From NCBI RefSeq assembly GCF_002153605.1, contig NZ_JOPG01000026.1:1-64000 (forward strand): DNA of 64,000 nucleotides. Direction: 5' to 3'. Shown piece after piece: positions 1-64,000 of the stretch (positions are counted from its first letter, which is position 1; each line of letters starts with the position of its first letter). Source of the DNA: Acetobacter malorum. Its GTDB lineage: Bacteria > Pseudomonadota > Alphaproteobacteria > Acetobacterales > Acetobacteraceae. Below the pieces are notes generated by a model. The model did not search any database and had not been told where the DNA came from. It saw only the letters and a list, made by a program, of their open reading frames with translations. The translations under genes and the position numbers were made by a program.

Positions 1-1199
1 CCGCCAATGCAGTCACCGCCTGCAAAAATCCCGGCCTCACCGGTCATCAGCGTGGTGGCGTCCACCGCAACCGTGTCGTTTTTCTGCACGGTGATTTTGG
101 GCATCGTCGCCAGCAGGGACAAATCACTATGCTGCCCCACCGCCATCACGACAGAGTCCGCAGCCAGCATAGTGGTCTCGCCGGTGGGCGTGACGCTGCC
201 GTCCGCATTCATGGTCACGTTTTCAACGGTAATTCCGTCCGCGCCGAAGTGATCCACCACATTCAGCCAGCGAATTTTTACACCCTCGGCAAAGGCTTCC
301 GCAGCCTCACCGGGCAGAGCTTCCATATGGTCTTTATCGTAACGGAAGACGATCACAACATCTTTCGCGCCAAGGCGTTCAGCCGTGCGCGCGGCATCCA
401 TTGCCACGTTGCCACCGCCCACAACGGCCACCACGCGGCCAAGCTGCGGCTTTTTCTGTTCGCTGACATCATCCAGCAGACTGACGGCATCAACCAGACG
501 CTTACCGTCACCGGTTGGCACGTTCAGGTGATTGGCCAGTTGGGCGCCCACAGCCACAAAAACGGCATCAAACCCGCCCTCAACCTTTGCTTTAGCCAGA
601 TCCTCCACTTTCACGCCGCATGTCAGCGTCACGCCCGGCATGGCGGTAATCCGGGCAATTTCCTGCTGGAGTTCTGTGCGGGGCAGACGATAAGCCGGAA
701 TACCGTGCATCATCATGCCGCCCGGTTCCGCTGCGGCATCCCGCACTTCCACCGTGTGGCCCTGCCGCGCCAGATGATAGGCACAGGACAAACCGGCCGG
801 GCCAGCGCCGACAATCAGAACCTTCTTGCCGGTTGAAGGCGCAGACTCAAACGTCCAGCCATTTTTGAGTGCTTCATCGCCCAGAAACCGCTCTACCGCA
901 TGGATGGAGACCGACTCATCCAGAGACCCACGGTTACACCCACTCTCACACGGATGGTAACAGGCACGCCCATGCACAGCAGGCATGGGGTTGTTCGCCA
1001 CCAGCGCACGCCACGCCTCCTCATACGCTCCAGCCTGCGCGTGGGAAAGCCAGCCCTGAATATCCTCACCCGCCGGACAGGCCTGATTACAAGGCGGCAG
1101 AAAATGTTCGTAAACCGGCCGCTGCCACCGTCGGCTTCCCACACCCCGCCGCGCAGTGTCCTGCATAATCTGGGTCATATCGTGGAGCTTCATAGGCAT
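1..1199 (-). CDS. GltD-like NAD(P)-dependent flavoprotein oxidoreductase (partial, C-terminus off the left edge)
   Basis: The reverse strand is open from the window edge to an ATG at 1199, which has a GGGGG Shine-Dalgarno 7 nt upstream; ATGs at 1205 and 1193 are alternatives. The N-terminus (numbered from the MKLHD start) carries cysteines 35, 39, 78, 82 and 86, the Fe4S4-binding arrangement found ahead of GltD, SudA and PreT-type flavoproteins. A GAGPAG FAD-binding loop follows at about 129-134, then a second Rossmann motif (VVGGGNVAMDAA) for NAD(P)H, and a GGDCIGG motif at the edge. Such proteins pass electrons from NAD(P)H to a partner: glutamate synthase large subunit, a 2-oxoacid oxidoreductase or dihydropyrimidine dehydrogenase. 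The partner gene would lie outside the window, so the substrate cannot be assigned. It is divergent from the export operon at 1556. Confidence 0.8.
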   Translation of the reverse strand, partial: MPMKLHDMTQIMQDTARRGVGSRRWQRPVYEHFLPPCNQACPAGEDIQGWLSHAQAGAYEEAWRALVANNPMPAVHGRACYHPCESGCNRGSLDESVSIHAVERFLGDEALKNGWTFESAPSTGKKVLIVGAGPAGLSCAYHLARQGHTVEVRDAAAEPGGMMMHGIPAYRLPRTELQQEIARITAMPGVTLTCGVKVEDLAKAKVEGGFDAVFVAVGAQLANHLNVPTGDGKRLVDAVSLLDDVSEQKKPQLGRVVAVVGGGNVAMDAARTAERLGAKDVVIVFRYDKDHMEALPGEAAEAFAEGVKIRWLNVVDHFGADGITVENVTMNADGSVTPTGETTMLAADSVVMAVGQHSDLSLLATMPKITVQKNDTVAVDATTLMTGEAGIFAGGDCIG

Positions 1200-1555
1200 T
1201 GTCATTCCCCCGTCGCGTGCGGCACAAAATTTAAGGCACTGAGCAAAACAGCAGCAGGCACGCCCGACACGTCATTCAGGGTGCCACCATATAAAACACG
1301 AACACTCTGTCAACTTTACAACTTTATGAAAAATGAAGAATTTTTATGGATTTATTGATCTGGATTATTGCGGCATAGAAAAAACGATATTTCCGCGAGA
1401 AACCGCTATCAATCCAGACTTAAATGGTTCCGTATGGCGTTCAATCAGGTTCTGAATAATAACTTGACGTTTCCGTCATAAATTAAGCATAGTGCCGCCT
1501 CCATAAATGACACCTTTTCATCACCCATTCGCTTTTTTGCCATACAAGGTTTGTT
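1200..1555. other. Divergent intergenic region between the GltD-like gene and the export operon
   Basis: A non-coding, AT-rich stretch that separates two divergently transcribed units. It holds the likely promoter of the export operon (1464-1493) and an imperfect TTCAATC...CTGAAT repeat at 1440-1457 just upstream of it. Short open frames here have no family resemblance or ribosome-binding support. Confidence 0.6.
1464..1493 (+). promoter_or_regulatory. Probable sigma-70 promoter of the export operon
   Basis: TTGACG (1464-1469) is followed after 18 nt by CATAGT (1488-1493). This is about 65 nt upstream of the GTG start at 1556. The -35 matches consensus at five of six positions and the -10 at four of six. 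Confidence 0.5.
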
Positions 1556-2539
1556 GTGAAAGCTCCTGTAAAAATCACGATTATTGCCGCCTCCCTTCTT
1601 GTAATCGCAGGAGGAGCCTTTGCATGGCACCATCACCAGCTGGCTGAAAGCGTTCCTGACGGCATCCTCTACGGGAACGGACGGCTGGAATTTACCCGCG
1701 TGGATGTAGCCGTAAAATATCCCGGCCGGGTCACAAAACTTCTGGTGCATGAGGGCGATACCGTCGCCGCCAATCAGGTTCTGGCGCAGGAAGACAGCGC
1801 CTCCGTGCAGGCCCAGTATGATCAGGCTGCCGCCCAGCAAAGCCGCGCCAGCAGCGCGGCAGACCGCGCCACAGCGGAACTGTCCGCACATCAGGCCTCT
1901 CTGCACCTTGCGGAGGATGAGCTCCGTCATGCGCAAACCATGCGGCGGCAAAACCTTGTTTCTGACATGGAAGTCACGCAGCGCCGCACCCAGTTTGCAT
2001 CTGCTCAGGCTGCCGTCCGCGCTGCAACGCAGGGCGTGCAGGAAGCCCTTCATGCAAAGGAGGGAGCCGCAGCACAGGTCCGGCAGATCCAGACCGTTCT
2101 GGATGATATGACAATCCGCGCCCCTGTCGCAGGCCGCATTGAATATCGCATTGTGGAGCCCGGCAGCGTGCTGGCACCCGGCGGCCGTGTGTATTCCATG
2201 CTGGACCCGGTTGACCCGTATATGACCCTCTTCTTCCCGACCGCCGCCATGAGCACGCTTAAGGTGGGGGATGAAGCCCGCATCAAGTTTGATGGTGTCG
2301 CCTCTCCCGTGCTGGCCACCGTCTCCTTCATTGATAGTCAGGCCCAGTTCACCCCCAAATATGTGGAAACGGCGACCGAGCGGGAGCAGCTTGTCTATCG
2401 CGTCAAACTGCGCGTCACACCGGAAGAGCAGCAGCATCTTGGCGCTCTTCTGAAAGCGGGCATGACGGGGGAAGGCTATATCAGGCAGCGCCCGGATGCG
2501 GCATGGCCCAACGCAGCCCAGCGGAGCAGCGCTGAGTAA
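1556..2539 (+). CDS. yhiI: HlyD-family periplasmic adaptor (YhiI-like) of an ABC exporter
   Basis: This is a 327-residue membrane-fusion protein expected to link an inner-membrane ABC pump to an outer-membrane channel. Residues about 5-25 form a single hydrophobic anchor. A biotinyl-lipoyl-like half follows (KYPGRVTKLLVHEGDTV), then a long Ala/Gln/Glu-rich coiled-coil (about 80-180), the second lipoyl half (IRAPVAGRIEYRIVEPGSV) and a beta-barrel region. Translation starts at GTG 1556 with AAGG a few bases upstream. The stop overlaps the next ATG (TAATG), showing translational coupling. The gene order adaptor, double ABC protein, permease matches the E. coli yhiI-rbbA-yhhJ locus. The exported substrate is unknown. 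Confidence 0.85.
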   Translation: MKAPVKITIIAASLLVIAGGAFAWHHHQLAESVPDGILYGNGRLEFTRVDVAVKYPGRVTKLLVHEGDTVAANQVLAQEDSASVQAQYDQAAAQQSRASSAADRATAELSAHQASLHLAEDELRHAQTMRRQNLVSDMEVTQRRTQFASAQAAVRAATQGVQEALHAKEGAAAQVRQIQTVLDDMTIRAPVAGRIEYRIVEPGSVLAPGGRVYSMLDPVDPYMTLFFPTAAMSTLKVGDEARIKFDGVASPVLATVSFIDSQAQFTPKYVETATEREQLVYRVKLRVTPEEQQHLGALLKAGMTGEGYIRQRPDAAWPNAAQRSSAE

Positions 2540-5277
2540 TGAGCGCCCCTCCGTCTGAAATCCGTGTAGAGGGCGTGCGCCATGCCTATAATGGCCGCGA
2601 CGTTCTGCACGATGTTTCTCTCACCCTCCCTGCCGGACAGACCATCGTCTTTGTCGGGCCGGATGGCGTTGGGAAATCCACCCTGCTGGGGCTGATTGCC
2701 GGTGTGCGACACCTGCAAACCGGCAGTATTCACACGCTGGGCGTGGATGTGAGCAACAAGGCCGAGCGTGAAGCCTTTCTAAGCCGCCTCGCCTTCATGC
2801 CGCAGGGCCTGGGGAAAAACCTTTACCCAACATTGTCCGTGCGGGAAAACATCGACTTCTTTGGTCGTCTGTTTGCGCTGGATGCCACCACCCGCGCCAA
2901 CCGTATTACGCATCTGCTGGACTCAACCGGCCTTGCGCCCTTCCCCAACCGCCCGGCGGGTCAGCTCTCGGGCGGCATGAAGCAGAAGGTCAGCCTGTGC
3001 TGCTCTCTGGTCCATAATCCAGACCTGCTGATTCTGGATGAACCCACCACCGGCGTGGACCCGCTCTCCCGCCGCCAGTTCTGGGCGCTTGTGGACCAGA
3101 TGCGCGCAGAACGGCCCTCCATGACCGTGATTGTCTCCACGGCCTATATGGATGAGGCCGAGCGGTTTTCCTGGCTGGTGGCCATGAATGACGGACGTAT
3201 TCTGGCCTCCGCCCCCACAGCGGACGTCAAGAAACAGACCGGCACCACCACTGTGGAGGCCGCCTATACCTCCATGCTGCCGGAAGCCGACCAGAAGGAA
3301 ATTTCCGACTTCACCATCCCCCCGTATCAGGATGATGGCAGCCCGCCCGTTATTGATGCGGAAAATCTGACCCGTCAGTTCGGCTCCTTCAAGGCGGTCG
3401 ATAACGTCAGCTTCCGGATCAAGCGCGGTGAGATTTTCGGCTTTCTTGGCTCCAATGGCTGCGGCAAGTCCACCACCATGAAGATGCTCACCGGACTGCT
3501 GGACATTACCAGCGGCACGGCCACCCTGTTTGGCCGCAAGGTGACACCGGGAGACATGTCTACGCGCATGCGCATTGGCTACATGTCGCAGGGGTTCTCT
3601 CTGTATGAGGAACTGACCGTCCGGCAGAACCTGATGCTTCAGGCGGAACTGTTCCGCCTGCCGGTTGCGGAGGCAAAAAAGCGCGTCGCAGAAATGCTCT
3701 CAAGCTTCAAGCTGGATGAGCACGCCGACAGCCGCCCGACGGGTCTGCCACTCGGTATCCGGCAACGCCTGCAACTTGCCGCAGCCTGCATCAACTCCCC
3801 CGACATTCTTATTCTGGATGAACCCACCTCCGGCGTGGACCCGGCTGCGCGAGACATGTTCTGGAAGCATCTTGTCGCCCTCTCGCGCGATCAGCATGTG
3901 ACCATTTTTGTCTCCACCCACTTCATGAATGAAGCAGCACGCTGTGACCGCATTTCCCTGATGGACAAAGGGAAAGTGCTGGCTATGGGCACCCCGGCTG
4001 AGATCATTCAGGAAGCCCATGCTGCTACGCTGGAAGATGCGTTCATCACGTTCCTTGAGCATGCCGGCAACAGCGTCAACGCCGCCAGCACGCCACAGCA
4101 ACAGGCTCCGGCCAGCACCGCTCCGGGGCGAAAAATCCCCTCCTATATTCGCTGGTTCTCACGCTGCTGGGCTTTTGCCCGCCGAGAGGCCGTGGAACTG
4201 ACGCGTGACCGCCTGCGCCTGATGTTCGCCATCCTTGGCCCGACCATCCTGCTGCTTATCTCGGCCTATAGCGTCTCGTTTGACATCAATACCATTCGCT
4301 ACACCGTGGCGGATTATGATCACACCCATGCCAGCCGGGAGCTTGTCGAGCAGTTTCGCGGGTCGCACTATTTCCATGAGACCGCCTATTCTCCAGACCG
4401 CGAAACGGTGGAAACACGTATTCGGCAAGGGAAAGTCGCCCTCGGGCTGGATATTCCGGATGGCTTCGGGCGAGATCTGGCCGCAGGCCGCAACCCGACA
4501 GTCGGCGTGGTGATTGACGGCGCAATGCCGTTCCTCAGCGCCAACGTCCGCGCCTATGTGGATGCCGTGTTGCTGACCTACGCGGCCAGTATGCAGAAAA
4601 CCCTGCCACCCTCCGCCACGGCACATCTGACACCCGTCCATATTATCCCGCGCTTTGTCTATAATCAGGAATTCCGCAGCATTTACGCCATGACGCCGGG
4701 CACCATCATGCTGGCCCTGATCCTGATCCCCACCATGCTGACAGCCCTTGGCGTGGTGCGGGAGAAGGAGATTGGCTCCATCATGAACCTCTACGCCTCC
4801 CCGGCCAGTTCCGGGCAATATCTGGTGGGTAAGCAGTTGCCTTACGTGGCGCTGGCTATCATCGCCTATCTGGTGCTTGTCGTGCTGTCCGTCACTGTAC
4901 TGGGCGTGCCGCTCAAAGGCTCGTTCATTGGCCTGACGATCGGGGCACTGCTCTATATTCAGGCCTGCACCGGGCTGGGACTGCTGATTTCAACCTTCGT
5001 CAGCTCTCAGGTCGCGGCCATTTTCGGCACAGCCATTATCTGCCTGATTATGTCCGCCAACTTCTCCGGGCTGCTTTACCCCATCTCCACCCTTACGGGC
5101 GTGACGTACTACCTTGCCGAGACGTTCCCGGCCTCATGGTTCCAGCTCATTTGTCTGGGCAGCTTCACAAAGGGGCTGGGGGTTACCTCTTTCCTCTCCA
5201 TGTATGCTGCTCTTGGCACTTTTGCGGCGGTTTACATGCTGGGCGCACGCCTTTTCCTCAAGAAGCAGGATTCATAA
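2539..5277 (+). CDS. rbbA: RbbA-like fused double ATP-binding/permease ABC protein
   Basis: The 912-residue protein has two ABC ATPase domains followed by an ABC2-type membrane domain, the RbbA/YhiH architecture. ABC1 has Walker A GPDGVGKST (about 40-48), signature LSGGMKQ (about 143) and Walker B with LDEPTTG (about 165). ABC2 has Walker A GSNGCGKST (about 304) and LDEPTSG (about 424), but its signature reads LPLGIRQ rather than LSGG, a degenerate form. A first membrane helix near residue 560 precedes a large periplasmic loop, and five or so helices fill 710-905. E. coli RbbA has been described as a ribosome-bound ATPase, but in this operon a role as the energising subunit of a drug or metabolite exporter is more likely (inference). 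Its stop overlaps the next ATG. Confidence 0.88.
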   Translation: MSAPPSEIRVEGVRHAYNGRDVLHDVSLTLPAGQTIVFVGPDGVGKSTLLGLIAGVRHLQTGSIHTLGVDVSNKAEREAFLSRLAFMPQGLGKNLYPTLSVRENIDFFGRLFALDATTRANRITHLLDSTGLAPFPNRPAGQLSGGMKQKVSLCCSLVHNPDLLILDEPTTGVDPLSRRQFWALVDQMRAERPSMTVIVSTAYMDEAERFSWLVAMNDGRILASAPTADVKKQTGTTTVEAAYTSMLPEADQKEISDFTIPPYQDDGSPPVIDAENLTRQFGSFKAVDNVSFRIKRGEIFGFLGSNGCGKSTTMKMLTGLLDITSGTATLFGRKVTPGDMSTRMRIGYMSQGFSLYEELTVRQNLMLQAELFRLPVAEAKKRVAEMLSSFKLDEHADSRPTGLPLGIRQRLQLAAACINSPDILILDEPTSGVDPAARDMFWKHLVALSRDQHVTIFVSTHFMNEAARCDRISLMDKGKVLAMGTPAEIIQEAHAATLEDAFITFLEHAGNSVNAASTPQQQAPASTAPGRKIPSYIRWFSRCWAFARREAVELTRDRLRLMFAILGPTILLLISAYSVSFDINTIRYTVADYDHTHASRELVEQFRGSHYFHETAYSPDRETVETRIRQGKVALGLDIPDGFGRDLAAGRNPTVGVVIDGAMPFLSANVRAYVDAVLLTYAASMQKTLPPSATAHLTPVHIIPRFVYNQEFRSIYAMTPGTIMLALILIPTMLTALGVVREKEIGSIMNLYASPASSGQYLVGKQLPYVALAIIAYLVLVVLSVTVLGVPLKGSFIGLTIGALLYIQACTGLGLLISTFVSSQVAAIFGTAIICLIMSANFSGLLYPISTLTGVTYYLAETFPASWFQLICLGSFTKGLGVTSFLSMYAALGTFAAVYMLGARLFLKKQDS

Positions 5278-6404
5278 TGCTGCGCTGGGTCATGAATGTC
5301 GGCCTGCTGTGCCGCAAGGAATTCTACAGCCTGATGCGGGACTTTGTCCTGATGGGGCTAATTGTCTTCTCGTTCTCCGTCGCCATTGTGCTGGTCGCAC
5401 ACGGCGTGAAGATTGACGTCTCCAACGCCACGGTGGCGTTTATTGATGAGGACCACTCCGCCCTCTCCCGCCAGCTCCGCTCCGTAGTGCTGCCGCCATA
5501 CTTCAAGCCACCAACCCTGACAGACCGCGCCCACAGCAAGGCGGGGATGGATAACGGCACCTATAACTTCGTGATTGATATCCCGCCCCGTTTTGAGGCG
5601 GACACGCTGGCAGGCCGCACCCCGGACATACAGGAACTGATTGATGCCACGGCTATGACGCAGGCCGGGCTTGGTGCCGTCTATCTTCAGCAGATCTTTA
5701 TGGGCGAAATACAGGCTCAGCTGCATTCGCCAGACCTGACCAGGCTGATGCCCTTCCACGGGGAAAGCCGCATCCGCTTTAACCCCAATAGTGAGTCCGC
5801 ATGGTTCACCTCCGTCATGCAGGTTGTCACTAACGCGACGGTTCTCTCTATTGTTCTGGTTGGCGCGGCCGTTATCCGTGAGCGGGAACACGGCACCATT
5901 GAGCATCTGCTGGTGCTGCCCGTCTCCGCCAGTCAGATTGCCGTGGGTAAAATTCTGGCCAATGGCGCAGTCATCCTTGTTGCCAGCCTGCTCTCCCTCT
6001 GGCTGACGGTGCATCTGTGGCTTGGCGTGCCCATTGCGGGCAGCCAGCTTCTGTTTGCTGCCTGCCTCATTCTGTATCTTTTCTCCGTCACCTCTCTGGG
6101 CATGATGCTGGCTACCATTGCCCCCAACATGCCGCAGTTCGGGCTGCTGGTGGTGCCTGTTTATGCCGTGGCTTATCTGCTCTCCGGGGCGGCCACACCG
6201 GTGGAAAGCATGCCGGACCTTGTGCAGTCCCTCGTGCGCTTCTTCCCCACGACCCAGTTCGTGAAAATCTCACAATCCATCCTGTATCGCGGTGCTGGCC
6301 TTGAGAGTATCTGGCCCTCGTTGCTGGCCATTGTGTTCTCCTCCACTCTTTTTCTTGCCATGGCGCTGCTCCGCTTCCGCTCCATGCTTGCCCGTCAGGA
6401 CTGA
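5277..6404 (+). CDS. yhhJ: ABC-2 type permease (YhhJ-like)
   Basis: The ATG at 5277 overlaps the rbbA stop (ATAATG), so this start is preferred over upstream in-frame codons that lie inside rbbA. The 375-residue product has one N-terminal helix (about 25-45), a periplasmic domain, and a C-terminal block of helices typical of ABC2_membrane_3 proteins. That block includes the conserved VIREREHGTIEHLLVLPVS segment after the second helix. It should pair with the membrane half of RbbA to form the translocation channel. It abuts the following lipoprotein gene with no gap. Confidence 0.87.
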   Translation: MLRWVMNVGLLCRKEFYSLMRDFVLMGLIVFSFSVAIVLVAHGVKIDVSNATVAFIDEDHSALSRQLRSVVLPPYFKPPTLTDRAHSKAGMDNGTYNFVIDIPPRFEADTLAGRTPDIQELIDATAMTQAGLGAVYLQQIFMGEIQAQLHSPDLTRLMPFHGESRIRFNPNSESAWFTSVMQVVTNATVLSIVLVGAAVIREREHGTIEHLLVLPVSASQIAVGKILANGAVILVASLLSLWLTVHLWLGVPIAGSQLLFAACLILYLFSVTSLGMMLATIAPNMPQFGLLVVPVYAVAYLLSGAATPVESMPDLVQSLVRFFPTTQFVKISQSILYRGAGLESIWPSLLAIVFSSTLFLAMALLRFRSMLARQD

Positions 6405-7853
6405 ATGCCGATGTCTTTTTCAGCACCTTCCGCCCGCCTGCTGCTCACCACGCTCCTGTGCTCGGGCGTTGTGGCCTGCTCACCCTTCAAGACCGAGATG
6501 CCCGCGTCCACGGTCTCTGTGCCAGCCCAGTTTACAGAGGCTCCGGCCTCCACTCAGGCTACGGATCTCACAGCATGGTGGACAGCCTGGCAGGACCCGC
6601 TTCTGAACCAGCTTGTGCAGCAGGCTCTGGCCGCCAACCCGGATATTCGTGTCGCGCAGGCCCGCGTGCAAGAATCCCGCGCTTATACCCAGATGGCCAA
6701 ATCCGCCCTATATCCAACCATTGGCGCCACGGCTGGCATGATGGGCGGTGGGGTGGACTGGCGGCACCCCGTTCCGCCGCTGATGAAAATGGCGGCCCCG
6801 AATATTCAGGACCCCGCAACGGATGGTCACCTTGCAGGCATCACCATGGCGTGGGAGCCGGATATCTGGGGTGGTAATCTGGCCAAAAAGCGCGGCGCAA
6901 AACAGATGGCGCTGGCCTCGGAAGAGATGCTGCACGGCACCCACATGGCGATTGCTGCGGACGTTGCGGCCAATTACGTCACGGCGCGGGGCCTGCAACA
7001 GCGGATTGTATTGCTGGACCAGTCTGTCAGCACGCTTCAGTCTCTCCTGCGCTACGCCTCAGGGCGCTTTGATGCTGGCCAGACCACGCAGGCTGACCTG
7101 GAAACTATCCGTGGCCAGATTGCGCAGGTGCAGGCGCAGCGCCCCATGCTGGTCTCCTCTCTGGATGCATGCCGCCATCGACTGGCCATTCTCTCCGGCC
7201 AGCCGCCAGAACAGGCGCCTGATCTTTCCACGCCGGCTCAGTACCGCGTCCCTGCCCCGCCGGCGACCGAACTCCCCTCCACCGTTCTGGAGCGCAGACC
7301 GGATGTCCGGCTGGAAAAGCATGTTCTGGAAGCCAATCTGCAACGGCTCATCAGCACCAAGACCGACCTCCTGCCCCGCTTCGGCCTGGAATTTTTTGGC
7401 GGGGATGGTCGCCTGCGGTTTGACGGCATTCCCGGCGTTTCCAGCACTGGTGGCCTGATGGCAGTGAATGCCTATTTGCCCATTTTCACCGCCGGGCGGA
7501 TACAGGCCAAAATCCGTGCCTCCGATGCTCAGCTCCATCAGGCTCTCGCCACTTATGACCAGACTGTTCTGACGGCTCTGGCGGAGGTGGAAGATGCGTA
7601 TGAAAGCCGGAGCAGCGCAGACCAGAACATCGCCAGCCTGATGGCAGAAGTCACGGCACTCACGCAGGCAAGCTCTCAGGCCCGTGGATTGTATGAAGGT
7701 GGCCAGTTTACCATGCAGGACGTACTGACAACGCGCATCAAGAAGATTACCGCGCAGGATGATCTGGTGAGCGCGCAGACGCGGCAGGCTCTGAGCACCA
7801 TTCAGCTGGCCCGTGCTCTGGGGGGCGGATGGAGTAGTCAGTTCCCGTCATAA
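6405..7853 (+). CDS. NodT/TolC-type outer-membrane efflux lipoprotein
   Basis: The start ATG immediately follows the permease stop. The 482-residue product begins with a lipoprotein signal ending in a VVAC lipobox (Cys about 25). It continues with two OEP repeats, as in the NodT family (TAWWTAWQDPLLNQLVQQAL and, later, LPSTVLERRPDVRLEKHVLEA). RRPDVR is the family hallmark. It supplies the outer-membrane channel for the pump encoded just upstream, completing a tripartite exporter. The coding sequence ends 117 nt before the tetR-type gene. Confidence 0.88.
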   Translation: MPMSFSAPSARLLLTTLLCSGVVACSPFKTEMPASTVSVPAQFTEAPASTQATDLTAWWTAWQDPLLNQLVQQALAANPDIRVAQARVQESRAYTQMAKSALYPTIGATAGMMGGGVDWRHPVPPLMKMAAPNIQDPATDGHLAGITMAWEPDIWGGNLAKKRGAKQMALASEEMLHGTHMAIAADVAANYVTARGLQQRIVLLDQSVSTLQSLLRYASGRFDAGQTTQADLETIRGQIAQVQAQRPMLVSSLDACRHRLAILSGQPPEQAPDLSTPAQYRVPAPPATELPSTVLERRPDVRLEKHVLEANLQRLISTKTDLLPRFGLEFFGGDGRLRFDGIPGVSSTGGLMAVNAYLPIFTAGRIQAKIRASDAQLHQALATYDQTVLTALAEVEDAYESRSSADQNIASLMAEVTALTQASSQARGLYEGGQFTMQDVLTTRIKKITAQDDLVSAQTRQALSTIQLARALGGGWSSQFPS

Positions 7854-7970
7854 TCCAAACAGCATCCCGCTTGCTTTCCGTATGACATTGGAACACAAAG
7901 ATTATTCAGGGATTGAATAAGATCCAACCCGTCACGCAGCCTGATAAGGCCTGAAGGAGCCTAAAAAGAG

Positions 7971-8663
7971 TTGAGCACCAACCAGCAGCCCTCTCCCCAG
8001 GACGCCCCAGCAGAAGCGCCTGCCAAACGGAAGGCCTACCGGACCTCCAAGAAGAGAGAAATGACGAGAGCCTTCAAAGAGGAGGCTTTTGAGCGTGCGG
8101 CGTGGAATGTGTTTTCAACCATCGGGCTGGATGCGGCTACGGTGCGAGACATTGTCTCTCTGAGCAATGTTTCCCCCGGCAGCTTCTATAATTATTACAA
8201 AACCAAAGAAAAAATCTTTGACATTCTGCTGATCAAAGTTGCGGATCGCGTCAGGCACATTGTCCAGCAATCGCGTTGCCCCACGGATGATCTGGAAAAG
8301 ATGCTCACCAGAAGCCACGAGGCCGTTCTGCGCGAGCTGATCAGCATTAACGGCGCACCGCGCTTTTTTGAACTCAACCAGCATCATATCCGCGCCCGCC
8401 TGTTCACCATGAAGGAAACGCGGGACATGCTGGAGGACCTCAAGCAGAATATTCTGCGCCTGATGCCGATTAAAACCATCTCACCAGACCGGTTGAGCTT
8501 TATTGCGGCCACCCTCCTGACAATGGGCCTTGAATCCCTGCTCTATATGGCGCGCAACCCGCTGCTGGATATTGATGAGACAGCCCGCATCTCCGGCTGC
8601 ATGGCAGCAGGGAATGTCCGGGGGGCAACCGCATTTCTCTCTGATAAACAGTCCACGGACTAA
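7971..8663 (+). CDS. TetR-family transcriptional regulator
   Basis: The 230-residue protein has an N-terminal charged extension, then a TetR helix-turn-helix (about 42-90: AAWNVFSTIGLDAATVRDIV, SNVSPGSFYNYYKTKEKIF) and a variable ligand-binding C-terminus. No ATG fits the N-terminus. TTG at 7971 is the best start, with GAAGGAG about 11 nt upstream. As the last gene of the exporter operon it is the obvious candidate regulator of it. A short ATTCA/TGAAT inverted repeat at 7904-7918 lies just upstream, but no operator shared convincingly with the operon promoter was found. Confidence 0.82.
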   Translation: MSTNQQPSPQDAPAEAPAKRKAYRTSKKREMTRAFKEEAFERAAWNVFSTIGLDAATVRDIVSLSNVSPGSFYNYYKTKEKIFDILLIKVADRVRHIVQQSRCPTDDLEKMLTRSHEAVLRELISINGAPRFFELNQHHIRARLFTMKETRDMLEDLKQNILRLMPIKTISPDRLSFIAATLLTMGLESLLYMARNPLLDIDETARISGCMAAGNVRGATAFLSDKQSTD

Positions 8664-9177
8664 ACAAAGCCATCTGCCCGTTACCGCTGTTGAAATAGCG
8701 CCAATCTACAAAACGGCCGTTCTGAAGTGCAGCTTTGTCTATATTTATTTATATACAGAAAACGTGCATATTTTACCGCATTAAGCCCTCAGGGAAGACA
8801 GAGAACATCTCTTTCACTCTGCTGATCTTGGCATTTCTGTCCCGGATCAGAGAAAAATCGACACGATCTGCCGCACTCGTTAGATAAAAAAAACGAATGG
8901 ATCGATTTCTTTTTATTCTACTGCGCCCTTCAAAGCATCGAACTTCGTTCTTCCACAAAAACTTCACAGAAGATAAAACAACAGAATAAAATATTAAATA
9001 CCCTGTAAATAAATGATCACGAAATTGTGGGACATAGAAATACTAAAAATTCATACACATCAGACGCGTTAAAATAATGTCATTGTTATCACGAATTTAT
9101 GATATTATGCGAATAAGGACGTTATTTCCATACTGATTCAGATTAAGTGTTATCAAAAATCCCATATTATTTATAGA

Positions 9178-9206
9178 TTGACCATGTCTGTATCCACTCA
9201 TATATA
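9178..9206 (+). promoter_or_regulatory. Strong sigma-70 promoter of the semialdehyde dehydrogenase gene
   Basis: TTGACC (9178-9183), an exact 17-nt spacer and TATATA (9201-9206). Both hexamers match consensus at five of six positions. Transcription would start near 9213, leaving an unusually long leader before the ATG at 9441. Confidence 0.65.
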
Positions 9207-9381
9207 GACAAACAGCAACGGAACGGTTTGCAGCAGCAGTGAGCGAGGCCCCCTTTTGCTCCCCCTCCACGGGTATTGCAGAAGCGCACCCCCTTTCTGC
9301 CTGAAAGTGACCGGTCTATATTTTTCTCAGGCCTAAGGGTTGGCGATGATGCAGCGTGTCTCACTCTGCTCGTCCTGATCG

Positions 9382-9420
9382 GATACCGCAGCAGCGGGAT
9401 CGCTCTCCTTTTCCTGTTTT
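9382..9420 (+). terminator. Possible attenuator hairpin in the dehydrogenase leader
   Basis: GATACCGC (9382-9389) pairs with GCGGGATC (9394-9401), with one mismatch and a 4-nt loop. It is followed by a pyrimidine-rich run with several T stretches up to 9428. The layout resembles a weak intrinsic terminator placed about 40 nt before the start codon. It could equally be incidental. Confidence 0.3.
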
Positions 9421-9440
9421 TGAGTTTTTATGAGGTACTA

Positions 9441-10832
9441 ATGGCTTACGCGACAACGAACCCTTATACAGAGGAAGTGGTTGCCACTTTTCCTGAAGCA
9501 ACAGATCAGGAAGTTCAGACTGCCCTTTCTGAAGCCCACGCTGCCTTTGAAAAATGGCGTGACACATCTTTTGCTGAACGTGCACGTATTATAAACGCCG
9601 CCGCCGCCATTCTGCGGCGTGATGTTGATAAATATGCCGCCCTCGGCACGCTTGAAATGGGCAAGACGTTTGCTGAATCCAAAGCAGAAGTCATCCTTTC
9701 AGCCGAAATTTTTGAATATTACGCAAAATATTCCGAAGAACTTCTGAAGCCGGAAGCTCTGCCCGTAGCCGATCCGGCAACCGGCAAAGCCGTGCTTGTG
9801 CATGAGCCGCTCGGCATTGTGTTCGCCATTGAGCCGTGGAACTTCCCGTTCTATCAGGTCGTCCGCATCATCGCGCCGCAGCTTTCAGCCGGTAACGCAG
9901 TCATCCTCAAGCATGCGTCCAACCTGCCGCAGTGCGCTGCCGCGTGTGAAGCGCTGATGCTTGAAGCCGGGCTGCCCAAAGGGCTGTTCCGCAACCTCTA
10001 CACGGCCCGTTCTCACACGGCCATGATCCTGGAAGATCCCCGCGTTTGCGGTGTGGCGCTGACAGGGTCTGAAGGTGCTGGCTCCATCATTGCTGGCGTT
10101 GCCGGTAAAGCCCTGAAAAAATCCATGATGGAACTCGGTGGCGCAGACGCCTTCGTCGTTCTGGATGACGCAGACGTTGAAAAAGCTGCTAAATGGGCTG
10201 TCATGGGTCGCCACTGGAACGCTGGCCAGGTCTGTGTGTCCGCCAAGCGCCTGATTGTGGCTGATGCGATTTATGACCGCTTCCTGGACCTCTACAAAAA
10301 AGGCGTTGCCGAGCTGAAAGCTGGTGACCCGATGGACGCGTCCACCACGCTGGCTCCGCTCTGCTCCCGCGCTGCGGTTGAAGACCTGCACCGTCAGGTT
10401 GAAGAAGCCATCAAGCATGGTGCCAAGGTTGAAGCCATTGGTCCGGAAGTGCCGGAAAAAGGCACCTTCTTCCGTCCGCTGCTTATGACCGGTCTGGACG
10501 GTGAGAATGAAGCCCGCCACTGGGAATTCTTCGGCCCCGTGACGCAGCTTTACCACGCCAAGGATGAGGCAGACGCCATCCGCATCGCCAATGACTCCCC
10601 GTATGGCCTCGGCGGCTCTGTCTTCACCAAAGATGAAGCCCGTGGCGCCCGCGTTGCAGCCAAGATCCGCACCGGCATGGTCAACATCAACCACCCGCTG
10701 ATCCCCAAGGCAGATCTGCCCTTTGGCGGGATCAAACGCTCCGGTTTCGGGCGCGAGCTGGTTGGCCTTGGCATCAAGGAATTCGTCAACCACAAGCTGA
10801 TTAACATCGTCGACATCGACGCTCCGGCCTGA
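9441..10832 (+). CDS. gabD: NAD(P)-dependent succinate-semialdehyde dehydrogenase
   Basis: The 463-residue aldehyde dehydrogenase most resembles the short GabD/Sad-type group that oxidises succinate semialdehyde to succinate. The nucleophile is Cys265 (NAGQVC) and the general base Glu231 (MELGG). The substrate-tunnel segment EPWNFPFYQ and the cofactor-binding region GNAVILKHASN are present. The start is the ATG at 9441, with GAGG 5 nt upstream; upstream in-frame codons lie in the leader. In acetic acid bacteria this enzyme commonly completes a 2-oxoglutarate to succinate bypass, but no decarboxylase partner is in the window, so the pathway is inferred. It ends in a clear intrinsic terminator. 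Confidence 0.8.
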   Translation: MAYATTNPYTEEVVATFPEATDQEVQTALSEAHAAFEKWRDTSFAERARIINAAAAILRRDVDKYAALGTLEMGKTFAESKAEVILSAEIFEYYAKYSEELLKPEALPVADPATGKAVLVHEPLGIVFAIEPWNFPFYQVVRIIAPQLSAGNAVILKHASNLPQCAAACEALMLEAGLPKGLFRNLYTARSHTAMILEDPRVCGVALTGSEGAGSIIAGVAGKALKKSMMELGGADAFVVLDDADVEKAAKWAVMGRHWNAGQVCVSAKRLIVADAIYDRFLDLYKKGVAELKAGDPMDASTTLAPLCSRAAVEDLHRQVEEAIKHGAKVEAIGPEVPEKGTFFRPLLMTGLDGENEARHWEFFGPVTQLYHAKDEADAIRIANDSPYGLGGSVFTKDEARGARVAAKIRTGMVNINHPLIPKADLPFGGIKRSGFGRELVGLGIKEFVNHKLINIVDIDAPA

Positions 10833-10843
10833 TCACGCTTACC

Positions 10844-10871
10844 GGCAGGTCCCTTTACGGGGCCTGCCTTT
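10844..10871 (+). terminator. Intrinsic terminator after the semialdehyde dehydrogenase gene
   Basis: A 10-bp stem (10844-10853 with 10859-10868, one G-U pair) with a TTTAC loop, followed by TTTCT. It lies 12 nt past the stop codon. Confidence 0.75.
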
Positions 10872-10911
10872 CTACACAGTCGCTCTCCATAAAAATTAAA
10901 CAGTCTTTTTA

Positions 10912-10956
10912 TTCATGAGACCTCGCGTTTCATGAACCGATCCTTTGCGCGCAAAG
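10912..10956. promoter_or_regulatory. Paired palindromic sites upstream of ndh
   Basis: TTCATGA occurs at 10912-10918 and again at 10929-10935, 17 bp apart; because TCATGA is self-complementary, it also forms an inverted repeat with TCATGAA. Seven bases on lies the perfect 14-bp palindrome CTTTGCGCGCAAAG (10943-10956). All are 57-101 nt before the ndh start. They are candidate operators; the binding protein is unknown. Confidence 0.4.
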
Positions 10957-11012
10957 CCTTTTCCCAAAAACCATCCTTCGGCTGACTTTCTCAAAAGAGG
11001 CACGTAAAACTC

Positions 11013-12305
11013 ATGGCACCCAGGTCTGAAATTCTGATTGTTGGTGGCGGCGTGGCGGGGCTGGCTCTTGCAACACGTTTAGGAAAAACGCTTGGCAGGC
11101 AAGGTAAAGCACGCATTACGCTGATTGATAAAAGCTTCTCGCACGTCTGGAAACCCATGCTGCACTGCTTTGCAGCCGGCACGGTGCTGAATGAAAATGA
11201 TCGGATCAGCTTTATCTCTCAGGCCAGTCAGCATCATTTTGAATTCTGGCCCGGTGAGGTCATTTCGGTTGATCGCGCCAAACGCGAGGTTGTTTTAAGC
11301 CCTTTCCATGCGTCTGACGGCACTAAAGTGCTGGAAAGCCGCACCATGACGTATGATGCCATTGTTCTGGCTGTCGGCAGTTGCGCCAATGATTTTGGTA
11401 CCCCCGGCGTAACAGAGCATTGCCTGTTTATTGATAATCTTGTTGAAGCCAATGCTTTCAATGAGAAGTTCAGAATGGAAATTCTCAAGTCCTTTGCCAA
11501 TAGTTCCAAGCTGGATATTGCCATTGTAGGCGGCGGGGCCACCGGCACACAGCTTGCTGCGGAACTCCACAAGTCTCTGGAAATTGTGGACCCGGTCAGC
11601 CTGCATGCCTTTGGCAAAGCCCCGCCAAAACTCAGCGTCACGCTGCTCCAGTCCGGCCCGCGCATCCTCCCCGCCTTTCCTGAATCCGTCTCAGCCGCAG
11701 CACAGCAGGAACTTGAACGGCTAGGCGTGAATGTCCGCACCTCGGCCCGCGTTGCCGCGGCAGATGCGACCGGCTTTACCCTCAAGGACGGCTCTCACGT
11801 TTCCGCCACTCTGCGGGTCTGGGCGGCAGGCGTCAAAGCCCCCGAAGTCACCAAGGCCTATGGCGGTCTTTCCCTCAGCCGTTCCGGACAGATTGTGGTG
11901 AACCCCAATCTGAGCTCTGTGGATGATGACAGGATTTTTGCCATGGGTGACTGCTCCTTTATTGCCGAGGAGCCTTTGCCTGCCACGGCCCAGGTGGCGC
12001 GGCAGCAGGCCTGCCATCTGGCCACACATCTGCCCGCCTGGCTGGAACAGGGGAAGCCCGTTCCCTCCTGTATCTTCCATAACAAAGGGGCTATTGTCGC
12101 TCTTGGCAATTACAATGGCTGGGCCGCTTTTCCGGGAGGCCGCGTCGTAGGAGGCGGTCTCCTGCACGGGCTTTCCGCCCGGATGGGCCACATCATGTTG
12201 TATCGCAGGCACCAGATGGAACTGTTCGGGGTCTTCCGCGGTATGGCTTCCATTTTTGCCGACTGGGTGGAAACCATCATCCGGCCGCCCGTGCGTCTGG
12301 ATTAA
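11013..12305 (+). CDS. ndh: Type II NADH:quinone oxidoreductase (NDH-2)
   Basis: The 430-residue single-subunit flavoenzyme should oxidise NADH and reduce quinone at the inner face of the membrane without pumping protons. It has an N-terminal FAD-binding motif (IVGGGVAGLALATRLG), a second dinucleotide motif for NADH (IVGGGATGTQLAAEL, about 170-184), the AVGS stretch, and the conserved FAMGDCSF FAD-contact segment near residue 310. A C-terminal amphipathic tail probably mediates membrane attachment. NDH-2 is a main NADH oxidase in acetic acid bacteria. It stands between the dehydrogenase and acetate permease genes, all on the same strand but with gaps over 140 nt, so it is probably separately transcribed. 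Confidence 0.87.
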   Translation: MAPRSEILIVGGGVAGLALATRLGKTLGRQGKARITLIDKSFSHVWKPMLHCFAAGTVLNENDRISFISQASQHHFEFWPGEVISVDRAKREVVLSPFHASDGTKVLESRTMTYDAIVLAVGSCANDFGTPGVTEHCLFIDNLVEANAFNEKFRMEILKSFANSSKLDIAIVGGGATGTQLAAELHKSLEIVDPVSLHAFGKAPPKLSVTLLQSGPRILPAFPESVSAAAQQELERLGVNVRTSARVAAADATGFTLKDGSHVSATLRVWAAGVKAPEVTKAYGGLSLSRSGQIVVNPNLSSVDDDRIFAMGDCSFIAEEPLPATAQVARQQACHLATHLPAWLEQGKPVPSCIFHNKGAIVALGNYNGWAAFPGGRVVGGGLLHGLSARMGHIMLYRRHQMELFGVFRGMASIFADWVETIIRPPVRLD

Positions 12306-12451
12306 GCACTCAGCCCCCAGACGAACCCGTATCCTGACAGGTTTGTGAGCAATCCAGAATGTGATCGGCACAAAATCGAATTTTAATATCTTTCACCATC
12401 ACGCGCCCATAGAATGAGGAATAACAATAATAAGAAACAGGAATAAATCCG

Positions 12452-12988
12452 GTGAATAACGAAAAACTCTACGCCAATCCCGGCCCGCTGGGTCTGATGG
12501 GATTTGGCATGACGACGGTTCTCCTCAACCTTCATAATGCCGGGCTGGTTTCCATGGGGTCAGCTATTCTGGCCATGGGCCTCATTTTTGGTGGTGCCGC
12601 GCAGATTTTTGCCGGGATACTGGAATTTTTCAACGGCAACACGTTTGGGCTGACGGCCTTTACCTCCTTTGGCGCGTTCTGGATTTCCTTTGTCCTGCTT
12701 ATTGTTCTGCCCCATTTTGGGGTGATCGCAGCGTCCTCCCCCGCCCTCATTGGTAGTTATCTGCTTATATGGGGCTTTTTTACTGCAATCCTCTTTATCG
12801 CCACACTCAGAGCATCGCGGGAATTGCAGGTTATTTTTGCCACACTGGTCATTCTCTTCCTGCTGCTTGCAGCCGGAGAATTTACGGGTCAGGCTATTTT
12901 CACCACCATTGCTGGCTTTGAAGGGCTTGTTTGCGGATTTTCCGCCATCTATCTGGCGGGCAAAGAACTGTTGCAGGTGCAAAAATAA
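12452..12988 (+). CDS. satP: GPR1/FUN34/YaaH (SatP) family acetate/succinate permease
   Basis: The 178-residue protein has six hydrophobic helices and the family motif NPGPLGL at residues about 9-15. Members form ring-shaped hexamers in the inner membrane that move acetate and succinate. The start is GTG 12452, preceded by AGGAA at about 10 nt. Acetate transport fits the lifestyle suggested by the rest of the window, and the gene stands next to ndh on the same strand. Direction of transport (uptake or extrusion) cannot be told from sequence. Confidence 0.88.
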   Translation: MNNEKLYANPGPLGLMGFGMTTVLLNLHNAGLVSMGSAILAMGLIFGGAAQIFAGILEFFNGNTFGLTAFTSFGAFWISFVLLIVLPHFGVIAASSPALIGSYLLIWGFFTAILFIATLRASRELQVIFATLVILFLLLAAGEFTGQAIFTTIAGFEGLVCGFSAIYLAGKELLQVQK

Positions 12989-13143
12989 CCCCGTTAGACA
13001 CGGTATTGAGCGCCTTCTTCGCCTGCTCTCATTTCCAGAATGGCCACAACGTAAAACGAGTATATCCATAAGAATATAATCAATGACATAGTTGACCTGA
13101 TCCAGCGAAAGCGCCTCGCCTTCGCCCCATCAGGAGCCTTGAC

Positions 13144-14193
13144 GTGACGACATCCGCCAGCACCAGTAAGACTCACGCCAGACTACCCCGTGATCTGAGT
13201 TTTGATGAAGATGACTGGCTTATTCTGGCGTCTTACTGGTATCCGGTCGCTCTTGTGCGCGAGCTTGAAGAGAAACCGCTGGGTGTAACACTACTTGACG
13301 CCCCGCTTGTCCTGTATCGGGCCGGGGATGAGATTGTTATTGCGGATGATCTTTGTCCCCATCGCGGCGTGCCTCTCAGCATGGGTAAAGGGAACGGGCA
13401 GACCGTCGCCTGTGCCTATCACGGCTTCCAGTTTGGTGCGCAGGGGCGGTGTGTGAAGGTGCCTGCGCAACCAGACAATGCCATCCCGAAACGCCTGACA
13501 CTGCACACTTATCCCGCAGTCGAACGGTACGGCGTGATCTGGACCTGCCTGCGGCCGCGGGGAGACCTCAGCCTTCCCACCATGCCCCATTGGGACGACG
13601 CAGGATTTCAGCAAATTACCTGTCCGTGGATAGATATTGGCGGCTTTGCAGGACGACAGGTAGAGGGGTTTATTGACGTCGCCCATTTTGCCTTTGTGCA
13701 TACAGAAACATTTGCAGACCCGGACAACGCGGTTGTGCCTTCTTACATGCCCAAAATCACCCCTTATGGCTTTGAGGCCGAATATCGTAGCGATGTGAGC
13801 AACTATCCGGTGGGGCATAAGGACCATAAAGGGAGCGGGTTTGAATGGCTGCGCCACTTCCGGGTGCATGTGCCTTTTACGGCAACGCTGGAAATTCATT
13901 TCCCAGAGGAGAAACGGCTGGTAATTATGAACGCCGCCTCGCCTGTTTCTGCCCGCAAAACTCGCATGTTCGCCCCTATCTGCCGTAACTTTGATACAAC
14001 ACTCCCTGTGCAGGATGTTTACGATTTTAACCGTAAGGTTTTTGAAGAAGACCGCGCACTGGTCGAAGCACAGAAACCGGAAAACCTGCCGCTGGATACA
14101 TCGCTGGAAGTGCACGTCATGGCAGACCGTAGCTCCATCGCCTACCGCCGGGCGTTACGCAACATTGGCCTGAGCCAGTTCTTTACATCCTGA
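13144..14193 (+). CDS. Rieske-type aromatic ring hydroxylase / O-demethylase oxygenase subunit
   Basis: The 349-residue protein has a Rieske [2Fe-2S] domain at about 28-135, with CPHRG and CAYHGF giving the two Cys and two His ligands. A catalytic domain follows with a mononuclear iron motif EGFIDVAHFAFVH (Asp, His, His). Length and the DWLILASYWYPVAL start match VanA/PobA-like and choline/carnitine-type oxygenases. The GTG start at 13144 has AGGAG 7 nt upstream. No reductase gene is adjacent, so electrons must come from elsewhere. The substrate is not assignable. Confidence 0.82.
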   Translation: MTTSASTSKTHARLPRDLSFDEDDWLILASYWYPVALVRELEEKPLGVTLLDAPLVLYRAGDEIVIADDLCPHRGVPLSMGKGNGQTVACAYHGFQFGAQGRCVKVPAQPDNAIPKRLTLHTYPAVERYGVIWTCLRPRGDLSLPTMPHWDDAGFQQITCPWIDIGGFAGRQVEGFIDVAHFAFVHTETFADPDNAVVPSYMPKITPYGFEAEYRSDVSNYPVGHKDHKGSGFEWLRHFRVHVPFTATLEIHFPEEKRLVIMNAASPVSARKTRMFAPICRNFDTTLPVQDVYDFNRKVFEEDRALVEAQKPENLPLDTSLEVHVMADRSSIAYRRALRNIGLSQFFTS

Positions 14194-14220
14194 ACATTCT
14201 TATAAAGGCCTGCTCACCTT

Positions 14221-14242
14221 CACCCCTTCCCCAGAAGGGGTG
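14221..14242 (+). terminator. Hairpin after the Rieske oxygenase gene
   Basis: CACCCCTTC (14221-14229) pairs perfectly with GAAGGGGTG (14234-14242) around a 4-nt loop, 28 nt past the stop. The T-run that follows is poor, so termination efficiency is uncertain. Confidence 0.5.
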
Positions 14243-14403
14243 TGTATAACTGGCCGCGCATTTTTCCTTACATGCAAGTAATGTTAACGTTTTTTGAAAT
14301 TTCACACTCACCTTTTTATCGCTTATTTTCTCAAAGAACCTTCATCCCCCTGTAAAGATGCCTGAATTTTTATAGAAATCGTCCTTTATTCCGTTCTTCA
14401 TCA

Positions 14404-14426
14404 GAGAGGAGACCTTATGCTATAAG
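14404..14426 (+). promoter_or_regulatory. Extended -10 element and two-codon minigene ahead of the phosphoesterase
   Basis: TGC-TATAAG (14418-14426) reads as an extended -10 box. The same bases also read as a strong Shine-Dalgarno (GAGAGGAGA, from 14404) followed by ATG CTA TAA (14417-14425), a start codon, one codon and a stop. The first reading, a promoter with a start site near 14433, is the more usual one. Confidence 0.35.
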
Positions 14427-14459
14427 CGCCGCGTTGAAGCCTATTTTGCAGGGATGTCC

Positions 14460-16109
14460 ATGTTCAAAACTTTTTGCAGCATTTTGTGCCTGAGCACATC
14501 ACTGCTGACACTCGCCTCTTCCGCATGGGCAGCCGAGCCTGACACGACGACCAAAACGCCAATCAAACATCTGGTCGTAATCTATCAGGAAAACGTCGCG
14601 TTCGATCATTACTTCGGCACTTATCCCGTGGCGGCCAATCCGGCAGGAGAACCCGCTTTCACGGCCTCTCCCCAAACGCCGCACGCCAATACCCTGCTCA
14701 GTGCGCATTTGCTGGAAACAAACCCGAATACAAACCCGGAGAACGGAAAAAATGCGGCGCTTCCGTTTCGGCTAGACCGCACACAGGCCAGCACCGCAGA
14801 CCAGAACCATCTCTATACAGCTGAACAGATGGCCTATCATGACGGCCATGCCGACCTGTTCCCCCGCTATACTGGCCGCGGCACGTCAGGCGGCACGGGA
14901 GCATTTGCCACCCGAGGGCAGGTCATGGGCTATTTTGACGGCAATACCGTCACCGCGCTGTGGAATTATGCCCAGCGTTTTGCCATGAGCGATGCGGCCT
15001 ATACGGACACCTACGGCCCCTCCACTCCCGGCGCTCTGGAGGCCGTATCTGGCCAGACTAATGGCATGAAAATTATTGCCACCACCCAAAAGCCCTCCAC
15101 CAAAGACGCTGTCTCTCCGTATATCGCGGATGGTCAGGGCGGCTGGACCATGATCAATGATATTGATCCGGCCGGGGATGTCTGCTCCGTCAAAGGCAAT
15201 CAGGTGATGATGACCGGTAAAAATATCGGTGATCTGCTGACAGCCGGGAATGTCTCCTGGGGCGGTTTTATGGGCGGCTTCAACCTTCAGACCAAGAATA
15301 GTGACGGCACAACAGGCTGCCAGCGCGCGACGTACTCCCCCGTCGTGCATGAAATGATTACAGACTACATTTCACACCACAACTGGTTCCAGTATTACGC
15401 CAGCACGGCAAACCCCACACACGCACGCCCCAGCTCACTCGCCGCCATTGGCCATACCCTGAGTGCAGATGGTAAAACACCCGACCCTGCCAACCATGAA
15501 TATGATCTGGAAGACTTCAAAGCTGTTGTCGCGGCCCATCGTCTTCCGGCTGTCTCTTTCATCAAACTGCCGGCGTTTCAGGATGGTCATGCAGGCTATT
15601 CTGACCCGCTGGATGAACAGCAAGGCATCGTACCGCTGGTCAACATGCTGCAACAGCAGCCGGAATGGCGCGATACCGCCATCCTTATTGCCTATGATGA
15701 CTCAGACGGCTGGTATGACCATGCCTTTATCAAACCTCAGCACGGCTCGTTTGATGCAGAAGCTGACCAGCTCAATGGTCCGGGACGCTGTGGGACCGGG
15801 ACGCCTTTTGCCGGCGTTGAAGGAAAGCCTGTCAATGGACGTTGCGGGCCGGGCACGCGCATCCCGTTTATCCTCATCTCGCCGTGGGCCCGCAGCAATG
15901 CAGTCAGCCACGTCCAGATCACCCAAAGTTCCATTCCTCGCTTTATCGAGGACAACTGGCTGAACGGTCAGCGCCTTGGTGGCGGCTCTTTTGATGCCGT
16001 AGCCCACGACCTCAACGACCTGTTCGACTTCAACGCGCCCCCGCGCCTTACCCCTCTCCTGCTTGATCCTGAAACAGGAACGCCGCTTCCTCAGTCAGCT
16101 TCCAAGTAA
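14460..16109 (+). CDS. Exported phosphoesterase (phospholipase C / acid phosphatase AcpA family)
   Basis: The product of about 549 residues starts with a Sec signal peptide ending at SSAWA-A. It is followed by the family core IKHLVVIYQENVAFDHYFGTYP, where Glu and Asn are metal and nucleophile-region residues, then TPGALEAVSGQTNG, the DYISHHNWFQYY segment, and a C-terminal YDDSDGWYDH metal site. Homologs are periplasmic or secreted phospholipases C and acid phosphatases. The ATG at 14460 is chosen because AGGG sits 6 nt upstream; the ATG at 14454 abuts it. It is a single-gene unit closed by a perfect terminator. The exact substrate is unknown. Confidence 0.82.
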   Translation: MFKTFCSILCLSTSLLTLASSAWAAEPDTTTKTPIKHLVVIYQENVAFDHYFGTYPVAANPAGEPAFTASPQTPHANTLLSAHLLETNPNTNPENGKNAALPFRLDRTQASTADQNHLYTAEQMAYHDGHADLFPRYTGRGTSGGTGAFATRGQVMGYFDGNTVTALWNYAQRFAMSDAAYTDTYGPSTPGALEAVSGQTNGMKIIATTQKPSTKDAVSPYIADGQGGWTMINDIDPAGDVCSVKGNQVMMTGKNIGDLLTAGNVSWGGFMGGFNLQTKNSDGTTGCQRATYSPVVHEMITDYISHHNWFQYYASTANPTHARPSSLAAIGHTLSADGKTPDPANHEYDLEDFKAVVAAHRLPAVSFIKLPAFQDGHAGYSDPLDEQQGIVPLVNMLQQQPEWRDTAILIAYDDSDGWYDHAFIKPQHGSFDAEADQLNGPGRCGTGTPFAGVEGKPVNGRCGPGTRIPFILISPWARSNAVSHVQITQSSIPRFIEDNWLNGQRLGGGSFDAVAHDLNDLFDFNAPPRLTPLLLDPETGTPLPQSASK

Positions 16110-16122
16110 AGTTTTTCTGCGT

Positions 16123-16162
16123 CTCATGCTGGATGCAACACAGCATCCAGCATGAGATTTTC
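16123..16162 (+). terminator. Strong intrinsic terminator after the phosphoesterase
   Basis: A perfect 14-bp stem (16123-16136 with 16143-16156) around a 6-nt loop, followed by ATTTTCC. It begins 13 nt beyond the stop codon. Confidence 0.85.
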
Positions 16163-16614
16163 CTATTAAAAACAGACAGCTATCACGACATAAAGCGCCC
16201 ATGCAGGAGAGTGCCTCTCTACACTTCTGCACGGGGAGCGACGCCGCGACTATATCACCAGATCGAAACGGGCAAAATCAGGTGTTTTGCGCGAACCTTT
16301 CAGGTGATGACGCACCCTCTCCCGAAAAATATGGACGGCTACAAAAATTTCTTTTGAAAACAATCCATTACTTACTGCGCGAACACCCCAGGCTTTTGGT
16401 AACCGATCATGGTTCGCGCAGCACCAACCCGCTGGCCAATGCCGCGTGCAGCAGCAGGAAGACACAGTAACCTCAGAGCACTAAGCGATAGCATAGGCTG
16501 GATACGACCACCGCCTACAACCCAACGCTTCCACTCCTCAGGTAAACTTAGCGCACACTCTCCCCAAGTCTGCCTAAGCACTCATTAAAAAACATTTTTA
16601 CAAACCGGCCGCTT
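16163..16614. other. Gene-poor region containing a repeated 9-mer
   Basis: No recognised gene lies between the phosphoesterase terminator and the FMN reductase. Open frames of 89 codons (+, 16201-16470) and 69 codons (-, 16372-16581) overlap one another and match no family I recognise. The stretch could be a decayed mobile-element remnant, but no transposase motif or flanking target duplication was seen. Confidence 0.4.
16288..16420. repeat. Three copies of the 9-mer TGCGCGAAC
   Basis: The word occurs directly at 16288-16296 and 16376-16384, and inverted (GTTCGCGCA) at 16412-16420. The last two form a perfect inverted repeat with a 27-nt interior. Three copies within 133 nt of non-coding DNA are unlikely by chance and suggest protein-binding sites or a small repeat element. 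Confidence 0.5.
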
Positions 16615-17202
16615 TCACACGTCTTCTGGCTTCCGTGGAGCAACCTGACGCGCCAAATCAGCAAGAGCGGCAATCTGGCGTGTCAGATAAGCTCGGGTTG
16701 GCTGGTCGGTCAGCGCCATCCGGTCCGTATCAAATTTGCTCATCGCCTGCCCGATCATCACTTCGGGCCTGTTCAGAACAAAGGCATCCAGAAAGACCAG
16801 ACTTTGCCGCAGATGATATTGCGCCCGCGCCCCGCCGATAGCCCCGGGAGAGACCGTCTGCAACGCCACAGGCTTGCGCGCCAAAGGGTGTGGCGTCACG
16901 CGGGATAGCCAGTCCAGCGCGTTTTTCAAAACACCCGGCATGGAATAATTATATTCCGGCGTCACAATAATCAGGCCATCCGCCGCACGGATCTGTTCTG
17001 CCATGTCCAGAACGGGAGCAGGAAACCCCTGCTCCTGCACATCCTGATCGTAATGCGGAAACTCCCCGACTGACTCCAGAGACGTAATGGTCACACCTTC
17101 CGGAGCCAGTTCAGGCAGTGTCCGAGCCACAATGCCGTTCAAGGACCCTTTACGCAGGCTCCCCAGAAGCGTGACGAAATGAAGTGGTACAGTCTGCGTC
17201 AT
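16615..17202 (-). CDS. NADPH-dependent FMN reductase (ChrR/azoreductase-like)
   Basis: The 195-residue flavodoxin-fold protein has an N-terminal GSLRKGSLNGIVARTL phosphate-binding loop and the family signature PEYNYSMPGVLKNALDW at about 80-96. These bind FMN and mark quinone, chromate or azo-dye reductases of the NADPH-dependent FMN reductase family. The ATG at 17202 has AGGGA upstream; the longer frame to 17280 would overlap the pirin gene. It follows the pirin gene by about 35 nt on the same strand, so the two are probably co-transcribed, a pairing consistent with quinone or oxidative stress response. Confidence 0.83.
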   Translation of the reverse strand: MTQTVPLHFVTLLGSLRKGSLNGIVARTLPELAPEGVTITSLESVGEFPHYDQDVQEQGFPAPVLDMAEQIRAADGLIIVTPEYNYSMPGVLKNALDWLSRVTPHPLARKPVALQTVSPGAIGGARAQYHLRQSLVFLDAFVLNRPEVMIGQAMSKFDTDRMALTDQPTRAYLTRQIAALADLARQVAPRKPEDV

Positions 17203-17236
17203 GAGTTTTTTCCCTTTTATGATTTTTCTTAATTTA

Positions 17237-18106
17237 TCAGGCGTGAATGCCGCCAAACCGCCCGGCATTGAAATCCTCAATCGCCTGCCGGATTTCCTCC
17301 TGCGTGTTCATAACGAAGGGTCCGTACCCTGCAATCGGCTCATTTAGCGGTTCCCCCGTCAACACCAGAAAGCTGGACTCTCTGGAGGCCTGCAACGTCA
17401 CCTCAGCGCCCGCATGCTCCAACAACGCAAACTGCGCTGCGCCGAGTTCCTGCGTTCCGTTCAGAATCAGATGCCCTTCCAGCAAAACAACGGCCGCGTT
17501 GTGCCCTTTAGGCAGGTTCAGCGTAACCTGCGCGCCTTCATGCAGCACACCGTCCCACACGTTCAGTGGGGAAAAGATGCGGGCCGGTCCGCGGGTTCCC
17601 TCATAGTCGCCAGCAATAATCCGCAGCGCCCCGGCCTTGCTGGCCAGAGGCACAGTCGGGATATCCCCCGCAAGGATGGTCTGATACGCCGCAGGCACAG
17701 CTTTATCCTTTGCGGGCAGGTTCACCCACAGCTGCACCATGTGGAAGCTGCCGCCAGTTTTGGCATAGGCCGGAGAATGGAATTCCTCATGCTGGACGCC
17801 ATTGCCTGCCGTCATCCACTGCACGTCCCCCGGCCCGATAATACCACCGCCACCAGAGGAATCCCGGTGTTCAACCTCCCCATCATAAACGATGGTCACG
17901 GTCTCGAACCCCTTGTGCGGATGCTCGCCTACGCCCCGCCGTGCGTCGGTGGGTTTGAATTCATGCGGCCCGGCATAATCAAGCAGCAGAAACGGGCTGA
18001 GATGCGTGCCAAACTGATTGTAGGAAAACAGCGAGCGGACAGGAAAACCATCCCCCACCCAGTGCCCCCGGTCATTCCCATAAGTGCCAAGAATTTTCTT
18101 TTGCAT
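17237..18106 (-). CDS. Pirin family bicupin protein
   Basis: The roughly 289-residue pirin has an N-terminal cupin with the metal ligands HPHKGFETVT and, further on, GNGVQHEEFHS, placing three His and one Glu. The C-terminal cupin carries the pirin_C segment (EPLNEPIAGYGPFVMNT). Bacterial pirins act as quercetinase-like dioxygenases or as redox-responsive regulators. The start at 18106 is preferred because AGG lies 9 nt upstream; ATGs at 18115 and 18112 are too close to it. It is divergent from a LysR gene that may control it, and precedes the FMN reductase gene. Confidence 0.87.
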   Translation of the reverse strand: MQKKILGTYGNDRGHWVGDGFPVRSLFSYNQFGTHLSPFLLLDYAGPHEFKPTDARRGVGEHPHKGFETVTIVYDGEVEHRDSSGGGGIIGPGDVQWMTAGNGVQHEEFHSPAYAKTGGSFHMVQLWVNLPAKDKAVPAAYQTILAGDIPTVPLASKAGALRIIAGDYEGTRGPARIFSPLNVWDGVLHEGAQVTLNLPKGHNAAVVLLEGHLILNGTQELGAAQFALLEHAGAEVTLQASRESSFLVLTGEPLNEPIAGYGPFVMNTQEEIRQAIEDFNAGRFGGIHA

Positions 18107-18192
18107 TGTCATCATCCTGTCTGATTGCGGGAGGCTTCAGCCTCTTTGCTTGATAAGAAATATGCGTTCCTCCTATTGTCTCAGGAAGAGCG

Positions 18193-18198
18193 TATAAT
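18193..18198 (+). promoter_or_regulatory. Consensus -10 box of the LysR gene
   Basis: A perfect TATAAT lies at 18193-18198 with no good -35. A start site near 18205 would coincide with the upstream ATG, supporting translation from the ATG at 18226. Confidence 0.45.
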
Positions 18199-18225
18199 CG
18201 AACAATGCGTTCCACAGGCAGGACG

Positions 18226-19170
18226 ATGAGAGACCTCAACGACTTTGAATATTTTGCGCAGGTCGTCAAACACGGCGGCTTTTCTGCGGCAGCACGGGCT
18301 ACCGGCCACCAGAAATCGCTGCTCAGCCGACGGGTGCGCCTGCTGGAAGACCGCCTGCATACGCGCCTCATCCAGCGCTCGTCCCGCCATTTCAGCGTGA
18401 CGGAAACCGGGCATCGGTTTTACGAGCACTGCCTGACAATGCTGGCGGCCGCCGATACTGCCGAACAATCTGTCGCCCAGCTTCAGGCCGAACCCTGCGG
18501 GCAAATCCGGCTGAGCTGTCCGGTCGCTCTCCTGACGTTTCAATTCGGCGCATTACTGGCGCGCTTCATGCTGCGCTACCCCGCTGTCACCCTTCAGCTT
18601 GAAAGCACCAACCGGCAAGTGGATGTGCTGAAGGAAGGGTTTGACCTTGCCATCCGGGTGCGCTTCCCGCCCCTTGCTCCGTCTGACCTCGTCATGCGGA
18701 CGCTCGACACCAGCACGCAATGCCTCATTGCCGCGCCCTCTCTGGTGCCCAAGCCCCTCACGTCCCCAGCTGATCTGAACGGCCTGCCCAGTCTGGACTT
18801 CAAAACCCATCCCGGCACCCATTCCTGGCTGCTGGAAAATCAGCAGGGGCAGACTGCCACCGTCTTTCATGAACCCCGCCTTGCCACGGATGACATGGCC
18901 GTGCTGCGGGAGGCCGCCCTTATTGGCAGCGGGATTGTGCAGCTCCCCACCATGATGATCTGGCAGGATATTGAAGCCGGACGGCTTGTGCAGGTTCTGC
19001 CCGGCTGGCAACCCCGCGCAGGCATTATCCACGCAGTGTTCCCGTCCCGACGCGGGCTTGTGCCCGCCGTGCGCGCCCTGCTTGATTTTCTGGCACAGGA
19101 ATGTGCTACGCAACGCGGGTTTGCCGCAGAAGCGTTCAAGGCGCCCCCTTCTCAACGGAGTTCTTCATGA
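18226..19170 (+). CDS. LysR-family transcriptional regulator
   Basis: The 314-residue protein has an N-terminal winged helix-turn-helix (MRDLNDFEYFAQVVKHGGFS, then AARATGHQKSLLSRRVRLLE). A type 2 periplasmic-binding-fold effector domain follows. The ATG at 18226 is favoured by an AGG 7 nt upstream and by the -10 box position. It is divergent from pirin and overlaps the following ltrA-like gene by 4 nt. The natural targets would be pirin/FMN reductase and itself; the inducer is unknown. Confidence 0.85.
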   Translation: MRDLNDFEYFAQVVKHGGFSAAARATGHQKSLLSRRVRLLEDRLHTRLIQRSSRHFSVTETGHRFYEHCLTMLAAADTAEQSVAQLQAEPCGQIRLSCPVALLTFQFGALLARFMLRYPAVTLQLESTNRQVDVLKEGFDLAIRVRFPPLAPSDLVMRTLDTSTQCLIAAPSLVPKPLTSPADLNGLPSLDFKTHPGTHSWLLENQQGQTATVFHEPRLATDDMAVLREAALIGSGIVQLPTMMIWQDIEAGRLVQVLPGWQPRAGIIHAVFPSRRGLVPAVRALLDFLAQECATQRGFAAEAFKAPPSQRSSS

Positions 19171-20360
19171 CTGCACAGGATGCCTCATCTCATCCCCTCA
19201 TGCGCCAGCCGGGAGCAGACAATACCCGCGTGATGAATGAGGAACTGTTTTTTGATCTGGTCTATGTATTTCTTGTCACCCAGATCAGTCATGGCCTGCT
19301 GCATCATCTGACACCGCTCGGTGGCCTGCAAACCCTCATCCTGTGGTTCGCGGCATGGCTTGGGTGGCAATATACCGGCTGGGTGACAAACTGGTTTGAC
19401 CCACGAGTGCCAGCCCTGCGCGGGGTGCTCTTCCTCACCATGGCACTGGCCCTTGTGTGCGGTGCTGCGGCACCAGAGGCTTTTGGGGAGCGCGGGCTGG
19501 CCTTTGCGCTGTGTTACACCCTCATGCAGGTGGGGCGCTCCGCGTTTATTGTGTTCAGCCTCCCGGCCTCTCACCCCCTCTCCCCCAATTACCGCCGCAT
19601 TCTGGGCTGGGGCATCATTGCGGCCTGTTTCTGGATTGCGGGTGGCCTTGCCTCACCGGAAGCCCGCGTGCCGCTGTGGGCCGCCGGGGTTGCGTGCGAA
19701 TATTTTTCTCCCATGTTCGGCTTCTGGCTGCCGGGGCTGGGCCGCTCCCATACGTCAGACTGGACCATTTCAGGCAGCCACATTGTGGAACGCTGCCAGT
19801 TGTTTGTGATTGTCGCCCTTGGGGAAACCATCATGGCCTCCGGTCTCTCCCTTGCGGAAAGTGAGCACTGGTCATGGATTGAGTTTGGCGGATTTGGCGC
19901 AAGTTTTCTCTGCACCCTGGCCATGTGGTGGCTCTATTTTGAAACCTCCAGCGAGGAAGCCGAGCACGCCATCACCAGTTCCTCCGATCCAGGCCGGATG
20001 GGAGCCTATTTCCATTATCTGCACGTCATTCTGATTGGCGGGATTATCGTCACCGCCGTCGCTATGGACATGCTGCTGGAAAACCCGGTCGAAGAAGCCA
20101 AAGGTGCCCCTGCTCTGGTCATGACGCTCGGGCCCGCCCTCTACCTGCTGGCCAGCACCGCGTACCGCTGGGTGGCCACTCGCCGGCTGGCCTCCAGCCA
20201 GATGGTCGGCGTAGCTCTGCTGCTTCTGGTCGGGTTTGCCGGGCAGTCGCTTCCCTTATGGATGCTGGCGTTCTGCGAAACGACGCTGTTTCTGATCATC
20301 AGCGTTATCGGCTCCGGCAAAATTGCACAGAGCAAAGCCTGTTTCGGGAAAGCACCGTAA
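19167..20360 (+). CDS. Low temperature requirement protein A (LtrA) family membrane protein
   Basis: The ATG at 19167 overlaps the lysR stop (ATGA), with GGAG 6 nt upstream. The 397-residue protein has about 11-12 predicted helices. It carries the LtrA hallmarks RVMNEELFFDLVYVFLVTQ near the N-terminus and FVIVALGETIMASG in the middle. Named after a Listeria cold-growth locus, the family has no settled biochemical function. Coupling to the LysR gene suggests co-regulation. Confidence 0.85.
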   Translation: MTAQDASSHPLMRQPGADNTRVMNEELFFDLVYVFLVTQISHGLLHHLTPLGGLQTLILWFAAWLGWQYTGWVTNWFDPRVPALRGVLFLTMALALVCGAAAPEAFGERGLAFALCYTLMQVGRSAFIVFSLPASHPLSPNYRRILGWGIIAACFWIAGGLASPEARVPLWAAGVACEYFSPMFGFWLPGLGRSHTSDWTISGSHIVERCQLFVIVALGETIMASGLSLAESEHWSWIEFGGFGASFLCTLAMWWLYFETSSEEAEHAITSSSDPGRMGAYFHYLHVILIGGIIVTAVAMDMLLENPVEEAKGAPALVMTLGPALYLLASTAYRWVATRRLASSQMVGVALLLLVGFAGQSLPLWMLAFCETTLFLIISVIGSGKIAQSKACFGKAP

Positions 20361-20370
20361 CAACCAGATA

Positions 20371-20414
20371 CCTGACCACCGGCGAGACGAGGCCAGCCTC
20401 CTCGCCCGGTCAGG
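20371..20414. terminator. Hairpin between convergent ltrA-like and yhaK-like genes
   Basis: CCTGACC (20371-20377) pairs with GGTCAGG (20408-20414) and GGCGAG (20381-20386) with CTCGCC (20401-20406). The structure covers the stop codon of the reverse gene. No T-run follows on either strand, so it may act as a roadblock or processing site more than an intrinsic terminator. Confidence 0.4.
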
Positions 20415-21144
20415 CGGAGGCCACATCCGTCAGCAAGACAACAGCCTCCTCCTGCGCCATCACGGTCAGATCTCTGACATCCGTTACAGCAGCCGCATCC
20501 CCTGCCTGCAACACGGCATCTTCCACACTGACAACACCCGAGACCACCAGCAGATACAGGTCACGGCTTGCACTGGTGCTGTACGCTGCGCCCTCACCAG
20601 CCGGAATAGCCGCATGCAGCAGGCGCGCCCCCGCACTCAGAGCTACCGGCGCGCCGTCTGTGATGATCTCACTTTCCTCAGGATCGTCTTCAGGGAAACC
20701 AGACGCCAGAATTCTAAAGCCCCCATCTTCCCCTTGCGGAAAACTGAGGCGGCTTTCCTGCCGGGGCATCCCTTCATCCGTATCCGGCAGAAACCAGAAC
20801 TGGAGAAAAGATGCACCCTCCGGCCCCGCCTGCCATGCCAGTTTCTGGCAGCCTGAGCCGGTGCTGATGAGATGCAGTCCGTCAGCCTGAATGTCCTCCG
20901 ACGCAAAGTCATCAATCTGCGCCGTCAGACTCCCGGCCCGCACCCATGTCACCAGATCGACCGATGATTCTGGCCCCAGATGATACGCCTCGGACGGACG
21001 CAACGCGCCCTGATTGAGAACCCGCAACCGCCCATCGTGCTGATGCGCAGGGTCCTGATAGTCCGCAAAAGCAAAATGGCACCGGAGCGTTAGCGTATCC
21101 GACTTTGCAGACCCAAGGGTTGCGGCCCGTCTCACTGTTATCAT
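20410..21144 (-). CDS. YhaK-like pirin-family bicupin
   Basis: The 244-residue protein begins MITVRRAATLG and continues with FAFADYQDPAHQHDGRLRVLNQ and PESSVDLVTWV, aligning by eye with E. coli YhaK. The classical metal-binding histidines are largely absent, as in YhaK; E. coli YhaK has been linked to oxidative stress sensing. The start at 21144 has GAGGGA 6 nt upstream. It sits 10 nt past the end of the NodT gene on the same strand, so it could be the last gene of the efflux operon. Confidence 0.65.
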   Translation of the reverse strand: MITVRRAATLGSAKSDTLTLRCHFAFADYQDPAHQHDGRLRVLNQGALRPSEAYHLGPESSVDLVTWVRAGSLTAQIDDFASEDIQADGLHLISTGSGCQKLAWQAGPEGASFLQFWFLPDTDEGMPRQESRLSFPQGEDGGFRILASGFPEDDPEESEIITDGAPVALSAGARLLHAAIPAGEGAAYSTSASRDLYLLVVSGVVSVEDAVLQAGDAAAVTDVRDLTVMAQEEAVVLLTDVASA

Positions 21145-21154
21145 GGCGTATCCC

Positions 21155-22678
21155 TCAAGCCGGCGTTCTGGCAGGCGTCTTTTCAGGATAGATATCCTGC
21201 CACCCTCCGCCAACAGCACGATAGAGATGGGTAACAGCCCCCGCCACCTGCGCTGTAGCTGTTGCCAAAGCACTCTGTGAGGACAGCAGCGCATTCTGCA
21301 AAGTCAGCACATTCAGGAAATCCGATGCCCCCTGCACATACTGGGTCTTGGCCGTTTCCACAGCAATCTCGTTCTCATGCACGGCTTCCGCCAGTTCATC
21401 GCGCCGTCTCTGGGCGGCGGTGAAATCGGCCATAGCGTCATCAATTTCCTGCCAGGCTTTCAGCACCGTGCGCTGAAATAATGTGGCGGCTTCTTTCTGC
21501 TGAGCCTTGCGCAGATGCAGCTGGCCCGTCAGACGGCCACCCTCAAAAAGCGGCAGGGTCGCTGTCGGACCAAAGCCATACTGGCGCGAGGCCCATGACC
21601 CGAGTCCACTAAACTGAAGCGCCTGAATATCCAGACTGCCCGAGAGCGTCACACGTGGGAAAAAGTCGGCAATTGCCACACCAATGGCCGCTGTGGCCGC
21701 ATGCAGATGGTCTGCGGCCATGCGGATATCGGGCCGCCGCTCCGCCAGTTCAGACGGCAGCCCAACCGGCACAACCGCGGGCACAGACGGAATGCCGGAA
21801 GGCTTACCCAGCTCGGCATCCAGCGCCCCCGGCTCCCGCGCCACGAGGAAACTCAGTGCATTCAGCATATGTGTTTCCTGCGCCTTAAGGGGCGCCAGAC
21901 GCGAGGTGAAGGTATGCAACTGGCCTGTCGCCTCTGCCACATCAAGGCGCGTTGCGGCCCCCTGCTGGAACCGCAGGCTCGTCAGCCGGACGCTGTTGCT
22001 GGCTACCTCGATATTATGCTCAAGAATACCAACCTGCGTTTGCGTGGCCCGCAGATCGATATAATCCTGCGCCGTCTCCGCCATCAGGGAGACCAGCGTA
22101 TCGCGGCGCATTTCCTCGGTTTCCTGCGTGGCGGCTGTGGCTGCTTCCACCTGACGCCGGACATGCCCCCAGAAATCCACTTCCCATGAGGCATTCATAC
22201 CGTATTGCGGCAGGTTAAAGGAGGGATTGCCCACGCTCCCCGGCAACGCCGTCGGCCCAAACCCCTGTGAGCCGGAGGCAATAGTGCCCGCCTGCTCCCG
22301 CTCCATGGTGCCCAGCAGCCCCAGCACGCCATTCGTGCTGGCCCGCTCCCGCCCATAGGAGGCATTGGCTTCCACATGCGGCATCTGCGCGGCACTGGCA
22401 ATGCGCCGTTCCGCCTGACTTTGCATCAGGCGCAGGCTGGCCGCTTTCAGGTCCAGATTGGAGGACGCAACCTCATTTTCCAGCTTCGTCAAAGCGGGAT
22501 CGTTGAACAGTTTCCACCATTGCGGATCTGTGGAGGCCGTGGTGATGCGGCTTTCCGCTGGCGGCTGCGTATCCCGCCATGCGGCAGGTGCCTTCACCTG
22601 CGGCTTGTGATACGTCGGCCCGACCGTGCAGCCCGCAAGGGCCACCATGGAAAACCCGGCAAGAAGAAAGCGCTTCAT
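21155..22678 (-). CDS. NodT-family outer-membrane efflux lipoprotein (second copy)
   Basis: The 507-residue protein has a lipoprotein signal with an LAGC box (Cys about 17) followed by TVGPTYHKPQVKAPAAW, the typical NodT/OprM mature N-terminus, two OEP repeats and the ELAERRPDIRMAADHL motif. The start at 22678 lies 4 nt past the stop of the adaptor gene; a much longer frame upstream would overlap it. With the adaptor and MFS genes it forms a complete EmrAB-TolC-like tripartite exporter. It is only a distant relative of the lipoprotein at 6.4-7.9 kb. Confidence 0.88.
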   Translation of the reverse strand: MKRFLLAGFSMVALAGCTVGPTYHKPQVKAPAAWRDTQPPAESRITTASTDPQWWKLFNDPALTKLENEVASSNLDLKAASLRLMQSQAERRIASAAQMPHVEANASYGRERASTNGVLGLLGTMEREQAGTIASGSQGFGPTALPGSVGNPSFNLPQYGMNASWEVDFWGHVRRQVEAATAATQETEEMRRDTLVSLMAETAQDYIDLRATQTQVGILEHNIEVASNSVRLTSLRFQQGAATRLDVAEATGQLHTFTSRLAPLKAQETHMLNALSFLVAREPGALDAELGKPSGIPSVPAVVPVGLPSELAERRPDIRMAADHLHAATAAIGVAIADFFPRVTLSGSLDIQALQFSGLGSWASRQYGFGPTATLPLFEGGRLTGQLHLRKAQQKEAATLFQRTVLKAWQEIDDAMADFTAAQRRRDELAEAVHENEIAVETAKTQYVQGASDFLNVLTLQNALLSSQSALATATAQVAGAVTHLYRAVGGGWQDIYPEKTPARTPA

Positions 22679-22682
22679 GGCG

Positions 22683-23759
22683 TTACTGCCAGACATAGCG
22701 GGTGTCATTGGCATGTGGCCCTTCCGGCTTTGAAGACGTATCGATATTGGCTTCGACCGACATCCCAACGCGCACTCTGGCCGCCAGCGGCTGGTCCGCG
22801 TCAAACGTCAGCTTGACCGGAATACGCTGCACCACCTTGGTAAAGTTACCGGTGGCATTGTCCGGCTGGATGGGGGCAAACGCCACGCCAGTTGCCGGAG
22901 CCAGTGAATCCACATGCGCCTTGAGCGGATGCCCGGGGAACGTATCCACCCAGATGGTCGCCCGCTGCCCGGCCTGAACCCTGGTCAGCTGGGTTTCCTG
23001 AAAGTTGGCCAGCACATAGGCCGCATGGGTCGGCACAACAGCCAGAATACCCGTGCCCGGATGCACATAATTCCCCACGCGCACGCCACGTTCACCCACC
23101 ACGCCATCCATGGGGGCCGGAATGGTGCAGTAGGACAGGTTCAGTTCGGCCTGCTTTTCATCCCCCTGCGCGCGCACCAGCACACCGCGTGCCCGCTCAA
23201 GCTGGCCTTTCAGCACAGCTACCTGCCGGATGGCGGCATCTACTCCGGCCTGATCACGCGCAATGGCGGCTTCGGCTTCTTTCTCATGCGCTTCGGAGGA
23301 CTGCTTCTGCTCAATGGTTCCCGCCCCGCCCGAAGACAGGTTGCGGTACCGCACCGCATTCTGCCGGGCAAACATCAGATTGGCCTGATCCGCCAGAACA
23401 GCCGCCCGTGCTTCCGCAATGACGGAATCCTGCCGGGCCAGTTCAGCCTCCAGGTTCGTCACATCGCCCTGCGCAGCCATCCGGTTACCCTTCGCCACGT
23501 CCAGTGCCGCGCGGTAATCATCATCCTCAATATGGGCAAGCTCCTCGCCCGCATGCACCTGCTCGTTATCCTGCGCAATGACGCGATCAATACGCCCGGA
23601 CACCTTGGGCGCAACCGTGGGAAAATCCGCCGTCACATACGCATCATTGGTGTACTGGTTCACACCATCCCCGTTGACCCAATGCGCTCCGCCCCACGCA
23701 ATAAGGGCAAGAACACCTGCGGCACAGCCTGCATAAAGCAGAGGTTTTTTGTAAATCAT
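22683..23759 (-). CDS. emrA: EmrA/HlyD-family membrane-fusion adaptor
   Basis: The 358-residue adaptor has one N-terminal helix (about 7-28), then TNDAYVTADFPTVAPKVSGRI, the EmrA-type first lipoyl half. A long coiled coil (about 75-200) and the second half IPAPMDGVVGERGVRVGNYV follow. It bridges the MFS pump encoded 15 nt upstream and the NodT channel encoded 4 nt downstream. The tight spacing indicates one operon: emrB-like, emrA-like, nodT-like, perhaps yhaK-like. Confidence 0.88.
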   Translation of the reverse strand: MIYKKPLLYAGCAAGVLALIAWGGAHWVNGDGVNQYTNDAYVTADFPTVAPKVSGRIDRVIAQDNEQVHAGEELAHIEDDDYRAALDVAKGNRMAAQGDVTNLEAELARQDSVIAEARAAVLADQANLMFARQNAVRYRNLSSGGAGTIEQKQSSEAHEKEAEAAIARDQAGVDAAIRQVAVLKGQLERARGVLVRAQGDEKQAELNLSYCTIPAPMDGVVGERGVRVGNYVHPGTGILAVVPTHAAYVLANFQETQLTRVQAGQRATIWVDTFPGHPLKAHVDSLAPATGVAFAPIQPDNATGNFTKVVQRIPVKLTFDADQPLAARVRVGMSVEANIDTSSKPEGPHANDTRYVWQ

Positions 23760-23774
23760 GTTCAGAGTTCCGGA

Positions 23775-25412
23775 TTAACGAGCGGGAGTATTGGGAGACG
23801 GCGCACGAGGCGGATAGACGCGATGCGGCAGCAGCAGGTTCATCGCCGCATAGCCAAGGCAGACAAAAATCAGCAGCATGTAGATATCGTTGAGCGCGAG
23901 CACGAGAGACTGCTCATGCACATAGGTATGGAAGACCTGCAGGGCGTTCCGGGCCACATGCCCGCTATCGGGCGATGTGCCGGAAAGCTGCTGCGTAATG
24001 GGGTTCCCCATCCCCTGTAAAGCCAGAGCATGCGTGCCGTGATGGTCCAGCAACATGGTGGAATGATACTGCTCACGCCGGCGGCTGAGCGCGGCAAACA
24101 GCGCGTAGGCCACCGCATTGGCCAGCCCTTTGAGCATGTTCACCATCCCGGAGATGAACGGCCCGTCTGCAGGCCCCATCGCCATGGTCGCCAGCATCAG
24201 GGTCGGGATGACCGTCATCGGCTGACCGAAGACCTGCAGGATCTGGAGCGGGTAGAAATTGTCCCGCACCCAGTCCACTGTCAGCCACGTGCCCATCCAG
24301 GCAGAAGCCGCAAGGCACAGCATGCCGCCAGCCAGCACAAAGCGGCAGTCCACCTTGCGACGGTTACAAATTGCCGCAATCAGCGGCAGCATAATCAGCT
24401 GCGGGAGTGCGACCACCAGTGAGACAGGAGCCGCCTGAATGGGCCGGTAGCCACGCACAGCCTCCAGATACAAAGCGGGGATTTCCCCCATAATGGAGCA
24501 GATCGCCAGAATACCGACCAGCGAGAGCAACGACGCCTGAATATTGCGGGACCGCCAGTACTGGATGCGGAAATAGGGACTGGGGTGATAGGCCTCGTTG
24601 ATGACGAACACGATAAAGGCCGCCATACCCCAGAACGTCAGATTGGTGATGACGGGCGAGCGAAACCAGTCGAGCCGGTCCCCCTGATACAGCACCGTCA
24701 CCAGCGAGCAGATGGCAGGCACGCCCACAATCAGCCCGAACCAGTTGAACTTCTCGAACCGCTCAAAATGCATGGGGTCACGTGGCAGGCCATACGCCAT
24801 CATGCCCACTGCAATCACGGCAAGCGGAATAATCTCCCAATACAGCCAGTGCCAGCCCACATGCTCAAACCAGAACGCTTCCAGCGGCAGACCAAGATTA
24901 GGGCCGAACGTCGCACTCATGGCATAGCCACCAATGCCGAACACCCGGATCTGTGGTGGCAAATATTTGAGCATCACGGTCATAAGCACAGGCGGCAGGC
25001 AGCCCCCTGCCAGCCCTTGAAAAGCCCGCAAAATACAAAGGGATGTCACGTCCGGCATAAAGGGGGCCGGAATAGACAGCAGCGCCATAACCGCCGTCAT
25101 GAAAATGGAAAAGCGGTAGATCGAGAACGTCATATAGAACCACGGCGTGAAGGCCATGGCGGCAATATTGAACGCCTCGTAAATGGAGATGACCCACGTC
25201 CCCTCATCGTGGCCGATATGCATCGCGCCACGAATGTCGGACAGGCCGATTTCGGTCACATGTTCATTAAAGCCCGCAATATGCACTGCCAGCAGCATGC
25301 CAAGGCAGCCGATGACGGTCCGCAGACCAAAAGGCGGAATATAGGAGGGCCGCGGCGGCGAGGCGTGAACGACTGGCTCACCGACCGCCTGTGGAGGGGC
25401 GACGTTGTTCAT
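23775..25412 (-). CDS. emrB: DHA2/EmrB-type MFS drug:proton antiporter
   Basis: The roughly 545-residue protein has about 14 hydrophobic helices, beginning FGLRTVIGCLGMLLAVHIAGFNEH. It has the GTWVISIYEAFNIAA segment common to DHA2 pumps and an ILRAFQGLAGGCLPP motif-C-like helix. The ATG at 25412 gives a normal DHA2 N-terminus; further in-frame ATGs upstream (25454, 25514) run into the divergent lysR-type gene region. It probably exports a toxic organic compound in concert with the adaptor and NodT genes. A divergent LysR-type regulator starts about 120 nt away and is the likely controller. Confidence 0.87.
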   Translation of the reverse strand: MNNVAPPQAVGEPVVHASPPRPSYIPPFGLRTVIGCLGMLLAVHIAGFNEHVTEIGLSDIRGAMHIGHDEGTWVISIYEAFNIAAMAFTPWFYMTFSIYRFSIFMTAVMALLSIPAPFMPDVTSLCILRAFQGLAGGCLPPVLMTVMLKYLPPQIRVFGIGGYAMSATFGPNLGLPLEAFWFEHVGWHWLYWEIIPLAVIAVGMMAYGLPRDPMHFERFEKFNWFGLIVGVPAICSLVTVLYQGDRLDWFRSPVITNLTFWGMAAFIVFVINEAYHPSPYFRIQYWRSRNIQASLLSLVGILAICSIMGEIPALYLEAVRGYRPIQAAPVSLVVALPQLIMLPLIAAICNRRKVDCRFVLAGGMLCLAASAWMGTWLTVDWVRDNFYPLQILQVFGQPMTVIPTLMLATMAMGPADGPFISGMVNMLKGLANAVAYALFAALSRRREQYHSTMLLDHHGTHALALQGMGNPITQQLSGTSPDSGHVARNALQVFHTYVHEQSLVLALNDIYMLLIFVCLGYAAMNLLLPHRVYPPRAPSPNTPAR

Positions 25413-25531
25413 AGCCGCACATGATCCTGAGAGGCCGCTACCGACAACCCTCATTTGTGGAAAGCGACGACTTCGATTTTCGGAAGAATATTTTCTGGTC
25501 AATCCGCCAGACAAAATCTATTTCTGGAGGG

Positions 25532-26455
25532 ATGAAAGGCTACGATCTCGATCTGCTGCGCTACCTTCAGGTACTGACTGAAGAAGAGAGCGTATCCCGT
25601 GCGGCCCGCCGCATGAAGGTCAGTGAACCCGCCATGAGCCGCCAGCTGGCCAAGCTCCGCACAGCTTTTGCGGACCCCATTCTGGTGCAGGCCGGTCGGC
25701 GCATGATCCCTTCGGCCTTTGCGACCGGCGTTCTCAATCAGGTGCAGGATCTGGTCCGCAACGCTGATAGCCTGCTGGAAACGCGCGCCCTCGCCAATCT
25801 GGCCAACATGGCCCCAACCTTCACCATCCGCGCGAATGATCTGGTCGTCGCGGCCCTCGCCCTGCCCCTTCTGGAAGCGCTCAAGCAGGATTGCCCGCGC
25901 TGCGAGGTGGTGTGGGCCCCGGAACTGGATGCCGCCGCTTCTGACCCGTTACGGGATGGCGGCATTGACCTCTATCTGGGCGCAACTGAGCTGATGAAGC
26001 CCGAAATCCGCCGCCAGACTGTCCTGCGCGACCACATGCAGGGGCTTGTGCGGAAGGACCACCCCATTCTGGCCGGCCCCATCACGCCTCAGAGCATGGT
26101 GCTGTATGATTATATCAGCGTCTCCCGCCGTGGCCGGGCACGCGGCCCCATAGACTGGATGCTGCAAAACCAGTACGGCCTGACACGCCGGATCGCCATG
26201 GTGGTTCCCACCTACCATTGCATGGTGGAAAGCATGAAAGAGACGGACCTCATTCTTCCCCTCCCCGGTCTCGTCATCAACCATATTTCTCTCAAGGCTC
26301 TGGGGCTGGCGTCTTTTGAATTCCCGCTTTCTCTGCCAAGCGTTGAAGCCTTTCAGGCCTGGCACCCAAGGCGGGATACAGACCCGGTCCATCGCTGGCT
26401 GCGGGAAACGCTTTTCAGGGTCTCGCGCAAAGTGTTTGAAAAGTGCACCCCTTAA
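25532..26455 (+). CDS. LysR-family regulator divergent from the EmrAB/NodT operon
   Basis: The 307-residue NodD/SyrM-like LysR protein starts MKGYDLDLLRYLQVLTEEES with the HTH helix AARRMKVSEPAMSRQLAKLR. The ATG at 25532 follows GGAGG by only one base, a tight spacing, but no better start exists and the family N-terminus fits. Its position back-to-back with the efflux operon is the usual layout for LysR control of a pump. The inducer would be a pump substrate (inference). Confidence 0.83.
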   Translation: MKGYDLDLLRYLQVLTEEESVSRAARRMKVSEPAMSRQLAKLRTAFADPILVQAGRRMIPSAFATGVLNQVQDLVRNADSLLETRALANLANMAPTFTIRANDLVVAALALPLLEALKQDCPRCEVVWAPELDAAASDPLRDGGIDLYLGATELMKPEIRRQTVLRDHMQGLVRKDHPILAGPITPQSMVLYDYISVSRRGRARGPIDWMLQNQYGLTRRIAMVVPTYHCMVESMKETDLILPLPGLVINHISLKALGLASFEFPLSLPSVEAFQAWHPRRDTDPVHRWLRETLFRVSRKVFEKCTP

Positions 26456-26495
26456 AGCCAGGGTTAATGGCTGGCACGAACCAAAACACGCCCCG

Positions 26496-26903
26496 TCACT
26501 TATTGGCGGCAAACATGGTTGTGGCCATGTTCAGCACCTTCCGCCTGTAAGCCGCACTCAGCATTGGCGTGTGGGAATGATAGTAGCCAATCGCCCGCAT
26601 CACATCGCCATGCGCCTCATCAATATAGGTCCGCATAATGAGCGCCGAGGCCGCTACATTAAAGCAAGGGTCAGAAATCAGGCGCGTTGCTGTCACAGGC
26701 ACAGAAAGATGATGCATATCCGCCAACGGCTGCACCCAGCGCGTATTGATCTGCATCAGACCCAGATCCGCACTGCCATCCCCATTAGGGTGCACCATCC
26801 CCGTCACACCGCCTTCGACCTTCTGGATCACGGGCAAAACCCGCGGCGGAATATGATAGTGGCTGGCACTGGCAATCATGCAGGCAAGAAGTGAACCGGG
26901 CAT
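26496..26903 (-). CDS. Small lytic transglycosylase (VirB1/SLT-like)
   Basis: The roughly 135-residue protein is little more than an SLT domain. It has IQKVEGG with the catalytic Glu, GDGSADLGLMQINTRW, and a C-terminal AIGYYHSHTP segment. It resembles VirB1/TrbN-type peptidoglycan hydrolases that open the wall for secretion systems, but no other conjugation or secretion gene is in the window. The hydrophobic start (MPGSLLACMIASASHYHIPP) is too short to be a convincing signal peptide. The ATG at 26903 has AGGA 5 nt upstream. Confidence 0.72.
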   Translation of the reverse strand: MPGSLLACMIASASHYHIPPRVLPVIQKVEGGVTGMVHPNGDGSADLGLMQINTRWVQPLADMHHLSVPVTATRLISDPCFNVAASALIMRTYIDEAHGDVMRAIGYYHSHTPMLSAAYRRKVLNMATTMFAANK

Positions 26904-27043
26904 TGTCATCCTGAATCCAGCGGGCTGCGGCTGCCGCTCCCTGACGTCTATCTTCAGACAGCATGGGAACGTACCCCTTTGCCTGTATGGAACCAGTCAG
27001 ACTTTTTCAAGGCGTTGAAGAGACGCTGCCCCCTCACCTTACC

Positions 27044-28315
27044 TCAAACGCGCCCGAGCCGATCCGCCAGCCGCCCCCACACAATGCGGCCTGCTACACC
27101 CATTTTCCAGGCAAAATGCCCCATAATCGGTTTAACCGGAGTTGGCGGAAACAGCGGCGTCCCCTCCCCCGTCACAGAGTGCGCAATGTTCTGCCCCATG
27201 ACCGTCGCCATGGCCACGCCCCGCCCGTTATAGCCCACACAGGCCAGCAAGCCCGGTTCTGGCTCATGCCAGTGCGGATAATGGTCCAGCGTGATACCCA
27301 GTTGCCCGTTCCAGCCATGGGTCCAGCTGATATCACGCAACTCTGGCCAAAGCGTCAAAGCCCGCTGCATCAGATACGGAAAAGCCGAAGCCCCCTGTAA
27401 ATGATGAGAATAGGACCGTCCGCCCATCAGCAAACGTCGCTGCGCATCCACCCGGTAGTACGTGGTAATCTGACCCAGTTCATACAAAACTTCATGCTGC
27501 GCCAAAATCCGGGCCACATAGTCATCCGGCAAAGGCGTACTGGCTACAATGCCGCTATGGACCGGCACCACAGACCGCCGCAGCGCATCCCACGCTTTGT
27601 CTGTATAGCCATTCGTTGCAAACAGCAGCTTATCAGCACGCACAAAACCCTGTGCCGTCTGCACCTGCCATGCATCCCCCTGACGACTAAAAGAGGTGAC
27701 CCGCGTTCCTCCATAAAGGTTCGCCCCGGCTTTGACCGCAGCCCGTGCAAGGCCCCGTGTATAAGCCAGAGGATCAATCTGCCCCCCGCGAGCATCCAGC
27801 ATTCCACCGCAATACGAAGCGTTACCGGACCGTGCCTCCATGTCCGCAGGTTCCAGCCATTGCACCGGCCAGCCGCGCGTCAGGCACTCGTCTGTCAGGG
27901 CCCGCAAAGGTGCGAGTTGCGCGGGCGCTGTGGCGGCTCTGAGTGTGCCACCTCGCAGGGCCGCACACGCAATGCCGTGCCGCTCAATCAGATTAAAAAC
28001 CAGATTGGGCGCGTTCCAGGCGGCTTCCACCAGAGCTGGCCCGTAAGCAGGGCCAAAATCCTGCTCAACCTGCGAGGGTAGAGGCTTGAGGCCAGGGTTC
28101 ACCTGCCCGCCATTGCGACCGGACGCCCCCCAGCCGGGCTGTTCGGCCTCCAGCACAACCACCTGCACACCTTTTTCAGCAAGGTGAAGTGCGGTCGAAA
28201 GCCCGGTGACACCAGCCCCTATAATGGCGATATCGGCACGCGTGCTGCCATCAAGGGGCGGATAAACCAGACCACCCCCGCCGTCTGCTGCATAAAGGCT
28301 GGCTACAGTGTTCAT
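27044..28315 (-). CDS. puuB: FAD-dependent amine oxidase (gamma-glutamylputrescine oxidase PuuB/OrdL-like)
   Basis: The 423-residue DAO-fold flavoprotein has ADIAIIGAGVTGLSTALHLA (GxGxxG about 33-38) and a FAD-contact segment WGASGRNGGQV typical of PuuB/OrdL. Near the C-terminus it has HGWNGQLGITLDHYPH and ACVGYNGRGVAMAT. Such enzymes oxidise a C-N bond with oxygen, giving an aldehyde, ammonia and peroxide. Its start overlaps the stop of the aldehyde dehydrogenase gene by 4 nt, so the aldehyde made by one is likely used by the other. This pairing is seen in putrescine and other amine catabolic operons; the exact amine is not known. Confidence 0.83.
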   Translation of the reverse strand: MNTVASLYAADGGGGLVYPPLDGSTRADIAIIGAGVTGLSTALHLAEKGVQVVVLEAEQPGWGASGRNGGQVNPGLKPLPSQVEQDFGPAYGPALVEAAWNAPNLVFNLIERHGIACAALRGGTLRAATAPAQLAPLRALTDECLTRGWPVQWLEPADMEARSGNASYCGGMLDARGGQIDPLAYTRGLARAAVKAGANLYGGTRVTSFSRQGDAWQVQTAQGFVRADKLLFATNGYTDKAWDALRRSVVPVHSGIVASTPLPDDYVARILAQHEVLYELGQITTYYRVDAQRRLLMGGRSYSHHLQGASAFPYLMQRALTLWPELRDISWTHGWNGQLGITLDHYPHWHEPEPGLLACVGYNGRGVAMATVMGQNIAHSVTGEGTPLFPPTPVKPIMGHFAWKMGVAGRIVWGRLADRLGRV

Positions 28316-29745
28316 GCGTCCTCGCCGTATCCAATAATGGCTTTGATTTCCAGAAAGTCTGTCAATCCGAAGGAACTACATTCGCGCCCGTTCCCAGACT
28401 GACCATAGCCGCCAAACGGGGCTGCCACAGTCCATGCGGCCCCGTTGATATTCACGTTCCCGGCCCGCAAGCGGCGCGCCACGGCTCTGGCGTGCTTCAG
28501 GTCACCAGACTGAACATAGGCCCCCAAACCATAAGGGGTATCATTGGCAATCTGAATGGCCTGCTCTTCATCATCGTAAGCCAGAATGGACAGAACCGGC
28601 CCGAAGATTTCCTCACGCGAGATAGTCATATCCGGCGCAACATTCCCAAACACGGTGGGCTTGACGTAATACCCTGTTTCCAGCCCCTCCGGTTTCCCAA
28701 GCCCGCCCGTTACAAGGGTCGCTCCTTCTTCAATGCCTTTGGCAATCAGCTTCTGAATCCGGTCATACTGCACAGCACTCACAACCGGGCCAAGCTGCGT
28801 GCTTTCATCCGCCGGAGAGCCCATTTTGAAGGACTCAGCAGTCTTTTTGGCAATCTGCATAGCCTGTTCCATCTGCGCACGCGGCACCAGCATACGCGTT
28901 GGCGCGTCACAGGACTGGCCTGAATTACTAAAGCAGCCTTTAACGCCACGCGTTACGGCATCTTCAAAGTCAGCATCAGGCAGAATGATGTTTGGTGATT
29001 TCCCGCCAAGTTCCTGATGCACACGCTTGACCGTTTCCGCAGCCAGTTTTGCAACAGCAATACCGGCACGGGTCGAGCCGGTAATAGAAACCATATCCAC
29101 ATCAGGATGGCTGGCAATGGCCTCCCCCACTCCGGGCCCGTCACCATTGACCATATTATAAACACCTGGCGGCAGGCCTGCTTCATCCAGAATTTCTGTA
29201 AAGACCAATGCGCTGAGCGGTGCGACCTCGCTGGGTTTCATCACTACCGTGCACCCTGCGGCCAGCGCGGGGGCGACCTTGCACATAATCTGGTTCATCG
29301 GCCAGTTCCAGGGCGTAATCAGCCCCGCAACCCCAACGGCTTCCCGGGTGATCAGAATATCATCCCGCATTTCCTCAAACACGTAGGTTTTCAGGGCTGA
29401 AATCATTTCTTCCAGATGCGCCAGACCGGCCCATGTCTGGCTGTCCCGCGCCCGGGCAATGGGAGAGCCCATTTCCTGAGAAATTGCCTGCGCCATATCT
29501 TCAGAGCGTTTTTTATAAATAACAAGAATACGCTCCAGCACAGCCAGCCGCTCTTCCCGCGTGGTGACGGACCATGCCGGAAAAGCCTTGCGTGCCGCCG
29601 CCACAGCCCGGTTTACGTCTTCGGCTTCCCCAAGGGCGATCGTGCTGCACACTTCTTCCGTTGCTGGGTTGATAACATCCAGCGTGCGGCTACCAACCGG
29701 GTTAACCCACTGGCCGTCATAATAAAATTGCAAAGCATGAGACAT
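28312..29745 (-). CDS. NAD-dependent aldehyde dehydrogenase paired with the amine oxidase
   Basis: The 477-residue aldehyde dehydrogenase has the catalytic Cys in FSNSGQSCDAPTR, the general base in HQELGGKSPNI, and cofactor-site elements ITPWNWPMNQ and VVMKPSEVAP. The ATG at 29745 has AAGGA about 11 nt upstream; a longer frame would add 40 residues without family resemblance. It is the first gene of a two-gene operon with the PuuB-like oxidase and probably oxidises the aldehyde that enzyme releases. It might also handle aldehyde from the TTQ enzyme nearby if that enters the cytosol. Confidence 0.85.
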   Translation of the reverse strand: MSHALQFYYDGQWVNPVGSRTLDVINPATEEVCSTIALGEAEDVNRAVAAARKAFPAWSVTTREERLAVLERILVIYKKRSEDMAQAISQEMGSPIARARDSQTWAGLAHLEEMISALKTYVFEEMRDDILITREAVGVAGLITPWNWPMNQIMCKVAPALAAGCTVVMKPSEVAPLSALVFTEILDEAGLPPGVYNMVNGDGPGVGEAIASHPDVDMVSITGSTRAGIAVAKLAAETVKRVHQELGGKSPNIILPDADFEDAVTRGVKGCFSNSGQSCDAPTRMLVPRAQMEQAMQIAKKTAESFKMGSPADESTQLGPVVSAVQYDRIQKLIAKGIEEGATLVTGGLGKPEGLETGYYVKPTVFGNVAPDMTISREEIFGPVLSILAYDDEEQAIQIANDTPYGLGAYVQSGDLKHARAVARRLRAGNVNINGAAWTVAAPFGGYGQSGNGRECSSFGLTDFLEIKAIIGYGEDA

Positions 29746-29828
29746 GGCGTGCTCGTTCCTTAAAGGATGATATTTTGATCGACCATCAGGGCATTTGTTG
29801 CAATAGTCATACAAACAACCGGGAACTG

Positions 29829-30434
29829 ATGGATATGAAGGCTCTGATACTGGCGCAGGGCACACTGTGGATCATCATGGTGCTGACTGCCGCTGTCGCC
29901 CTGCTGCTGCTCAAACAGGTTAAAGCGCTTTACCGCAAAATTGCGCCCCTTGGCGCTCTGGCTCCGGTCGCCCCCACAGCCTCCCGGCTGGACGCCCATC
30001 CCGAGACAACGCTGAACGGGCAGGATGTTATTATCGGTGGTCAGCGGCCCAGTGGCAGAAAATTGCTGTTGCTGTTTGTCTCCGGCACCTGCCCCATTTC
30101 GCAAAAAATGGTTTCCATCACGCGTGATTTCTGCGTCCGGGAAAAACTCGACCTGCTGTTTGTGGGGGATGATACGCCGCAGGCGCAGGAAGAGGCGATA
30201 TCCACTCTCGGCATCACCCCGCGTGACATGGTCAACTCCGCCACAATCGGCCGCCTGCTGGGGGTGGACCGTGTTCCCTTTGCCGTACTTCTGGCTGCGG
30301 ATGGCACCGTGGAAGCCCGCGGACTGGTCAACAATCGGGAACATCTGGAAAGTCTGCTGAGCGTCATGGAAACGGGCCACAGCTCCATTCAGTCTTTTCT
30401 GGAAGCCAACCCGCATGCTCTTTCGCCCTCTTAA
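29829..30434 (+). CDS. MauD-like thioredoxin-fold membrane protein with incomplete CxxC
   Basis: The 201-residue protein has one N-terminal helix (about 8-28) and a periplasmic thioredoxin-like domain similar in layout to the MauD at 31,971. The redox motif reads CPIS (Cys88 to Ser91), where the other MauD has CPVC. The start is ATG 29829 with GGGA 5 nt upstream; the TTG at 29775 lacks support. It is transcribed against the amine dehydrogenase operon, overlapping its last gene by 4 nt, and is divergent from the ALDH/PuuB pair. MauD proteins help form disulfides in the small subunit. A single-Cys version may bind or isomerise rather than oxidise (inference). Confidence 0.7.
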   Translation: MDMKALILAQGTLWIIMVLTAAVALLLLKQVKALYRKIAPLGALAPVAPTASRLDAHPETTLNGQDVIIGGQRPSGRKLLLLFVSGTCPISQKMVSITRDFCVREKLDLLFVGDDTPQAQEEAISTLGITPRDMVNSATIGRLLGVDRVPFAVLLAADGTVEARGLVNNREHLESLLSVMETGHSSIQSFLEANPHALSPS

Positions 30435-30934
30435 CGGGGGCACTGCGCCGCAGCGCGGGCCAGCACCTCGGCCCGTAAGGCCAGAAGATCAGTTGAGGCA
30501 ATGGCCTGTGCACGTAAGGTATGAATTTCCGCAGCCGTAAAAGGCTTGGTGCCCATTGGCGTGCTGGCACCGCCCATGCGAAACAGCACAAAATTCATGA
30601 CATCCGCCAGCTCCTGATCATCCCGGATCAGGGACATGGAAACACCGGGCACCCGCCCGATGTAGGCCCGCCCCTCCGCAGAGCAGGCAAATGTGCCGAC
30701 ATGGTCTCGCAAAATCGGCACAAACGTGCGGGCTGAAACACCCTCAATCCCGTGGCACCCACCACAATGGGTCAGATAGTTTGTGGTGGCATGGTCCAGT
30801 AGCGCGGCCTGCGCTCCGGGAGACATATCAGCACAGAACAGAAACGCGGACACCGCCCCTACCAGACAAAGGATACGTCTGGCAGGCCGCAGCGTGCGTC
30901 CCCCTACAACATTACGGAATAGGGTGTGCAGCAT
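30431..30934 (-). CDS. Monohaem c-type cytochrome, last gene of the amine dehydrogenase operon
   Basis: The 167-residue protein has an N-terminal signal (arginine-rich start, hydrophobic 21-35, cleavage near AQA-A). It carries one haem c site CGGCH (57-61), with a likely axial Met downstream (MNFVLFRMGG). The ATG at 30934 lies inside the 3' end of the preceding cytochrome gene (23-nt overlap), indicating coupling. It probably takes electrons from the TTQ dehydrogenase or passes them on. It has a single haem motif, so it is not a MauG-type dihaem enzyme. Confidence 0.75.
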   Translation of the reverse strand: MLHTLFRNVVGGRTLRPARRILCLVGAVSAFLFCADMSPGAQAALLDHATTNYLTHCGGCHGIEGVSARTFVPILRDHVGTFACSAEGRAYIGRVPGVSMSLIRDDQELADVMNFVLFRMGGASTPMGTKPFTAAEIHTLRAQAIASTDLLALRAEVLARAAAQCPR

Positions 30935-31385
30935 TCAGCGCATTCCGTTCAGCCTGCATTTCCGGTCCCTTTTTAGGGGTCGCGCGAGCGGCCTTTACAT
31001 CATCAGCCGTAATGGTCGGGGCCGTTGAGGTATCCCCCAAAGACGCAATGTAGGTCAGCACGGCCGCAATATCGTCATCAGAAAGCGCTTTCAGAGACGG
31101 CATAAACCCGGCATAGGCAGCGCCCCCGGCCTGAATGGGCCCATGCAAGCCATTCAGCACAACATCCATCAGGTATTTCTTGCCTTCAGGCGTGGCTGCA
31201 ATTTTATCAATCCGGTTTTTCAGAACAGGAAACTGGCCCGGCATCCCTGCCCCACCAGCCTGATGGCACACGGAGCAGTTGGTGTTGTAGACCGTCAGCC
31301 CATCGGATGCGGCGTGGGCAGAACCCGCCAGAACCGGAGCCGCGGCAAGAACACCAGCCAGAAGACGTAAACCGTGTTTAATCAT
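30912..31385 (-). CDS. Monohaem c-type cytochrome, probable electron acceptor of the amine dehydrogenase
   Basis: The 157-residue protein has a clean Sec signal (cleavage near AHA-A), the haem site CSVCH (37-41) close to the mature N-terminus, and the class I cytochrome c motif MPSLKALSDDDIAAVLTYIASL with a likely Met ligand. The ATG at 31385 overlaps the mauA stop by 4 nt. Electron transfer from TTQ enzymes runs through amicyanin or azurin to cytochrome c in other bacteria. No cupredoxin gene is visible here, so direct transfer to this cytochrome is a reasonable inference. Confidence 0.82.
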   Translation of the reverse strand: MIKHGLRLLAGVLAAAPVLAGSAHAASDGLTVYNTNCSVCHQAGGAGMPGQFPVLKNRIDKIAATPEGKKYLMDVVLNGLHGPIQAGGAAYAGFMPSLKALSDDDIAAVLTYIASLGDTSTAPTITADDVKAARATPKKGPEMQAERNALNAAHPIP

Positions 31386-31984
31386 GATGCATTCCCAACA
31401 ATAACAGAAGTCGAACAATTATAGATCAGTGCGCCTGTACCAAAGCACCAGATGATATCATTATTGGCCTGAGGCCGGTAGCTTGGCTGGTCACCCTCCG
31501 TGCCAACGCACATGGGCTGGCTACACGCATCTTGTCCGCAACAGTCCCGATACGCAACAAGGTAGGACTGCCCATCTCCGGGGTTAAAGCAGGTGCCAAT
31601 CCATGAGGTCGGGGACGGGCTGGTCCCCGGTGGGCAGCTATGAACACCACCGCCGCAGGACGCACACAGGAACCCGTCAATCGCGCAATAACGCCAGTAA
31701 TTACAGGCCGTAGCGTCCGTCGTCTGCGCATCAGCAGCAAAGGGCGTGGGGGCCTTGAATTTGGGTTTAGCCGTCTGCGCGGCGGAAGCCCGCTCAACCG
31801 GCAAGGTCGGGATCAACGCCCCAAACGTCACCCACGCGCCCACACGCCCCAGCAAGCCACGGCGGGAGCTGTGACCCGCCACATGACGGGTGAAACGCTC
31901 AATCGTGCGGTCCAGCAGGCTGTGTGCTGTGCCCTCTTTTTCAGCGCGCGCTCCAGACCGTGCGGACACATCAGACTGCAACAT
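31382..31984 (-). CDS. mauA: TTQ amine dehydrogenase small (catalytic) subunit
   Basis: The 200-residue protein has a twin-arginine signal (SRRGLLGRVG at 40-49). Its mature part aligns closely by eye with Paracoccus MauA. Both TTQ-forming tryptophans are present: Trp128 (PTSWIG) and Trp179 (NDIIWCFG), corresponding to Trp57 and Trp108 of Paracoccus. The catalytic and crosslinking aspartates are conserved as Asp103 (AIDG) and Asp147 (YRDCCG). All twelve cysteines of the six-disulfide fold can be counted after residue 90. It oxidises a primary amine to aldehyde plus ammonia in the periplasm. It overlaps mauD by 14 nt and the first cytochrome gene by 4 nt. Whether the substrate is methylamine or an aromatic amine is not decided by this subunit. 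Confidence 0.93.
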   Translation of the reverse strand: MLQSDVSARSGARAEKEGTAHSLLDRTIERFTRHVAGHSSRRGLLGRVGAWVTFGALIPTLPVERASAAQTAKPKFKAPTPFAADAQTTDATACNYWRYCAIDGFLCASCGGGVHSCPPGTSPSPTSWIGTCFNPGDGQSYLVAYRDCCGQDACSQPMCVGTEGDQPSYRPQANNDIIWCFGTGALIYNCSTSVIVGNAS

Positions 31985-32564
31985 GAGAGGTCTCCTTCAT
32001 TTGGGCCGGACGTGCCTGCGGCAACGTGGCAACCAAAGCTTCAATTTCGCGGCGGCTGCTGGCAACGTCCCGCGCCGTAATGACACCACGGGGGTCAAGC
32101 ACCACCAAAGTCGGCAAACGGCCAATCTGCACCAGCAAAAGCAGTTCCATACTCACAAGCAACGGCACACCCTCAAGCGGCGTCCGCTGCGCCATGGCGG
32201 AAAGAGCGGTGACATCGCCCTCTCCTATCAGAACCAGATCAACGCCATGCTCCTGCGCTACCCCACGCGCCACAGGCAGCGCCCGCTTACAAACGGGGCA
32301 ATCCGCAGAGACAAACATCAGCATCACGGCGCGGCCAGTTGCACTGGTCCCCCCAATGGCAACTGGCGCATCGGCCAGCGTGCGGGCTGTAACCTGCGGC
32401 AGCGCCTGTCCGGCCTGCAAGCCAGACAGAACCGGCTGCACGCCAATAGGGGCCAGTCTCTCATGCAGCACACCAATCTGGCGGGCCAGCACAAACACAC
32501 CCAGCGCCAGCCCAAGTGTAAAAACTGTCAGCAATAATGTAGAAACTGTGAGAATAATCAGCAT
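31971..32564 (-). CDS. mauD: MauD-type disulfide-forming protein for the amine dehydrogenase
   Basis: The 197-residue protein has an N-terminal helix (about 3-27) followed by a thioredoxin-like domain with an intact CPVC motif (89-92). Known MauD proteins are required for correct disulfide formation in, and stability of, the cysteine-rich small subunit. It lies directly between mauE (1-nt overlap) and mauA (14-nt overlap), the classical mauEDA order. Confidence 0.9.
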   Translation of the reverse strand: MLIILTVSTLLLTVFTLGLALGVFVLARQIGVLHERLAPIGVQPVLSGLQAGQALPQVTARTLADAPVAIGGTSATGRAVMLMFVSADCPVCKRALPVARGVAQEHGVDLVLIGEGDVTALSAMAQRTPLEGVPLLVSMELLLLVQIGRLPTLVVLDPRGVITARDVASSRREIEALVATLPQARPAQMKETSHVAV

Positions 32565-33088
32565 CAGCTCAGCGCCTCCGACCCTGTAAGAGACGCCGTT
32601 GCCACGCAGAGCAGCAAAAGGGAAACGCCCATAAGCAACCCTTCAACACACAGCAGACCAAACTCCGGCTGACCACACAGCCCTACCAGAAAAACCAGCA
32701 CCGCCAGCGCCACATTACGGAACACAGAAGCCCATGACAGACGCGCATCCACACCCGGAATGCATCCGCAGGACAGATGAGTGCGGCCCCGTGCCACATT
32801 GATCCCCATCGCCCCTGCAAACACCAGCAGCAGTACGGCCGAGACCAGTCCAGCCGCCAGTGTGGCTGCACCGGAAAACAACCATATCCCCAAAAGGGTT
32901 TCCGTCACGATAATGGCGTAGGCAGCGGGGAACGCCGCATCCAGCGGCAACAGACGATAGGCTGCAATATCTGAGGCAAACCGGGCGCTGTCTGTAGCCT
33001 TCCCAATCCCCGTGAACAGGAACAGCGCACCAAACGCCCCGCTCCCTAACGCCCCCAGCATGTGAAGTAAAAGACTATGCACGCTCAT
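32564..33088 (-). CDS. mauE: MauE family membrane protein for amine dehydrogenase maturation
   Basis: The 174-residue protein has four to five hydrophobic helices. It has the MauE/DoxX-like first helix with LFLFTGIGKATDSARFASDI and a short loop containing CGC (HLSCGCIPGV), probably a redox-active pair facing the periplasm. MauE and MauD act together in forming disulfides of the small subunit. It overlaps mauB by 4 nt. Confidence 0.88.
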   Translation of the reverse strand: MSVHSLLLHMLGALGSGAFGALFLFTGIGKATDSARFASDIAAYRLLPLDAAFPAAYAIIVTETLLGIWLFSGAATLAAGLVSAVLLLVFAGAMGINVARGRTHLSCGCIPGVDARLSWASVFRNVALAVLVFLVGLCGQPEFGLLCVEGLLMGVSLLLLCVATASLTGSEALS

Positions 33089-34290
33089 TCACCCAGCGCG
33101 ATGGTGAAGTAGAGGTCATCACCAAGATGCGGCATCTTGTGCAGTTGCTTCCCGCTTTTCATGTCCCAGATAAACAGATCACCCGCATTGTCGTTGGTAA
33201 ACAGGAGCGGCTTGTCATCCTGCGTGACCCCCACCATCGTGGCGGGCACAGGCAGAGGAATACGGCGCACAAGTTTATGCGTTGAAGTATCCAGCTCCCA
33301 GATTTCCGTGCCTGCCTTTTTATGGGTCCAGAACGTCCCTTCATGCATCAGCACAAACAGGTGTCCGCTGGCATAATGCAGTGCGGATAACTGCCAACCA
33401 CCCGGACGCCATGTTTTGGCAAAAGGCGCTTCAGCCGCAGGCGCTTTTTTCATGCCGGCTGCTTCCTGGATAGACCAGGGGGCCTCCACCTTGCTATCGG
33501 CTGAAAGTGCCGTGGGATAGACAAGCCCGCTGTAGGAAATAAACCACGTTTTGCCATCAGGCCGCCGGGTGGGGCTGTGTTCAAAAACAGCATCCTTCTC
33601 CGGATCAAAAAACGGCTTGGTATGTACAACCTCCGCTTTGCCATTCTTCAGGCTGACATTGGCAAGACCACCGTCCGCACAGATGGACGTAAACCCGTCA
33701 TTCCCCCACGGATAGGCCAGTGCACACCCCGGCAAATCAACCGTCTGGCTGACCTTATGCGTAGCTGTATCCACAACATGCACGGCATTAGTCGGCACCA
33801 TGGAAAACACATAGACCCGCCCGCCATCCTGACTGATAGCAAGATCGTTTTTCTTGGGGGTGACCAACGCCCGGCCCGGCAGCACTTCGTCATTGGTAAT
33901 GGTCAGCGTTTGCGGGTCATACGCGGGCAAAAGGTCAAGACGATCGCCGCGATTACCGCGTGACCAGACCGTCTCCGCGACATAAAACGCCCGGCCCCTG
34001 GGGTCCTGCACCACGTTGCCGTTATAGGCCGCCTGCACCATGCCCAGCAGCTTGCCCTTGTCTGCATCCACCACGTAAATACGGCCATCCTTAGCGTGCG
34101 TGCCCGCAGTATCCTGCACCAGAATACGATGCGGCGTGACCGGAGAAAGCTTAATAATGTCGCTTTCTTCTTCCTGCACAACCGGCTCATCTGCCCACGC
34201 TTTAAGGGACGCCACGGAAGACGCTCCCAGTGCCACAAGACCCAGCACGAGAGCCGCCGTGCCAGACCGGAGAGCTGTGGAATAGCGCAT
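33085..34290 (-). CDS. mauB: TTQ amine dehydrogenase large subunit (beta-propeller)
   Basis: The 401-residue protein has a Sec signal (1-33, ending AWA) and then a seven-bladed propeller with repeated YVVD/VHVVDTATHK/WELDTSTHK blade strands. Landmarks shared with known large subunits include DGRIYVVDADKGKLLGMV, ICADGGLANVSL, TWRPGGWQL and the HEGTFWTHKKAGTEIW stretch, the last closer to aromatic amine dehydrogenase than to methylamine dehydrogenase. The start at 34290 has AGGGG about 9 nt upstream. With MauA it forms an alpha2beta2 periplasmic enzyme. The permease gene lies 68 nt upstream on the same strand. Confidence 0.9.
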   Translation of the reverse strand: MRYSTALRSGTAALVLGLVALGASSVASLKAWADEPVVQEEESDIIKLSPVTPHRILVQDTAGTHAKDGRIYVVDADKGKLLGMVQAAYNGNVVQDPRGRAFYVAETVWSRGNRGDRLDLLPAYDPQTLTITNDEVLPGRALVTPKKNDLAISQDGGRVYVFSMVPTNAVHVVDTATHKVSQTVDLPGCALAYPWGNDGFTSICADGGLANVSLKNGKAEVVHTKPFFDPEKDAVFEHSPTRRPDGKTWFISYSGLVYPTALSADSKVEAPWSIQEAAGMKKAPAAEAPFAKTWRPGGWQLSALHYASGHLFVLMHEGTFWTHKKAGTEIWELDTSTHKLVRRIPLPVPATMVGVTQDDKPLLFTNDNAGDLFIWDMKSGKQLHKMPHLGDDLYFTIALGE

Positions 34291-34358
34291 AAAATCAAAC
34301 CCCTTGGCTGATAAAGCAGATGAATACGCAGCAACACTGCGCAGGGAGAAGAAGAGTG

Positions 34359-35684
34359 TCATTCTCTGGCATCGGACGCAACGCTCCCGCAACGAAGTTT
34401 TATCCAACCACCCAGCGTAATCAGGCACAGGGCCACCGCCCCCACAGCCAGTTCATGCCGTGTTTCCGGCGCGCCAAGCATGGAGAGCAAAACGCCCACG
34501 AGCATGACAATAGCCAGCCACCCCTTCCACGCGCCCGACCGATATAACCGCAACCGCGCACAGACAATGAGGAGATTATAGACCATGATGAATGCGCCCG
34601 TTGTGGCTACCAGAAAGGCAAACACAACACCCGGGGAGAGCACGGCAGTCGCAGAGACCAGCAGCGCCACGGCAGAACTGGCCAGCACAGCCCGACGCGG
34701 CAAATGCGCCCGGGGAGCCATGACCTGCAGGGCACGCGGCACGTCTCCCCTGCACGCCATTTCATACACCACGCGGGATGTGGCGTATAAACCGGAATTG
34801 AGCGTGGACAAGGTTGCCGACAAAATGACCAGCGTCATCACCGTACTGGCATACGGCACATGAAAGCGTTCAAGCGTGAGGAGAAAAGGAGAGACCCCAC
34901 GCACAGTCTCTGACCATGGCATCAGGCACAAAATCAAGGTGATTGAACTCAGGTAAAACACCAGCAACCGGAGTGCGACCGTACGCGTAATACGGGCAAT
35001 ATTGCGGTCCGGGTGGTCTGATTCCAAAGCAGCAATGGTCGCGACCTCACTCCCCGTCATGGAAAACAAAGCCGTGGGCACTGCCGCCAGAAAGGCAAAA
35101 GCCCCCAGCGGCATAAAGCCACCATGCCCAAATAGGTTCTCCGTCACAGGGACAGAATGTCCACCCAGCAACACAACACCAATCACAACAAACACACAGA
35201 GTGCCGCAACCTTTATGAGAGCAAACCAATACTCACATTCACCGTAATTTCTGACAGACATCAGATTAATCGCGGTCATGACGGCAAGAATGACAATTTC
35301 AATAACTGCATACGGCACAGGCACATAAGGCGCGATGAGAGACGCTGAGGCGATAACTTCCACCCCAAGCGTTGTGACCCATACCGCCCAATAGACCCAA
35401 CCGGCCACAAACCCGGGCAACGGCCCCAGCGCATGCCGGATCTGGCTGACAAAAGACCCATGCCCCGGCGCGTGCAAGGCAATGTCCCGCAGCATGATAT
35501 TGACCAGAAAGACGATCAGCCCGGAGAGAGCATAAGAAATCAGGACACTCGGCCCAGCCGTCAGGATAGCACCCGAAGAGCCAATAAAAAGCCCCGCGCC
35601 AATCACGCCACCAAGAGAAATCATGGTGATATGGCGCGGCCTGAGGCTATGAGCCAGTTGGGAGCTAGGCGTCGGGGCAGTCAT
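34359..35684 (-). CDS. APC-family amine/amino-acid permease (GabP/ProY-like)
   Basis: The 441-residue protein has 12 helices and the APC signature RPRHITMISLGGVIGAGLFIGSSGAI at the first helix (about 16-41). GSEVATIAALESDHPDRNIARI follows helix 6, as in the amino-acid transporter group. The ATG at 35684 has GGGGAG about 6 nt upstream. It precedes mauB by 68 nt on the same strand, so it is probably in the operon, importing an amino acid or amine related to the dehydrogenase substrate. The substrate is an inference from position. Confidence 0.83.
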   Translation of the reverse strand: MTAPTPSSQLAHSLRPRHITMISLGGVIGAGLFIGSSGAILTAGPSVLISYALSGLIVFLVNIMLRDIALHAPGHGSFVSQIRHALGPLPGFVAGWVYWAVWVTTLGVEVIASASLIAPYVPVPYAVIEIVILAVMTAINLMSVRNYGECEYWFALIKVAALCVFVVIGVVLLGGHSVPVTENLFGHGGFMPLGAFAFLAAVPTALFSMTGSEVATIAALESDHPDRNIARITRTVALRLLVFYLSSITLILCLMPWSETVRGVSPFLLTLERFHVPYASTVMTLVILSATLSTLNSGLYATSRVVYEMACRGDVPRALQVMAPRAHLPRRAVLASSAVALLVSATAVLSPGVVFAFLVATTGAFIMVYNLLIVCARLRLYRSGAWKGWLAIVMLVGVLLSMLGAPETRHELAVGAVALCLITLGGWIKLRCGSVASDARE

Positions 35685-35810
35685 GGACGCTCCCCTTCAG
35701 CCCGATACTGCCCATGTCCTGAAAGCTCCCACTCACCTTCCCCACTCATCCTGCGTGATGCCATGCGGACCTCAGCATTGTTGGGTTGGGGAAAGGCCTT
35801 CATCACAGCG

Positions 35811-38294
35811 TCAGAATTCCGCGCTGACAGTGCCGAAGAATTCGCGCACCGCCCCACGTTCCAGAGACTGATAATCTCCTGACATAGGGTTACCGTTCTG
35901 CCCCATCATGGAGATGTATTTGGAGTTGAACAGGTTGTAGACATTGAAATCCACCGAGAGGTTTTTGGCAAAACCAACTTTCCCAAAGTTATAACGTGCC
36001 CCTGTGCTGGCCAGCCAGTAGCCCGGCACAGACGTATCATTCACATAGCTGTAATAGCGCTTTGAATAATAGTGCACATCAAAATGTGTCTCGAGCCCTT
36101 TCCAGCGATAAGACAGATTAGCCTTATACATAAACTGCGGAAAGTTTACGATCTTCTTACCTTTGGTGTAATAAATACCATCTGATGTAGTAATATTTCC
36201 GCCATATGTCGAGTGATTATAGCTGACACTATTATAGATTGCCAGCCCTTTGATGGGCGTAAGCGTAACGGCGGCATCCACCCCATTTGTATGCACCGTG
36301 GTTGGCACAACGGTGGAAACAGGAGCCAGAATAGTGCCTTCCGTTGCAGCCTGAAGGCGATTTCTGGCATCCGCATGATATCCGGCCAGACTGGCCTGTA
36401 TCAATTTATCGGTATAGCGATACCCGACTGCGTAGACCCAGTCTTTTTCAGGCGAAACACCATGCTGGAGCTTTTTGAAAGCATCCTGATCCTGCACAGA
36501 CCAAGGAGAATTCCCAACCCCGTTTGGCAGAACCTGATAAGTCCGCATATTCTCCGCAAGATCAAAATAGAATTCATGATTTTTCAGGAAGCGGTAGCTC
36601 GCGCCAACATGGGGCAGAAATGCGCTGGACGCCGTCATACTCCCATTGGGCAGCGCATCAACGCCGGTATAATCTGAATTGTTATAGGTCGCACCACCAG
36701 CCGTCGTCGCCAGAACGGATTTAAAGCCTGCGGTCACACGCAGGTTCTCAACAGGACGCCAGGTATCCTGCAAATGGAACGCAAAGTTATTGGTTCTCCA
36801 GTTAAACCCATACCCCTGCTGGAACGCTTTGCCATAGGTATTGTATGGGCCAACCGTTTTCAGAGGGGCACCCTCTCCTAACGTTGGCTCATTATACCAG
36901 AACAGCCCGGCTTCCTGATTATTGTTTTCATACCAGACGCCGGTATCAAGACTATGGTTGGCAATTTTGTAAAGGAAGCTGCTTGTAAAACCATACCGCT
37001 CCTGCCGGTTCTGCCAGACTTCCTGTGAAAATGGCGCTTCTGTATCAGCAGAGGGCGTCGACGTATCAGAATACGTATAATACCCGGTCTGGCTGGTGCC
37101 ATAAAGATTAGTGCGCCAGCGCAGCCGTTCCGTCAGAGCCAGATCAAAATTCAGGCCGCCCGTGTAGTTGGTCTCCTGCTGGCCACCGTCATACAGATAG
37201 GGCTCATCCCCATTGGCCTCAATGGCATCCGTGGTCGGAAGAGAGATATTTCCGGCAACATAATTATAAGCTTTTGCGTAATTAGGATAAAGATGCGGCG
37301 TGCGCCACCCAAGTCCTTTCAGCATTGCCAGAGACGTATCCCAATAGTTCCACTCCGCCAGGTCGCTCCAGTTGAAGAACGCCTTCATGACGCTTTCATG
37401 CCCGATAGGCTGCACCAGCTTGGCATCGACCTGTTGTTGAAACTGGGAGCCACCTCCAGCCCACATCCCTTCATCCGAGCGGGAATAGGCTGTCATAAAC
37501 TTGGTACCTGTGCTGTTCAGCTTGCCACTATCCAGCCGCGCGTACGTCCGGAAAGAGCTATAGCTGCCAAACCCCTGAGAAACTTTGCCCCCTAGCTGGT
37601 CTTTAGGGTCTGCGGTTTCAAACTGCATTGTCCCACCCAATGTGGACGTGGAGGGCACATTAACGCCACCCGGCCCTTCCGAGATGATACTACGGTCAAT
37701 ATCATCAGAAATTGCTGCCTGAATGATGTTCAGCCCGTTATTGCTCTCATAGGTCTGGTCATTCAGCGGAATACCATCCAGCGTCACGCCAAGCTGATCC
37801 ATAAAAAACCCGCGCACATAAATACTGGCACCCCACAGGTCGATCCCCAGAGGGTCGGTCGAGCTGAAACTGACCCCGGGCAGGCGGTCCGCTGCTTTCA
37901 GCACGGACGTACCGGGCGTGAACTGCTCCATGACAGCCTTGGACACCACATTGTCCGCACCGCGTGAAACGCTACGATGAGAGCTGACCTCAAGCGCTTC
38001 ACTCCCACCCTGCACCGGCCCATGATCCCGATGCCGTGCAACAGGTGCCGCTGCTCCGGCAGCACGGCCCGCAGGCACATGAGAGGCCTTAGACACGCCA
38101 CGCACAGGCCGCTTACCCCGGGGCGTATGATGTGCCTGCGTAGATACCGGCGCAGAAACCTCACCCGTCGCCGCTTTTGCGGAATCTGGTGCAAGCAGCA
38201 CCGGCATTGTTAAAGCTGAGAATGACAATGCACATCGAAGAGGCAGTTTGCGGCGAGACGTGACCACATCTGCAAGTTTCTTTTTTCTGCTCAC
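35811..38294 (-). CDS. TonB-dependent outer-membrane receptor upstream of the amine operon
   Basis: The roughly 827-residue protein has a GTG start at 38294 with GGAAG upstream, a basic N-terminus and a signal peptide ending near KAATG. A low-complexity Ala/Pro/Arg/His linker follows, then the plug domain (MEQFTPGTSVLKAADRLPGV, IYVRGFFMDQLGVTLDGIPL) and a 22-strand barrel ending in aromatic Phe (GTVSAEF). No STN signalling domain is present. It is co-oriented with and 126 nt upstream of the permease gene, and is the first gene of the leftward unit. The ligand is unknown. A role in amine, metal or cofactor uptake linked to the operon is possible but unproven. Confidence 0.85.
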   Translation of the reverse strand: MSRKKKLADVVTSRRKLPLRCALSFSALTMPVLLAPDSAKAATGEVSAPVSTQAHHTPRGKRPVRGVSKASHVPAGRAAGAAAPVARHRDHGPVQGGSEALEVSSHRSVSRGADNVVSKAVMEQFTPGTSVLKAADRLPGVSFSSTDPLGIDLWGASIYVRGFFMDQLGVTLDGIPLNDQTYESNNGLNIIQAAISDDIDRSIISEGPGGVNVPSTSTLGGTMQFETADPKDQLGGKVSQGFGSYSSFRTYARLDSGKLNSTGTKFMTAYSRSDEGMWAGGGSQFQQQVDAKLVQPIGHESVMKAFFNWSDLAEWNYWDTSLAMLKGLGWRTPHLYPNYAKAYNYVAGNISLPTTDAIEANGDEPYLYDGGQQETNYTGGLNFDLALTERLRWRTNLYGTSQTGYYTYSDTSTPSADTEAPFSQEVWQNRQERYGFTSSFLYKIANHSLDTGVWYENNNQEAGLFWYNEPTLGEGAPLKTVGPYNTYGKAFQQGYGFNWRTNNFAFHLQDTWRPVENLRVTAGFKSVLATTAGGATYNNSDYTGVDALPNGSMTASSAFLPHVGASYRFLKNHEFYFDLAENMRTYQVLPNGVGNSPWSVQDQDAFKKLQHGVSPEKDWVYAVGYRYTDKLIQASLAGYHADARNRLQAATEGTILAPVSTVVPTTVHTNGVDAAVTLTPIKGLAIYNSVSYNHSTYGGNITTSDGIYYTKGKKIVNFPQFMYKANLSYRWKGLETHFDVHYYSKRYYSYVNDTSVPGYWLASTGARYNFGKVGFAKNLSVDFNVYNLFNSKYISMMGQNGNPMSGDYQSLERGAVREFFGTVSAEF

Positions 38295-38477
38295 GTCTGT
38301 TTCTTCCACTTTAAAATGCCGGACAGGGCAAGGATTAAAACGCTTTGCTACGTTCAGGTGACCCGGCAAGGCCTCTGCGCAGTTCGCCGCAGGATGTGAA
38401 CTTTCTTGCACAGATACAAAACAGATCAGGCGCCAGAAGCACCTTACAGGTCCCACAAGAAACGTTTCATTTATGTG

Positions 38478-38506
38478 ATGATATGGAGAACAGTGCCATA
38501 TCGCAA
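38478..38506 (-). promoter_or_regulatory. Leftward sigma-70 promoter of the TonB receptor/amine operon
   Basis: On the reverse strand TTGCGA (38506-38501) is followed after exactly 17 nt by TATCAT (38483-38478). The -10 matches consensus at five of six positions, the -35 at four of six. Confidence 0.55.
38480..38502. promoter_or_regulatory. Candidate operator of the PuuR-like regulator
   Basis: GATATGG (38480-38486) and CCATATC (38496-38502) form a perfect 7-bp inverted repeat with a 9-nt spacer, a 23-bp site. It spans the spacer and edges of both promoter hexamers, so a bound dimer would block RNA polymerase. Confidence 0.5.
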
Positions 38507-38643
38507 CAGTTTTGTATGTTTTTCAAAACCCCGCGGACTGCAACCGTTCTCCACAGCATGCGTTCATTATAAAAAACACTTCAAACACAACGCCGCCCTC
38601 GCAGGTCCCTTTTTTTGCCTCACCCATCCCTCTTGCCAGAGCC

Positions 38644-38649
38644 TATAAT
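38644..38649 (+). promoter_or_regulatory. Consensus -10 box for the PuuR-like regulator gene
   Basis: A perfect TATAAT about 48 nt before the ATG; no matching -35 at standard spacing. Confidence 0.4.
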
Positions 38650-38696
38650 TTTTCATTACGATTAAAAAATATAGAGCAGCGAAAGAATCAGACGTT

Positions 38697-39239
38697 ATGG
38701 ATGTTGGCGGCACACTTTACGCTTTACGCACACAACGCGGACTGTCCCAGCGCGAACTGGCAAGACGCTGCGGCGTTGCCAATGGCACAATTTCACTGAT
38801 TGAATCCAACGCCATCAATCCTTCCGTCGGACTGCTTCGCCAGATTGTCCATGCTCTGCCTATGAATTTATCTGAATTTTTTGCATTCGAGCATCTGGAA
38901 GAGCGTAAGCTTTTCTACCGTGCGTCTGAACTGCGGGAAATTGGCGGCAAAGGGATTTCTTACCGCCAGATTGGCACCAACCTGAATGGTCGCGCCTTAC
39001 AAATGCTGGATGAAGTCTACGCCCCCCGCACAGATACCGGTAAAACCATGCTGCACCATACGGGGGAGGAAGGAGGCGTTGTCATCAGTGGGGAAATAGA
39101 AGTCACCGTCGCAGACCAGCGCGCCATTCTCGGCCCCGGAGACGCCTACTATTTTGACAGCAATCTCCCGCACCGCTTCCGCAATATTGGCAAGGACCCC
39201 TGCCATATTGTCAGCGCCGCAACGCCCCCTAGTTTTTAA
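38697..39239 (+). CDS. HTH (XRE)-cupin transcriptional regulator, PuuR-like
   Basis: The 180-residue protein has an N-terminal XRE helix-turn-helix (LYALRTQRGLSQRELARRCG, then NGTISLIESNAINPSVGLLR). The C-terminal cupin domain (MLHHTGEEGGVVISGEIEVT, ILGPGDAYYFDSNLPHRFRN) is the architecture of PuuR, the repressor of putrescine catabolism. It is divergent from the TonB receptor/amine operon and convergent with the aldehyde dehydrogenase genes, overlapping their last gene by 11 nt. It is the best candidate for the regulator of the amine region, with an amine or aldehyde bound in the cupin pocket (inference). Confidence 0.87.
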   Translation: MDVGGTLYALRTQRGLSQRELARRCGVANGTISLIESNAINPSVGLLRQIVHALPMNLSEFFAFEHLEERKLFYRASELREIGGKGISYRQIGTNLNGRALQMLDEVYAPRTDTGKTMLHHTGEEGGVVISGEIEVTVADQRAILGPGDAYYFDSNLPHRFRNIGKDPCHIVSAATPPSF

Positions 39240-40479
39240 AGGCAGACGGTTTGATCTCTGTCTGCGTATTGCCAAAATGGGCCAGCACATAAGAGGCAAT
39301 GGCCGCCAGCTCTTCCTCTGTATAGGCCTTTGAAAAACCGGGCATAAAAGCACGTCCCCGCCCGGTTTCAAGCGCCGTGCCGTCGCTCAAAACCTGCACC
39401 AGGTTATCTGCGGCCGGGTCTGACACACTATGCGCTCCAGCAAGCGCTGCCCACTCAGACTGTCGGCCTCGTCCATCCGGCAAATGGCACCCGGCACAGG
39501 CCTGCGCAAAAAGCCCCTGCCCCCTTCGTGCCGTTTCACTTAAGGCATGGTCTGGGTCGGTAGCCATAGTCTGCGCTACCGGCCCTTGGGCAATGGGAGG
39601 AAGACTACGCAAATACGTAACCATGGCCGCAATATCAGTTTGCGTCATATAGCGCAGACCATGCTCCACAGCTTCTGCCATCGGGCCTGATGCCGCCCCT
39701 TTGCCGCTTGCTTTACCGGTCGAAAGGTATGAAGTCAGCTGTTCGTCTGTCCAGCCGCCCAAACCGTGCTGTTTGTCTGATGTCAGATTATAGGCGCGCC
39801 AGCCCACCTGTACGGCTCCGGCATAGGCCTTACTGCTCAGGCCATACGTTATGGTTCGGGGGGTATGGCACTGGCTGCAATGCCCTAACGCTTCCGTCAG
39901 ATAAGCCCCGCGGTTCCATTGTTCCGATTGAGCCGGATTGGGCTGGAAACGCTCATTCGGATTATTCAGCCAGTTCCAGAACATCATGCTCCATCGCTGG
40001 TTAAATGGAAAATACAGGGAGTTTTGCGGAGCCGGTGCATTTTCTGGCTTCAGACTAAACAGATACGCCTTGATCGCCAACGCATCCGCATCATTCAGCA
40101 ACGTATACGCCGTATACGGCATAACGGGATAAAGATGCTTTCCTCCGCGCCCCACACCTTCCCGCAACATTTTAAGCCACTCGGCATCCGTGTAAGCACC
40201 AATGCCAGTTTGCTTGTCTGGCGTAATATTAACGGCAAAAATTGTACCAAACGGCAGCGCAAAAGGACGTCCGCCCGTAAGCCCTTTTCCATCCGGCGCA
40301 GCGTGGCAGGCGGCACAATCTGCTGCCCGGAAAAGATACTCGCCACGTTTGATTATCTCCGGGCGCGTATCGGGCCCAGACTCAGGAGCGCTCTCAGCAA
40401 AAGCCATGCTACCATGGAAGCAGAGCGTGAAGACTGCCGTCCCTTGCATAACATTTTTCAAATAGCGGAACGACATCAT
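39229..40479 (-). CDS. aldG: Trihaem cytochrome c subunit of membrane-bound aldehyde dehydrogenase
   Basis: The 416-residue protein has a Sec signal (about 10-28) and three haem c motifs: CAACH (55-59), CSQCH (201-205) and CAGCH (328-332). This is the layout of cytochrome subunits of acetic-acid-bacterial alcohol and aldehyde dehydrogenases, which pass electrons to ubiquinone at the periplasmic face. It overlaps the molybdopterin subunit gene by 4 nt. The symbol follows the aldFGH system of acetic acid bacteria; assignment of letters to subunits is from memory. Confidence 0.83.
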   Translation of the reverse strand: MMSFRYLKNVMQGTAVFTLCFHGSMAFAESAPESGPDTRPEIIKRGEYLFRAADCAACHAAPDGKGLTGGRPFALPFGTIFAVNITPDKQTGIGAYTDAEWLKMLREGVGRGGKHLYPVMPYTAYTLLNDADALAIKAYLFSLKPENAPAPQNSLYFPFNQRWSMMFWNWLNNPNERFQPNPAQSEQWNRGAYLTEALGHCSQCHTPRTITYGLSSKAYAGAVQVGWRAYNLTSDKQHGLGGWTDEQLTSYLSTGKASGKGAASGPMAEAVEHGLRYMTQTDIAAMVTYLRSLPPIAQGPVAQTMATDPDHALSETARRGQGLFAQACAGCHLPDGRGRQSEWAALAGAHSVSDPAADNLVQVLSDGTALETGRGRAFMPGFSKAYTEEELAAIASYVLAHFGNTQTEIKPSAFKN

Positions 40480-42653
40480 GCCTTTTCTCCGCCAAGCTGT
40501 TTGGCAAACGGAATGCGACGCAGGCGTTTTCCTGTTGCCGCAAACAGGGCATTTGCCAGCGCCGGAGCCGCTGCAACGGTGCCCACTTCCCCAATACCAC
40601 CAATTTCCGCATCAGGGTCCGAGACCAGATGCACCTGAATATCTGGCGCTTCGTTCAGCCGCATCATGCGATAATTATGAAAGTTGGTTTGTTCAACCCG
40701 ACCATCTTTCAAAGTGATTTCATTATAGAGCGCCATGGTTAGTCCAAAAATGAGGCCACCCTGAATTTGCGCGACAATACCATCGGGAAAGACGACCGGC
40801 CCGCAATCCACAGCGCTGTGTGCCTGAACAAGACGGATCTGCCCATTTTTCTCTACAGCGACTTCCATGACGGTTGCAGCCCATGTCTGAAAAGAATAAT
40901 GGAGCGCGATCCCCATACCATGCCCGGGCGGAAGCTCTTTACCCCAACCGGACTGCTTCTCGACTTCATCCAGAACTTTCAGCGCCCGAGGCTGATGAGC
41001 CGCCAGCTTTTTACGAAGCGCCAGCGGATCCTGCCCGGATTGATGCGCAAGTTCATCAATCATGCTCTCAACAACAAACACATTATGGGTTGGACCGACC
41101 CCCCGCCACCAGAGCGTCGTCACCGCATCGGGTTCATCCCGGACAAATTCAACCAGTTGATCCGGCATCGCATACGGTGTTTGGGCCGCCCCTTCCACCG
41201 CATCAGGGTCAAGACCGTTCTGCATCCCCTCCGGATACCAGCGCGCCGTGACAGATGAACCGGTCGTGCGATGATGCCACCCGCTTAGGGCTCCATCCTG
41301 TGTCAGCCCAGCAGAAATCCGATCATAATAATACGGGCGGAACTGATCCTGCGTGATGTCCTCTTCCCGCGTCCAGATCAGCTTCACAGGATAAGACACC
41401 TGTTTTGCAAAATGCGATGCTTGACCAATAGAATTGGAATCCAGCCTGCGGCCGAACCCACCGCCTATCAGGTGATTATGCACAGCAATAGTCTCTGGAC
41501 GTAAACCCGTTGCATCAGCAACCTCCTGCCGCGCGCGGCCCGGCACCTGCGTACCAACCCAGACATCCGCCCCGTCTGGCCTGATATGCACGGTTGTATT
41601 GATCGGCTCCAACGGCGCATGCGCCAGAAAGGGGAGTTCATAAACGGCATCAATACGCGTATGCGCCTGCTTTAAAGCCTCTAACGCATTGCCGTTTTTG
41701 ACAGCCACAACACCAGACTGTTCTGATGCCTTTTTCATCCGTGCAACAATATCGCCTATCGACGTTGTCGCGTTTGGACCGTATTCCCACTGCGGAAAGG
41801 CCGCTTCCATCCCCTTGATCGCCGCCCACATATGCTCACCTATGATGGCAATGGCATCGGGGAGCGTCAGCACATCGACCACGCCCGGAACTGCCAGTGC
41901 TGCATCCCGATTATAGCCGGTCAAATGACCGCCCTTGACCGGACAGGCCATGATGCGGCCGATTTTCATACCCGGTATTTGGGCATCTATCCCGAACTGC
42001 GCGCTTCCGTTTGTTTTGGCTTTTGTATCCAGCCTGCGCGGGCTGGTGCCAATCAGGGTGAAATCAGAGGCCGGTTTAAGAGCAACTTTTGCCGGCACAG
42101 GCTGATGCATTGCAGCCTCAGCAAGCTCGCCATAAGCCAAGCTCCGCTCATCAGCGGGATGAAAAACCCGCCCGTCCCGCGCCTGACACGCACTTTCCGG
42201 CACTTTCCAGATTTGCGCAGCTGCCGCGACCAGCATCATACGGGCCGCAGCACCTGCTTCCCGCAACGGGATCCAGCTGTCCCTCGTTGAAGAAGACCCA
42301 CCGGTTTCCTCTTCACCGGCCACGCTATCAACATAGGCAGGGTCAGCCGGGGCGGCCTCAACAGACACCTGATCCAGTGTCACGCCCAGTTCTTCCGCCA
42401 GCAGCATGGAGATGCCAGTGTAAATTCCCTGCCCCATTTCTGCATAACGCATAATGAGTGTCACAGCGCCCTGCTGCGTAATCCGAATGAACGCATTCGG
42501 CCTGAACACAACGCCCGTCGCTGTATCCTGCGCCTGAGAGGCTTTTAAAAGGGGTAGGCCCGGCAGAAATGCGGACAACAGAAAACCACCGCCCCCGCTT
42601 AAGGCAGCTCCCAACAAAGCCCGACGGGATGTCGACACGTTTTTAAGCTTCAT
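40476..42653 (-). CDS. aldH: Molybdopterin-binding large subunit of periplasmic aldehyde dehydrogenase
   Basis: The roughly 725-residue protein starts with a twin-arginine-like signal ([17 protein letters not shown]), consistent with export of a folded cofactor protein. It then has the aldehyde oxidase/isoquinoline oxidoreductase fold: [27 protein letters not shown] and [11 protein letters not shown]. Near the C-terminus it has the active-site Glu motif [19 protein letters not shown]. The start at 42653 overlaps the 2Fe-2S gene by 11 nt; the longer frame upstream is rejected. With the 2Fe-2S and cytochrome subunits it oxidises aldehydes to acids. Isoquinoline-type oxidoreductases share this architecture, so other substrates remain possible. 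Confidence 0.87.
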
Positions 42654-43104
42654 GGGAGGCAGCTTTATGAATAGCTTTGCGAATGCGCACATATGTCCCG
42701 CAACGGCAGATATTACCGGCCATGGCCTCATCAATATCTGCGTCGGTTGGCTGAGGAATCTGCTGCAAGAGGGCAGTAGCGGCCATAATCTGCCCGGACT
42801 GACAATAGCCACACTGGATGACTTCCTCATCCAGCCAGGCCTGCTGCACCTTCGCCCCAGTTTCTGTGTGTTCAATCGCCTCAATGGTCAGGATATCATG
42901 CTCGGCAGCAGCAGCGACCGTCAGCAGACAAGCTCTGACAGGCTGCCCATCCAGATGCACAGTACATGCCCCGCACTGCGCCACCCCGCACCCGTATTTT
43001 GTGCCTGTCAGACGAAGAATATCGCGCAGCACCCAAAGCACCGGCATATCTGGCGGCACATCGACCTCGCGTACCACACCATTGATTTTGAGATCAAACC
43101 TCAT
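42643..43104 (-). CDS. aldF: [2Fe-2S] small subunit of periplasmic aldehyde dehydrogenase
   Basis: The 153-residue protein has two iron-sulfur clusters: a plant ferredoxin-type set Cys39, 44, 47 and 59 ([16 protein letters not shown]), and a second set Cys98, 101, 133 and 135 ([17 protein letters not shown]). This is the standard small subunit of molybdenum hydroxylases lacking a flavin subunit. It has no signal peptide and probably rides through the Tat system with the large subunit. First gene of the three-gene operon. Confidence 0.9.
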
Positions 43105-43321
43105 GCGAGCCCGGCCTTACTGCAATTGTGGTGGATATCTGCCTGAGAGGATACCTCATTCTCGGCCAGAGAGCGCACTAAAAATGCACATACCCATCTT
43201 TTCAGAAGATATTTCCATTATAGAGACCCAATACACACATACGGTAGCAGCCTTAATTGTGTATCTTCCCCTTACATATCGCCAAAAACCCAATTTAATT
43301 TCTTAAAATCAGGACGAGAGC

Positions 43322-43367
43322 GCATCAGTCACCACAACTATATTTATAGAAATATAATGACTGATGC
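43322..43367 (-). terminator. Nested hairpin after the tautomerase gene
   Basis: A perfect 10-bp outer stem (43322-43331 with 43358-43367) encloses a 7-bp AT inner stem (43339-43345 with 43350-43356). It begins 6 nt past the tautomerase stop and separates that gene from the downstream aldF promoter region. The T-run after it on the transcribed strand is weak. Confidence 0.6.
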
Positions 43368-43373
43368 CTGACT

Positions 43374-43766
43374 TCAGAGGTCGCCGGTCAAAAACTGAGC
43401 GCGCCCCAGACCAAAGCTCCAATGCTCGTCAGAATTCTGCACAATGGACACCATGAGATCAGCTGGCTTCAGGCCACAGTCTTTCTCAAGCTTTTCCGCC
43501 AGAAGGCGATAAAACTCGGTAATCTGCTCTTTGGAGCGTGGACGAGACACCACCTGAAGCAGAACCACTTTATCGGTACGGGGGATATCCAGCCCCGTAT
43601 CTTCAATAATCATGTGGGTTTTATCGTGCTCGGAAACGAGCTGATACCGGTCACGCTCTGGCACCTTGAAGGAGTCCAGCATGGCAGCATGAGCGGAATC
43701 CAGAAGCTCACGAATTTCGGTCGCGCTCCGGCTACCTTTGACAATGTGAAAATGCAGAAGAGGCAT
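43374..43766 (-). CDS. Tautomerase superfamily protein (4-oxalocrotonate tautomerase-like)
   Basis: The roughly 130-residue protein starts MPLLHFHIVKG, leaving the catalytic Pro1 after Met removal. The ATG at 43766 is chosen for this reason over the one at 43775. Length and the IVQNSDEHWSFGLGRAQFL end match the MSAD/cis-CaaD-like long-chain tautomerases more than the 62-residue 4-OT. It lies 43 nt past the aminotransferase gene on the same strand, suggesting a shared transcript. The role may be in aromatic or amine degradation; the substrate is unknown. Confidence 0.78.
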   Translation of the reverse strand: MPLLHFHIVKGSRSATEIRELLDSAHAAMLDSFKVPERDRYQLVSEHDKTHMIIEDTGLDIPRTDKVVLLQVVSRPRSKEQITEFYRLLAEKLEKDCGLKPADLMVSIVQNSDEHWSFGLGRAQFLTGDL

Positions 43767-43809
43767 AAAAAACAATCCTTTTTAGAAAGAATTAGTAAAA
43801 ACTCGAAAC

Positions 43810-45159
43810 TTAGCCGACGGTTTCGATCACGTTTTGGAGTGTGCGCATCATGCTTTTCAACTCCTGCTCTGTGGAGATGAAAGGCGGCCCAAAGGAAATG
43901 ATATCCCCCGTCACACGCAGCAGAAGACCCTGCCGCAGTCCTTCCTCGAATACGGCTGTGCCGCGCACCCCCGCCCCGGCTTCTGCAGGCTTCAACTCAA
44001 CCGCAGCAGTGAGGCCGATATTGCGAATATCTGCAATATTTTTGACGCCTTTGAGGTTATGGGCGGCATCTTCCAGCACAGGTTCCAGCGCACGCACACG
44101 CTCAAACAGCCCTTCACCTTCCATCACATCCAGCACGACATGCCCCACAGCGGCTGCAAGTGGGTGACCGGAATAGGTGTAGCCATGGCAAAATTCGATG
44201 GCACTCTGGGGCCCCGTCATGAACGTCTTGTAAATCTCATCCGTTACAATCACGCCACCCATCGGCACCACACCATTGGTCACGGCCTTGGCGAACGTGA
44301 TGATATCCGGCTTAACCCCAAAACGCTGCGCTGCAAAAGGCGCGCCCATCCGCCCAAAACCGGTAATCACTTCATCAAAAATCAGCAAAATACCGTATTG
44401 TGTGCAGAGTTCACGCAGCCGCTGCAAATAACCGAGAGGAGGCACAATCACACCAGTTGAGCCCTGAACAGGCTCCACAATCACCGCCGCAATGGTTGAC
44501 GCATCGTGCAATGCCACCAGCCGTTCCAGATCCTCTGCCCGATGCGCGCCCCATGTCGGCTGGCCGCGGGTGAACGCCATGTGCTGAGGCTCATAGGTAT
44601 GCCGCAGATGATCCACCCCTGACATCATACCCGCAGCGAACATCTTGCGATTAGAGAGAATTCCCCCCACCGACATACCGCCAAACCCGACACCATGATA
44701 TCCACGCTCCCGCCCGAGCATGCGGAAGCGATTGCCTGCCCCTTTCAGCCGATGGTAACCCAGAGCCACTTTCAGGGCTGTATCGACGGCTTCAGACCCG
44801 GAATTAGCAAAAAACACATGGTTCATGCCTTCGGGAGCCATATCAGCGATACGCTGCGCCAGAGACAGCGCTCCTTCGTGCGTCAGCTGAAAACACGGGG
44901 CAAAATCAAGCGTCTCAACCTGTTTCCTGACAGCTTCCGCAATCAGAGGATGCCCGTGCCCCAAAGGGGTGCACCACAAGCCAGACAGCGTATCAAACAC
45001 CTTTTTTCCATCAAGTGTTTGATAATAAGCCCCTTTAGCGGACACCAGCGTGCGAGGCGCAGGATTGGCCTGCAGCATTCGGCTGACCGTAAAAGGCTGC
45101 CAGTATGTTCCTTTTTCCGCAGCGGCAACTGGATCAAAATTTCCCGTCACATTTGACAT
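43810..45159 (-). CDS. Class III omega-aminotransferase (beta-alanine:pyruvate type)
   Basis: The 449-residue PLP enzyme has the class III signature LLIFDEVITGFGRMGAPFAA (Asp binding the PLP ring nitrogen) followed by the Schiff-base lysine in ITFAKAVTNG. It also has the N-terminal YWQPFTVSRM segment seen in beta-alanine/amine:pyruvate aminotransferases. It would transfer an amino group from a terminal amine such as beta-alanine or a diamine to pyruvate. The ATG at 45159 has AAGGGG about 10 nt upstream. It is divergent from a MocR regulator that is probably its controller. Confidence 0.85.
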   Translation of the reverse strand: MSNVTGNFDPVAAAEKGTYWQPFTVSRMLQANPAPRTLVSAKGAYYQTLDGKKVFDTLSGLWCTPLGHGHPLIAEAVRKQVETLDFAPCFQLTHEGALSLAQRIADMAPEGMNHVFFANSGSEAVDTALKVALGYHRLKGAGNRFRMLGRERGYHGVGFGGMSVGGILSNRKMFAAGMMSGVDHLRHTYEPQHMAFTRGQPTWGAHRAEDLERLVALHDASTIAAVIVEPVQGSTGVIVPPLGYLQRLRELCTQYGILLIFDEVITGFGRMGAPFAAQRFGVKPDIITFAKAVTNGVVPMGGVIVTDEIYKTFMTGPQSAIEFCHGYTYSGHPLAAAVGHVVLDVMEGEGLFERVRALEPVLEDAAHNLKGVKNIADIRNIGLTAAVELKPAEAGAGVRGTAVFEEGLRQGLLLRVTGDIISFGPPFISTEQELKSMMRTLQNVIETVG

Positions 45160-45244
45160 AGACTGCTGTCCCCTTCTTACCGCCAGCACACCGCACAGGC
45201 GCATTCGGTAACAAATAGTAACGGTCTCCGTGTTTTACGCCTAT

Positions 45245-45276
45245 GTACAGTTGCGCATATTTTTCAGAAACTGTAC
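45245..45276. promoter_or_regulatory. Candidate MocR operator
   Basis: GTACAGTT (45245-45252) and AACTGTAC (45269-45276) form a perfect 8-bp inverted repeat, centres 24 bp apart, in the 126-nt divergent region between the aminotransferase and MocR genes and ending 9 nt before the mocR start. Position and symmetry fit autoregulation and control of the divergent gene. Confidence 0.55.
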
Positions 45277-45285
45277 TGCTCTCTA

Positions 45286-46689
45286 ATGGTTAAGACAGCC
45301 TCCCCGCCCCTTGCGCTTGATCCAAATCTGCCAACACCCCTCGTCGCCCAACTTGTCGAGGCCATTACCGCACAGATTCACAATGGCACCCTTGTCGTGC
45401 AGGAGCGGCTTCCCTCTATTCGCCGCATGGCGATGCTCTGCAACGTCAGCCCCGTTACAGTCGCCAACGCTTACACCCGGCTAGTCTCCGCAGGCCTGCT
45501 CGACGTGCGTGATCGGGGTGGGTATTCCGTCAAGGCCTCACCCCTTCAGGCGACACAACGCCCCCCCATCGACTCACTCTGGCTTTTACAACATGCGTAT
45601 GAGGACAACGCGCCCATTATCAAAGCCGGATGCGGCTGGCTGGCGCAGCCCTATATTTTTACAAATGCTGTGAAGCAAGGGCTGAAAGCTCTTGAACAAT
45701 CCTCCAATCTGGCCTCCATGCTGGATTACGGAAGCCCTTACGGCCTGAGTGAACTGCGCCGATCCATTCGGCGGTTGCTGGCAAAACGTGATATTCCCTG
45801 CGCTGAAGATGGCATCATTCTGACACATGGTGCCAGTCAGGCGCTGGAACTGGTCTTGCGGACCTTAACACAACCAGATGATACTGTGCTGGTGGATGAT
45901 CCCGGCTACTGCAACCTGTATCCGCTTCTCCAAAGTCTGGGCCTCAAAGCCGTTGGCATAGCCCGAACGCCTGCCGGCCCCTGTCCGGAATTATTTGAGC
46001 GTGCCCTCAAGGCGCATCAGCCCAAACTATTTATAACGACCTCCATCCTTCACAACCCGACAGGAAGCTGTGTCACAACGGATAATGTCGCGACCATCCA
46101 TGCTCTGACCGTCAAACATGGCGTTACCCTTGTTGAAGATAACATTTTTCTGGATTTGGCACCCGAAAGCCAGCCATGTCATGCACGCTATGATAAACTC
46201 CAGAACATCATTCATATTGGCAGTTTTTCAAAAACTATTGCGCCGGGCCTGCGCGTTGGCTATCTCGCCTGCGCTCCTGATATTGGCAAACGTATTCTGC
46301 GCTACAAAATGGCCACCAGCCTGACCAGCCCCGGATTAAATGAAGCAATGGTCCTGAATATTATAAAAACCGGTCAATACGGCCATCATTTGACTGACCT
46401 GAGAGAACGCCTGTTTCACGCCCAGAAAACTGTTTGCCAGTCTTTACTCACTATCGGCATGACGCTGCCCCTTCGTCCTATGGGCGGCCTGTTTGTGTGG
46501 GCACGTTTTAAGAAAGACGTCACCGCACACGCTGTTGCAGAACGTGCTGCTAAGAACGATATCCTGCTGGCACCTGGCTCCCTGTTCCGCCCCGAACGGT
46601 CAGAGTCACAGTGGTTCCGGTTTAACGTCACACACTCCAGCCACGCCCGTCTCTATGCCTTTTTAGAGAAAGAAAACAAAGGCCGCTAA
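45286..46689 (+). CDS. MocR-family regulator (GntR HTH fused to aminotransferase domain)
   Basis: The 467-residue protein has a GntR winged helix (residues about 15-85: RLPSIRRMAMLCNVSPVTVANAYTRL) joined to a fold-type I aminotransferase domain. The PLP-lysine is in IGSFSKTIAPGLRVGYL, and HNPTGSC and LVDDPGYCN are typical of MocR/GabR/PdxR. These proteins sense amines or PLP and control adjacent aminotransferase genes, which matches the divergent neighbour. No Shine-Dalgarno precedes the ATG, so the transcript may be nearly leaderless. Confidence 0.88.
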   Translation: MVKTASPPLALDPNLPTPLVAQLVEAITAQIHNGTLVVQERLPSIRRMAMLCNVSPVTVANAYTRLVSAGLLDVRDRGGYSVKASPLQATQRPPIDSLWLLQHAYEDNAPIIKAGCGWLAQPYIFTNAVKQGLKALEQSSNLASMLDYGSPYGLSELRRSIRRLLAKRDIPCAEDGIILTHGASQALELVLRTLTQPDDTVLVDDPGYCNLYPLLQSLGLKAVGIARTPAGPCPELFERALKAHQPKLFITTSILHNPTGSCVTTDNVATIHALTVKHGVTLVEDNIFLDLAPESQPCHARYDKLQNIIHIGSFSKTIAPGLRVGYLACAPDIGKRILRYKMATSLTSPGLNEAMVLNIIKTGQYGHHLTDLRERLFHAQKTVCQSLLTIGMTLPLRPMGGLFVWARFKKDVTAHAVAERAAKNDILLAPGSLFRPERSESQWFRFNVTHSSHARLYAFLEKENKGR

Positions 46690-46800
46690 CGAAGCATACA
46701 ATGACAAAAATTTCATAATACTCAGAGTGTCATAATAGTTTCACAAACAAGCAACGGCAAACTGCTAAATAGCCTCTGCATTGAGAGGTGACACAAGGTT

Positions 46801-47364
46801 ATGCTGCCGAACACAGAGCGTAGCCATTGGCTGGCGCGTTATATCGTACCAAATGAGCATATTGTCCGCTCATGGCTTGCACGCTTCCCGGACTTTGAGG
46901 CCGATGACATTATTCAGGAAGCCTATGTCATTCTCTCGGAAGCCGACATCAGCAACGTCACCAATCCTGTCGGCTACTTCCATACCATTTGCCGCAATCT
47001 TGTTATACGGCACTACAAAAAAGCACAGATTGTCAGTGTAACTGCCATTGCTGATTTGCAAAATGACAGCCTGATTGATCAAACCCCTTCTGCGGAAGAC
47101 ATTACCAATGCTCGCGCAGAACTCCGGTTTCTGGAAGACGTTGTTCAGCAACTCCCCGAAACCTGTCGATATGTCTTTATTGACAGAAAAATAAATGGCT
47201 ACGCACAAAAAGATTGCGCAAGGAGACTAGGCATATCAGAAAGAAGTGTCGAAAAGCGGCTTGCCAGAGCGCTTGTCCTGATCTCCAGATTTTATGGACA
47301 ACGTGAAAAAGCCCCACATAACACACCAACAGGACTGACCCGTGGCAACAAAAGACTCTCCTGA
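46801..47364 (+). CDS. ECF sigma factor, FecI-like
   Basis: The 187-residue protein has sigma region 2 (DFEADDIIQEAYVILSEA, NPVGYFHTICRNLVIRHYKK) and region 4 (LPETCRYVFIDRKINGYAQK, RLGISERSVEKRLARAL). It lies ahead of a FecR-like gene (23-nt overlap) and a TonB receptor with a signalling domain, the FecIR cell-surface signalling layout. It should direct transcription of the receptor gene, and perhaps of the downstream glucan gene. An 8-bp direct repeat (TCATAATA at 46713 and 46730) lies in its upstream region. Confidence 0.87.
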   Translation: MLPNTERSHWLARYIVPNEHIVRSWLARFPDFEADDIIQEAYVILSEADISNVTNPVGYFHTICRNLVIRHYKKAQIVSVTAIADLQNDSLIDQTPSAEDITNARAELRFLEDVVQQLPETCRYVFIDRKINGYAQKDCARRLGISERSVEKRLARALVLISRFYGQREKAPHNTPTGLTRGNKRLS

Positions 47365-48241
47365 TGACGTTGCTGCACACTGGGTCGCCCACATAGATCG
47401 CGCTCCCCTTACAGAACAAGAAACGCAGGAACTGGAAACCTGGCTTCAGGCAGATATCCGGCATAAAGGCGCTTTCTTACGCAGTCAGGCCGTATGGCAT
47501 GCCACAGAGCGAGCCAAAGCCCTTTATACTCCAACCCTCGCGCCCTTTCAGCGCACACAAAAGCCTTCCCGACGTGCGTTTATGTCCGCCGCCGTGGCCG
47601 CTTCTGTCGCCGCATGTGTCATCCCTGCAGAAAGTGGGGAAGCCAGAACCCGCTATAAGACGCAAAAAAATATACTGCACTGCGAGAACACAAAACAGCG
47701 CCAGATAGTGCTGGATTGCTATACTCAGCTTGAAGAGAAATCAGAACAAACCTCTTTACTCATGGGGCAATGTTTCATTACCGATAAGCATCGCTGTGTT
47801 AGAACGCAAAATTTACGGTTTCTGATTGATGGCGGCCTTTTGCTCGCAAAGGGTTCTTCATACGATAATGCCGTCGTGGTGAATGGCACTGCAACCATGC
47901 AGGGCCACAGACTGAAAGAACGCAAACACCTCTCCGTAGGCGCACAAGTGACTGTCACCCCGCAGGGCAGACTGCACTTTAGCACGGTCGATCAGGACAC
48001 CCTTGCGCGTCTGACCGCATGGACACAAGGCCAGGTCTCTCTGGCGACAGAAACACTGTCTGAAGCCACAGATATTTTTAACAGATACAACCAGAAACAG
48101 CTTGTACCATCTTTCAGGCTCGCAGATATGCGCCTTTCTGGCCTGTTTGACCTGAACCGACCGGATGTCTTTGCTCAGGCCGTTAAAGCCATTCTCGGTG
48201 GACGCATCACGGAAGATGCCCACCACATTTTCCTTGAATAA
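47342..48241 (+). CDS. FecR-like anti-sigma/sigma regulator
   Basis: The 299-residue protein has a cytoplasmic N-terminal DUF4880-type domain (AAHWVAHIDRAPLTEQETQE, LQADIRHKGAFLRSQAVW) and a membrane segment near residues 78-96 preceded by SRRAF. A FecR periplasmic domain follows and a C-terminal secretin/STN-contact region (LVPSFRLADMRLSGLFDLNR) completes it. The GTG start lies within the end of the sigma gene. It relays ligand occupancy of the TonB receptor to the sigma factor. Confidence 0.83.
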   Translation: MATKDSPDDVAAHWVAHIDRAPLTEQETQELETWLQADIRHKGAFLRSQAVWHATERAKALYTPTLAPFQRTQKPSRRAFMSAAVAASVAACVIPAESGEARTRYKTQKNILHCENTKQRQIVLDCYTQLEEKSEQTSLLMGQCFITDKHRCVRTQNLRFLIDGGLLLAKGSSYDNAVVVNGTATMQGHRLKERKHLSVGAQVTVTPQGRLHFSTVDQDTLARLTAWTQGQVSLATETLSEATDIFNRYNQKQLVPSFRLADMRLSGLFDLNRPDVFAQAVKAILGGRITEDAHHIFLE

Positions 48242-48338
48242 AGGCTGTCTCGAAACTGTCACAAAAAAAGGCGGCGGGAATAACCGGGGAAAAGACTCAT
48301 TGAAAGTATGATGTGTCTGTCTCACTAAGGTTCCAAGA

Positions 48339-51215
48339 ATGTCTTTTTCTGGTCGGTCTCGCCTGCTCGCGCTTTCTACTTCTGTAGCGTGCTTTATCCC
48401 AACCCTTTCCATTGCGCAGGATACACAAAGTACTTTTGCAATTCCGGCACAAAAACTAACCGGTGCCCTCATGGCTTTTAGTCGGCAGACGGGGCTCCAT
48501 ATCGCGTTTGACGGCAAAATCGCAGACAACCTGCGTTCTGCCCCTCTCTATGGAAAAATGGATAATTTCTTAGCACTGCATAAACTTCTCGGAAAAAATA
48601 CTTTCAAAATTGATGCCTCTAATAAAAATTTCATAACACTCCGTACAAAAACAGCAAAAAAAACTAAAAGCTCAGAACAGACTGCCGAGGACAACCTGAC
48701 CGTCCAAGGTCATAGACGGGAACTCCGCACTAAACGCAATTTTGCCGGTGTGGTCGACACCGCTACCTATGATGACCTGTCTAACCTAGGCGGTGCCACC
48801 TCCATCGCCCAGATGCTTACGCAGCTACCGGGCGTTACGGGTATTCGTAACGGTGATGAACCCCGCTATATCAGTGTGCGTGGTGTTTCTTCCGACCTGA
48901 ACCAAACCACATTAGATGGCATAACGGTTGCCAGTATCAGTGATGGCGGCAGCATCAGACGCCGCGTAAACTTACAGAACATACCGGCAGAAATGACTGG
49001 TGAAGATAGTATTTATAAAACTTTTACCGCTGAACAGGACGGTGGAGCCATCGGCGCGGTGATTGACATGAACCCCCGCAGCGCCTTTGACCACAAAGGC
49101 CTCTACAAATACATCAATGCTTATGGCATCTATTCGACCGAAAAAGGGTCTGCTGGCGCGAACAGGATCCCCGGCATGTCCCCTCACCTTGGACAAGGCG
49201 CGAAAGCCGTTTTTTCCGACAGATTTGGTAAAAACAAGGAATTTGGGATTATGACCTCATTCCGTTACCAAAAACGGACGCGTAATACGAGTAAGACCTG
49301 GCAGGAAGATAGTTACAACTATTACGACACGAAAGGTAAAATTCTTAAACCCAATGCATCCACCACGCCCGGCTGGAATGGCATGACCGCACCGCGTTAT
49401 GTAGATGGCGGTAGCTACTCCAACGATCTGAATACGTTAGGGGGCGCGGCCCGTTTGGAATGGCGTCCAAAAAATACCGGGCTTAGTGCTTCTGTTATGG
49501 GATACGCCTACCAGAGGTGGGAAAATTCCTTTATGGAGCACAACGAATATCTTCTTGATGATACGGGGATATGGAATCAAACACCGACCAGCGGGCGCGA
49601 ATATATTTACAGAGCGCGCACTATTGGCCGCAAAGATAACTGGAAAATGAACACCAATGGCGTTTTGGGCAATTTAAACTGGCACGATAATATTTCCACC
49701 CTTAAATTACGCGCGGGCTATACATGGGAAGATTACTTCAATCATGAGCCTTATGTCACAGCGCGAGTTTACCCCAGTGAAAAAGGCAATAAGGCCGTTT
49801 TTGCCGATTACACTATTGATAAAGAAAAAGTAGCAACGCTTACAGATATTAGCGATATGAATAAGCTGCTTAACAGCGGTTATACATTCCAGACGGTTCA
49901 GCAAGAGTATGACCGTGACCACGAAGGCGTTGCAAATGTACGCCTGGATTATACACGCAACCTTAACCCTGATTCTCATGGATTTGGGTTTGCCAGTGGC
50001 TTTGAATGGCGCAGCCTTGATGCGACCAATTCTTCGGACCAGCTTTGGTATAATCCGGGAGGAAGCGCTGCCTCCAGTATGTTTATCCCAGACATGAAAA
50101 ATCCTAATGGACCGTTTTTTGATCTGACCCATTTTGCGTGGGATAAGCAAACTCTTGATGCTGATAAATCCCGCAGTTACACGCAACTTGCTTATTTCCG
50201 CTATAAAGAGCAACTTTTTGATGGATATGTGTCGCTCCATTACAAATGGCGGCATTCTCAGCTCATTGCCGGGGTTCGGGCGGACGCTGTGAAATTTAAT
50301 GCGTTTATCCCTGAAACAGACGGTGCAAACGCAACAGGCAATATCAATAAAAAGAACGGCGGTTATATCAACCCGCTGCCTTCTTTAACCTTTGTGCATG
50401 AGTTTCCTCGGGATTTGATTCTCCACGCTGTCTACAGCCAATCCGTTGGCCGTCCGCAGCCGACGGATCTTGCACAGGCCGAGCAATATAGCTGCGGTAA
50501 TAGTGATGATACGCAGGCAGGCAGTGTGAATTGCTCACTGACGCGCGGCAACCCTAACCTCCGCCCCCGTGAGGCACAGAATTTTGATGTTTCTATTGAT
50601 AAATTCTTTAACCATAGGCGCGGTGTCTTTAGTGTCGCTTACTTCGACAAAATCATAAAACATGATATTTACACAACGAGAGCGACAGAGCTTATTAATG
50701 ATGAACTAACGTATGTTAAACAGCCGCGTAATGCCAACACCTCTACTCTTATGGGCGTTGAAGTCTCGGTGGTTAATCGCAATCTTAAAGGCCCATGGAA
50801 TCAGTCTTTTGACCTCAATGCCAGTGGCACATGGATGCGTGGCCGCATGACTTATGAGGGAGCAAATGTTTCCTATAAACTTCATGAACTGCCCGAGCAG
50901 CCAAAGTATATTTTCAACGGCAGCGTGACCTGGCACATTCCGCAAATACGTGGCGCTCTGAAAGCGTCCTTTTCTTACTCAGCAAAATATCTCGAAGGCT
51001 TGAATGATGATCCGACCCAAATTTATGGGTATGGCTCTCAGCCAAGTTTAGACATCGGCGCATGGCACGATATTACGGACAATTTACGCTTTAAATACGA
51101 GGTTTATAATCTGGCGGGGTCACATACACGGATGTATTACGGCAAAAACCTTAACCGCCTCGAAGCAAAAGAAAACTACGGTCGCAGCATCTATTTTGAA
51201 GTGGTGTATAATTAA
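48339..51215 (+). CDS. TonB-dependent receptor with N-terminal STN signalling domain
   Basis: The 958-residue protein has a signal peptide (about 1-26) and an STN domain (about 30-105: FAIPAQKLTGALMAFSRQTG, LHIAFDGKIADNLRSAPLYG). A plug follows (ATSIAQMLTQLPGVTGIRNG, ISVRGVSSDLNQTTLDGITV), then a long barrel ending YFEVVYN. The QLPGVTGI plug and length resemble receptors of the carbohydrate/OAR-like group rather than siderophore receptors. With the upstream sigma and FecR genes it forms a transcriptional signalling unit. By eye the gene is more AT-rich than its surroundings, a possible sign of transfer. Confidence 0.85.
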   Translation: MSFSGRSRLLALSTSVACFIPTLSIAQDTQSTFAIPAQKLTGALMAFSRQTGLHIAFDGKIADNLRSAPLYGKMDNFLALHKLLGKNTFKIDASNKNFITLRTKTAKKTKSSEQTAEDNLTVQGHRRELRTKRNFAGVVDTATYDDLSNLGGATSIAQMLTQLPGVTGIRNGDEPRYISVRGVSSDLNQTTLDGITVASISDGGSIRRRVNLQNIPAEMTGEDSIYKTFTAEQDGGAIGAVIDMNPRSAFDHKGLYKYINAYGIYSTEKGSAGANRIPGMSPHLGQGAKAVFSDRFGKNKEFGIMTSFRYQKRTRNTSKTWQEDSYNYYDTKGKILKPNASTTPGWNGMTAPRYVDGGSYSNDLNTLGGAARLEWRPKNTGLSASVMGYAYQRWENSFMEHNEYLLDDTGIWNQTPTSGREYIYRARTIGRKDNWKMNTNGVLGNLNWHDNISTLKLRAGYTWEDYFNHEPYVTARVYPSEKGNKAVFADYTIDKEKVATLTDISDMNKLLNSGYTFQTVQQEYDRDHEGVANVRLDYTRNLNPDSHGFGFASGFEWRSLDATNSSDQLWYNPGGSAASSMFIPDMKNPNGPFFDLTHFAWDKQTLDADKSRSYTQLAYFRYKEQLFDGYVSLHYKWRHSQLIAGVRADAVKFNAFIPETDGANATGNINKKNGGYINPLPSLTFVHEFPRDLILHAVYSQSVGRPQPTDLAQAEQYSCGNSDDTQAGSVNCSLTRGNPNLRPREAQNFDVSIDKFFNHRRGVFSVAYFDKIIKHDIYTTRATELINDELTYVKQPRNANTSTLMGVEVSVVNRNLKGPWNQSFDLNASGTWMRGRMTYEGANVSYKLHELPEQPKYIFNGSVTWHIPQIRGALKASFSYSAKYLEGLNDDPTQIYGYGSQPSLDIGAWHDITDNLRFKYEVYNLAGSHTRMYYGKNLNRLEAKENYGRSIYFEVVYN

Positions 51216-51741
51216 CGCGCTCTATTGAACCCTCTGCAACTTACTCTCATACGCTCCCCTCTCTTTTTAAATCCGTGGCCCTTCACGGGCTACGGTCCTC
51301 TGCCTCACACGCCCCTCCCCTTCAGCTGCCCCTTGGCAACTAACTATGCTGATGATGAGGCTGGTTCAGTCGAATCCTACGATCCTGAACAATAATACAG
51401 CACCAAGGGTGTGGAACTATTCCCCCTTCCCCACGTTGATATTACAGATCCCCTTCCCTTTTCACAAAGTGGGAGGCAGGTACTTTTCTCTATAAATCAA
51501 AGCGTTTTAACTCTTCTGTGCTGCCTGGAGACCGAGGTAAAAAACTATGCCTCATCAGCTCTCTCTCTGCTGAACGGCTTTCCTGATCGCCTATTCGTTA
51601 TGCCTTGAAAAGTTCAGAAACAGACCTCAGGACGAGCACCTCATCTACGACAAAATTCCAAGACCAGCAGTCCGACTACGCAGAAGCCTTCAAAAAAACA
51701 AAAACCTTTCCCTCTTCAAAGTGGGATGACGGAGCAACAAC
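51216..51741. other. Intergenic region before the glucan synthase gene
   Basis: A 526-nt non-coding stretch. It has a hairpin at 51273-51295, and a smaller GTTCAG/CTGAAC stem near 51366-51391. The far end carries the ribosome-binding site of the glucan synthase gene (CGGAG, about 7 nt from ATG 51742). Short open frames here look spurious. Confidence 0.5.
51273..51295. terminator. Hairpin downstream of the TonB receptor gene
   Basis: CCGTGGCCC (51273-51281) pairs with GGGCTACGG (51287-51295) with one G-U pair and a 5-nt loop, 58 nt beyond the stop. No T-run follows on the forward strand, so it is a weak candidate. Confidence 0.4.
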
Positions 51742-54700
51742 ATGGACGGCTCTACGGATTTTTCTCAAAATGCACGCGTCGGGTCCACACACCTTTCTTT
51801 TTGGCGGAGCTTGTTCAAGCCCGATACATCCTTTTACTGGCAGAACGACGGGACACCGGTGAAAAGTGAAATTTTCGGAATTGAGCGTCTTGAGGCCCAT
51901 GCACGCAGTCTGGCTGTTGCTCAGACAATTACTTATAAATCCAAAACAAGCAGTTATCCGTTAAAACATCGACTTGCCGAAAATGGCGTTTTTCTTCGCA
52001 AGACAGATACGGCTATCACCGAAGCACTGCAGGCAGGGAAATTGCTGACACCCGCCGCTCAGTGGCTTGCCGACAATTATGCACTTATTGATATGCAGAT
52101 CAGGGAAACAAGCCTTGATCTCTCTCCAGGTTACTATGCGCGGCTGCCTAAGCTGGCCAGCGGCCCGTTTGAAGGATTACCACGGATATTTGGTGTAACA
52201 TGGGCTCTTGTCGCACATACTGACAGCCACCTTCATCAGGACATCCTTTGCCGTTATCTGCTCGCCTATCAAAGCGTGGCTCCCCTCACAATCGGAGAAC
52301 TTTGGGCTGTTCCCATTACCTTGCGGATTGTACTGATTGAAAATCTGCGCCGCACAGCTCACGCCATTATCGAAAATAATAACAGTCGGCGCGCAGCCGA
52401 CCTGCTTGCCGACAACCTTGAAAAAACCCGTAAAGACGAAGAACTCTCTATCCAAAAAGTTTTATCTCTCGTTGAACCAGAAAGTCTGACCCCGGCGTTT
52501 GTTGCCCGCCTTGTCCATCGGTCAAGAGGATTGGATCTGGAAAAGGATCCCGCTCTGGTCTGGCTAGAGCAGCGCATGGCAGACAAAAGTAGCAGTATTG
52601 AAAAAACAGTTCAGGATGATTTTCAGAATCAGGGGGCGTTCAATGCAACCGTTCGCAATATCATCACAAGCCTGCGGCTCATTACCGGGCTGGACTGGAC
52701 GGAGATTTTTGAGCAGGTTTGTCTGATTGATAAGGCCTTCACGCATTATCCCAGCTTTACACAAGCTGATTTTTCAAGCCGGGACCTGTATCGCAAGGCC
52801 ATTGAAGATTTGGCGCTTGGCAGTAAAGCCTCAGAACTCGAAATTGCTCATCGCGCCATTGGCCTCGCACAACAAGCACAGGACGCACACGCATCAGACC
52901 CGCGCAAAAGCGACCCTGGCTACTACCTTCTGATGGACGGACGCCTTGAGCTTGAGGCTGAATTGGGGTTTACACCTCCCCTTTCCAGAAAATTCGTACG
53001 GGACTTCTGCCATCGCGGTATTACAGGATATAGTCTTGCTATTCTCATTTTTTCTATTTTATTTCTCAGCATTCCCATCTGGATTTCAGAAAAAGAATAT
53101 CCCACGACCTTATGGCTGGTCCTTGTGGTTATCTGCGCCTGTGTCCCAACGTCTGAGGCCGCTGTTGCCTGCATAAACAGGCTCGCCCTCCGTGCTGTCA
53201 AAGTTACCATGCTACCGGGTCTTGAGTTATTGCAGGGCATTCCGGACCATATGCGCACTCTTGTTGTCATTCCCGCCCTGCTGACTGATGCGAAAACAGT
53301 CAAAGAGCTTCTGGACCGACTGGAAATCCACTATCTGGCCACGCATGACAGAAGCGTCCATTTTGCCCTCCTCACAGACTGGAAGGATTGTGACACCGAA
53401 AGCAATCCTCATGATGGCGCACTGTTACATCAGGCCGTTGCCGGTATCGCCCTGCTCAATCAACGCTTCGGCCCCTCCGTAAACGGAGACAGATTTCTCC
53501 TGTTGCACCGCCGCCGGGTCTGGAGCGAGAGTGAGGGCGTGTGGATGGGATGGGAGCGTAAACGCGGCAAACTCCATGAACTGAACCGCCTGCTGCGCGG
53601 CGCATCAAACACGACATTTCTTGAGGATCAGGGCCGTCGTTTGCCGCAAAATGTCCGCTATGTTGTGACACTTGATGCGGATACACGGCTGCCTCTGGAA
53701 ACGGTTCGGCGGCTGGTTGGCAAGCTCGCACATCCTCTCAATGCCCCCCAGTTCAATCCTGAGACCCGAAGGATTGAAAAAGGCTACGCCATCCTGCAAC
53801 CCCGCGTGACGCCTTCTCTCCCCGTTGGGCATCACAGCACCGTCTTTCAAAAAATCTATTCGACATCGAGCGGGATTGACGCCTATTCCGCAGCCATATC
53901 AGATCTTTATCAGGATATGTTTGGAGAAGGCTCCTACGCTGGAAAAGGCATTTATGACATTGATGCTTTTGAAGCCGCTCTGGCTGATCGTGTCCCGGAA
54001 GGCACTCTTCTAAGCCATGATCTGTTTGAAGGCATTTTTGCCCGAGCCGCTCTGGCCTCTGATATAGAAGTCGTTGAGGAATTCCCGACCGATTACATGG
54101 TGTCTGCCCAACGGCTGCATCGCTGGACGCGCGGTGACTGGCAGCTCCTCCCCTGGATTATTTCCGGCACAACAAAAACTCCGCTACCGCATGACCGACT
54201 GTCCGGCATAGCGCGCTGGAAAATGGTTGATAACCTGCGCCGGACATTGTGTGCTCCGTTCACACTCTTTACCTTACTCGCCTGCTGGCTTCTTACGCCA
54301 GCGAATGCCGCCATCTGGACGCTTTTTATTCTCGTGATGGTCGCTCTTCCTGCATTCCTGCCTGTTCTGCCTTTTCTTTTCCCACGGCGGGAATGGATCA
54401 CCTTTCGGAGCTATTTCAGCGTTATCACGTCACACCTCGTGACCGCAGCCGTCATGACGGCACTCAATCTTACCTTTCTGGCCCATCAGGCCTTTCTCAT
54501 GCTTGATGCAATCAGCCGCACTTTCGTGCGCGTCTTCATAACGCGGCGGCTGCTCTTGCAGTGGGTCCCGGCCGCCCATACGGCAAACCTGCTCCAGTCA
54601 GGGATGGCAGAATATTACCAGAAAATGCTGGCAGCACCCATTTTTGCCGTCGTTCTTTCACTCTATGTGACATGGACAGATCCCGAGACACTGCTTTTAT

Positions 54701-56631
54701 GCGCGCCGCTTGCCTGCCTGTGGGTTTTGTCCCCCGCTCTCGCCTTATGGACCAGCCGCTCTCCAATCATACCGTCCCAGTCACGCCCATCCAGAACCGA
54801 TATCAGGACTTTACGCCTTACGGCGCGCAGGACATGGCGCTTTTTTGAAACATTCGTCACACCTGCCGACAATATGCTGCCGCCGGACAATTTTCAGGAA
54901 GACCCCAGTCCTGTTCTGGCCAGACGCACGTCGCCAACCAATATCGGCCTATACCTTCTCTGCGCCATCAATGCACGCGACTTTGGCTGGTCTGGCCTTC
55001 AGGATACGGTAGAACGACTGGAATCCACCCTGAAAACAGTCCGAAACATGGAGAAATACCGGGGGCATTTATACAACTGGTATAATACTGAAACTTTGGA
55101 GCCGCTGAATCCCCTCTACGTTTCTACGGTGGATAGCGGCAATTTCGCCGGGCATCTCATAACCGTTGCCAGCACCTGCTGCGAATGGCTTACGCAGGAA
55201 GCGGACCTCCATGACTGGCGGGCAGGCCTTTCCGACGCCATCACAATCGCCATTATGGAAATAACGTTTAAAAACGGAGTACGGCTGCAACTCACCAAAC
55301 AGCAGCGCGTCCTTCTCAGATCTCTTGGAAAATTAAAGAATGCCATTTTATCCGCACCGGCAGACAAAACCAGCCTGACCCTCACGCACTTCTTGCTGCA
55401 GGCTAAAATCATTGCCGATCATGCAGTCCATCTTTTTCCGTTCCCGGAAGATCCATCCATAACCTCATCCAGAGACCCGGTCTTCTGGGCTTCCGCCCCT
55501 CTCCGCACTCTGGAAAGTCACCTGCGCGATTTTGATCAATCCCGAAAATCAGGCTTACCCGAACGCCTCCAAAATCTGAAACGTGAATCCCAACAGCTTG
55601 CCAATGAGATGGATTTCAGTTTTCTCCGCGATACATCACGCAAACTGCTTTCCATCGGCTTTCTTGTTCAGGACGATACAGCGGATAGCAACTGTTACGA
55701 CCTTCTGGCATCTGAGGCGCGACTTGCTGTGTATTTTGCCATTGCCAAAGGGGACATTCCAGCACGGGACTGGTTCCGCCTTGGCCGGACCATAACCCCT
55801 TCCGGCAGTGGCGCGGCTCTTGTGTCCTGGTCCGGCTCCATGTTCGAATATCTCATGCCATCCCTCGTCATGCGTGCGCCCGTAGGGAGCCTGCTGCAGG
55901 AGACAAATGCACGGATTGTGCAGCGCCAGATTGCCTATGGGCAAAGCCGCAACATTCCGTGGGGTATTTCCGAGGCTGCTTACAATGTCCGCGACCTTGA
56001 TTATACCTATCAGTATTCAAATTTTGGCGTTCCTGGACTAGGGCTCAAGCGTGGTCTGGCGCAGGATATGGTTGTGGCCCCCTACGCCACCCTGCTGGCC
56101 GCAATGATTGATCCTCAAAAAGCTGTTGCCAATCTCTCCGTTCTGGAAAAAACCGGCGCACAAGGGCGCTATGGCTTTTTTGAAGCGCTGGATTATACGC
56201 CCGAGCGCATCCCTGAGAACCAGACTGTAGCCATTGTCCGTGCTTACATGGCGCACCATCAGGGCATGTCCATTCTCGCGGTCGCCGATACGGTTCTGAA
56301 CGGTATTATGAGAACACGTTTTCATAATGACCCGACCATGGCATCGGCTGAACTTCTGCTACAGGAGCGCGCTCCAGACAAAAGCGCAGTGGCCCGCCCG
56401 CTCCCTGCCGAACAGGCTATTCCCGCACCAGCGCCGGAAGCGACAATACGCGCAGGCCGTTACTATAGCACCGCTTACACTCAGGAACCTGTCACCCACC
56501 TGCTTTCAAACGGTCGTTATACCGTCATGCTCACATCCGCAGGCTCTGGCTATAGTAGCTGGCAGGGCATGTGCTCACACGGTGGCGGGAAGACCCCACA
56601 CTCGATCAGTATGGGTCTTATTTCTATCTGA
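51742..56631 (+). CDS. ndvB: Cyclic beta-1,2-glucan synthase, N-terminal part (frameshifted)
   Basis: The 1,629-residue frame matches the first part of NdvB/ChvB/Cgs. It has an N-terminal domain and helices near 435-490. The GT84 glucosyltransferase domain follows, with LDADTRL (about 644) and the QRLHRWTRGDWQ motif (about 790), then a cluster of helices (about 850-1040). Next comes a glycoamylase-like domain (MFEYLMPSLVMRAPVGSL at about 1367, VRAYMAHHQGMSILAVADTV near 1500). The GH94 phosphorylase domain begins at YYSTAYTQEPVTHLLSNGRY. After GYSSWQGM (near 56,570) the reading frame leaves the family and ends in 20 unrelated residues. The rest continues in another frame. CGGAG lies 7 nt before the ATG. 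The product would build periplasmic cyclic glucans from UDP-glucose. As read, the chain-length-controlling GH94 part is missing. Confidence 0.85.
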   Translation: MDGSTDFSQNARVGSTHLSFWRSLFKPDTSFYWQNDGTPVKSEIFGIERLEAHARSLAVAQTITYKSKTSSYPLKHRLAENGVFLRKTDTAITEALQAGKLLTPAAQWLADNYALIDMQIRETSLDLSPGYYARLPKLASGPFEGLPRIFGVTWALVAHTDSHLHQDILCRYLLAYQSVAPLTIGELWAVPITLRIVLIENLRRTAHAIIENNNSRRAADLLADNLEKTRKDEELSIQKVLSLVEPESLTPAFVARLVHRSRGLDLEKDPALVWLEQRMADKSSSIEKTVQDDFQNQGAFNATVRNIITSLRLITGLDWTEIFEQVCLIDKAFTHYPSFTQADFSSRDLYRKAIEDLALGSKASELEIAHRAIGLAQQAQDAHASDPRKSDPGYYLLMDGRLELEAELGFTPPLSRKFVRDFCHRGITGYSLAILIFSILFLSIPIWISEKEYPTTLWLVLVVICACVPTSEAAVACINRLALRAVKVTMLPGLELLQGIPDHMRTLVVIPALLTDAKTVKELLDRLEIHYLATHDRSVHFALLTDWKDCDTESNPHDGALLHQAVAGIALLNQRFGPSVNGDRFLLLHRRRVWSESEGVWMGWERKRGKLHELNRLLRGASNTTFLEDQGRRLPQNVRYVVTLDADTRLPLETVRRLVGKLAHPLNAPQFNPETRRIEKGYAILQPRVTPSLPVGHHSTVFQKIYSTSSGIDAYSAAISDLYQDMFGEGSYAGKGIYDIDAFEAALADRVPEGTLLSHDLFEGIFARAALASDIEVVEEFPTDYMVSAQRLHRWTRGDWQLLPWIISGTTKTPLPHDRLSGIARWKMVDNLRRTLCAPFTLFTLLACWLLTPANAAIWTLFILVMVALPAFLPVLPFLFPRREWITFRSYFSVITSHLVTAAVMTALNLTFLAHQAFLMLDAISRTFVRVFITRRLLLQWVPAAHTANLLQSGMAEYYQKMLAAPIFAVVLSLYVTWTDPETLLLCAPLACLWVLSPALALWTSRSPIIPSQSRPSRTDIRTLRLTARRTWRFFETFVTPADNMLPPDNFQEDPSPVLARRTSPTNIGLYLLCAINARDFGWSGLQDTVERLESTLKTVRNMEKYRGHLYNWYNTETLEPLNPLYVSTVDSGNFAGHLITVASTCCEWLTQEADLHDWRAGLSDAITIAIMEITFKNGVRLQLTKQQRVLLRSLGKLKNAILSAPADKTSLTLTHFLLQAKIIADHAVHLFPFPEDPSITSSRDPVFWASAPLRTLESHLRDFDQSRKSGLPERLQNLKRESQQLANEMDFSFLRDTSRKLLSIGFLVQDDTADSNCYDLLASEARLAVYFAIAKGDIPARDWFRLGRTITPSGSGAALVSWSGSMFEYLMPSLVMRAPVGSLLQETNARIVQRQIAYGQSRNIPWGISEAAYNVRDLDYTYQYSNFGVPGLGLKRGLAQDMVVAPYATLLAAMIDPQKAVANLSVLEKTGAQGRYGFFEALDYTPERIPENQTVAIVRAYMAHHQGMSILAVADTVLNGIMRTRFHNDPTMASAELLLQERAPDKSAVARPLPAEQAIPAPAPEATIRAGRYYSTAYTQEPVTHLLSNGRYTVMLTSAGSGYSSWQGMCSHGGGKTPHSISMGLISI

Positions 56632-59600
56632 AAAATGTCAAAACGGGTTTTGTCTGGTCTTCTGGCATCCAGCCCTGTGGCACTATACCTGACGATTATC
56701 TGGTGGGCTTTCACGAAGACCGTGCAGAATTTTCCCGCCGGGATGGTGCTCTCACCACAACTGTAGACATCATGGTTTCAGCGGAAGATGATGCTGAAGT
56801 CCGCCACCTCACGCTCTCCAACGCAGGCCATGAGACGCAGGAAATTGATATCACATCCTATGCTGAACTTGCGCTTCTGACACAAGACGCAGACCTTGCT
56901 CATCCGGCCTTTACGAAACTGTTCGTTCAGACCGAATATCTTCCGGAAGCTAAAGCCCTTATTGCCACACGCAGACGCAGAACCCCGGATGAGCCAGAAC
57001 TCTGGGTTGCCCATCTCGCTGTTTCTGCCCTTTCCGTCAGCATGGGAACAGACCGGGCAGACTTCATCGGTCGCAATGCAACAGTGCGGTCACCGGCCGC
57101 CATGACAAGAAAAAATACGTTATCAGGTCGCACAGGAACCGTTCTTGACGCCTCTTTCTCTCTTCGTTGCCGGATCGCTCTCAAACCGGGGACTACTACC
57201 CGCATTTCTTTCTGGACGATGGCGGCATCGACCCGGGAAAAACTTCTGGACCTGATTGATACACACAAGGATGCTGCCGCCCTTGACCGCGTGCGCACCC
57301 TGGCCTGGACGCAGGCGCAGATCCAGTTGCGCCACCTTGATATTAACCCGACTGAAGCTGACCTGTTCCAGCGTCTGGCAAGCCATATCCTCTTTGCTGG
57401 CTCCTCTCTGCGCGCATCGTCCGAAGCCATCAGGGTTGGCGCTGGCCCTCAAACAGGTTTGTGGGAACTTGGCATTTCAGGTGACCTTCCTCTCGTTGTT
57501 CTGACAATCAAGGAAAATTCCGGGACAGAGATCGTGCGTCAGGTTTTGTTGGCTCATGAATATTTCCGCCTCAAACAGCTTCCGATCGATCTGGTTATCC
57601 TGAACGACCATCCCTCTTCATATCTGCAAGACCTCCAGATCTCTTTGGAGAATCTGGTACGTTCTATTCCTAAAGCAGCAACCGGCGCCGGTTCCGTTCG
57701 TATTTTACGAACTGACCTGCTCTCGCCCGGCACCCTGACACTTCTGCTTTCCGTCGCGCGCGTCGTTCTCGGCACAAAAGACAGTCTTGCAGAACAGCTT
57801 GATCTGGCAGAATCTCAGCCAGCGCAGACACCGGCCGCCTTTCAGCCGCTTCCCATTGCTGGTCCCAGCGCATTTGGCACTCCACCTCTTCCAGAGCTGG
57901 AATTCTTCAATGGTTACGGTGGGTTTGCAGACAATGGAGAAACCTATGTTGTTCTGCTGTCCCCGGGCACCTCTACGCCTGCCCCATGGATTAACGTCAT
58001 CGCCAACGAGACCTTCGGTTTTCTGGCCTCGGCGGAAGGAAGCGGGCACACATGGGCCCTGAACAGCCGGGAACATCAGATCACTCCCTGGTCTAATGAC
58101 CCGGTCAGCAATCCTCCTGGAGAGATTTTCTATCTGCGCGACGAAGACACTCATACTCTCTGGAGCCTTACCGCCGCAGCACGCAGAGACGTCGCGGCAA
58201 CCTACGTCACACATCATGGACGGGGATATACGCGCTACGAGCGGATCGCCCACGGCATTGCCAGCAGCCTGCTGCAATATGTTCCACCAGCAGACCCAAT
58301 AAAGATCTCACGCATTCAGCTTCATAATCTTTCGGGGCAGTCTCGAACCTTGTCTCTTACAAGCTATGTAGAATGGGTTCTGGGAACATCCCGCACGAAA
58401 ACCGCGCCTTTCATCACCACAGAAACTGACCCAAAAACCGGGGCTCTCTTTGCCAGAAATCAATGGGATGGGACTTACGGTTCCCGTGTCGCCTTTGCTG
58501 ATCTCGGAAGCTACGTCACGACCGTTTCCGGAGATCGTAAGAGTTTTATCGGGCGGAATGGGTCACTGGACAACCCTGCCGCCTTTACCCATTCTGATGG
58601 CCTGAATAGCGTAACAGGAGCAGGACTGGACCCCTGCGGCATTCTGCAAACCCTGATTACACTGCCGGCCAACGGTCGCGTCGAAATTGTCTTTCTGCTT
58701 GGTGAAGCGTCGGATGCAACCGAAGCAAGACAGCTCATTCTGCGATATCGCACGACTGACCTTGATGCCGTTCTGCAGGCCGTTACCGAACGATGGAATG
58801 CTGTCTGCCATGCCATTCAGGTCAAAACTCCGGACAGGAGCATGGATATCATGCTCAATGGCTGGCTTTTGTATCAGACCCTCTCCAGCCGCGTTCTGGC
58901 CAGAGCGGGCTTTTATCAGGCCAGCGGTGCCTTTGGCTTCCGGGATCAGCTTCAGGATGGCATGGCACTCGCAACATCTTCTCCTGAGCGTGTCAGGGAG
59001 CACATTTTACGGGCAGCATCGCGCCAGTTTCCTGAAGGCGATGTGCAACACTGGTGGCTTCCTCAAACGGGTTCAGGTGTCCGCACCCATATTTCCGATG
59101 ATTGTACCTGGCTGGCCTACACCGTTACACACTATATTACGACAACCGGAGACAAGACAGTTCTGGACGAGAACATAGGCTTTCTTGAGGCTCCTCCTCT
59201 GCCAATCACACAGCATGACCATTTTGCGGTTCCCGCCGTTTCTTCTGAAAAAGCAAGCCTCTTTGAGCATTGCGCCCGGGCGCTCGACCATAGTCTGACT
59301 GTGGGATCCCATGGCCTGCCGCTTATGGGCACAGGAGACTGGAATGACGGCATGAACAGGGTGGGAGAACAAGGGCGAGGAGAAAGCGTGTGGCTTGGCT
59401 GGTTCCTCTACACGACGCTGAAGATGTTCATTCCTCTGGCTCTTGAGCGGCATGACACTGTTCGTGCCACACTCTGGCAGAACCATACTGAAAAGCTTGC
59501 CAACGCTCTGGAACGTGCGTGGGATGGAGACTGGTATCTCCGCGCCTACTTTGACGACGGCACGCCTCTTGGCTCTCACAGGAACACGGAATGTCAGATT

Positions 59601-60299
59601 GATGCCATTTCCCAATCCTGGGCTGTTCTCTCTAACGCAGCCTCGCCTGAACGCACGCATCACGCCATGTATTCCGCCGTTGAACATCTTGTTCGGCCGA
59701 AGGATGGACTGATCCTTGTTCTTACACCGCCATTTGATAAAGCGCAGCCTGACCCGGGATACATCCGAGGCTACCCACCCGGTGTCCGGGAAAATGGCGG
59801 GCAATACACCCATGCTGCCCTCTGGACGGTCATGGCAATTGCCGCACAGGGAGACGGCAATCAGGCCCATGCTTTGTTCAGCATGCTTAACCCGATCCAG
59901 CATGCCCGGACACAAGAACAGGCGGACCGTTACAAACTGGAACCTTATGTGGTTGCTGCGGATATTTATTCCGTAGAGCCCCATACCGGACGAGGCGGCT
60001 GGTCCTGGTATACCGGTTCTGCCGGATGGATGCAGCGCACAGGCATTGAATCCCTTCTCGGCATCCGTATTCAGGGAGAAACACTTTTAATCACGCCCTG
60101 TATCCCACAGGACTGGAAGGAATTTGAAGTTCTGCTCCGCTGGCGCAGCAGTCGGTATCAATGCATCATCAAAAACCCCAAGGGTGTCAATTACAGCACA
60201 TCACCGAGCCTGACCGTAGATAATATCCCTATGGGGAAAACAGACAGACTTGAGCTCAAAGATGATGGTGAAAATCATACAGTCATTTATTTACTATAA
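56571..60299 (+). CDS. ndvB: Cyclic beta-1,2-glucan synthase, C-terminal part (frameshifted)
   Basis: This frame resumes exactly where the first one departs from the family (LTRWREDPTLDQYGSYFYLK) and runs 1,242 codons through the GH94 region. It contains two sugar-binding beta-sandwich segments and the catalytic (alpha/alpha)6 barrel with MGTGDWNDGMNRVGEQGRGESVWLGW (Asp of GDWNDG, about residue 923). It ends QCIIKNPKGVNY and a short tail. The frame is open back only to a TAG at 56556. The GTG at 56571 has only a weak AGGG nearby, so independent translation is doubtful. Restoring one base gives a single protein of 2,852 residues, a normal length for the family. Confidence 0.83.
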   Translation: MLTRWREDPTLDQYGSYFYLKNVKTGFVWSSGIQPCGTIPDDYLVGFHEDRAEFSRRDGALTTTVDIMVSAEDDAEVRHLTLSNAGHETQEIDITSYAELALLTQDADLAHPAFTKLFVQTEYLPEAKALIATRRRRTPDEPELWVAHLAVSALSVSMGTDRADFIGRNATVRSPAAMTRKNTLSGRTGTVLDASFSLRCRIALKPGTTTRISFWTMAASTREKLLDLIDTHKDAAALDRVRTLAWTQAQIQLRHLDINPTEADLFQRLASHILFAGSSLRASSEAIRVGAGPQTGLWELGISGDLPLVVLTIKENSGTEIVRQVLLAHEYFRLKQLPIDLVILNDHPSSYLQDLQISLENLVRSIPKAATGAGSVRILRTDLLSPGTLTLLLSVARVVLGTKDSLAEQLDLAESQPAQTPAAFQPLPIAGPSAFGTPPLPELEFFNGYGGFADNGETYVVLLSPGTSTPAPWINVIANETFGFLASAEGSGHTWALNSREHQITPWSNDPVSNPPGEIFYLRDEDTHTLWSLTAAARRDVAATYVTHHGRGYTRYERIAHGIASSLLQYVPPADPIKISRIQLHNLSGQSRTLSLTSYVEWVLGTSRTKTAPFITTETDPKTGALFARNQWDGTYGSRVAFADLGSYVTTVSGDRKSFIGRNGSLDNPAAFTHSDGLNSVTGAGLDPCGILQTLITLPANGRVEIVFLLGEASDATEARQLILRYRTTDLDAVLQAVTERWNAVCHAIQVKTPDRSMDIMLNGWLLYQTLSSRVLARAGFYQASGAFGFRDQLQDGMALATSSPERVREHILRAASRQFPEGDVQHWWLPQTGSGVRTHISDDCTWLAYTVTHYITTTGDKTVLDENIGFLEAPPLPITQHDHFAVPAVSSEKASLFEHCARALDHSLTVGSHGLPLMGTGDWNDGMNRVGEQGRGESVWLGWFLYTTLKMFIPLALERHDTVRATLWQNHTEKLANALERAWDGDWYLRAYFDDGTPLGSHRNTECQIDAISQSWAVLSNAASPERTHHAMYSAVEHLVRPKDGLILVLTPPFDKAQPDPGYIRGYPPGVRENGGQYTHAALWTVMAIAAQGDGNQAHALFSMLNPIQHARTQEQADRYKLEPYVVAADIYSVEPHTGRGGWSWYTGSAGWMQRTGIESLLGIRIQGETLLITPCIPQDWKEFEVLLRWRSSRYQCIIKNPKGVNYSTSPSLTVDNIPMGKTDRLELKDDGENHTVIYLL

Positions 60300-60312
60300 T
60301 AAATAAAAACAA

Positions 60313-60347
60313 CATAACCAGGCCATTCATCAGAATGCCTGGTTATG
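60313..60347. terminator. Bidirectional intrinsic terminator
   Basis: A 10-bp stem (60313-60322 with 60338-60347), a one-base bulge and a further 5-bp stem (60324-60328 with 60333-60337) around a 4-nt loop. On the reverse strand it is followed by a T-rich run (TTGTTTTTATTT), serving the convergent gene at 60,417. On the forward strand it closes the glucan synthase gene. Confidence 0.8.
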
Positions 60348-60416
60348 AAAATCTACTCTAAATATTTTGCGAGGCAGGAAAAGCCATGACTTGGCATTTT
60401 TCCCGCCTCTGAACAT

Positions 60417-60902
60417 TCATGGATGAAAAGCGCCCGCAGTATCTGTCGCCACAGCATCATCCAGATCATCCGTGGCACCACTCACGCCCACAGCGCCAAT
60501 AAGATACTGGCCGTTCATGACCGGGGCTGAACCCGGCACCGCGGTAATACCCGGAAGCGTTGTTAAAAATGCCTGATTCTGACTAACGCGTTCAGCCAGA
60601 ACTTTCCCGCGCGAGCTATAGAGAGCCGCCGTGCGTGCCTTCTTGATAGCTGTTTCATCAGTTCCGGTCTGAGAATCATCCATTCGGATAAATGCCAGCA
60701 ACCTGCCTGATCCATCCACAATGGCGATGCTCACTTTCATGTTTCGCTGCTTTGCAGCGGCTTCTGCCGCATTCAGCAAACTTTTTGCGCCAGCACTGCT
60801 CAACACAGTGCGCGTTAACACCTTGCTATCATCAGCGTGCGCCGCAGTCATTGTAGATAATCCCGCCAGAAGAGCCAAAGGCCCGAGAAATTTAAGTTTC
60901 AT
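60417..60902 (-). CDS. Secreted GlcG/HbpS-family protein (first of two)
   Basis: The 161-residue protein has a Sec signal (cleavage near AHA-D). The HbpS/GlcG domain follows: AAEAAAKQRNMKVSIAIVDG, SGRLLAFIRMDDSQTGTDET, AIKKARTAALYSS, GSAPVMNGQYLIGAVGVSGA. The family includes haem-degrading and haem-binding HbpS and the uncharacterised GlcG. The ATG at 60902 has AGGA about 7 nt upstream. It follows a paralogous gene by 67 nt on the same strand. Function here is unknown. Confidence 0.82.
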   Translation of the reverse strand: MKLKFLGPLALLAGLSTMTAAHADDSKVLTRTVLSSAGAKSLLNAAEAAAKQRNMKVSIAIVDGSGRLLAFIRMDDSQTGTDETAIKKARTAALYSSRGKVLAERVSQNQAFLTTLPGITAVPGSAPVMNGQYLIGAVGVSGATDDLDDAVATDTAGAFHP

Positions 60903-60969
60903 GTGACGTCCTGACCTGAAGAGGTTTTACTAACTCTTTTATGAAAAGCATTTTCCCTGTCGTGAGAGT

Positions 60970-61443
60970 TCAGTGGAAATGCTTTGCCGTATCCACAACA
61001 AGCGCCTGTTCCGCTTCGTTCGTGTCCCCGCTGGTGCCAATGCTCCCGACGACAGTCTCACCCTGCTTGAAAACTGCGCCGCCTGCTGACGGAAGGATAC
61101 CGGGCACAAAGCCGATAGGAAGGTTCTGCGCGCGCGCTGCGTCAAAAAACTCAATCGTGTTACGGGCAAATCGTGCTGCAGATTTGGCTTTGGCAATGGA
61201 AGCCTCTACGCACCCTGCGTAAGCACCCTGCATCCGGATGAAAGCAACGAGATTTCCATCTGTGTCTTCAACAGCAATGCACAGCTTAAGGTGGCGGCTT
61301 TCAGCCAGACCAACCGCATAATGCGCCATATCCATCGCCGCCTCTGTCGTAATGTTGAGCTGAGGTGCTGTGGATGCAGACTGCGCAAACGCGGGTGACG
61401 CACACAAGAGTGTGGACGCAAACGCTGCAAGTATTTTTTTCAT
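60970..61443 (-). CDS. Secreted GlcG/HbpS-family protein (second of two)
   Basis: The roughly 157-residue paralog of the neighbour has a Sec signal (cleavage near AFA-Q) and the same fold: AVGLAESRHLKLCIAVEDTD, GNLVAFIRMQGAYAGCVEAS, IAKAKSAARFA, GGAVFKQGETVVGSIGTSGD. The ATG at 61443 is supported by AAGG upstream and by the signal peptide; the longer frame adds a non-family N-terminus. It has two cysteines in the mature part (LCIAV and GCVE) that the neighbour lacks. Probably co-transcribed with it. Confidence 0.82.
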   Translation of the reverse strand: MKKILAAFASTLLCASPAFAQSASTAPQLNITTEAAMDMAHYAVGLAESRHLKLCIAVEDTDGNLVAFIRMQGAYAGCVEASIAKAKSAARFARNTIEFFDAARAQNLPIGFVPGILPSAGGAVFKQGETVVGSIGTSGDTNEAEQALVVDTAKHFH

Positions 61444-61749
61444 TGCAAAGGGTACCTTATGGGAGATGTTATTATTGACCCAGTCGTGACGTTTACTCTT
61501 TCCCTCCGCCAAGATTGCAAAATCGTAAACGTCACACAGTAGAAAATGCGATATAACGACCACCGCATCGAAAAACAACTTACAATCAGAACAGTATAAA
61601 TCAAATCAATATTTTAAATATCACGCTTCTGTGATTATTATTTCTTTAAATTGTTCCTAAATAAACTTTTTATTTCAATTCCAATACACAACACAGAAGG
61701 CCGCCATCCGTCTGTTCACTCAGCATGCCCCTACGAACACATCAACACT
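61444..61749. other. AT-rich gap between the DoxX and GlcG-like genes
   Basis: About 306 nt with no supportable gene, very AT-rich between 61560 and 61690. It probably contains the promoter of the two GlcG-like genes, but no convincing hexamer pair was picked out. Confidence 0.5.
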
Positions 61750-62625
61750 TCAGTCTTCCGTCTTCACATAATCGGGTTGCGTTGAAACACAGACCGGCAA
61801 CAGGATGCGGGGCATCCAGCCATGCGCAATAAGCCAGCCATCCAGTGAGAATTTTCCTGCACCGGCAATGGCAAAACTGGCGAAAAGCACAATCATCAGC
61901 ATCGGATATTCCCACCCCCCGACCGGGGCATTATTCCACGTAAAGCCATCCTCAAAATGACGGCCATATTGATTGGCAATCACATAATAAAGCGCTGCCC
62001 CAACCCCAGCCAGCCGGGTCAGAAACCCCATACCGACACCAATCGCGATTGCCAGTTCACACAGGCCTGCGACAATAACGGCAGGACCACCGGATGAGAG
62101 CCCGAAACCCACAAACACCTGCGCCATATGATGGAAGGAGTCCGCACCTGCAAAAAGTTTTTCTGCAAAATGCCCGACCATATCAAATCCAAAGTAGATA
62201 CGGATTGTCGCCATCTGCCACTGCAAATGTCCATTCCAGCCAGACGACCGAAAATGCGTCCAGTCATGAACCATGCAGTCAGCATAAAGGGCGAGATAAA
62301 TCAGAAATGTGAGGCTGGAACTTGCCATACCAGGAAATGAACCATGGATAGCCGCAACCCGCCAACTGATAATGAAAGGCAGAAGTGCTCCCAAAAACCC
62401 AACCACAAAGCTTTTTGGCATGACAAAAACTGCGATGATCAGCGCAAGGATATCCAGCCCGATGGTGGAAAAACGTGCAAAATCGGGAATAACCGGCACG
62501 ATAAAAGACGAATAGACCATTGTGCTGACAGAAACAGCCAGAGCCACCCACAGGAGCCAGAAGGGCACATAACGCGGGCTCAAGGCTGCAAAAGACGGAA
62601 CCAAAACATTTGGCTTCATAAACAT
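61750..62625 (-). CDS. DoxX-family integral membrane protein
   Basis: The roughly 291-residue protein has about eight helices. It starts with two or three extra helices (WLLWVALAVSVSTMVYSSFI, LDILALIIAVFVMPK). A DoxX-like block follows: RIYFGFDMVGHFAEKLFAGA, VAGLCELAIAIGVGMGFLTR and YPMLMIVLFASFAIAGAGKF. DoxX proteins are linked to quinone-dependent thiol or sulfite metabolism and to redox stress, but this long version is not well characterised. ATGs at 62625 and 62619 are both possible. It lies between the OprB gene and the GlcG-like genes, all on the same strand. Confidence 0.72.
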   Translation of the reverse strand: MFMKPNVLVPSFAALSPRYVPFWLLWVALAVSVSTMVYSSFIVPVIPDFARFSTIGLDILALIIAVFVMPKSFVVGFLGALLPFIISWRVAAIHGSFPGMASSSLTFLIYLALYADCMVHDWTHFRSSGWNGHLQWQMATIRIYFGFDMVGHFAEKLFAGADSFHHMAQVFVGFGLSSGGPAVIVAGLCELAIAIGVGMGFLTRLAGVGAALYYVIANQYGRHFEDGFTWNNAPVGGWEYPMLMIVLFASFAIAGAGKFSLDGWLIAHGWMPRILLPVCVSTQPDYVKTED

Positions 62626-62731
62626 TGTTTTTCTTCTTGTGAAAGATGCCAAACCCCATGACCATGAATGGCAAGCTGTTTCTGGTCATGCAAAATGCGT
62701 GATCCTATCGTTAATTCTTCCTGCTGCATTC

Positions 62732-64000
62732 TCATAACGTCACATGGGCATTCACCCCCAATACCGCAGCATTTTTAACGCGCCCAGAGCCGCCCGGACG
62801 CCAGAAATACTGAAAATCCGGAGCAATATCGATCCCGTTGCTGACATGGACATTGTAAGTCGCATCAAAGATGGACTCCCGGCTTGCCAGGAGAGGTTTG
62901 TTGGGTGAGAGTGGATCCAGCAGAATAGTCCCCTGTCCCGGTTGCCAGATTGATTTCACATTCGGGCCATACCGCAACACGGACCACGTCAGGCCCAGCG
63001 CATCACGCGGGCGGCCTGCAAACATCCCGACATTTTCAACCCCCACATAAGCCTGATCCGAGATAATGGATATCCCGGACGTCACATGCGTATAGCCCCC
63101 CAGAACAATAAGCCCGCTATCTGAATAATGCCCGTTCCGCATCAGCATCTGATCGAATGCGACGTAACTGATCATCTGCCCGTGTCGCCACCGTGTTGGG
63201 TTGTCTGTCGTCGCATCGTTGTAGGCATGCGGTGAAGAATCCCACAACAGACCGGCTTTATAGTGACCATTAAGTCTGTGCCGCCCAAAAACAGGTTCAT
63301 ACCCCCCACCCAGAGCCAGCGTGACACCCGTTATATGGTCACCACCCCAGTCCGTCCCGGCTGTGCCGCCTTTGAGCGGACTGGTCTCATACGCACCAAA
63401 CGTGATGTAGGTCGGCTTGGTGGGCCGCACACGCAAAACTGCGGACCAGGCCGTGCCGGGCCATGACGAATAGCCATCTGTCAATGTCGTTGCTCGAGGC
63501 TGGCTACAGGTCGCCTGCCCCATCACCAGACATTGCAGCGGGCTGGAATCAAAATCCGGTCCCGGCGCATACCGTCCTGCCGTCAGAATAATCCGGCCAT
63601 GAAGCCATTTCTTTTGTGCATAGAAATACACAAGATGTATGACCACGTTCCCGCCTCCGCCATAGATCTGCTCCGGGTTGACCACCCCATCCTGCAGGGC
63701 ATCCGTCGAAAGCCGTCTGCCATGACGCTGAACAACGGTAATTGTGGTTGTGAAATCCGGAATATTGAAGATCTTCCCCCAATCCAGATCCACCTCCATC
63801 GCAACCTGCCCTGCAAAAACCTGTGCCTTGCGCGTGCCTCCGGTAAGATTGCCTGCAAATTCCGACCAGTCATCCAGCAGAATATCAATGCCTTTTTTTG
63901 AAAGCGATGAGCGCCAGCGTCCAACTTCGCCTTCAAGAAGGTGCGTGACGGGCGGTGGAGGAGGATAGTCGGAATCAGGCGGTATCGCGTTAAGAATTTC
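62732..64000 (-). CDS. oprB: OprB carbohydrate-selective porin (partial, N-terminus off the right edge)
   Basis: The reverse strand stays open to the window edge; the visible 422 codons begin within the mature protein. The part LLEGEVGRWRSSLSKKGIDI, LLDDWSEFAGNLTGG is the standard OprB N-terminal segment. It is followed by GQVAMEVDLDWGKIF, many amphipathic beta strands and DFQYFWRPGGSGR close to the end. OprB porins let sugars and polyols through the outer membrane, important for periplasmic oxidation in acetic acid bacteria. The signal peptide and start lie beyond 64000. Confidence 0.88.
   Translation of the reverse strand, partial: EILNAIPPDSDYPPPPPVTHLLEGEVGRWRSSLSKKGIDILLDDWSEFAGNLTGGTRKAQVFAGQVAMEVDLDWGKIFNIPDFTTTITVVQRHGRRLSTDALQDGVVNPEQIYGGGGNVVIHLVYFYAQKKWLHGRIILTAGRYAPGPDFDSSPLQCLVMGQATCSQPRATTLTDGYSSWPGTAWSAVLRVRPTKPTYITFGAYETSPLKGGTAGTDWGGDHITGVTLALGGGYEPVFGRHRLNGHYKAGLLWDSSPHAYNDATTDNPTRWRHGQMISYVAFDQMLMRNGHYSDSGLIVLGGYTHVTSGISIISDQAYVGVENVGMFAGRPRDALGLTWSVLRYGPNVKSIWQPGQGTILLDPLSPNKPLLASRESIFDATYNVHVSNGIDIAPDFQYFWRPGGSGRVKNAAVLGVNAHVTL

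Follow-up and report, generated by a model that had tools for sequence, protein, structure and literature searches.

MauG is the textbook case of remote radical chemistry in the making of a protein-derived cofactor. In the mau operons of Paracoccus denitrificans and Methylobacterium, the genes of the TTQ amine dehydrogenase are found together with mauG. The other well-described type is that of aromatic amine dehydrogenase (aau), and the aau cluster of Alcaligenes faecalis, according to a 2001 report, is said to have cytochrome gene(s) after the A gene and no mauF, mauG, mauL, mauM or mauN. Here we analysed a window (the whole stretch of DNA under study, 64,000 nucleotides of Acetobacter malorum) that contains the genes mauB, mauE, mauD and mauA followed by two cytochrome genes, cyt1 and cyt2. 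We hold with great confidence that this mauG-less TTQ amine dehydrogenase operon is real and that such operons are general among the relatives. Most of the sampled TTQ clusters came without MauG, and many of the searched genomes gave no match to its superfamily. The small monohaem protein cyt2, which goes one-to-one with the TTQ gene, provides one concrete maturation candidate.

The locus shares with the aau type its mauG-less B-E-D-A order followed by cytochrome gene(s), and a Pseudomonas plasmid locus annotated as aauB-mauE-mauD-aauA has the same B-E-D-A-cyt-cyt order as the window. In a tree, MauA of the window and the aauA-annotated protein (L071, a label that comes from annotation and not from an assay) fell on separate branches, with 38-45% identity between the window's MauA and three members of the aauA-annotated branch. 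MauB, MauE, MauD and MauA are homologous to those of the Paracoccus denitrificans and Methylobacterium mau operon, and MauA passed the equivalog cut-off, whereas MauB and MauD stayed under theirs. Unlike the mau operons, the window gave no profile match near mauA for mauF, mauG, mauJ, amicyanin, napG or napH.

Results and discussion

The six genes mauB-E-D-A-cyt1-cyt2 are all on the minus strand and their neighbouring ends overlap or touch. The mauB/aauB-like large subunit (33085..34290) has a signal peptide followed by a beta-propeller and matched PF06433 (Me-amine-dh_H, E 1.8e-47) as well as methylamine/aromatic amine dehydrogenase heavy chains in the PDB (E 5.4e-42 for the best to 6.6e-18); it scored 169 bits against TIGR02658, where the cut-off is 454. 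Its presumed start is the Met of the original prediction, at position 47 of the longest ORF. Next come the membrane accessory protein MauE (32564..33088; PF07291, E 3.7e-24) and the thioredoxin-like accessory protein MauD (31971..32564), with CPVC at residue 89 and 114 bits against TIGR02661, under the cut-off of 188.6. The TTQ small subunit MauA (31382..31984) carries a twin-Arg leader, as read by eye, and matched PF02975 (Me-amine-dh_L, E 4e-49), TIGR02659 (203.8 bits, above the equivalog cut-off of 196.85) and PDB methylamine/aromatic amine dehydrogenase chains (E 2.6e-53 to 1.1e-30). The monohaem c-type cytochrome cyt1 (30912..31418, start perhaps at 31385; PF00034, E 7.9e-12) has a Met-Pro ligand motif, and cyt2 (30431..30934) is a TTQ-linked, monohaem c552-like protein of a family without a conserved distal ligand. 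The Pfam, NCBIfam and PDB chain matches together with the coordinates bear out the original prediction of a TTQ operon with overlapping mauB-E-D-A genes, and the single haem motif that it gave to each of the two cytochromes after mauA was confirmed by one CxxCH apiece.

Genes near mauA loci in other genomes were found by searching the ORFs of all six frames with profiles. Of 299 sampled Acetobacteraceae genomes, 18 encoded TTQ small subunits, at odds with the original view of this family as one not usually linked to TTQ enzymes. No mauG or mauF was nearby in 136 of the 145 mauA loci examined, one remnant (L240) being included among the 136. The mauG-less arrangement is therefore the majority among sampled loci and no oddity of one acetic acid bacterium, as it had been framed, and TTQ clusters turn up repeatedly in acetic acid bacteria. 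Two genomes were excluded from the TTQ genome counts: G122, with 22 bits and internal stops, and G594, with about 25 bits across 23 positions, although G594 narrowly clears the family cut-off together with its neighbours. A locus cut off by a contig end (L134) was left out of the reference list, which gives 80 of the 81 references.

The cyt2 gene followed mauA in 134 of the 136 mauG-less loci versus none of the nine mauG/mauF loci. In both exceptions the locus is an additional mauBA pair, and the genome has another, complete B-E-D-A-cyt2 cluster. For two of 115 cyt2 ORFs (L039 and L079) the recovered frame lacked CxxCH; they are outside the 106-row alignment and inside the 134. In the family sample the cyt2 profile reached at least 120 bits at 29 places. 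Of these, 28 covered precisely the 18 TTQ genomes, with a copy number equal to that of mauA. The remaining place was in a genome of 66% completeness, where the contig opens, as judged by eye, with the tail of a cyt1-like cytochrome; the next-best score was 43.6 bits. In the phylum sample the cyt2 and TTQ subunit profiles picked the same 11 of 398 genomes, with 13 copies each. These scans scored the best 14 (family sample) or best 10 (phylum sample) first-look candidates per genome, and for cyt2 in mauG-bearing Paracoccus and Methylobacterium three plasmid records were searched whole.

Around 27 diverse loci, only mauA, mauB, mauD, mauE and cytochrome genes recurred nearby in more than four loci, in a count that sets aside clusters resembling antisense frames. 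The one extra gene that accompanies the TTQ gene set is cyt2; by linkage it is the strongest candidate for the missing maturation function, and it was passed over in the original prediction. The flavoproteins QhpG, GoxB and LodB serve CTQ systems (PMC7876137); no conserved flavoprotein of this kind was among the recurrent neighbours of the 27 loci, and this candidate was rejected.

The two cytochromes differ in their haem ligands. The Met-Pro motif of cyt1 was kept in all 52 distinct relatives scoring above 80 bits, so that the conserved Met distal ligand is present, and cyt1 is likely an electron carrier. In cyt2, the variable ligand column held M in 32, H in 22, F in 14, R in 8, T in 8, L in 7, Q in 5 and other residues in 10 of 106 distinct sequences, so the family lacks the conserved Met distal ligand of a class I electron-transfer cytochrome c; the window's own cyt2 is among the 32 with Met (M100). 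With one haem, about 120 mature residues, no PF03150 match and only weak cytochrome c matches in Pfam, cyt2 also lacks the two c-type haems and the PF03150 homology of a MauG-like maturase. The best solved relative of the family is Thermus cytochrome c552 (PDB 1c52, E 2e-23), with a match that extends past the haem domain. About 18 residues of Thermus c552, the stretch that bears its Met ligand (Met69), are unmatched in the cyt2 profile, and no conserved replacement ligand was seen.

Based on these sequence comparisons, cyt2 may replace MauG and act in TTQ maturation, a proposal for which we consider the chances evenly balanced. MauD and MauE would handle folding and disulfide formation of the exported small subunit, and cyt2 rather than MauG would then take part in completing TTQ at W128 and W179. 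The cyt2 haem, with a distal side that has no conserved ligand, could react with H2O2 or O2; alternatively, it could draw electrons singly from the pre-TTQ tryptophans for delivery to the respiratory chain. Once the enzyme is mature, cyt1 with its Met-Pro motif would, in the loci that have it, take up the electrons from catalysis. More tentatively, and with less than even confidence, cyt2 might represent a new kind of TTQ maturase, single-haem and TTQ-dedicated, that is the majority and perhaps the ancestral solution, with MauF/MauG as a later replacement in one branch of amine-using bacteria. Gene linkage does not show function, and a monohaem protein cannot form the bis-Fe(IV) state of MauG. 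In an open-licence literature search we found no report of MauG-independent TTQ formation, which is not proof of its being unpublished.

The main alternative, a serious one that we nevertheless judge rather doubtful, is that cyt2 serves the mauG-less TTQ dehydrogenases as their dedicated electron acceptor, a counterpart of amicyanin, and that TTQ forms by chemistry outside the operon, through metal autocatalysis or a general periplasmic oxidant. As amicyanin is in the slot after mauA in most mauG clusters seen, including those of Paracoccus and Methylobacterium, cyt2 in the same slot could equally be an electron acceptor. No cyt1 was directly downstream of mauA in 80 of the 134 loci (60%), where cyt2 is the only linked cytochrome and could thus be the carrier. 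The closest solved relatives are cytochromes c552, and since the window's cyt2 has M100, the cyt2 of acetic acid bacteria could be a plain His/Met cytochrome. However, the distal ligand of cyt2 is not conserved whereas cyt1 keeps its Met-Pro, which argues against a carrier role. In the same direction, cyt2 was not found on the Indioceanicola plasmid, where the cluster has mauG, no annotated amicyanin and another cytochrome upstream. An acceptor role would moreover leave no conserved linked maturation gene besides mauD and mauE.

We also searched for dihaem proteins of the MauG/BthA/MbnH family (PF03150). There was no match on the window's contig (C37), and with the profile searches near mauA this agrees with the predicted absence of mauG and mauF from the window. 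The original prediction had left the choice between an unlinked MauG and another oxidant, to be settled by a genome-wide check. In the own genome neither a MauG orthologue nor MauF was found; three MauG-superfamily proteins scored above the cut-off, namely a Met-type peroxidase, an MbnH-like protein (C23) and a BthA homologue (C41), the last two not being linked to the operon. Searched against plasmids, the MbnH-like protein gave 350 records. The BthA homologue matched BthA (PDB 6nx0) with E 6.7e-66 and 226 bits, compared to 110.9 bits for the best MauG entry. By its sequence it has a Tyr-His-ligated second haem, with Tyr in the MauG ligand column (Y294 column), and it has the residues of three further MauG positions, Gln103, Pro107 and Glu113. 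As the genome holds such a protein, the branch of an unlinked homologue is not empty.

That this BthA-type protein or the MbnH-like protein finishes TTQ in Acetobacter malorum is in our opinion unlikely. In its favour, BthA forms a bis-Fe(IV) state (PMC6405878), and a cyt2 maturase has to be weighed against both the Tyr-type homologue in the own genome and the unlinked Tyr-type proteins seen in six of the 12 genomes from the phylum sample that have mauG-less clusters (G655, G618, G524, G527, G534 and G712). Those of G534 and G712 share 53% and 59% identity with Paracoccus MauG; by eye, the 16 kb inspected contained no TTQ gene, and the one in G534 is beside another dihaem protein and exported proteins. 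However, the BthA homologue of Acetobacter malorum adjoins a phosphoesterase/phospholipase C family gene and no TTQ genes, as bthA adjoins a putative phosphatase (PMC6405878). Against it are also seven genomes of the window's genus with mauG-less clusters (six Acetobacter and one more), which have a Met-type protein only, and the 19 of 63 genomes without any match.

A CCP_MauG (PF03150) match was absent altogether in 19 of 63 searched genomes with mauG-less clusters (14 of 50, and 5 of 12 further ones from the phylum sample), using a search that recovered MauG in all three mauG plasmid records. Completeness is known for five of the 19, with G219, G589, G520 and G388 at 100% and G178 at 89%. 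Among the 27 genomes of known completeness of at least 90%, four were without a superfamily match, two of which (G520 and G388) are single contigs. Eight further genomes had a single Met-type match only and two a single His-type match only, together at least ten beyond the 19. These counts led us to reject both an unlinked MauG and BthA as the general maturase, and because of them the other-oxidant branch is favoured for the mauG-less group as a whole, even with the BthA homologue here and the close MauG homologues in G534 and G712. MauF was found in none of 30 genomes, with both positive controls recovered; a search of 289 class genomes gave no match anywhere, which is uninformative by itself.

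MauA of the window looks intact. As predicted, both TTQ tryptophans, both catalytic aspartates and the twelve Cys for six disulfides are in place; in a comparison of 127 distinct homologues, W128, W179 and D147 were identical in all and D103 was kept in 125. It is thus highly improbable that the operon no longer makes TTQ and encodes a decayed or cofactor-free relative, as the missing mauF, mauG, mauJ, napG and napH might suggest, given that the overlapping genes are undamaged, that 121 of the 127 homologues with invariant W128 and W179 are mauG-less, and that the solved AADH structures, which come from a mauG-less cluster, contain TTQ.

Next to cyt2, on the plus strand, we identified a second MauD-like protein (29775..30434; TIGR02661, 115.9 bits, under the cut-off) that was overlooked earlier. 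Its motif is CPIS, with the second motif Cys replaced by Ser, as in 33 of 157 MauD sequences. An extra MauD paralogue was considered as the maturase and rejected, not being universal. Beyond it is an aldehyde dehydrogenase (28312..29865, minus strand; PF00171, E 4.8e-157). The substrate would be a primary amine, and the aldehyde product would go to this neighbouring enzyme, which probably oxidises it. On the other side of the operon there is a GABA-permease-like amino acid/amine permease (34359..35684, minus strand; PF00324, E 1.5e-72), with 339 bits against TIGR01773, for which the equivalog cut-off is 678. The neighbouring genes point weakly to a biogenic amine as the substrate.

The TTQ operon and its surroundings

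Based on profiles and solved structures we assigned mauB (33085-34290, minus strand) and, between mauB and the first of two single-haem cytochrome genes, mauE, mauD and mauA in that order, all on the minus strand. The cytochrome genes cyt1 (30912-31418) and then cyt2 (30431-30934) follow mauA on the same strand, and every gene from mauB to cyt2 abuts or overlaps its neighbour. The tryptophans that form TTQ (W128, W179), D103, D147 and the twelve cysteines of MauA were confirmed as intact, as in the original prediction. Among 127 distinct MauA homologues, W128, W179 and D147 are identical in all 127 and D103 in 125.

A second MauD-like gene lies downstream of the operon on the plus strand (29775-30434) and has CPIS instead of CPVC. 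CPxS (in one case CLVS) replaced CPxC in 33 of the 157 MauD sequences in the fetched loci, this one included, and all 33 came from acetic acid bacterial loci. Having serine in place of the motif's second cysteine, these paralogues might trap a mixed disulfide. Beyond this gene are an aldehyde dehydrogenase and then an FAD oxidoreductase resembling AmaA/pipecolate oxidase, and upstream of the operon are an amino acid permease (GABA-permease-like), a TonB receptor and a PuuR-like regulator, with all these neighbours scoring under the NCBI equivalog cut-offs wherever a match exists. The gene set (27044-39239) suggests a locus for the use of polyamines or biogenic amines. Of four fetched loci compared at the DNA level, an Acetobacter persici contig was closest (81-87% over three pieces), followed by A. 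senegalensis (77-83% over two pieces). Next to this region (39229-42884) we observed a gene for a three-haem cytochrome and, after it, one for a xanthine-dehydrogenase-like molybdenum subunit, an arrangement that is frequent in acetic acid bacteria.

Distribution of TTQ clusters without mauG and mauF

Of the 299 genomes sampled from the family, 18, including the one under study, encode TTQ small subunits above the Pfam cut-off. Titles of acetic acid bacteria also accounted for 26 of the best 80 loci, i.e. those most like the window's MauA, among at least 593 MauA relatives in a species-genome collection (Acetobacter, Gluconobacter, Asaia, Gluconacetobacter, Komagataeibacter and Ameyamaea). The earlier view that TTQ enzymes are not usually associated with this family was therefore not upheld.

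Pooling the loci from the window, the family, the collection, the phylum sample and the plasmids gave 145 mauA loci (127 distinct), some genomes being entered twice through different collections. Both mauG and mauF were nearby in 9 loci (6 distinct) and neither was in 136 (121 distinct); all 12 clusters fetched from the phylum sample were without mauG. Thus, the predicted absence of both genes at the operon is real, but it is not an oddity of one acetic acid bacterium, and a mauG-less operon is the ordinary state for TTQ enzymes. The Alcaligenes faecalis aau cluster was reportedly described in 2001 as being without mauF/G/L/M/N. With 50 representatives, a quick MauA tree (midpoint root, quick support method) placed the six mauG/mauF loci in one clade (SH-aLRT 99) among 44 mauG-less loci; this mauG sample is small (Paracoccus, Methylobacterium and Indioceanicola, all plasmid-borne). 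The midpoint-rooted tree is compatible with a single late gain of MauF/MauG. Two cluster remnants were also seen, one on a Sphaerotilus plasmid (L240, around 6400-7522) where two cytochrome genes come after a partial mauA, and one (L028) with a mauA fragment holding several stops.

Association and possible role of cyt2

Of the 136 mauG-less loci, 134 have a cyt2 orthologue at most 2.5 kb downstream of mauA and in the same orientation, versus none of the 9 mauG loci. The two exceptions (L101, 2362-4099; L104, 7781-9531) are extra, isolated mauBA pairs without accessory genes, and both genomes hold a second, complete B-E-D-A-cyt2 cluster whose maturation the pairs likely share. The gene cyt1 is optional and followed mauA in 54 of the 134 cyt2 loci. 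Recurrent neighbours in 27 diverse mauG-less loci were mauA (27), mauB (26), a cytochrome (26), mauD (24) and mauE (21); three more recurrent clusters (14, 10 and 6 loci) are by appearance antisense frames.

With the cyt2 profile, 29 places in the 299 family genomes scored at least 120 bits, a cut-off chosen after seeing the gap down to the next match at 43.6 bits. Of these, 28 fell in exactly the 18 TTQ genomes, matching mauA copy for copy, and the 29th came from a genome of 66% completeness, where its contig starts inside a cytochrome tail that resembles cyt1. At E <= 1e-13, chosen after the family result, the profile identified 11 of 398 phylum genomes, with 13 copies, in agreement with mauA in both genomes and copy number. 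These scans scored the best 14 (family) or best 10 (phylum) first-look candidates per genome. Fisher tests of the association were extreme, but they ignore kinship and the two samples share some genomes. Because TTQ-linked sequences went into the profile itself, what is informative is that matches are absent elsewhere and that the copy number equals that of mauA. No cyt2 was found in three mauG plasmid records searched whole, the search covering the plasmids only.

The cyt2 protein has one CxxCH and about 120 mature residues. Cys15, Gly17, Cys18, His19, Pro31, Arg47, Pro54, Asn72 and Arg112 were invariant in an 80-row alignment, with Arg112 only nearly invariant in a 73-row alignment. Among solved structures its best relative is Thermus cytochrome c552, of which chain residues 51-72, the stretch with the Met ligand (Met69), match just four profile positions. 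Among 106 distinct sequences the corresponding variable column of cyt2 held Met (32), His (22), Phe (14), Arg (8), Thr (8), Leu (7), Gln (5) and others (10). The window's own cyt2 belongs to the 32 Met sequences, and this makes the ligand argument weaker for Acetobacter malorum in particular. In cyt1, Met-Pro was kept in 52 of 52. Two further cyt2 cysteines were both present in 75 of the 106 sequences, both absent in 26 and single in 5, a pairing that suggests a disulfide.

We regard a role of cyt2 in TTQ maturation as the most likely one, with about even confidence. The chief rival is that cyt2 serves as electron acceptor in the place of amicyanin, which we consider possible but less likely; the Indioceanicola plasmid carries mauG and no annotated amicyanin, yet no cyt2, which slightly favours the maturation role.

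MauG superfamily proteins and MauF

The original prediction had left the choice between an unlinked MauG and another oxidant. In the A. malorum genome (99.89% complete, 111 contigs) a search with PF03150, the MauG superfamily profile, gave three proteins above cut-off, and MauF was not found. At the column of MauG Y294, the protein on contig C63, with three haem motifs, has Met, the MbnH-like protein on C23 has His and that on C41 has Tyr, as in MauG. The C41 protein was closer to BthA than to MauG (226 bits to 6nx0 versus 110.9 to the best MauG entry). The genome thus showed no MauG orthologue but one Tyr-type dihaem protein.

BthA was described from Burkholderia. The C41 gene, a BthA homologue here in an acetic acid bacterium, adjoins a phosphoesterase/phospholipase C family gene (L009, 5610-9576); passages of PMC6405878 report bthA as always downstream of a putative phosphatase. 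The C23 protein (L008, 2833-6627) is shortened to 302 aa, and its gene neighbours a TonB receptor and a 210-aa protein without Pfam or NCBIfam match, with which it possibly forms another protein-modifying pair.

PF03150 had no match in 14 of 50 genomes with mauG-less clusters and in 5 of 12 further ones, i.e. in 19 of 63 with the window's genome included; the same search recovered MauG in 3 of 3 mauG plasmid records. Completeness is stated for five of the 19 (100% for G219, G589, G520 and G388, the last two being single contigs; 89% for G178), and individual absences in the other fourteen, mostly named isolates, may be assembly gaps. No match was present in 4 of the 27 genomes whose stated completeness is 90% or more and whose stated contamination is low. 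At least eight further genomes (six named Acetobacter, G169 of the same genus, and G476) had one hit only, carrying Met at the ligand column, and at least two (G312, G315) had one hit only, carrying His. MauF was found in none of 30 genomes searched, with 2 of 2 controls positive. In the open literature searched, we found no statement that many TTQ genomes lack the MauG superfamily, nor one on the tie to cyt2.

An unlinked MauG cannot be the general explanation, with 19 of 63 genomes without superfamily match and at least 10 more with only the Met or His type. It is live for two genomes, G712 and G534. Six of the 12 phylum-sample genomes (also G655, G618, G524 and G527) encode a dihaem protein of Tyr type away from the TTQ cluster, and those of G712 (L243, 7219-8370) and G534 (L244, 7528-8661) share 59% and 53% identity, respectively, with Paracoccus denitrificans MauG across some 350 residues. 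Both genes are on another contig or a megabase off, with no TTQ gene in the surrounding 16 kb, and the TTQ clusters of both genomes have cyt2. The G534 gene adjoins a second dihaem protein and exported proteins.
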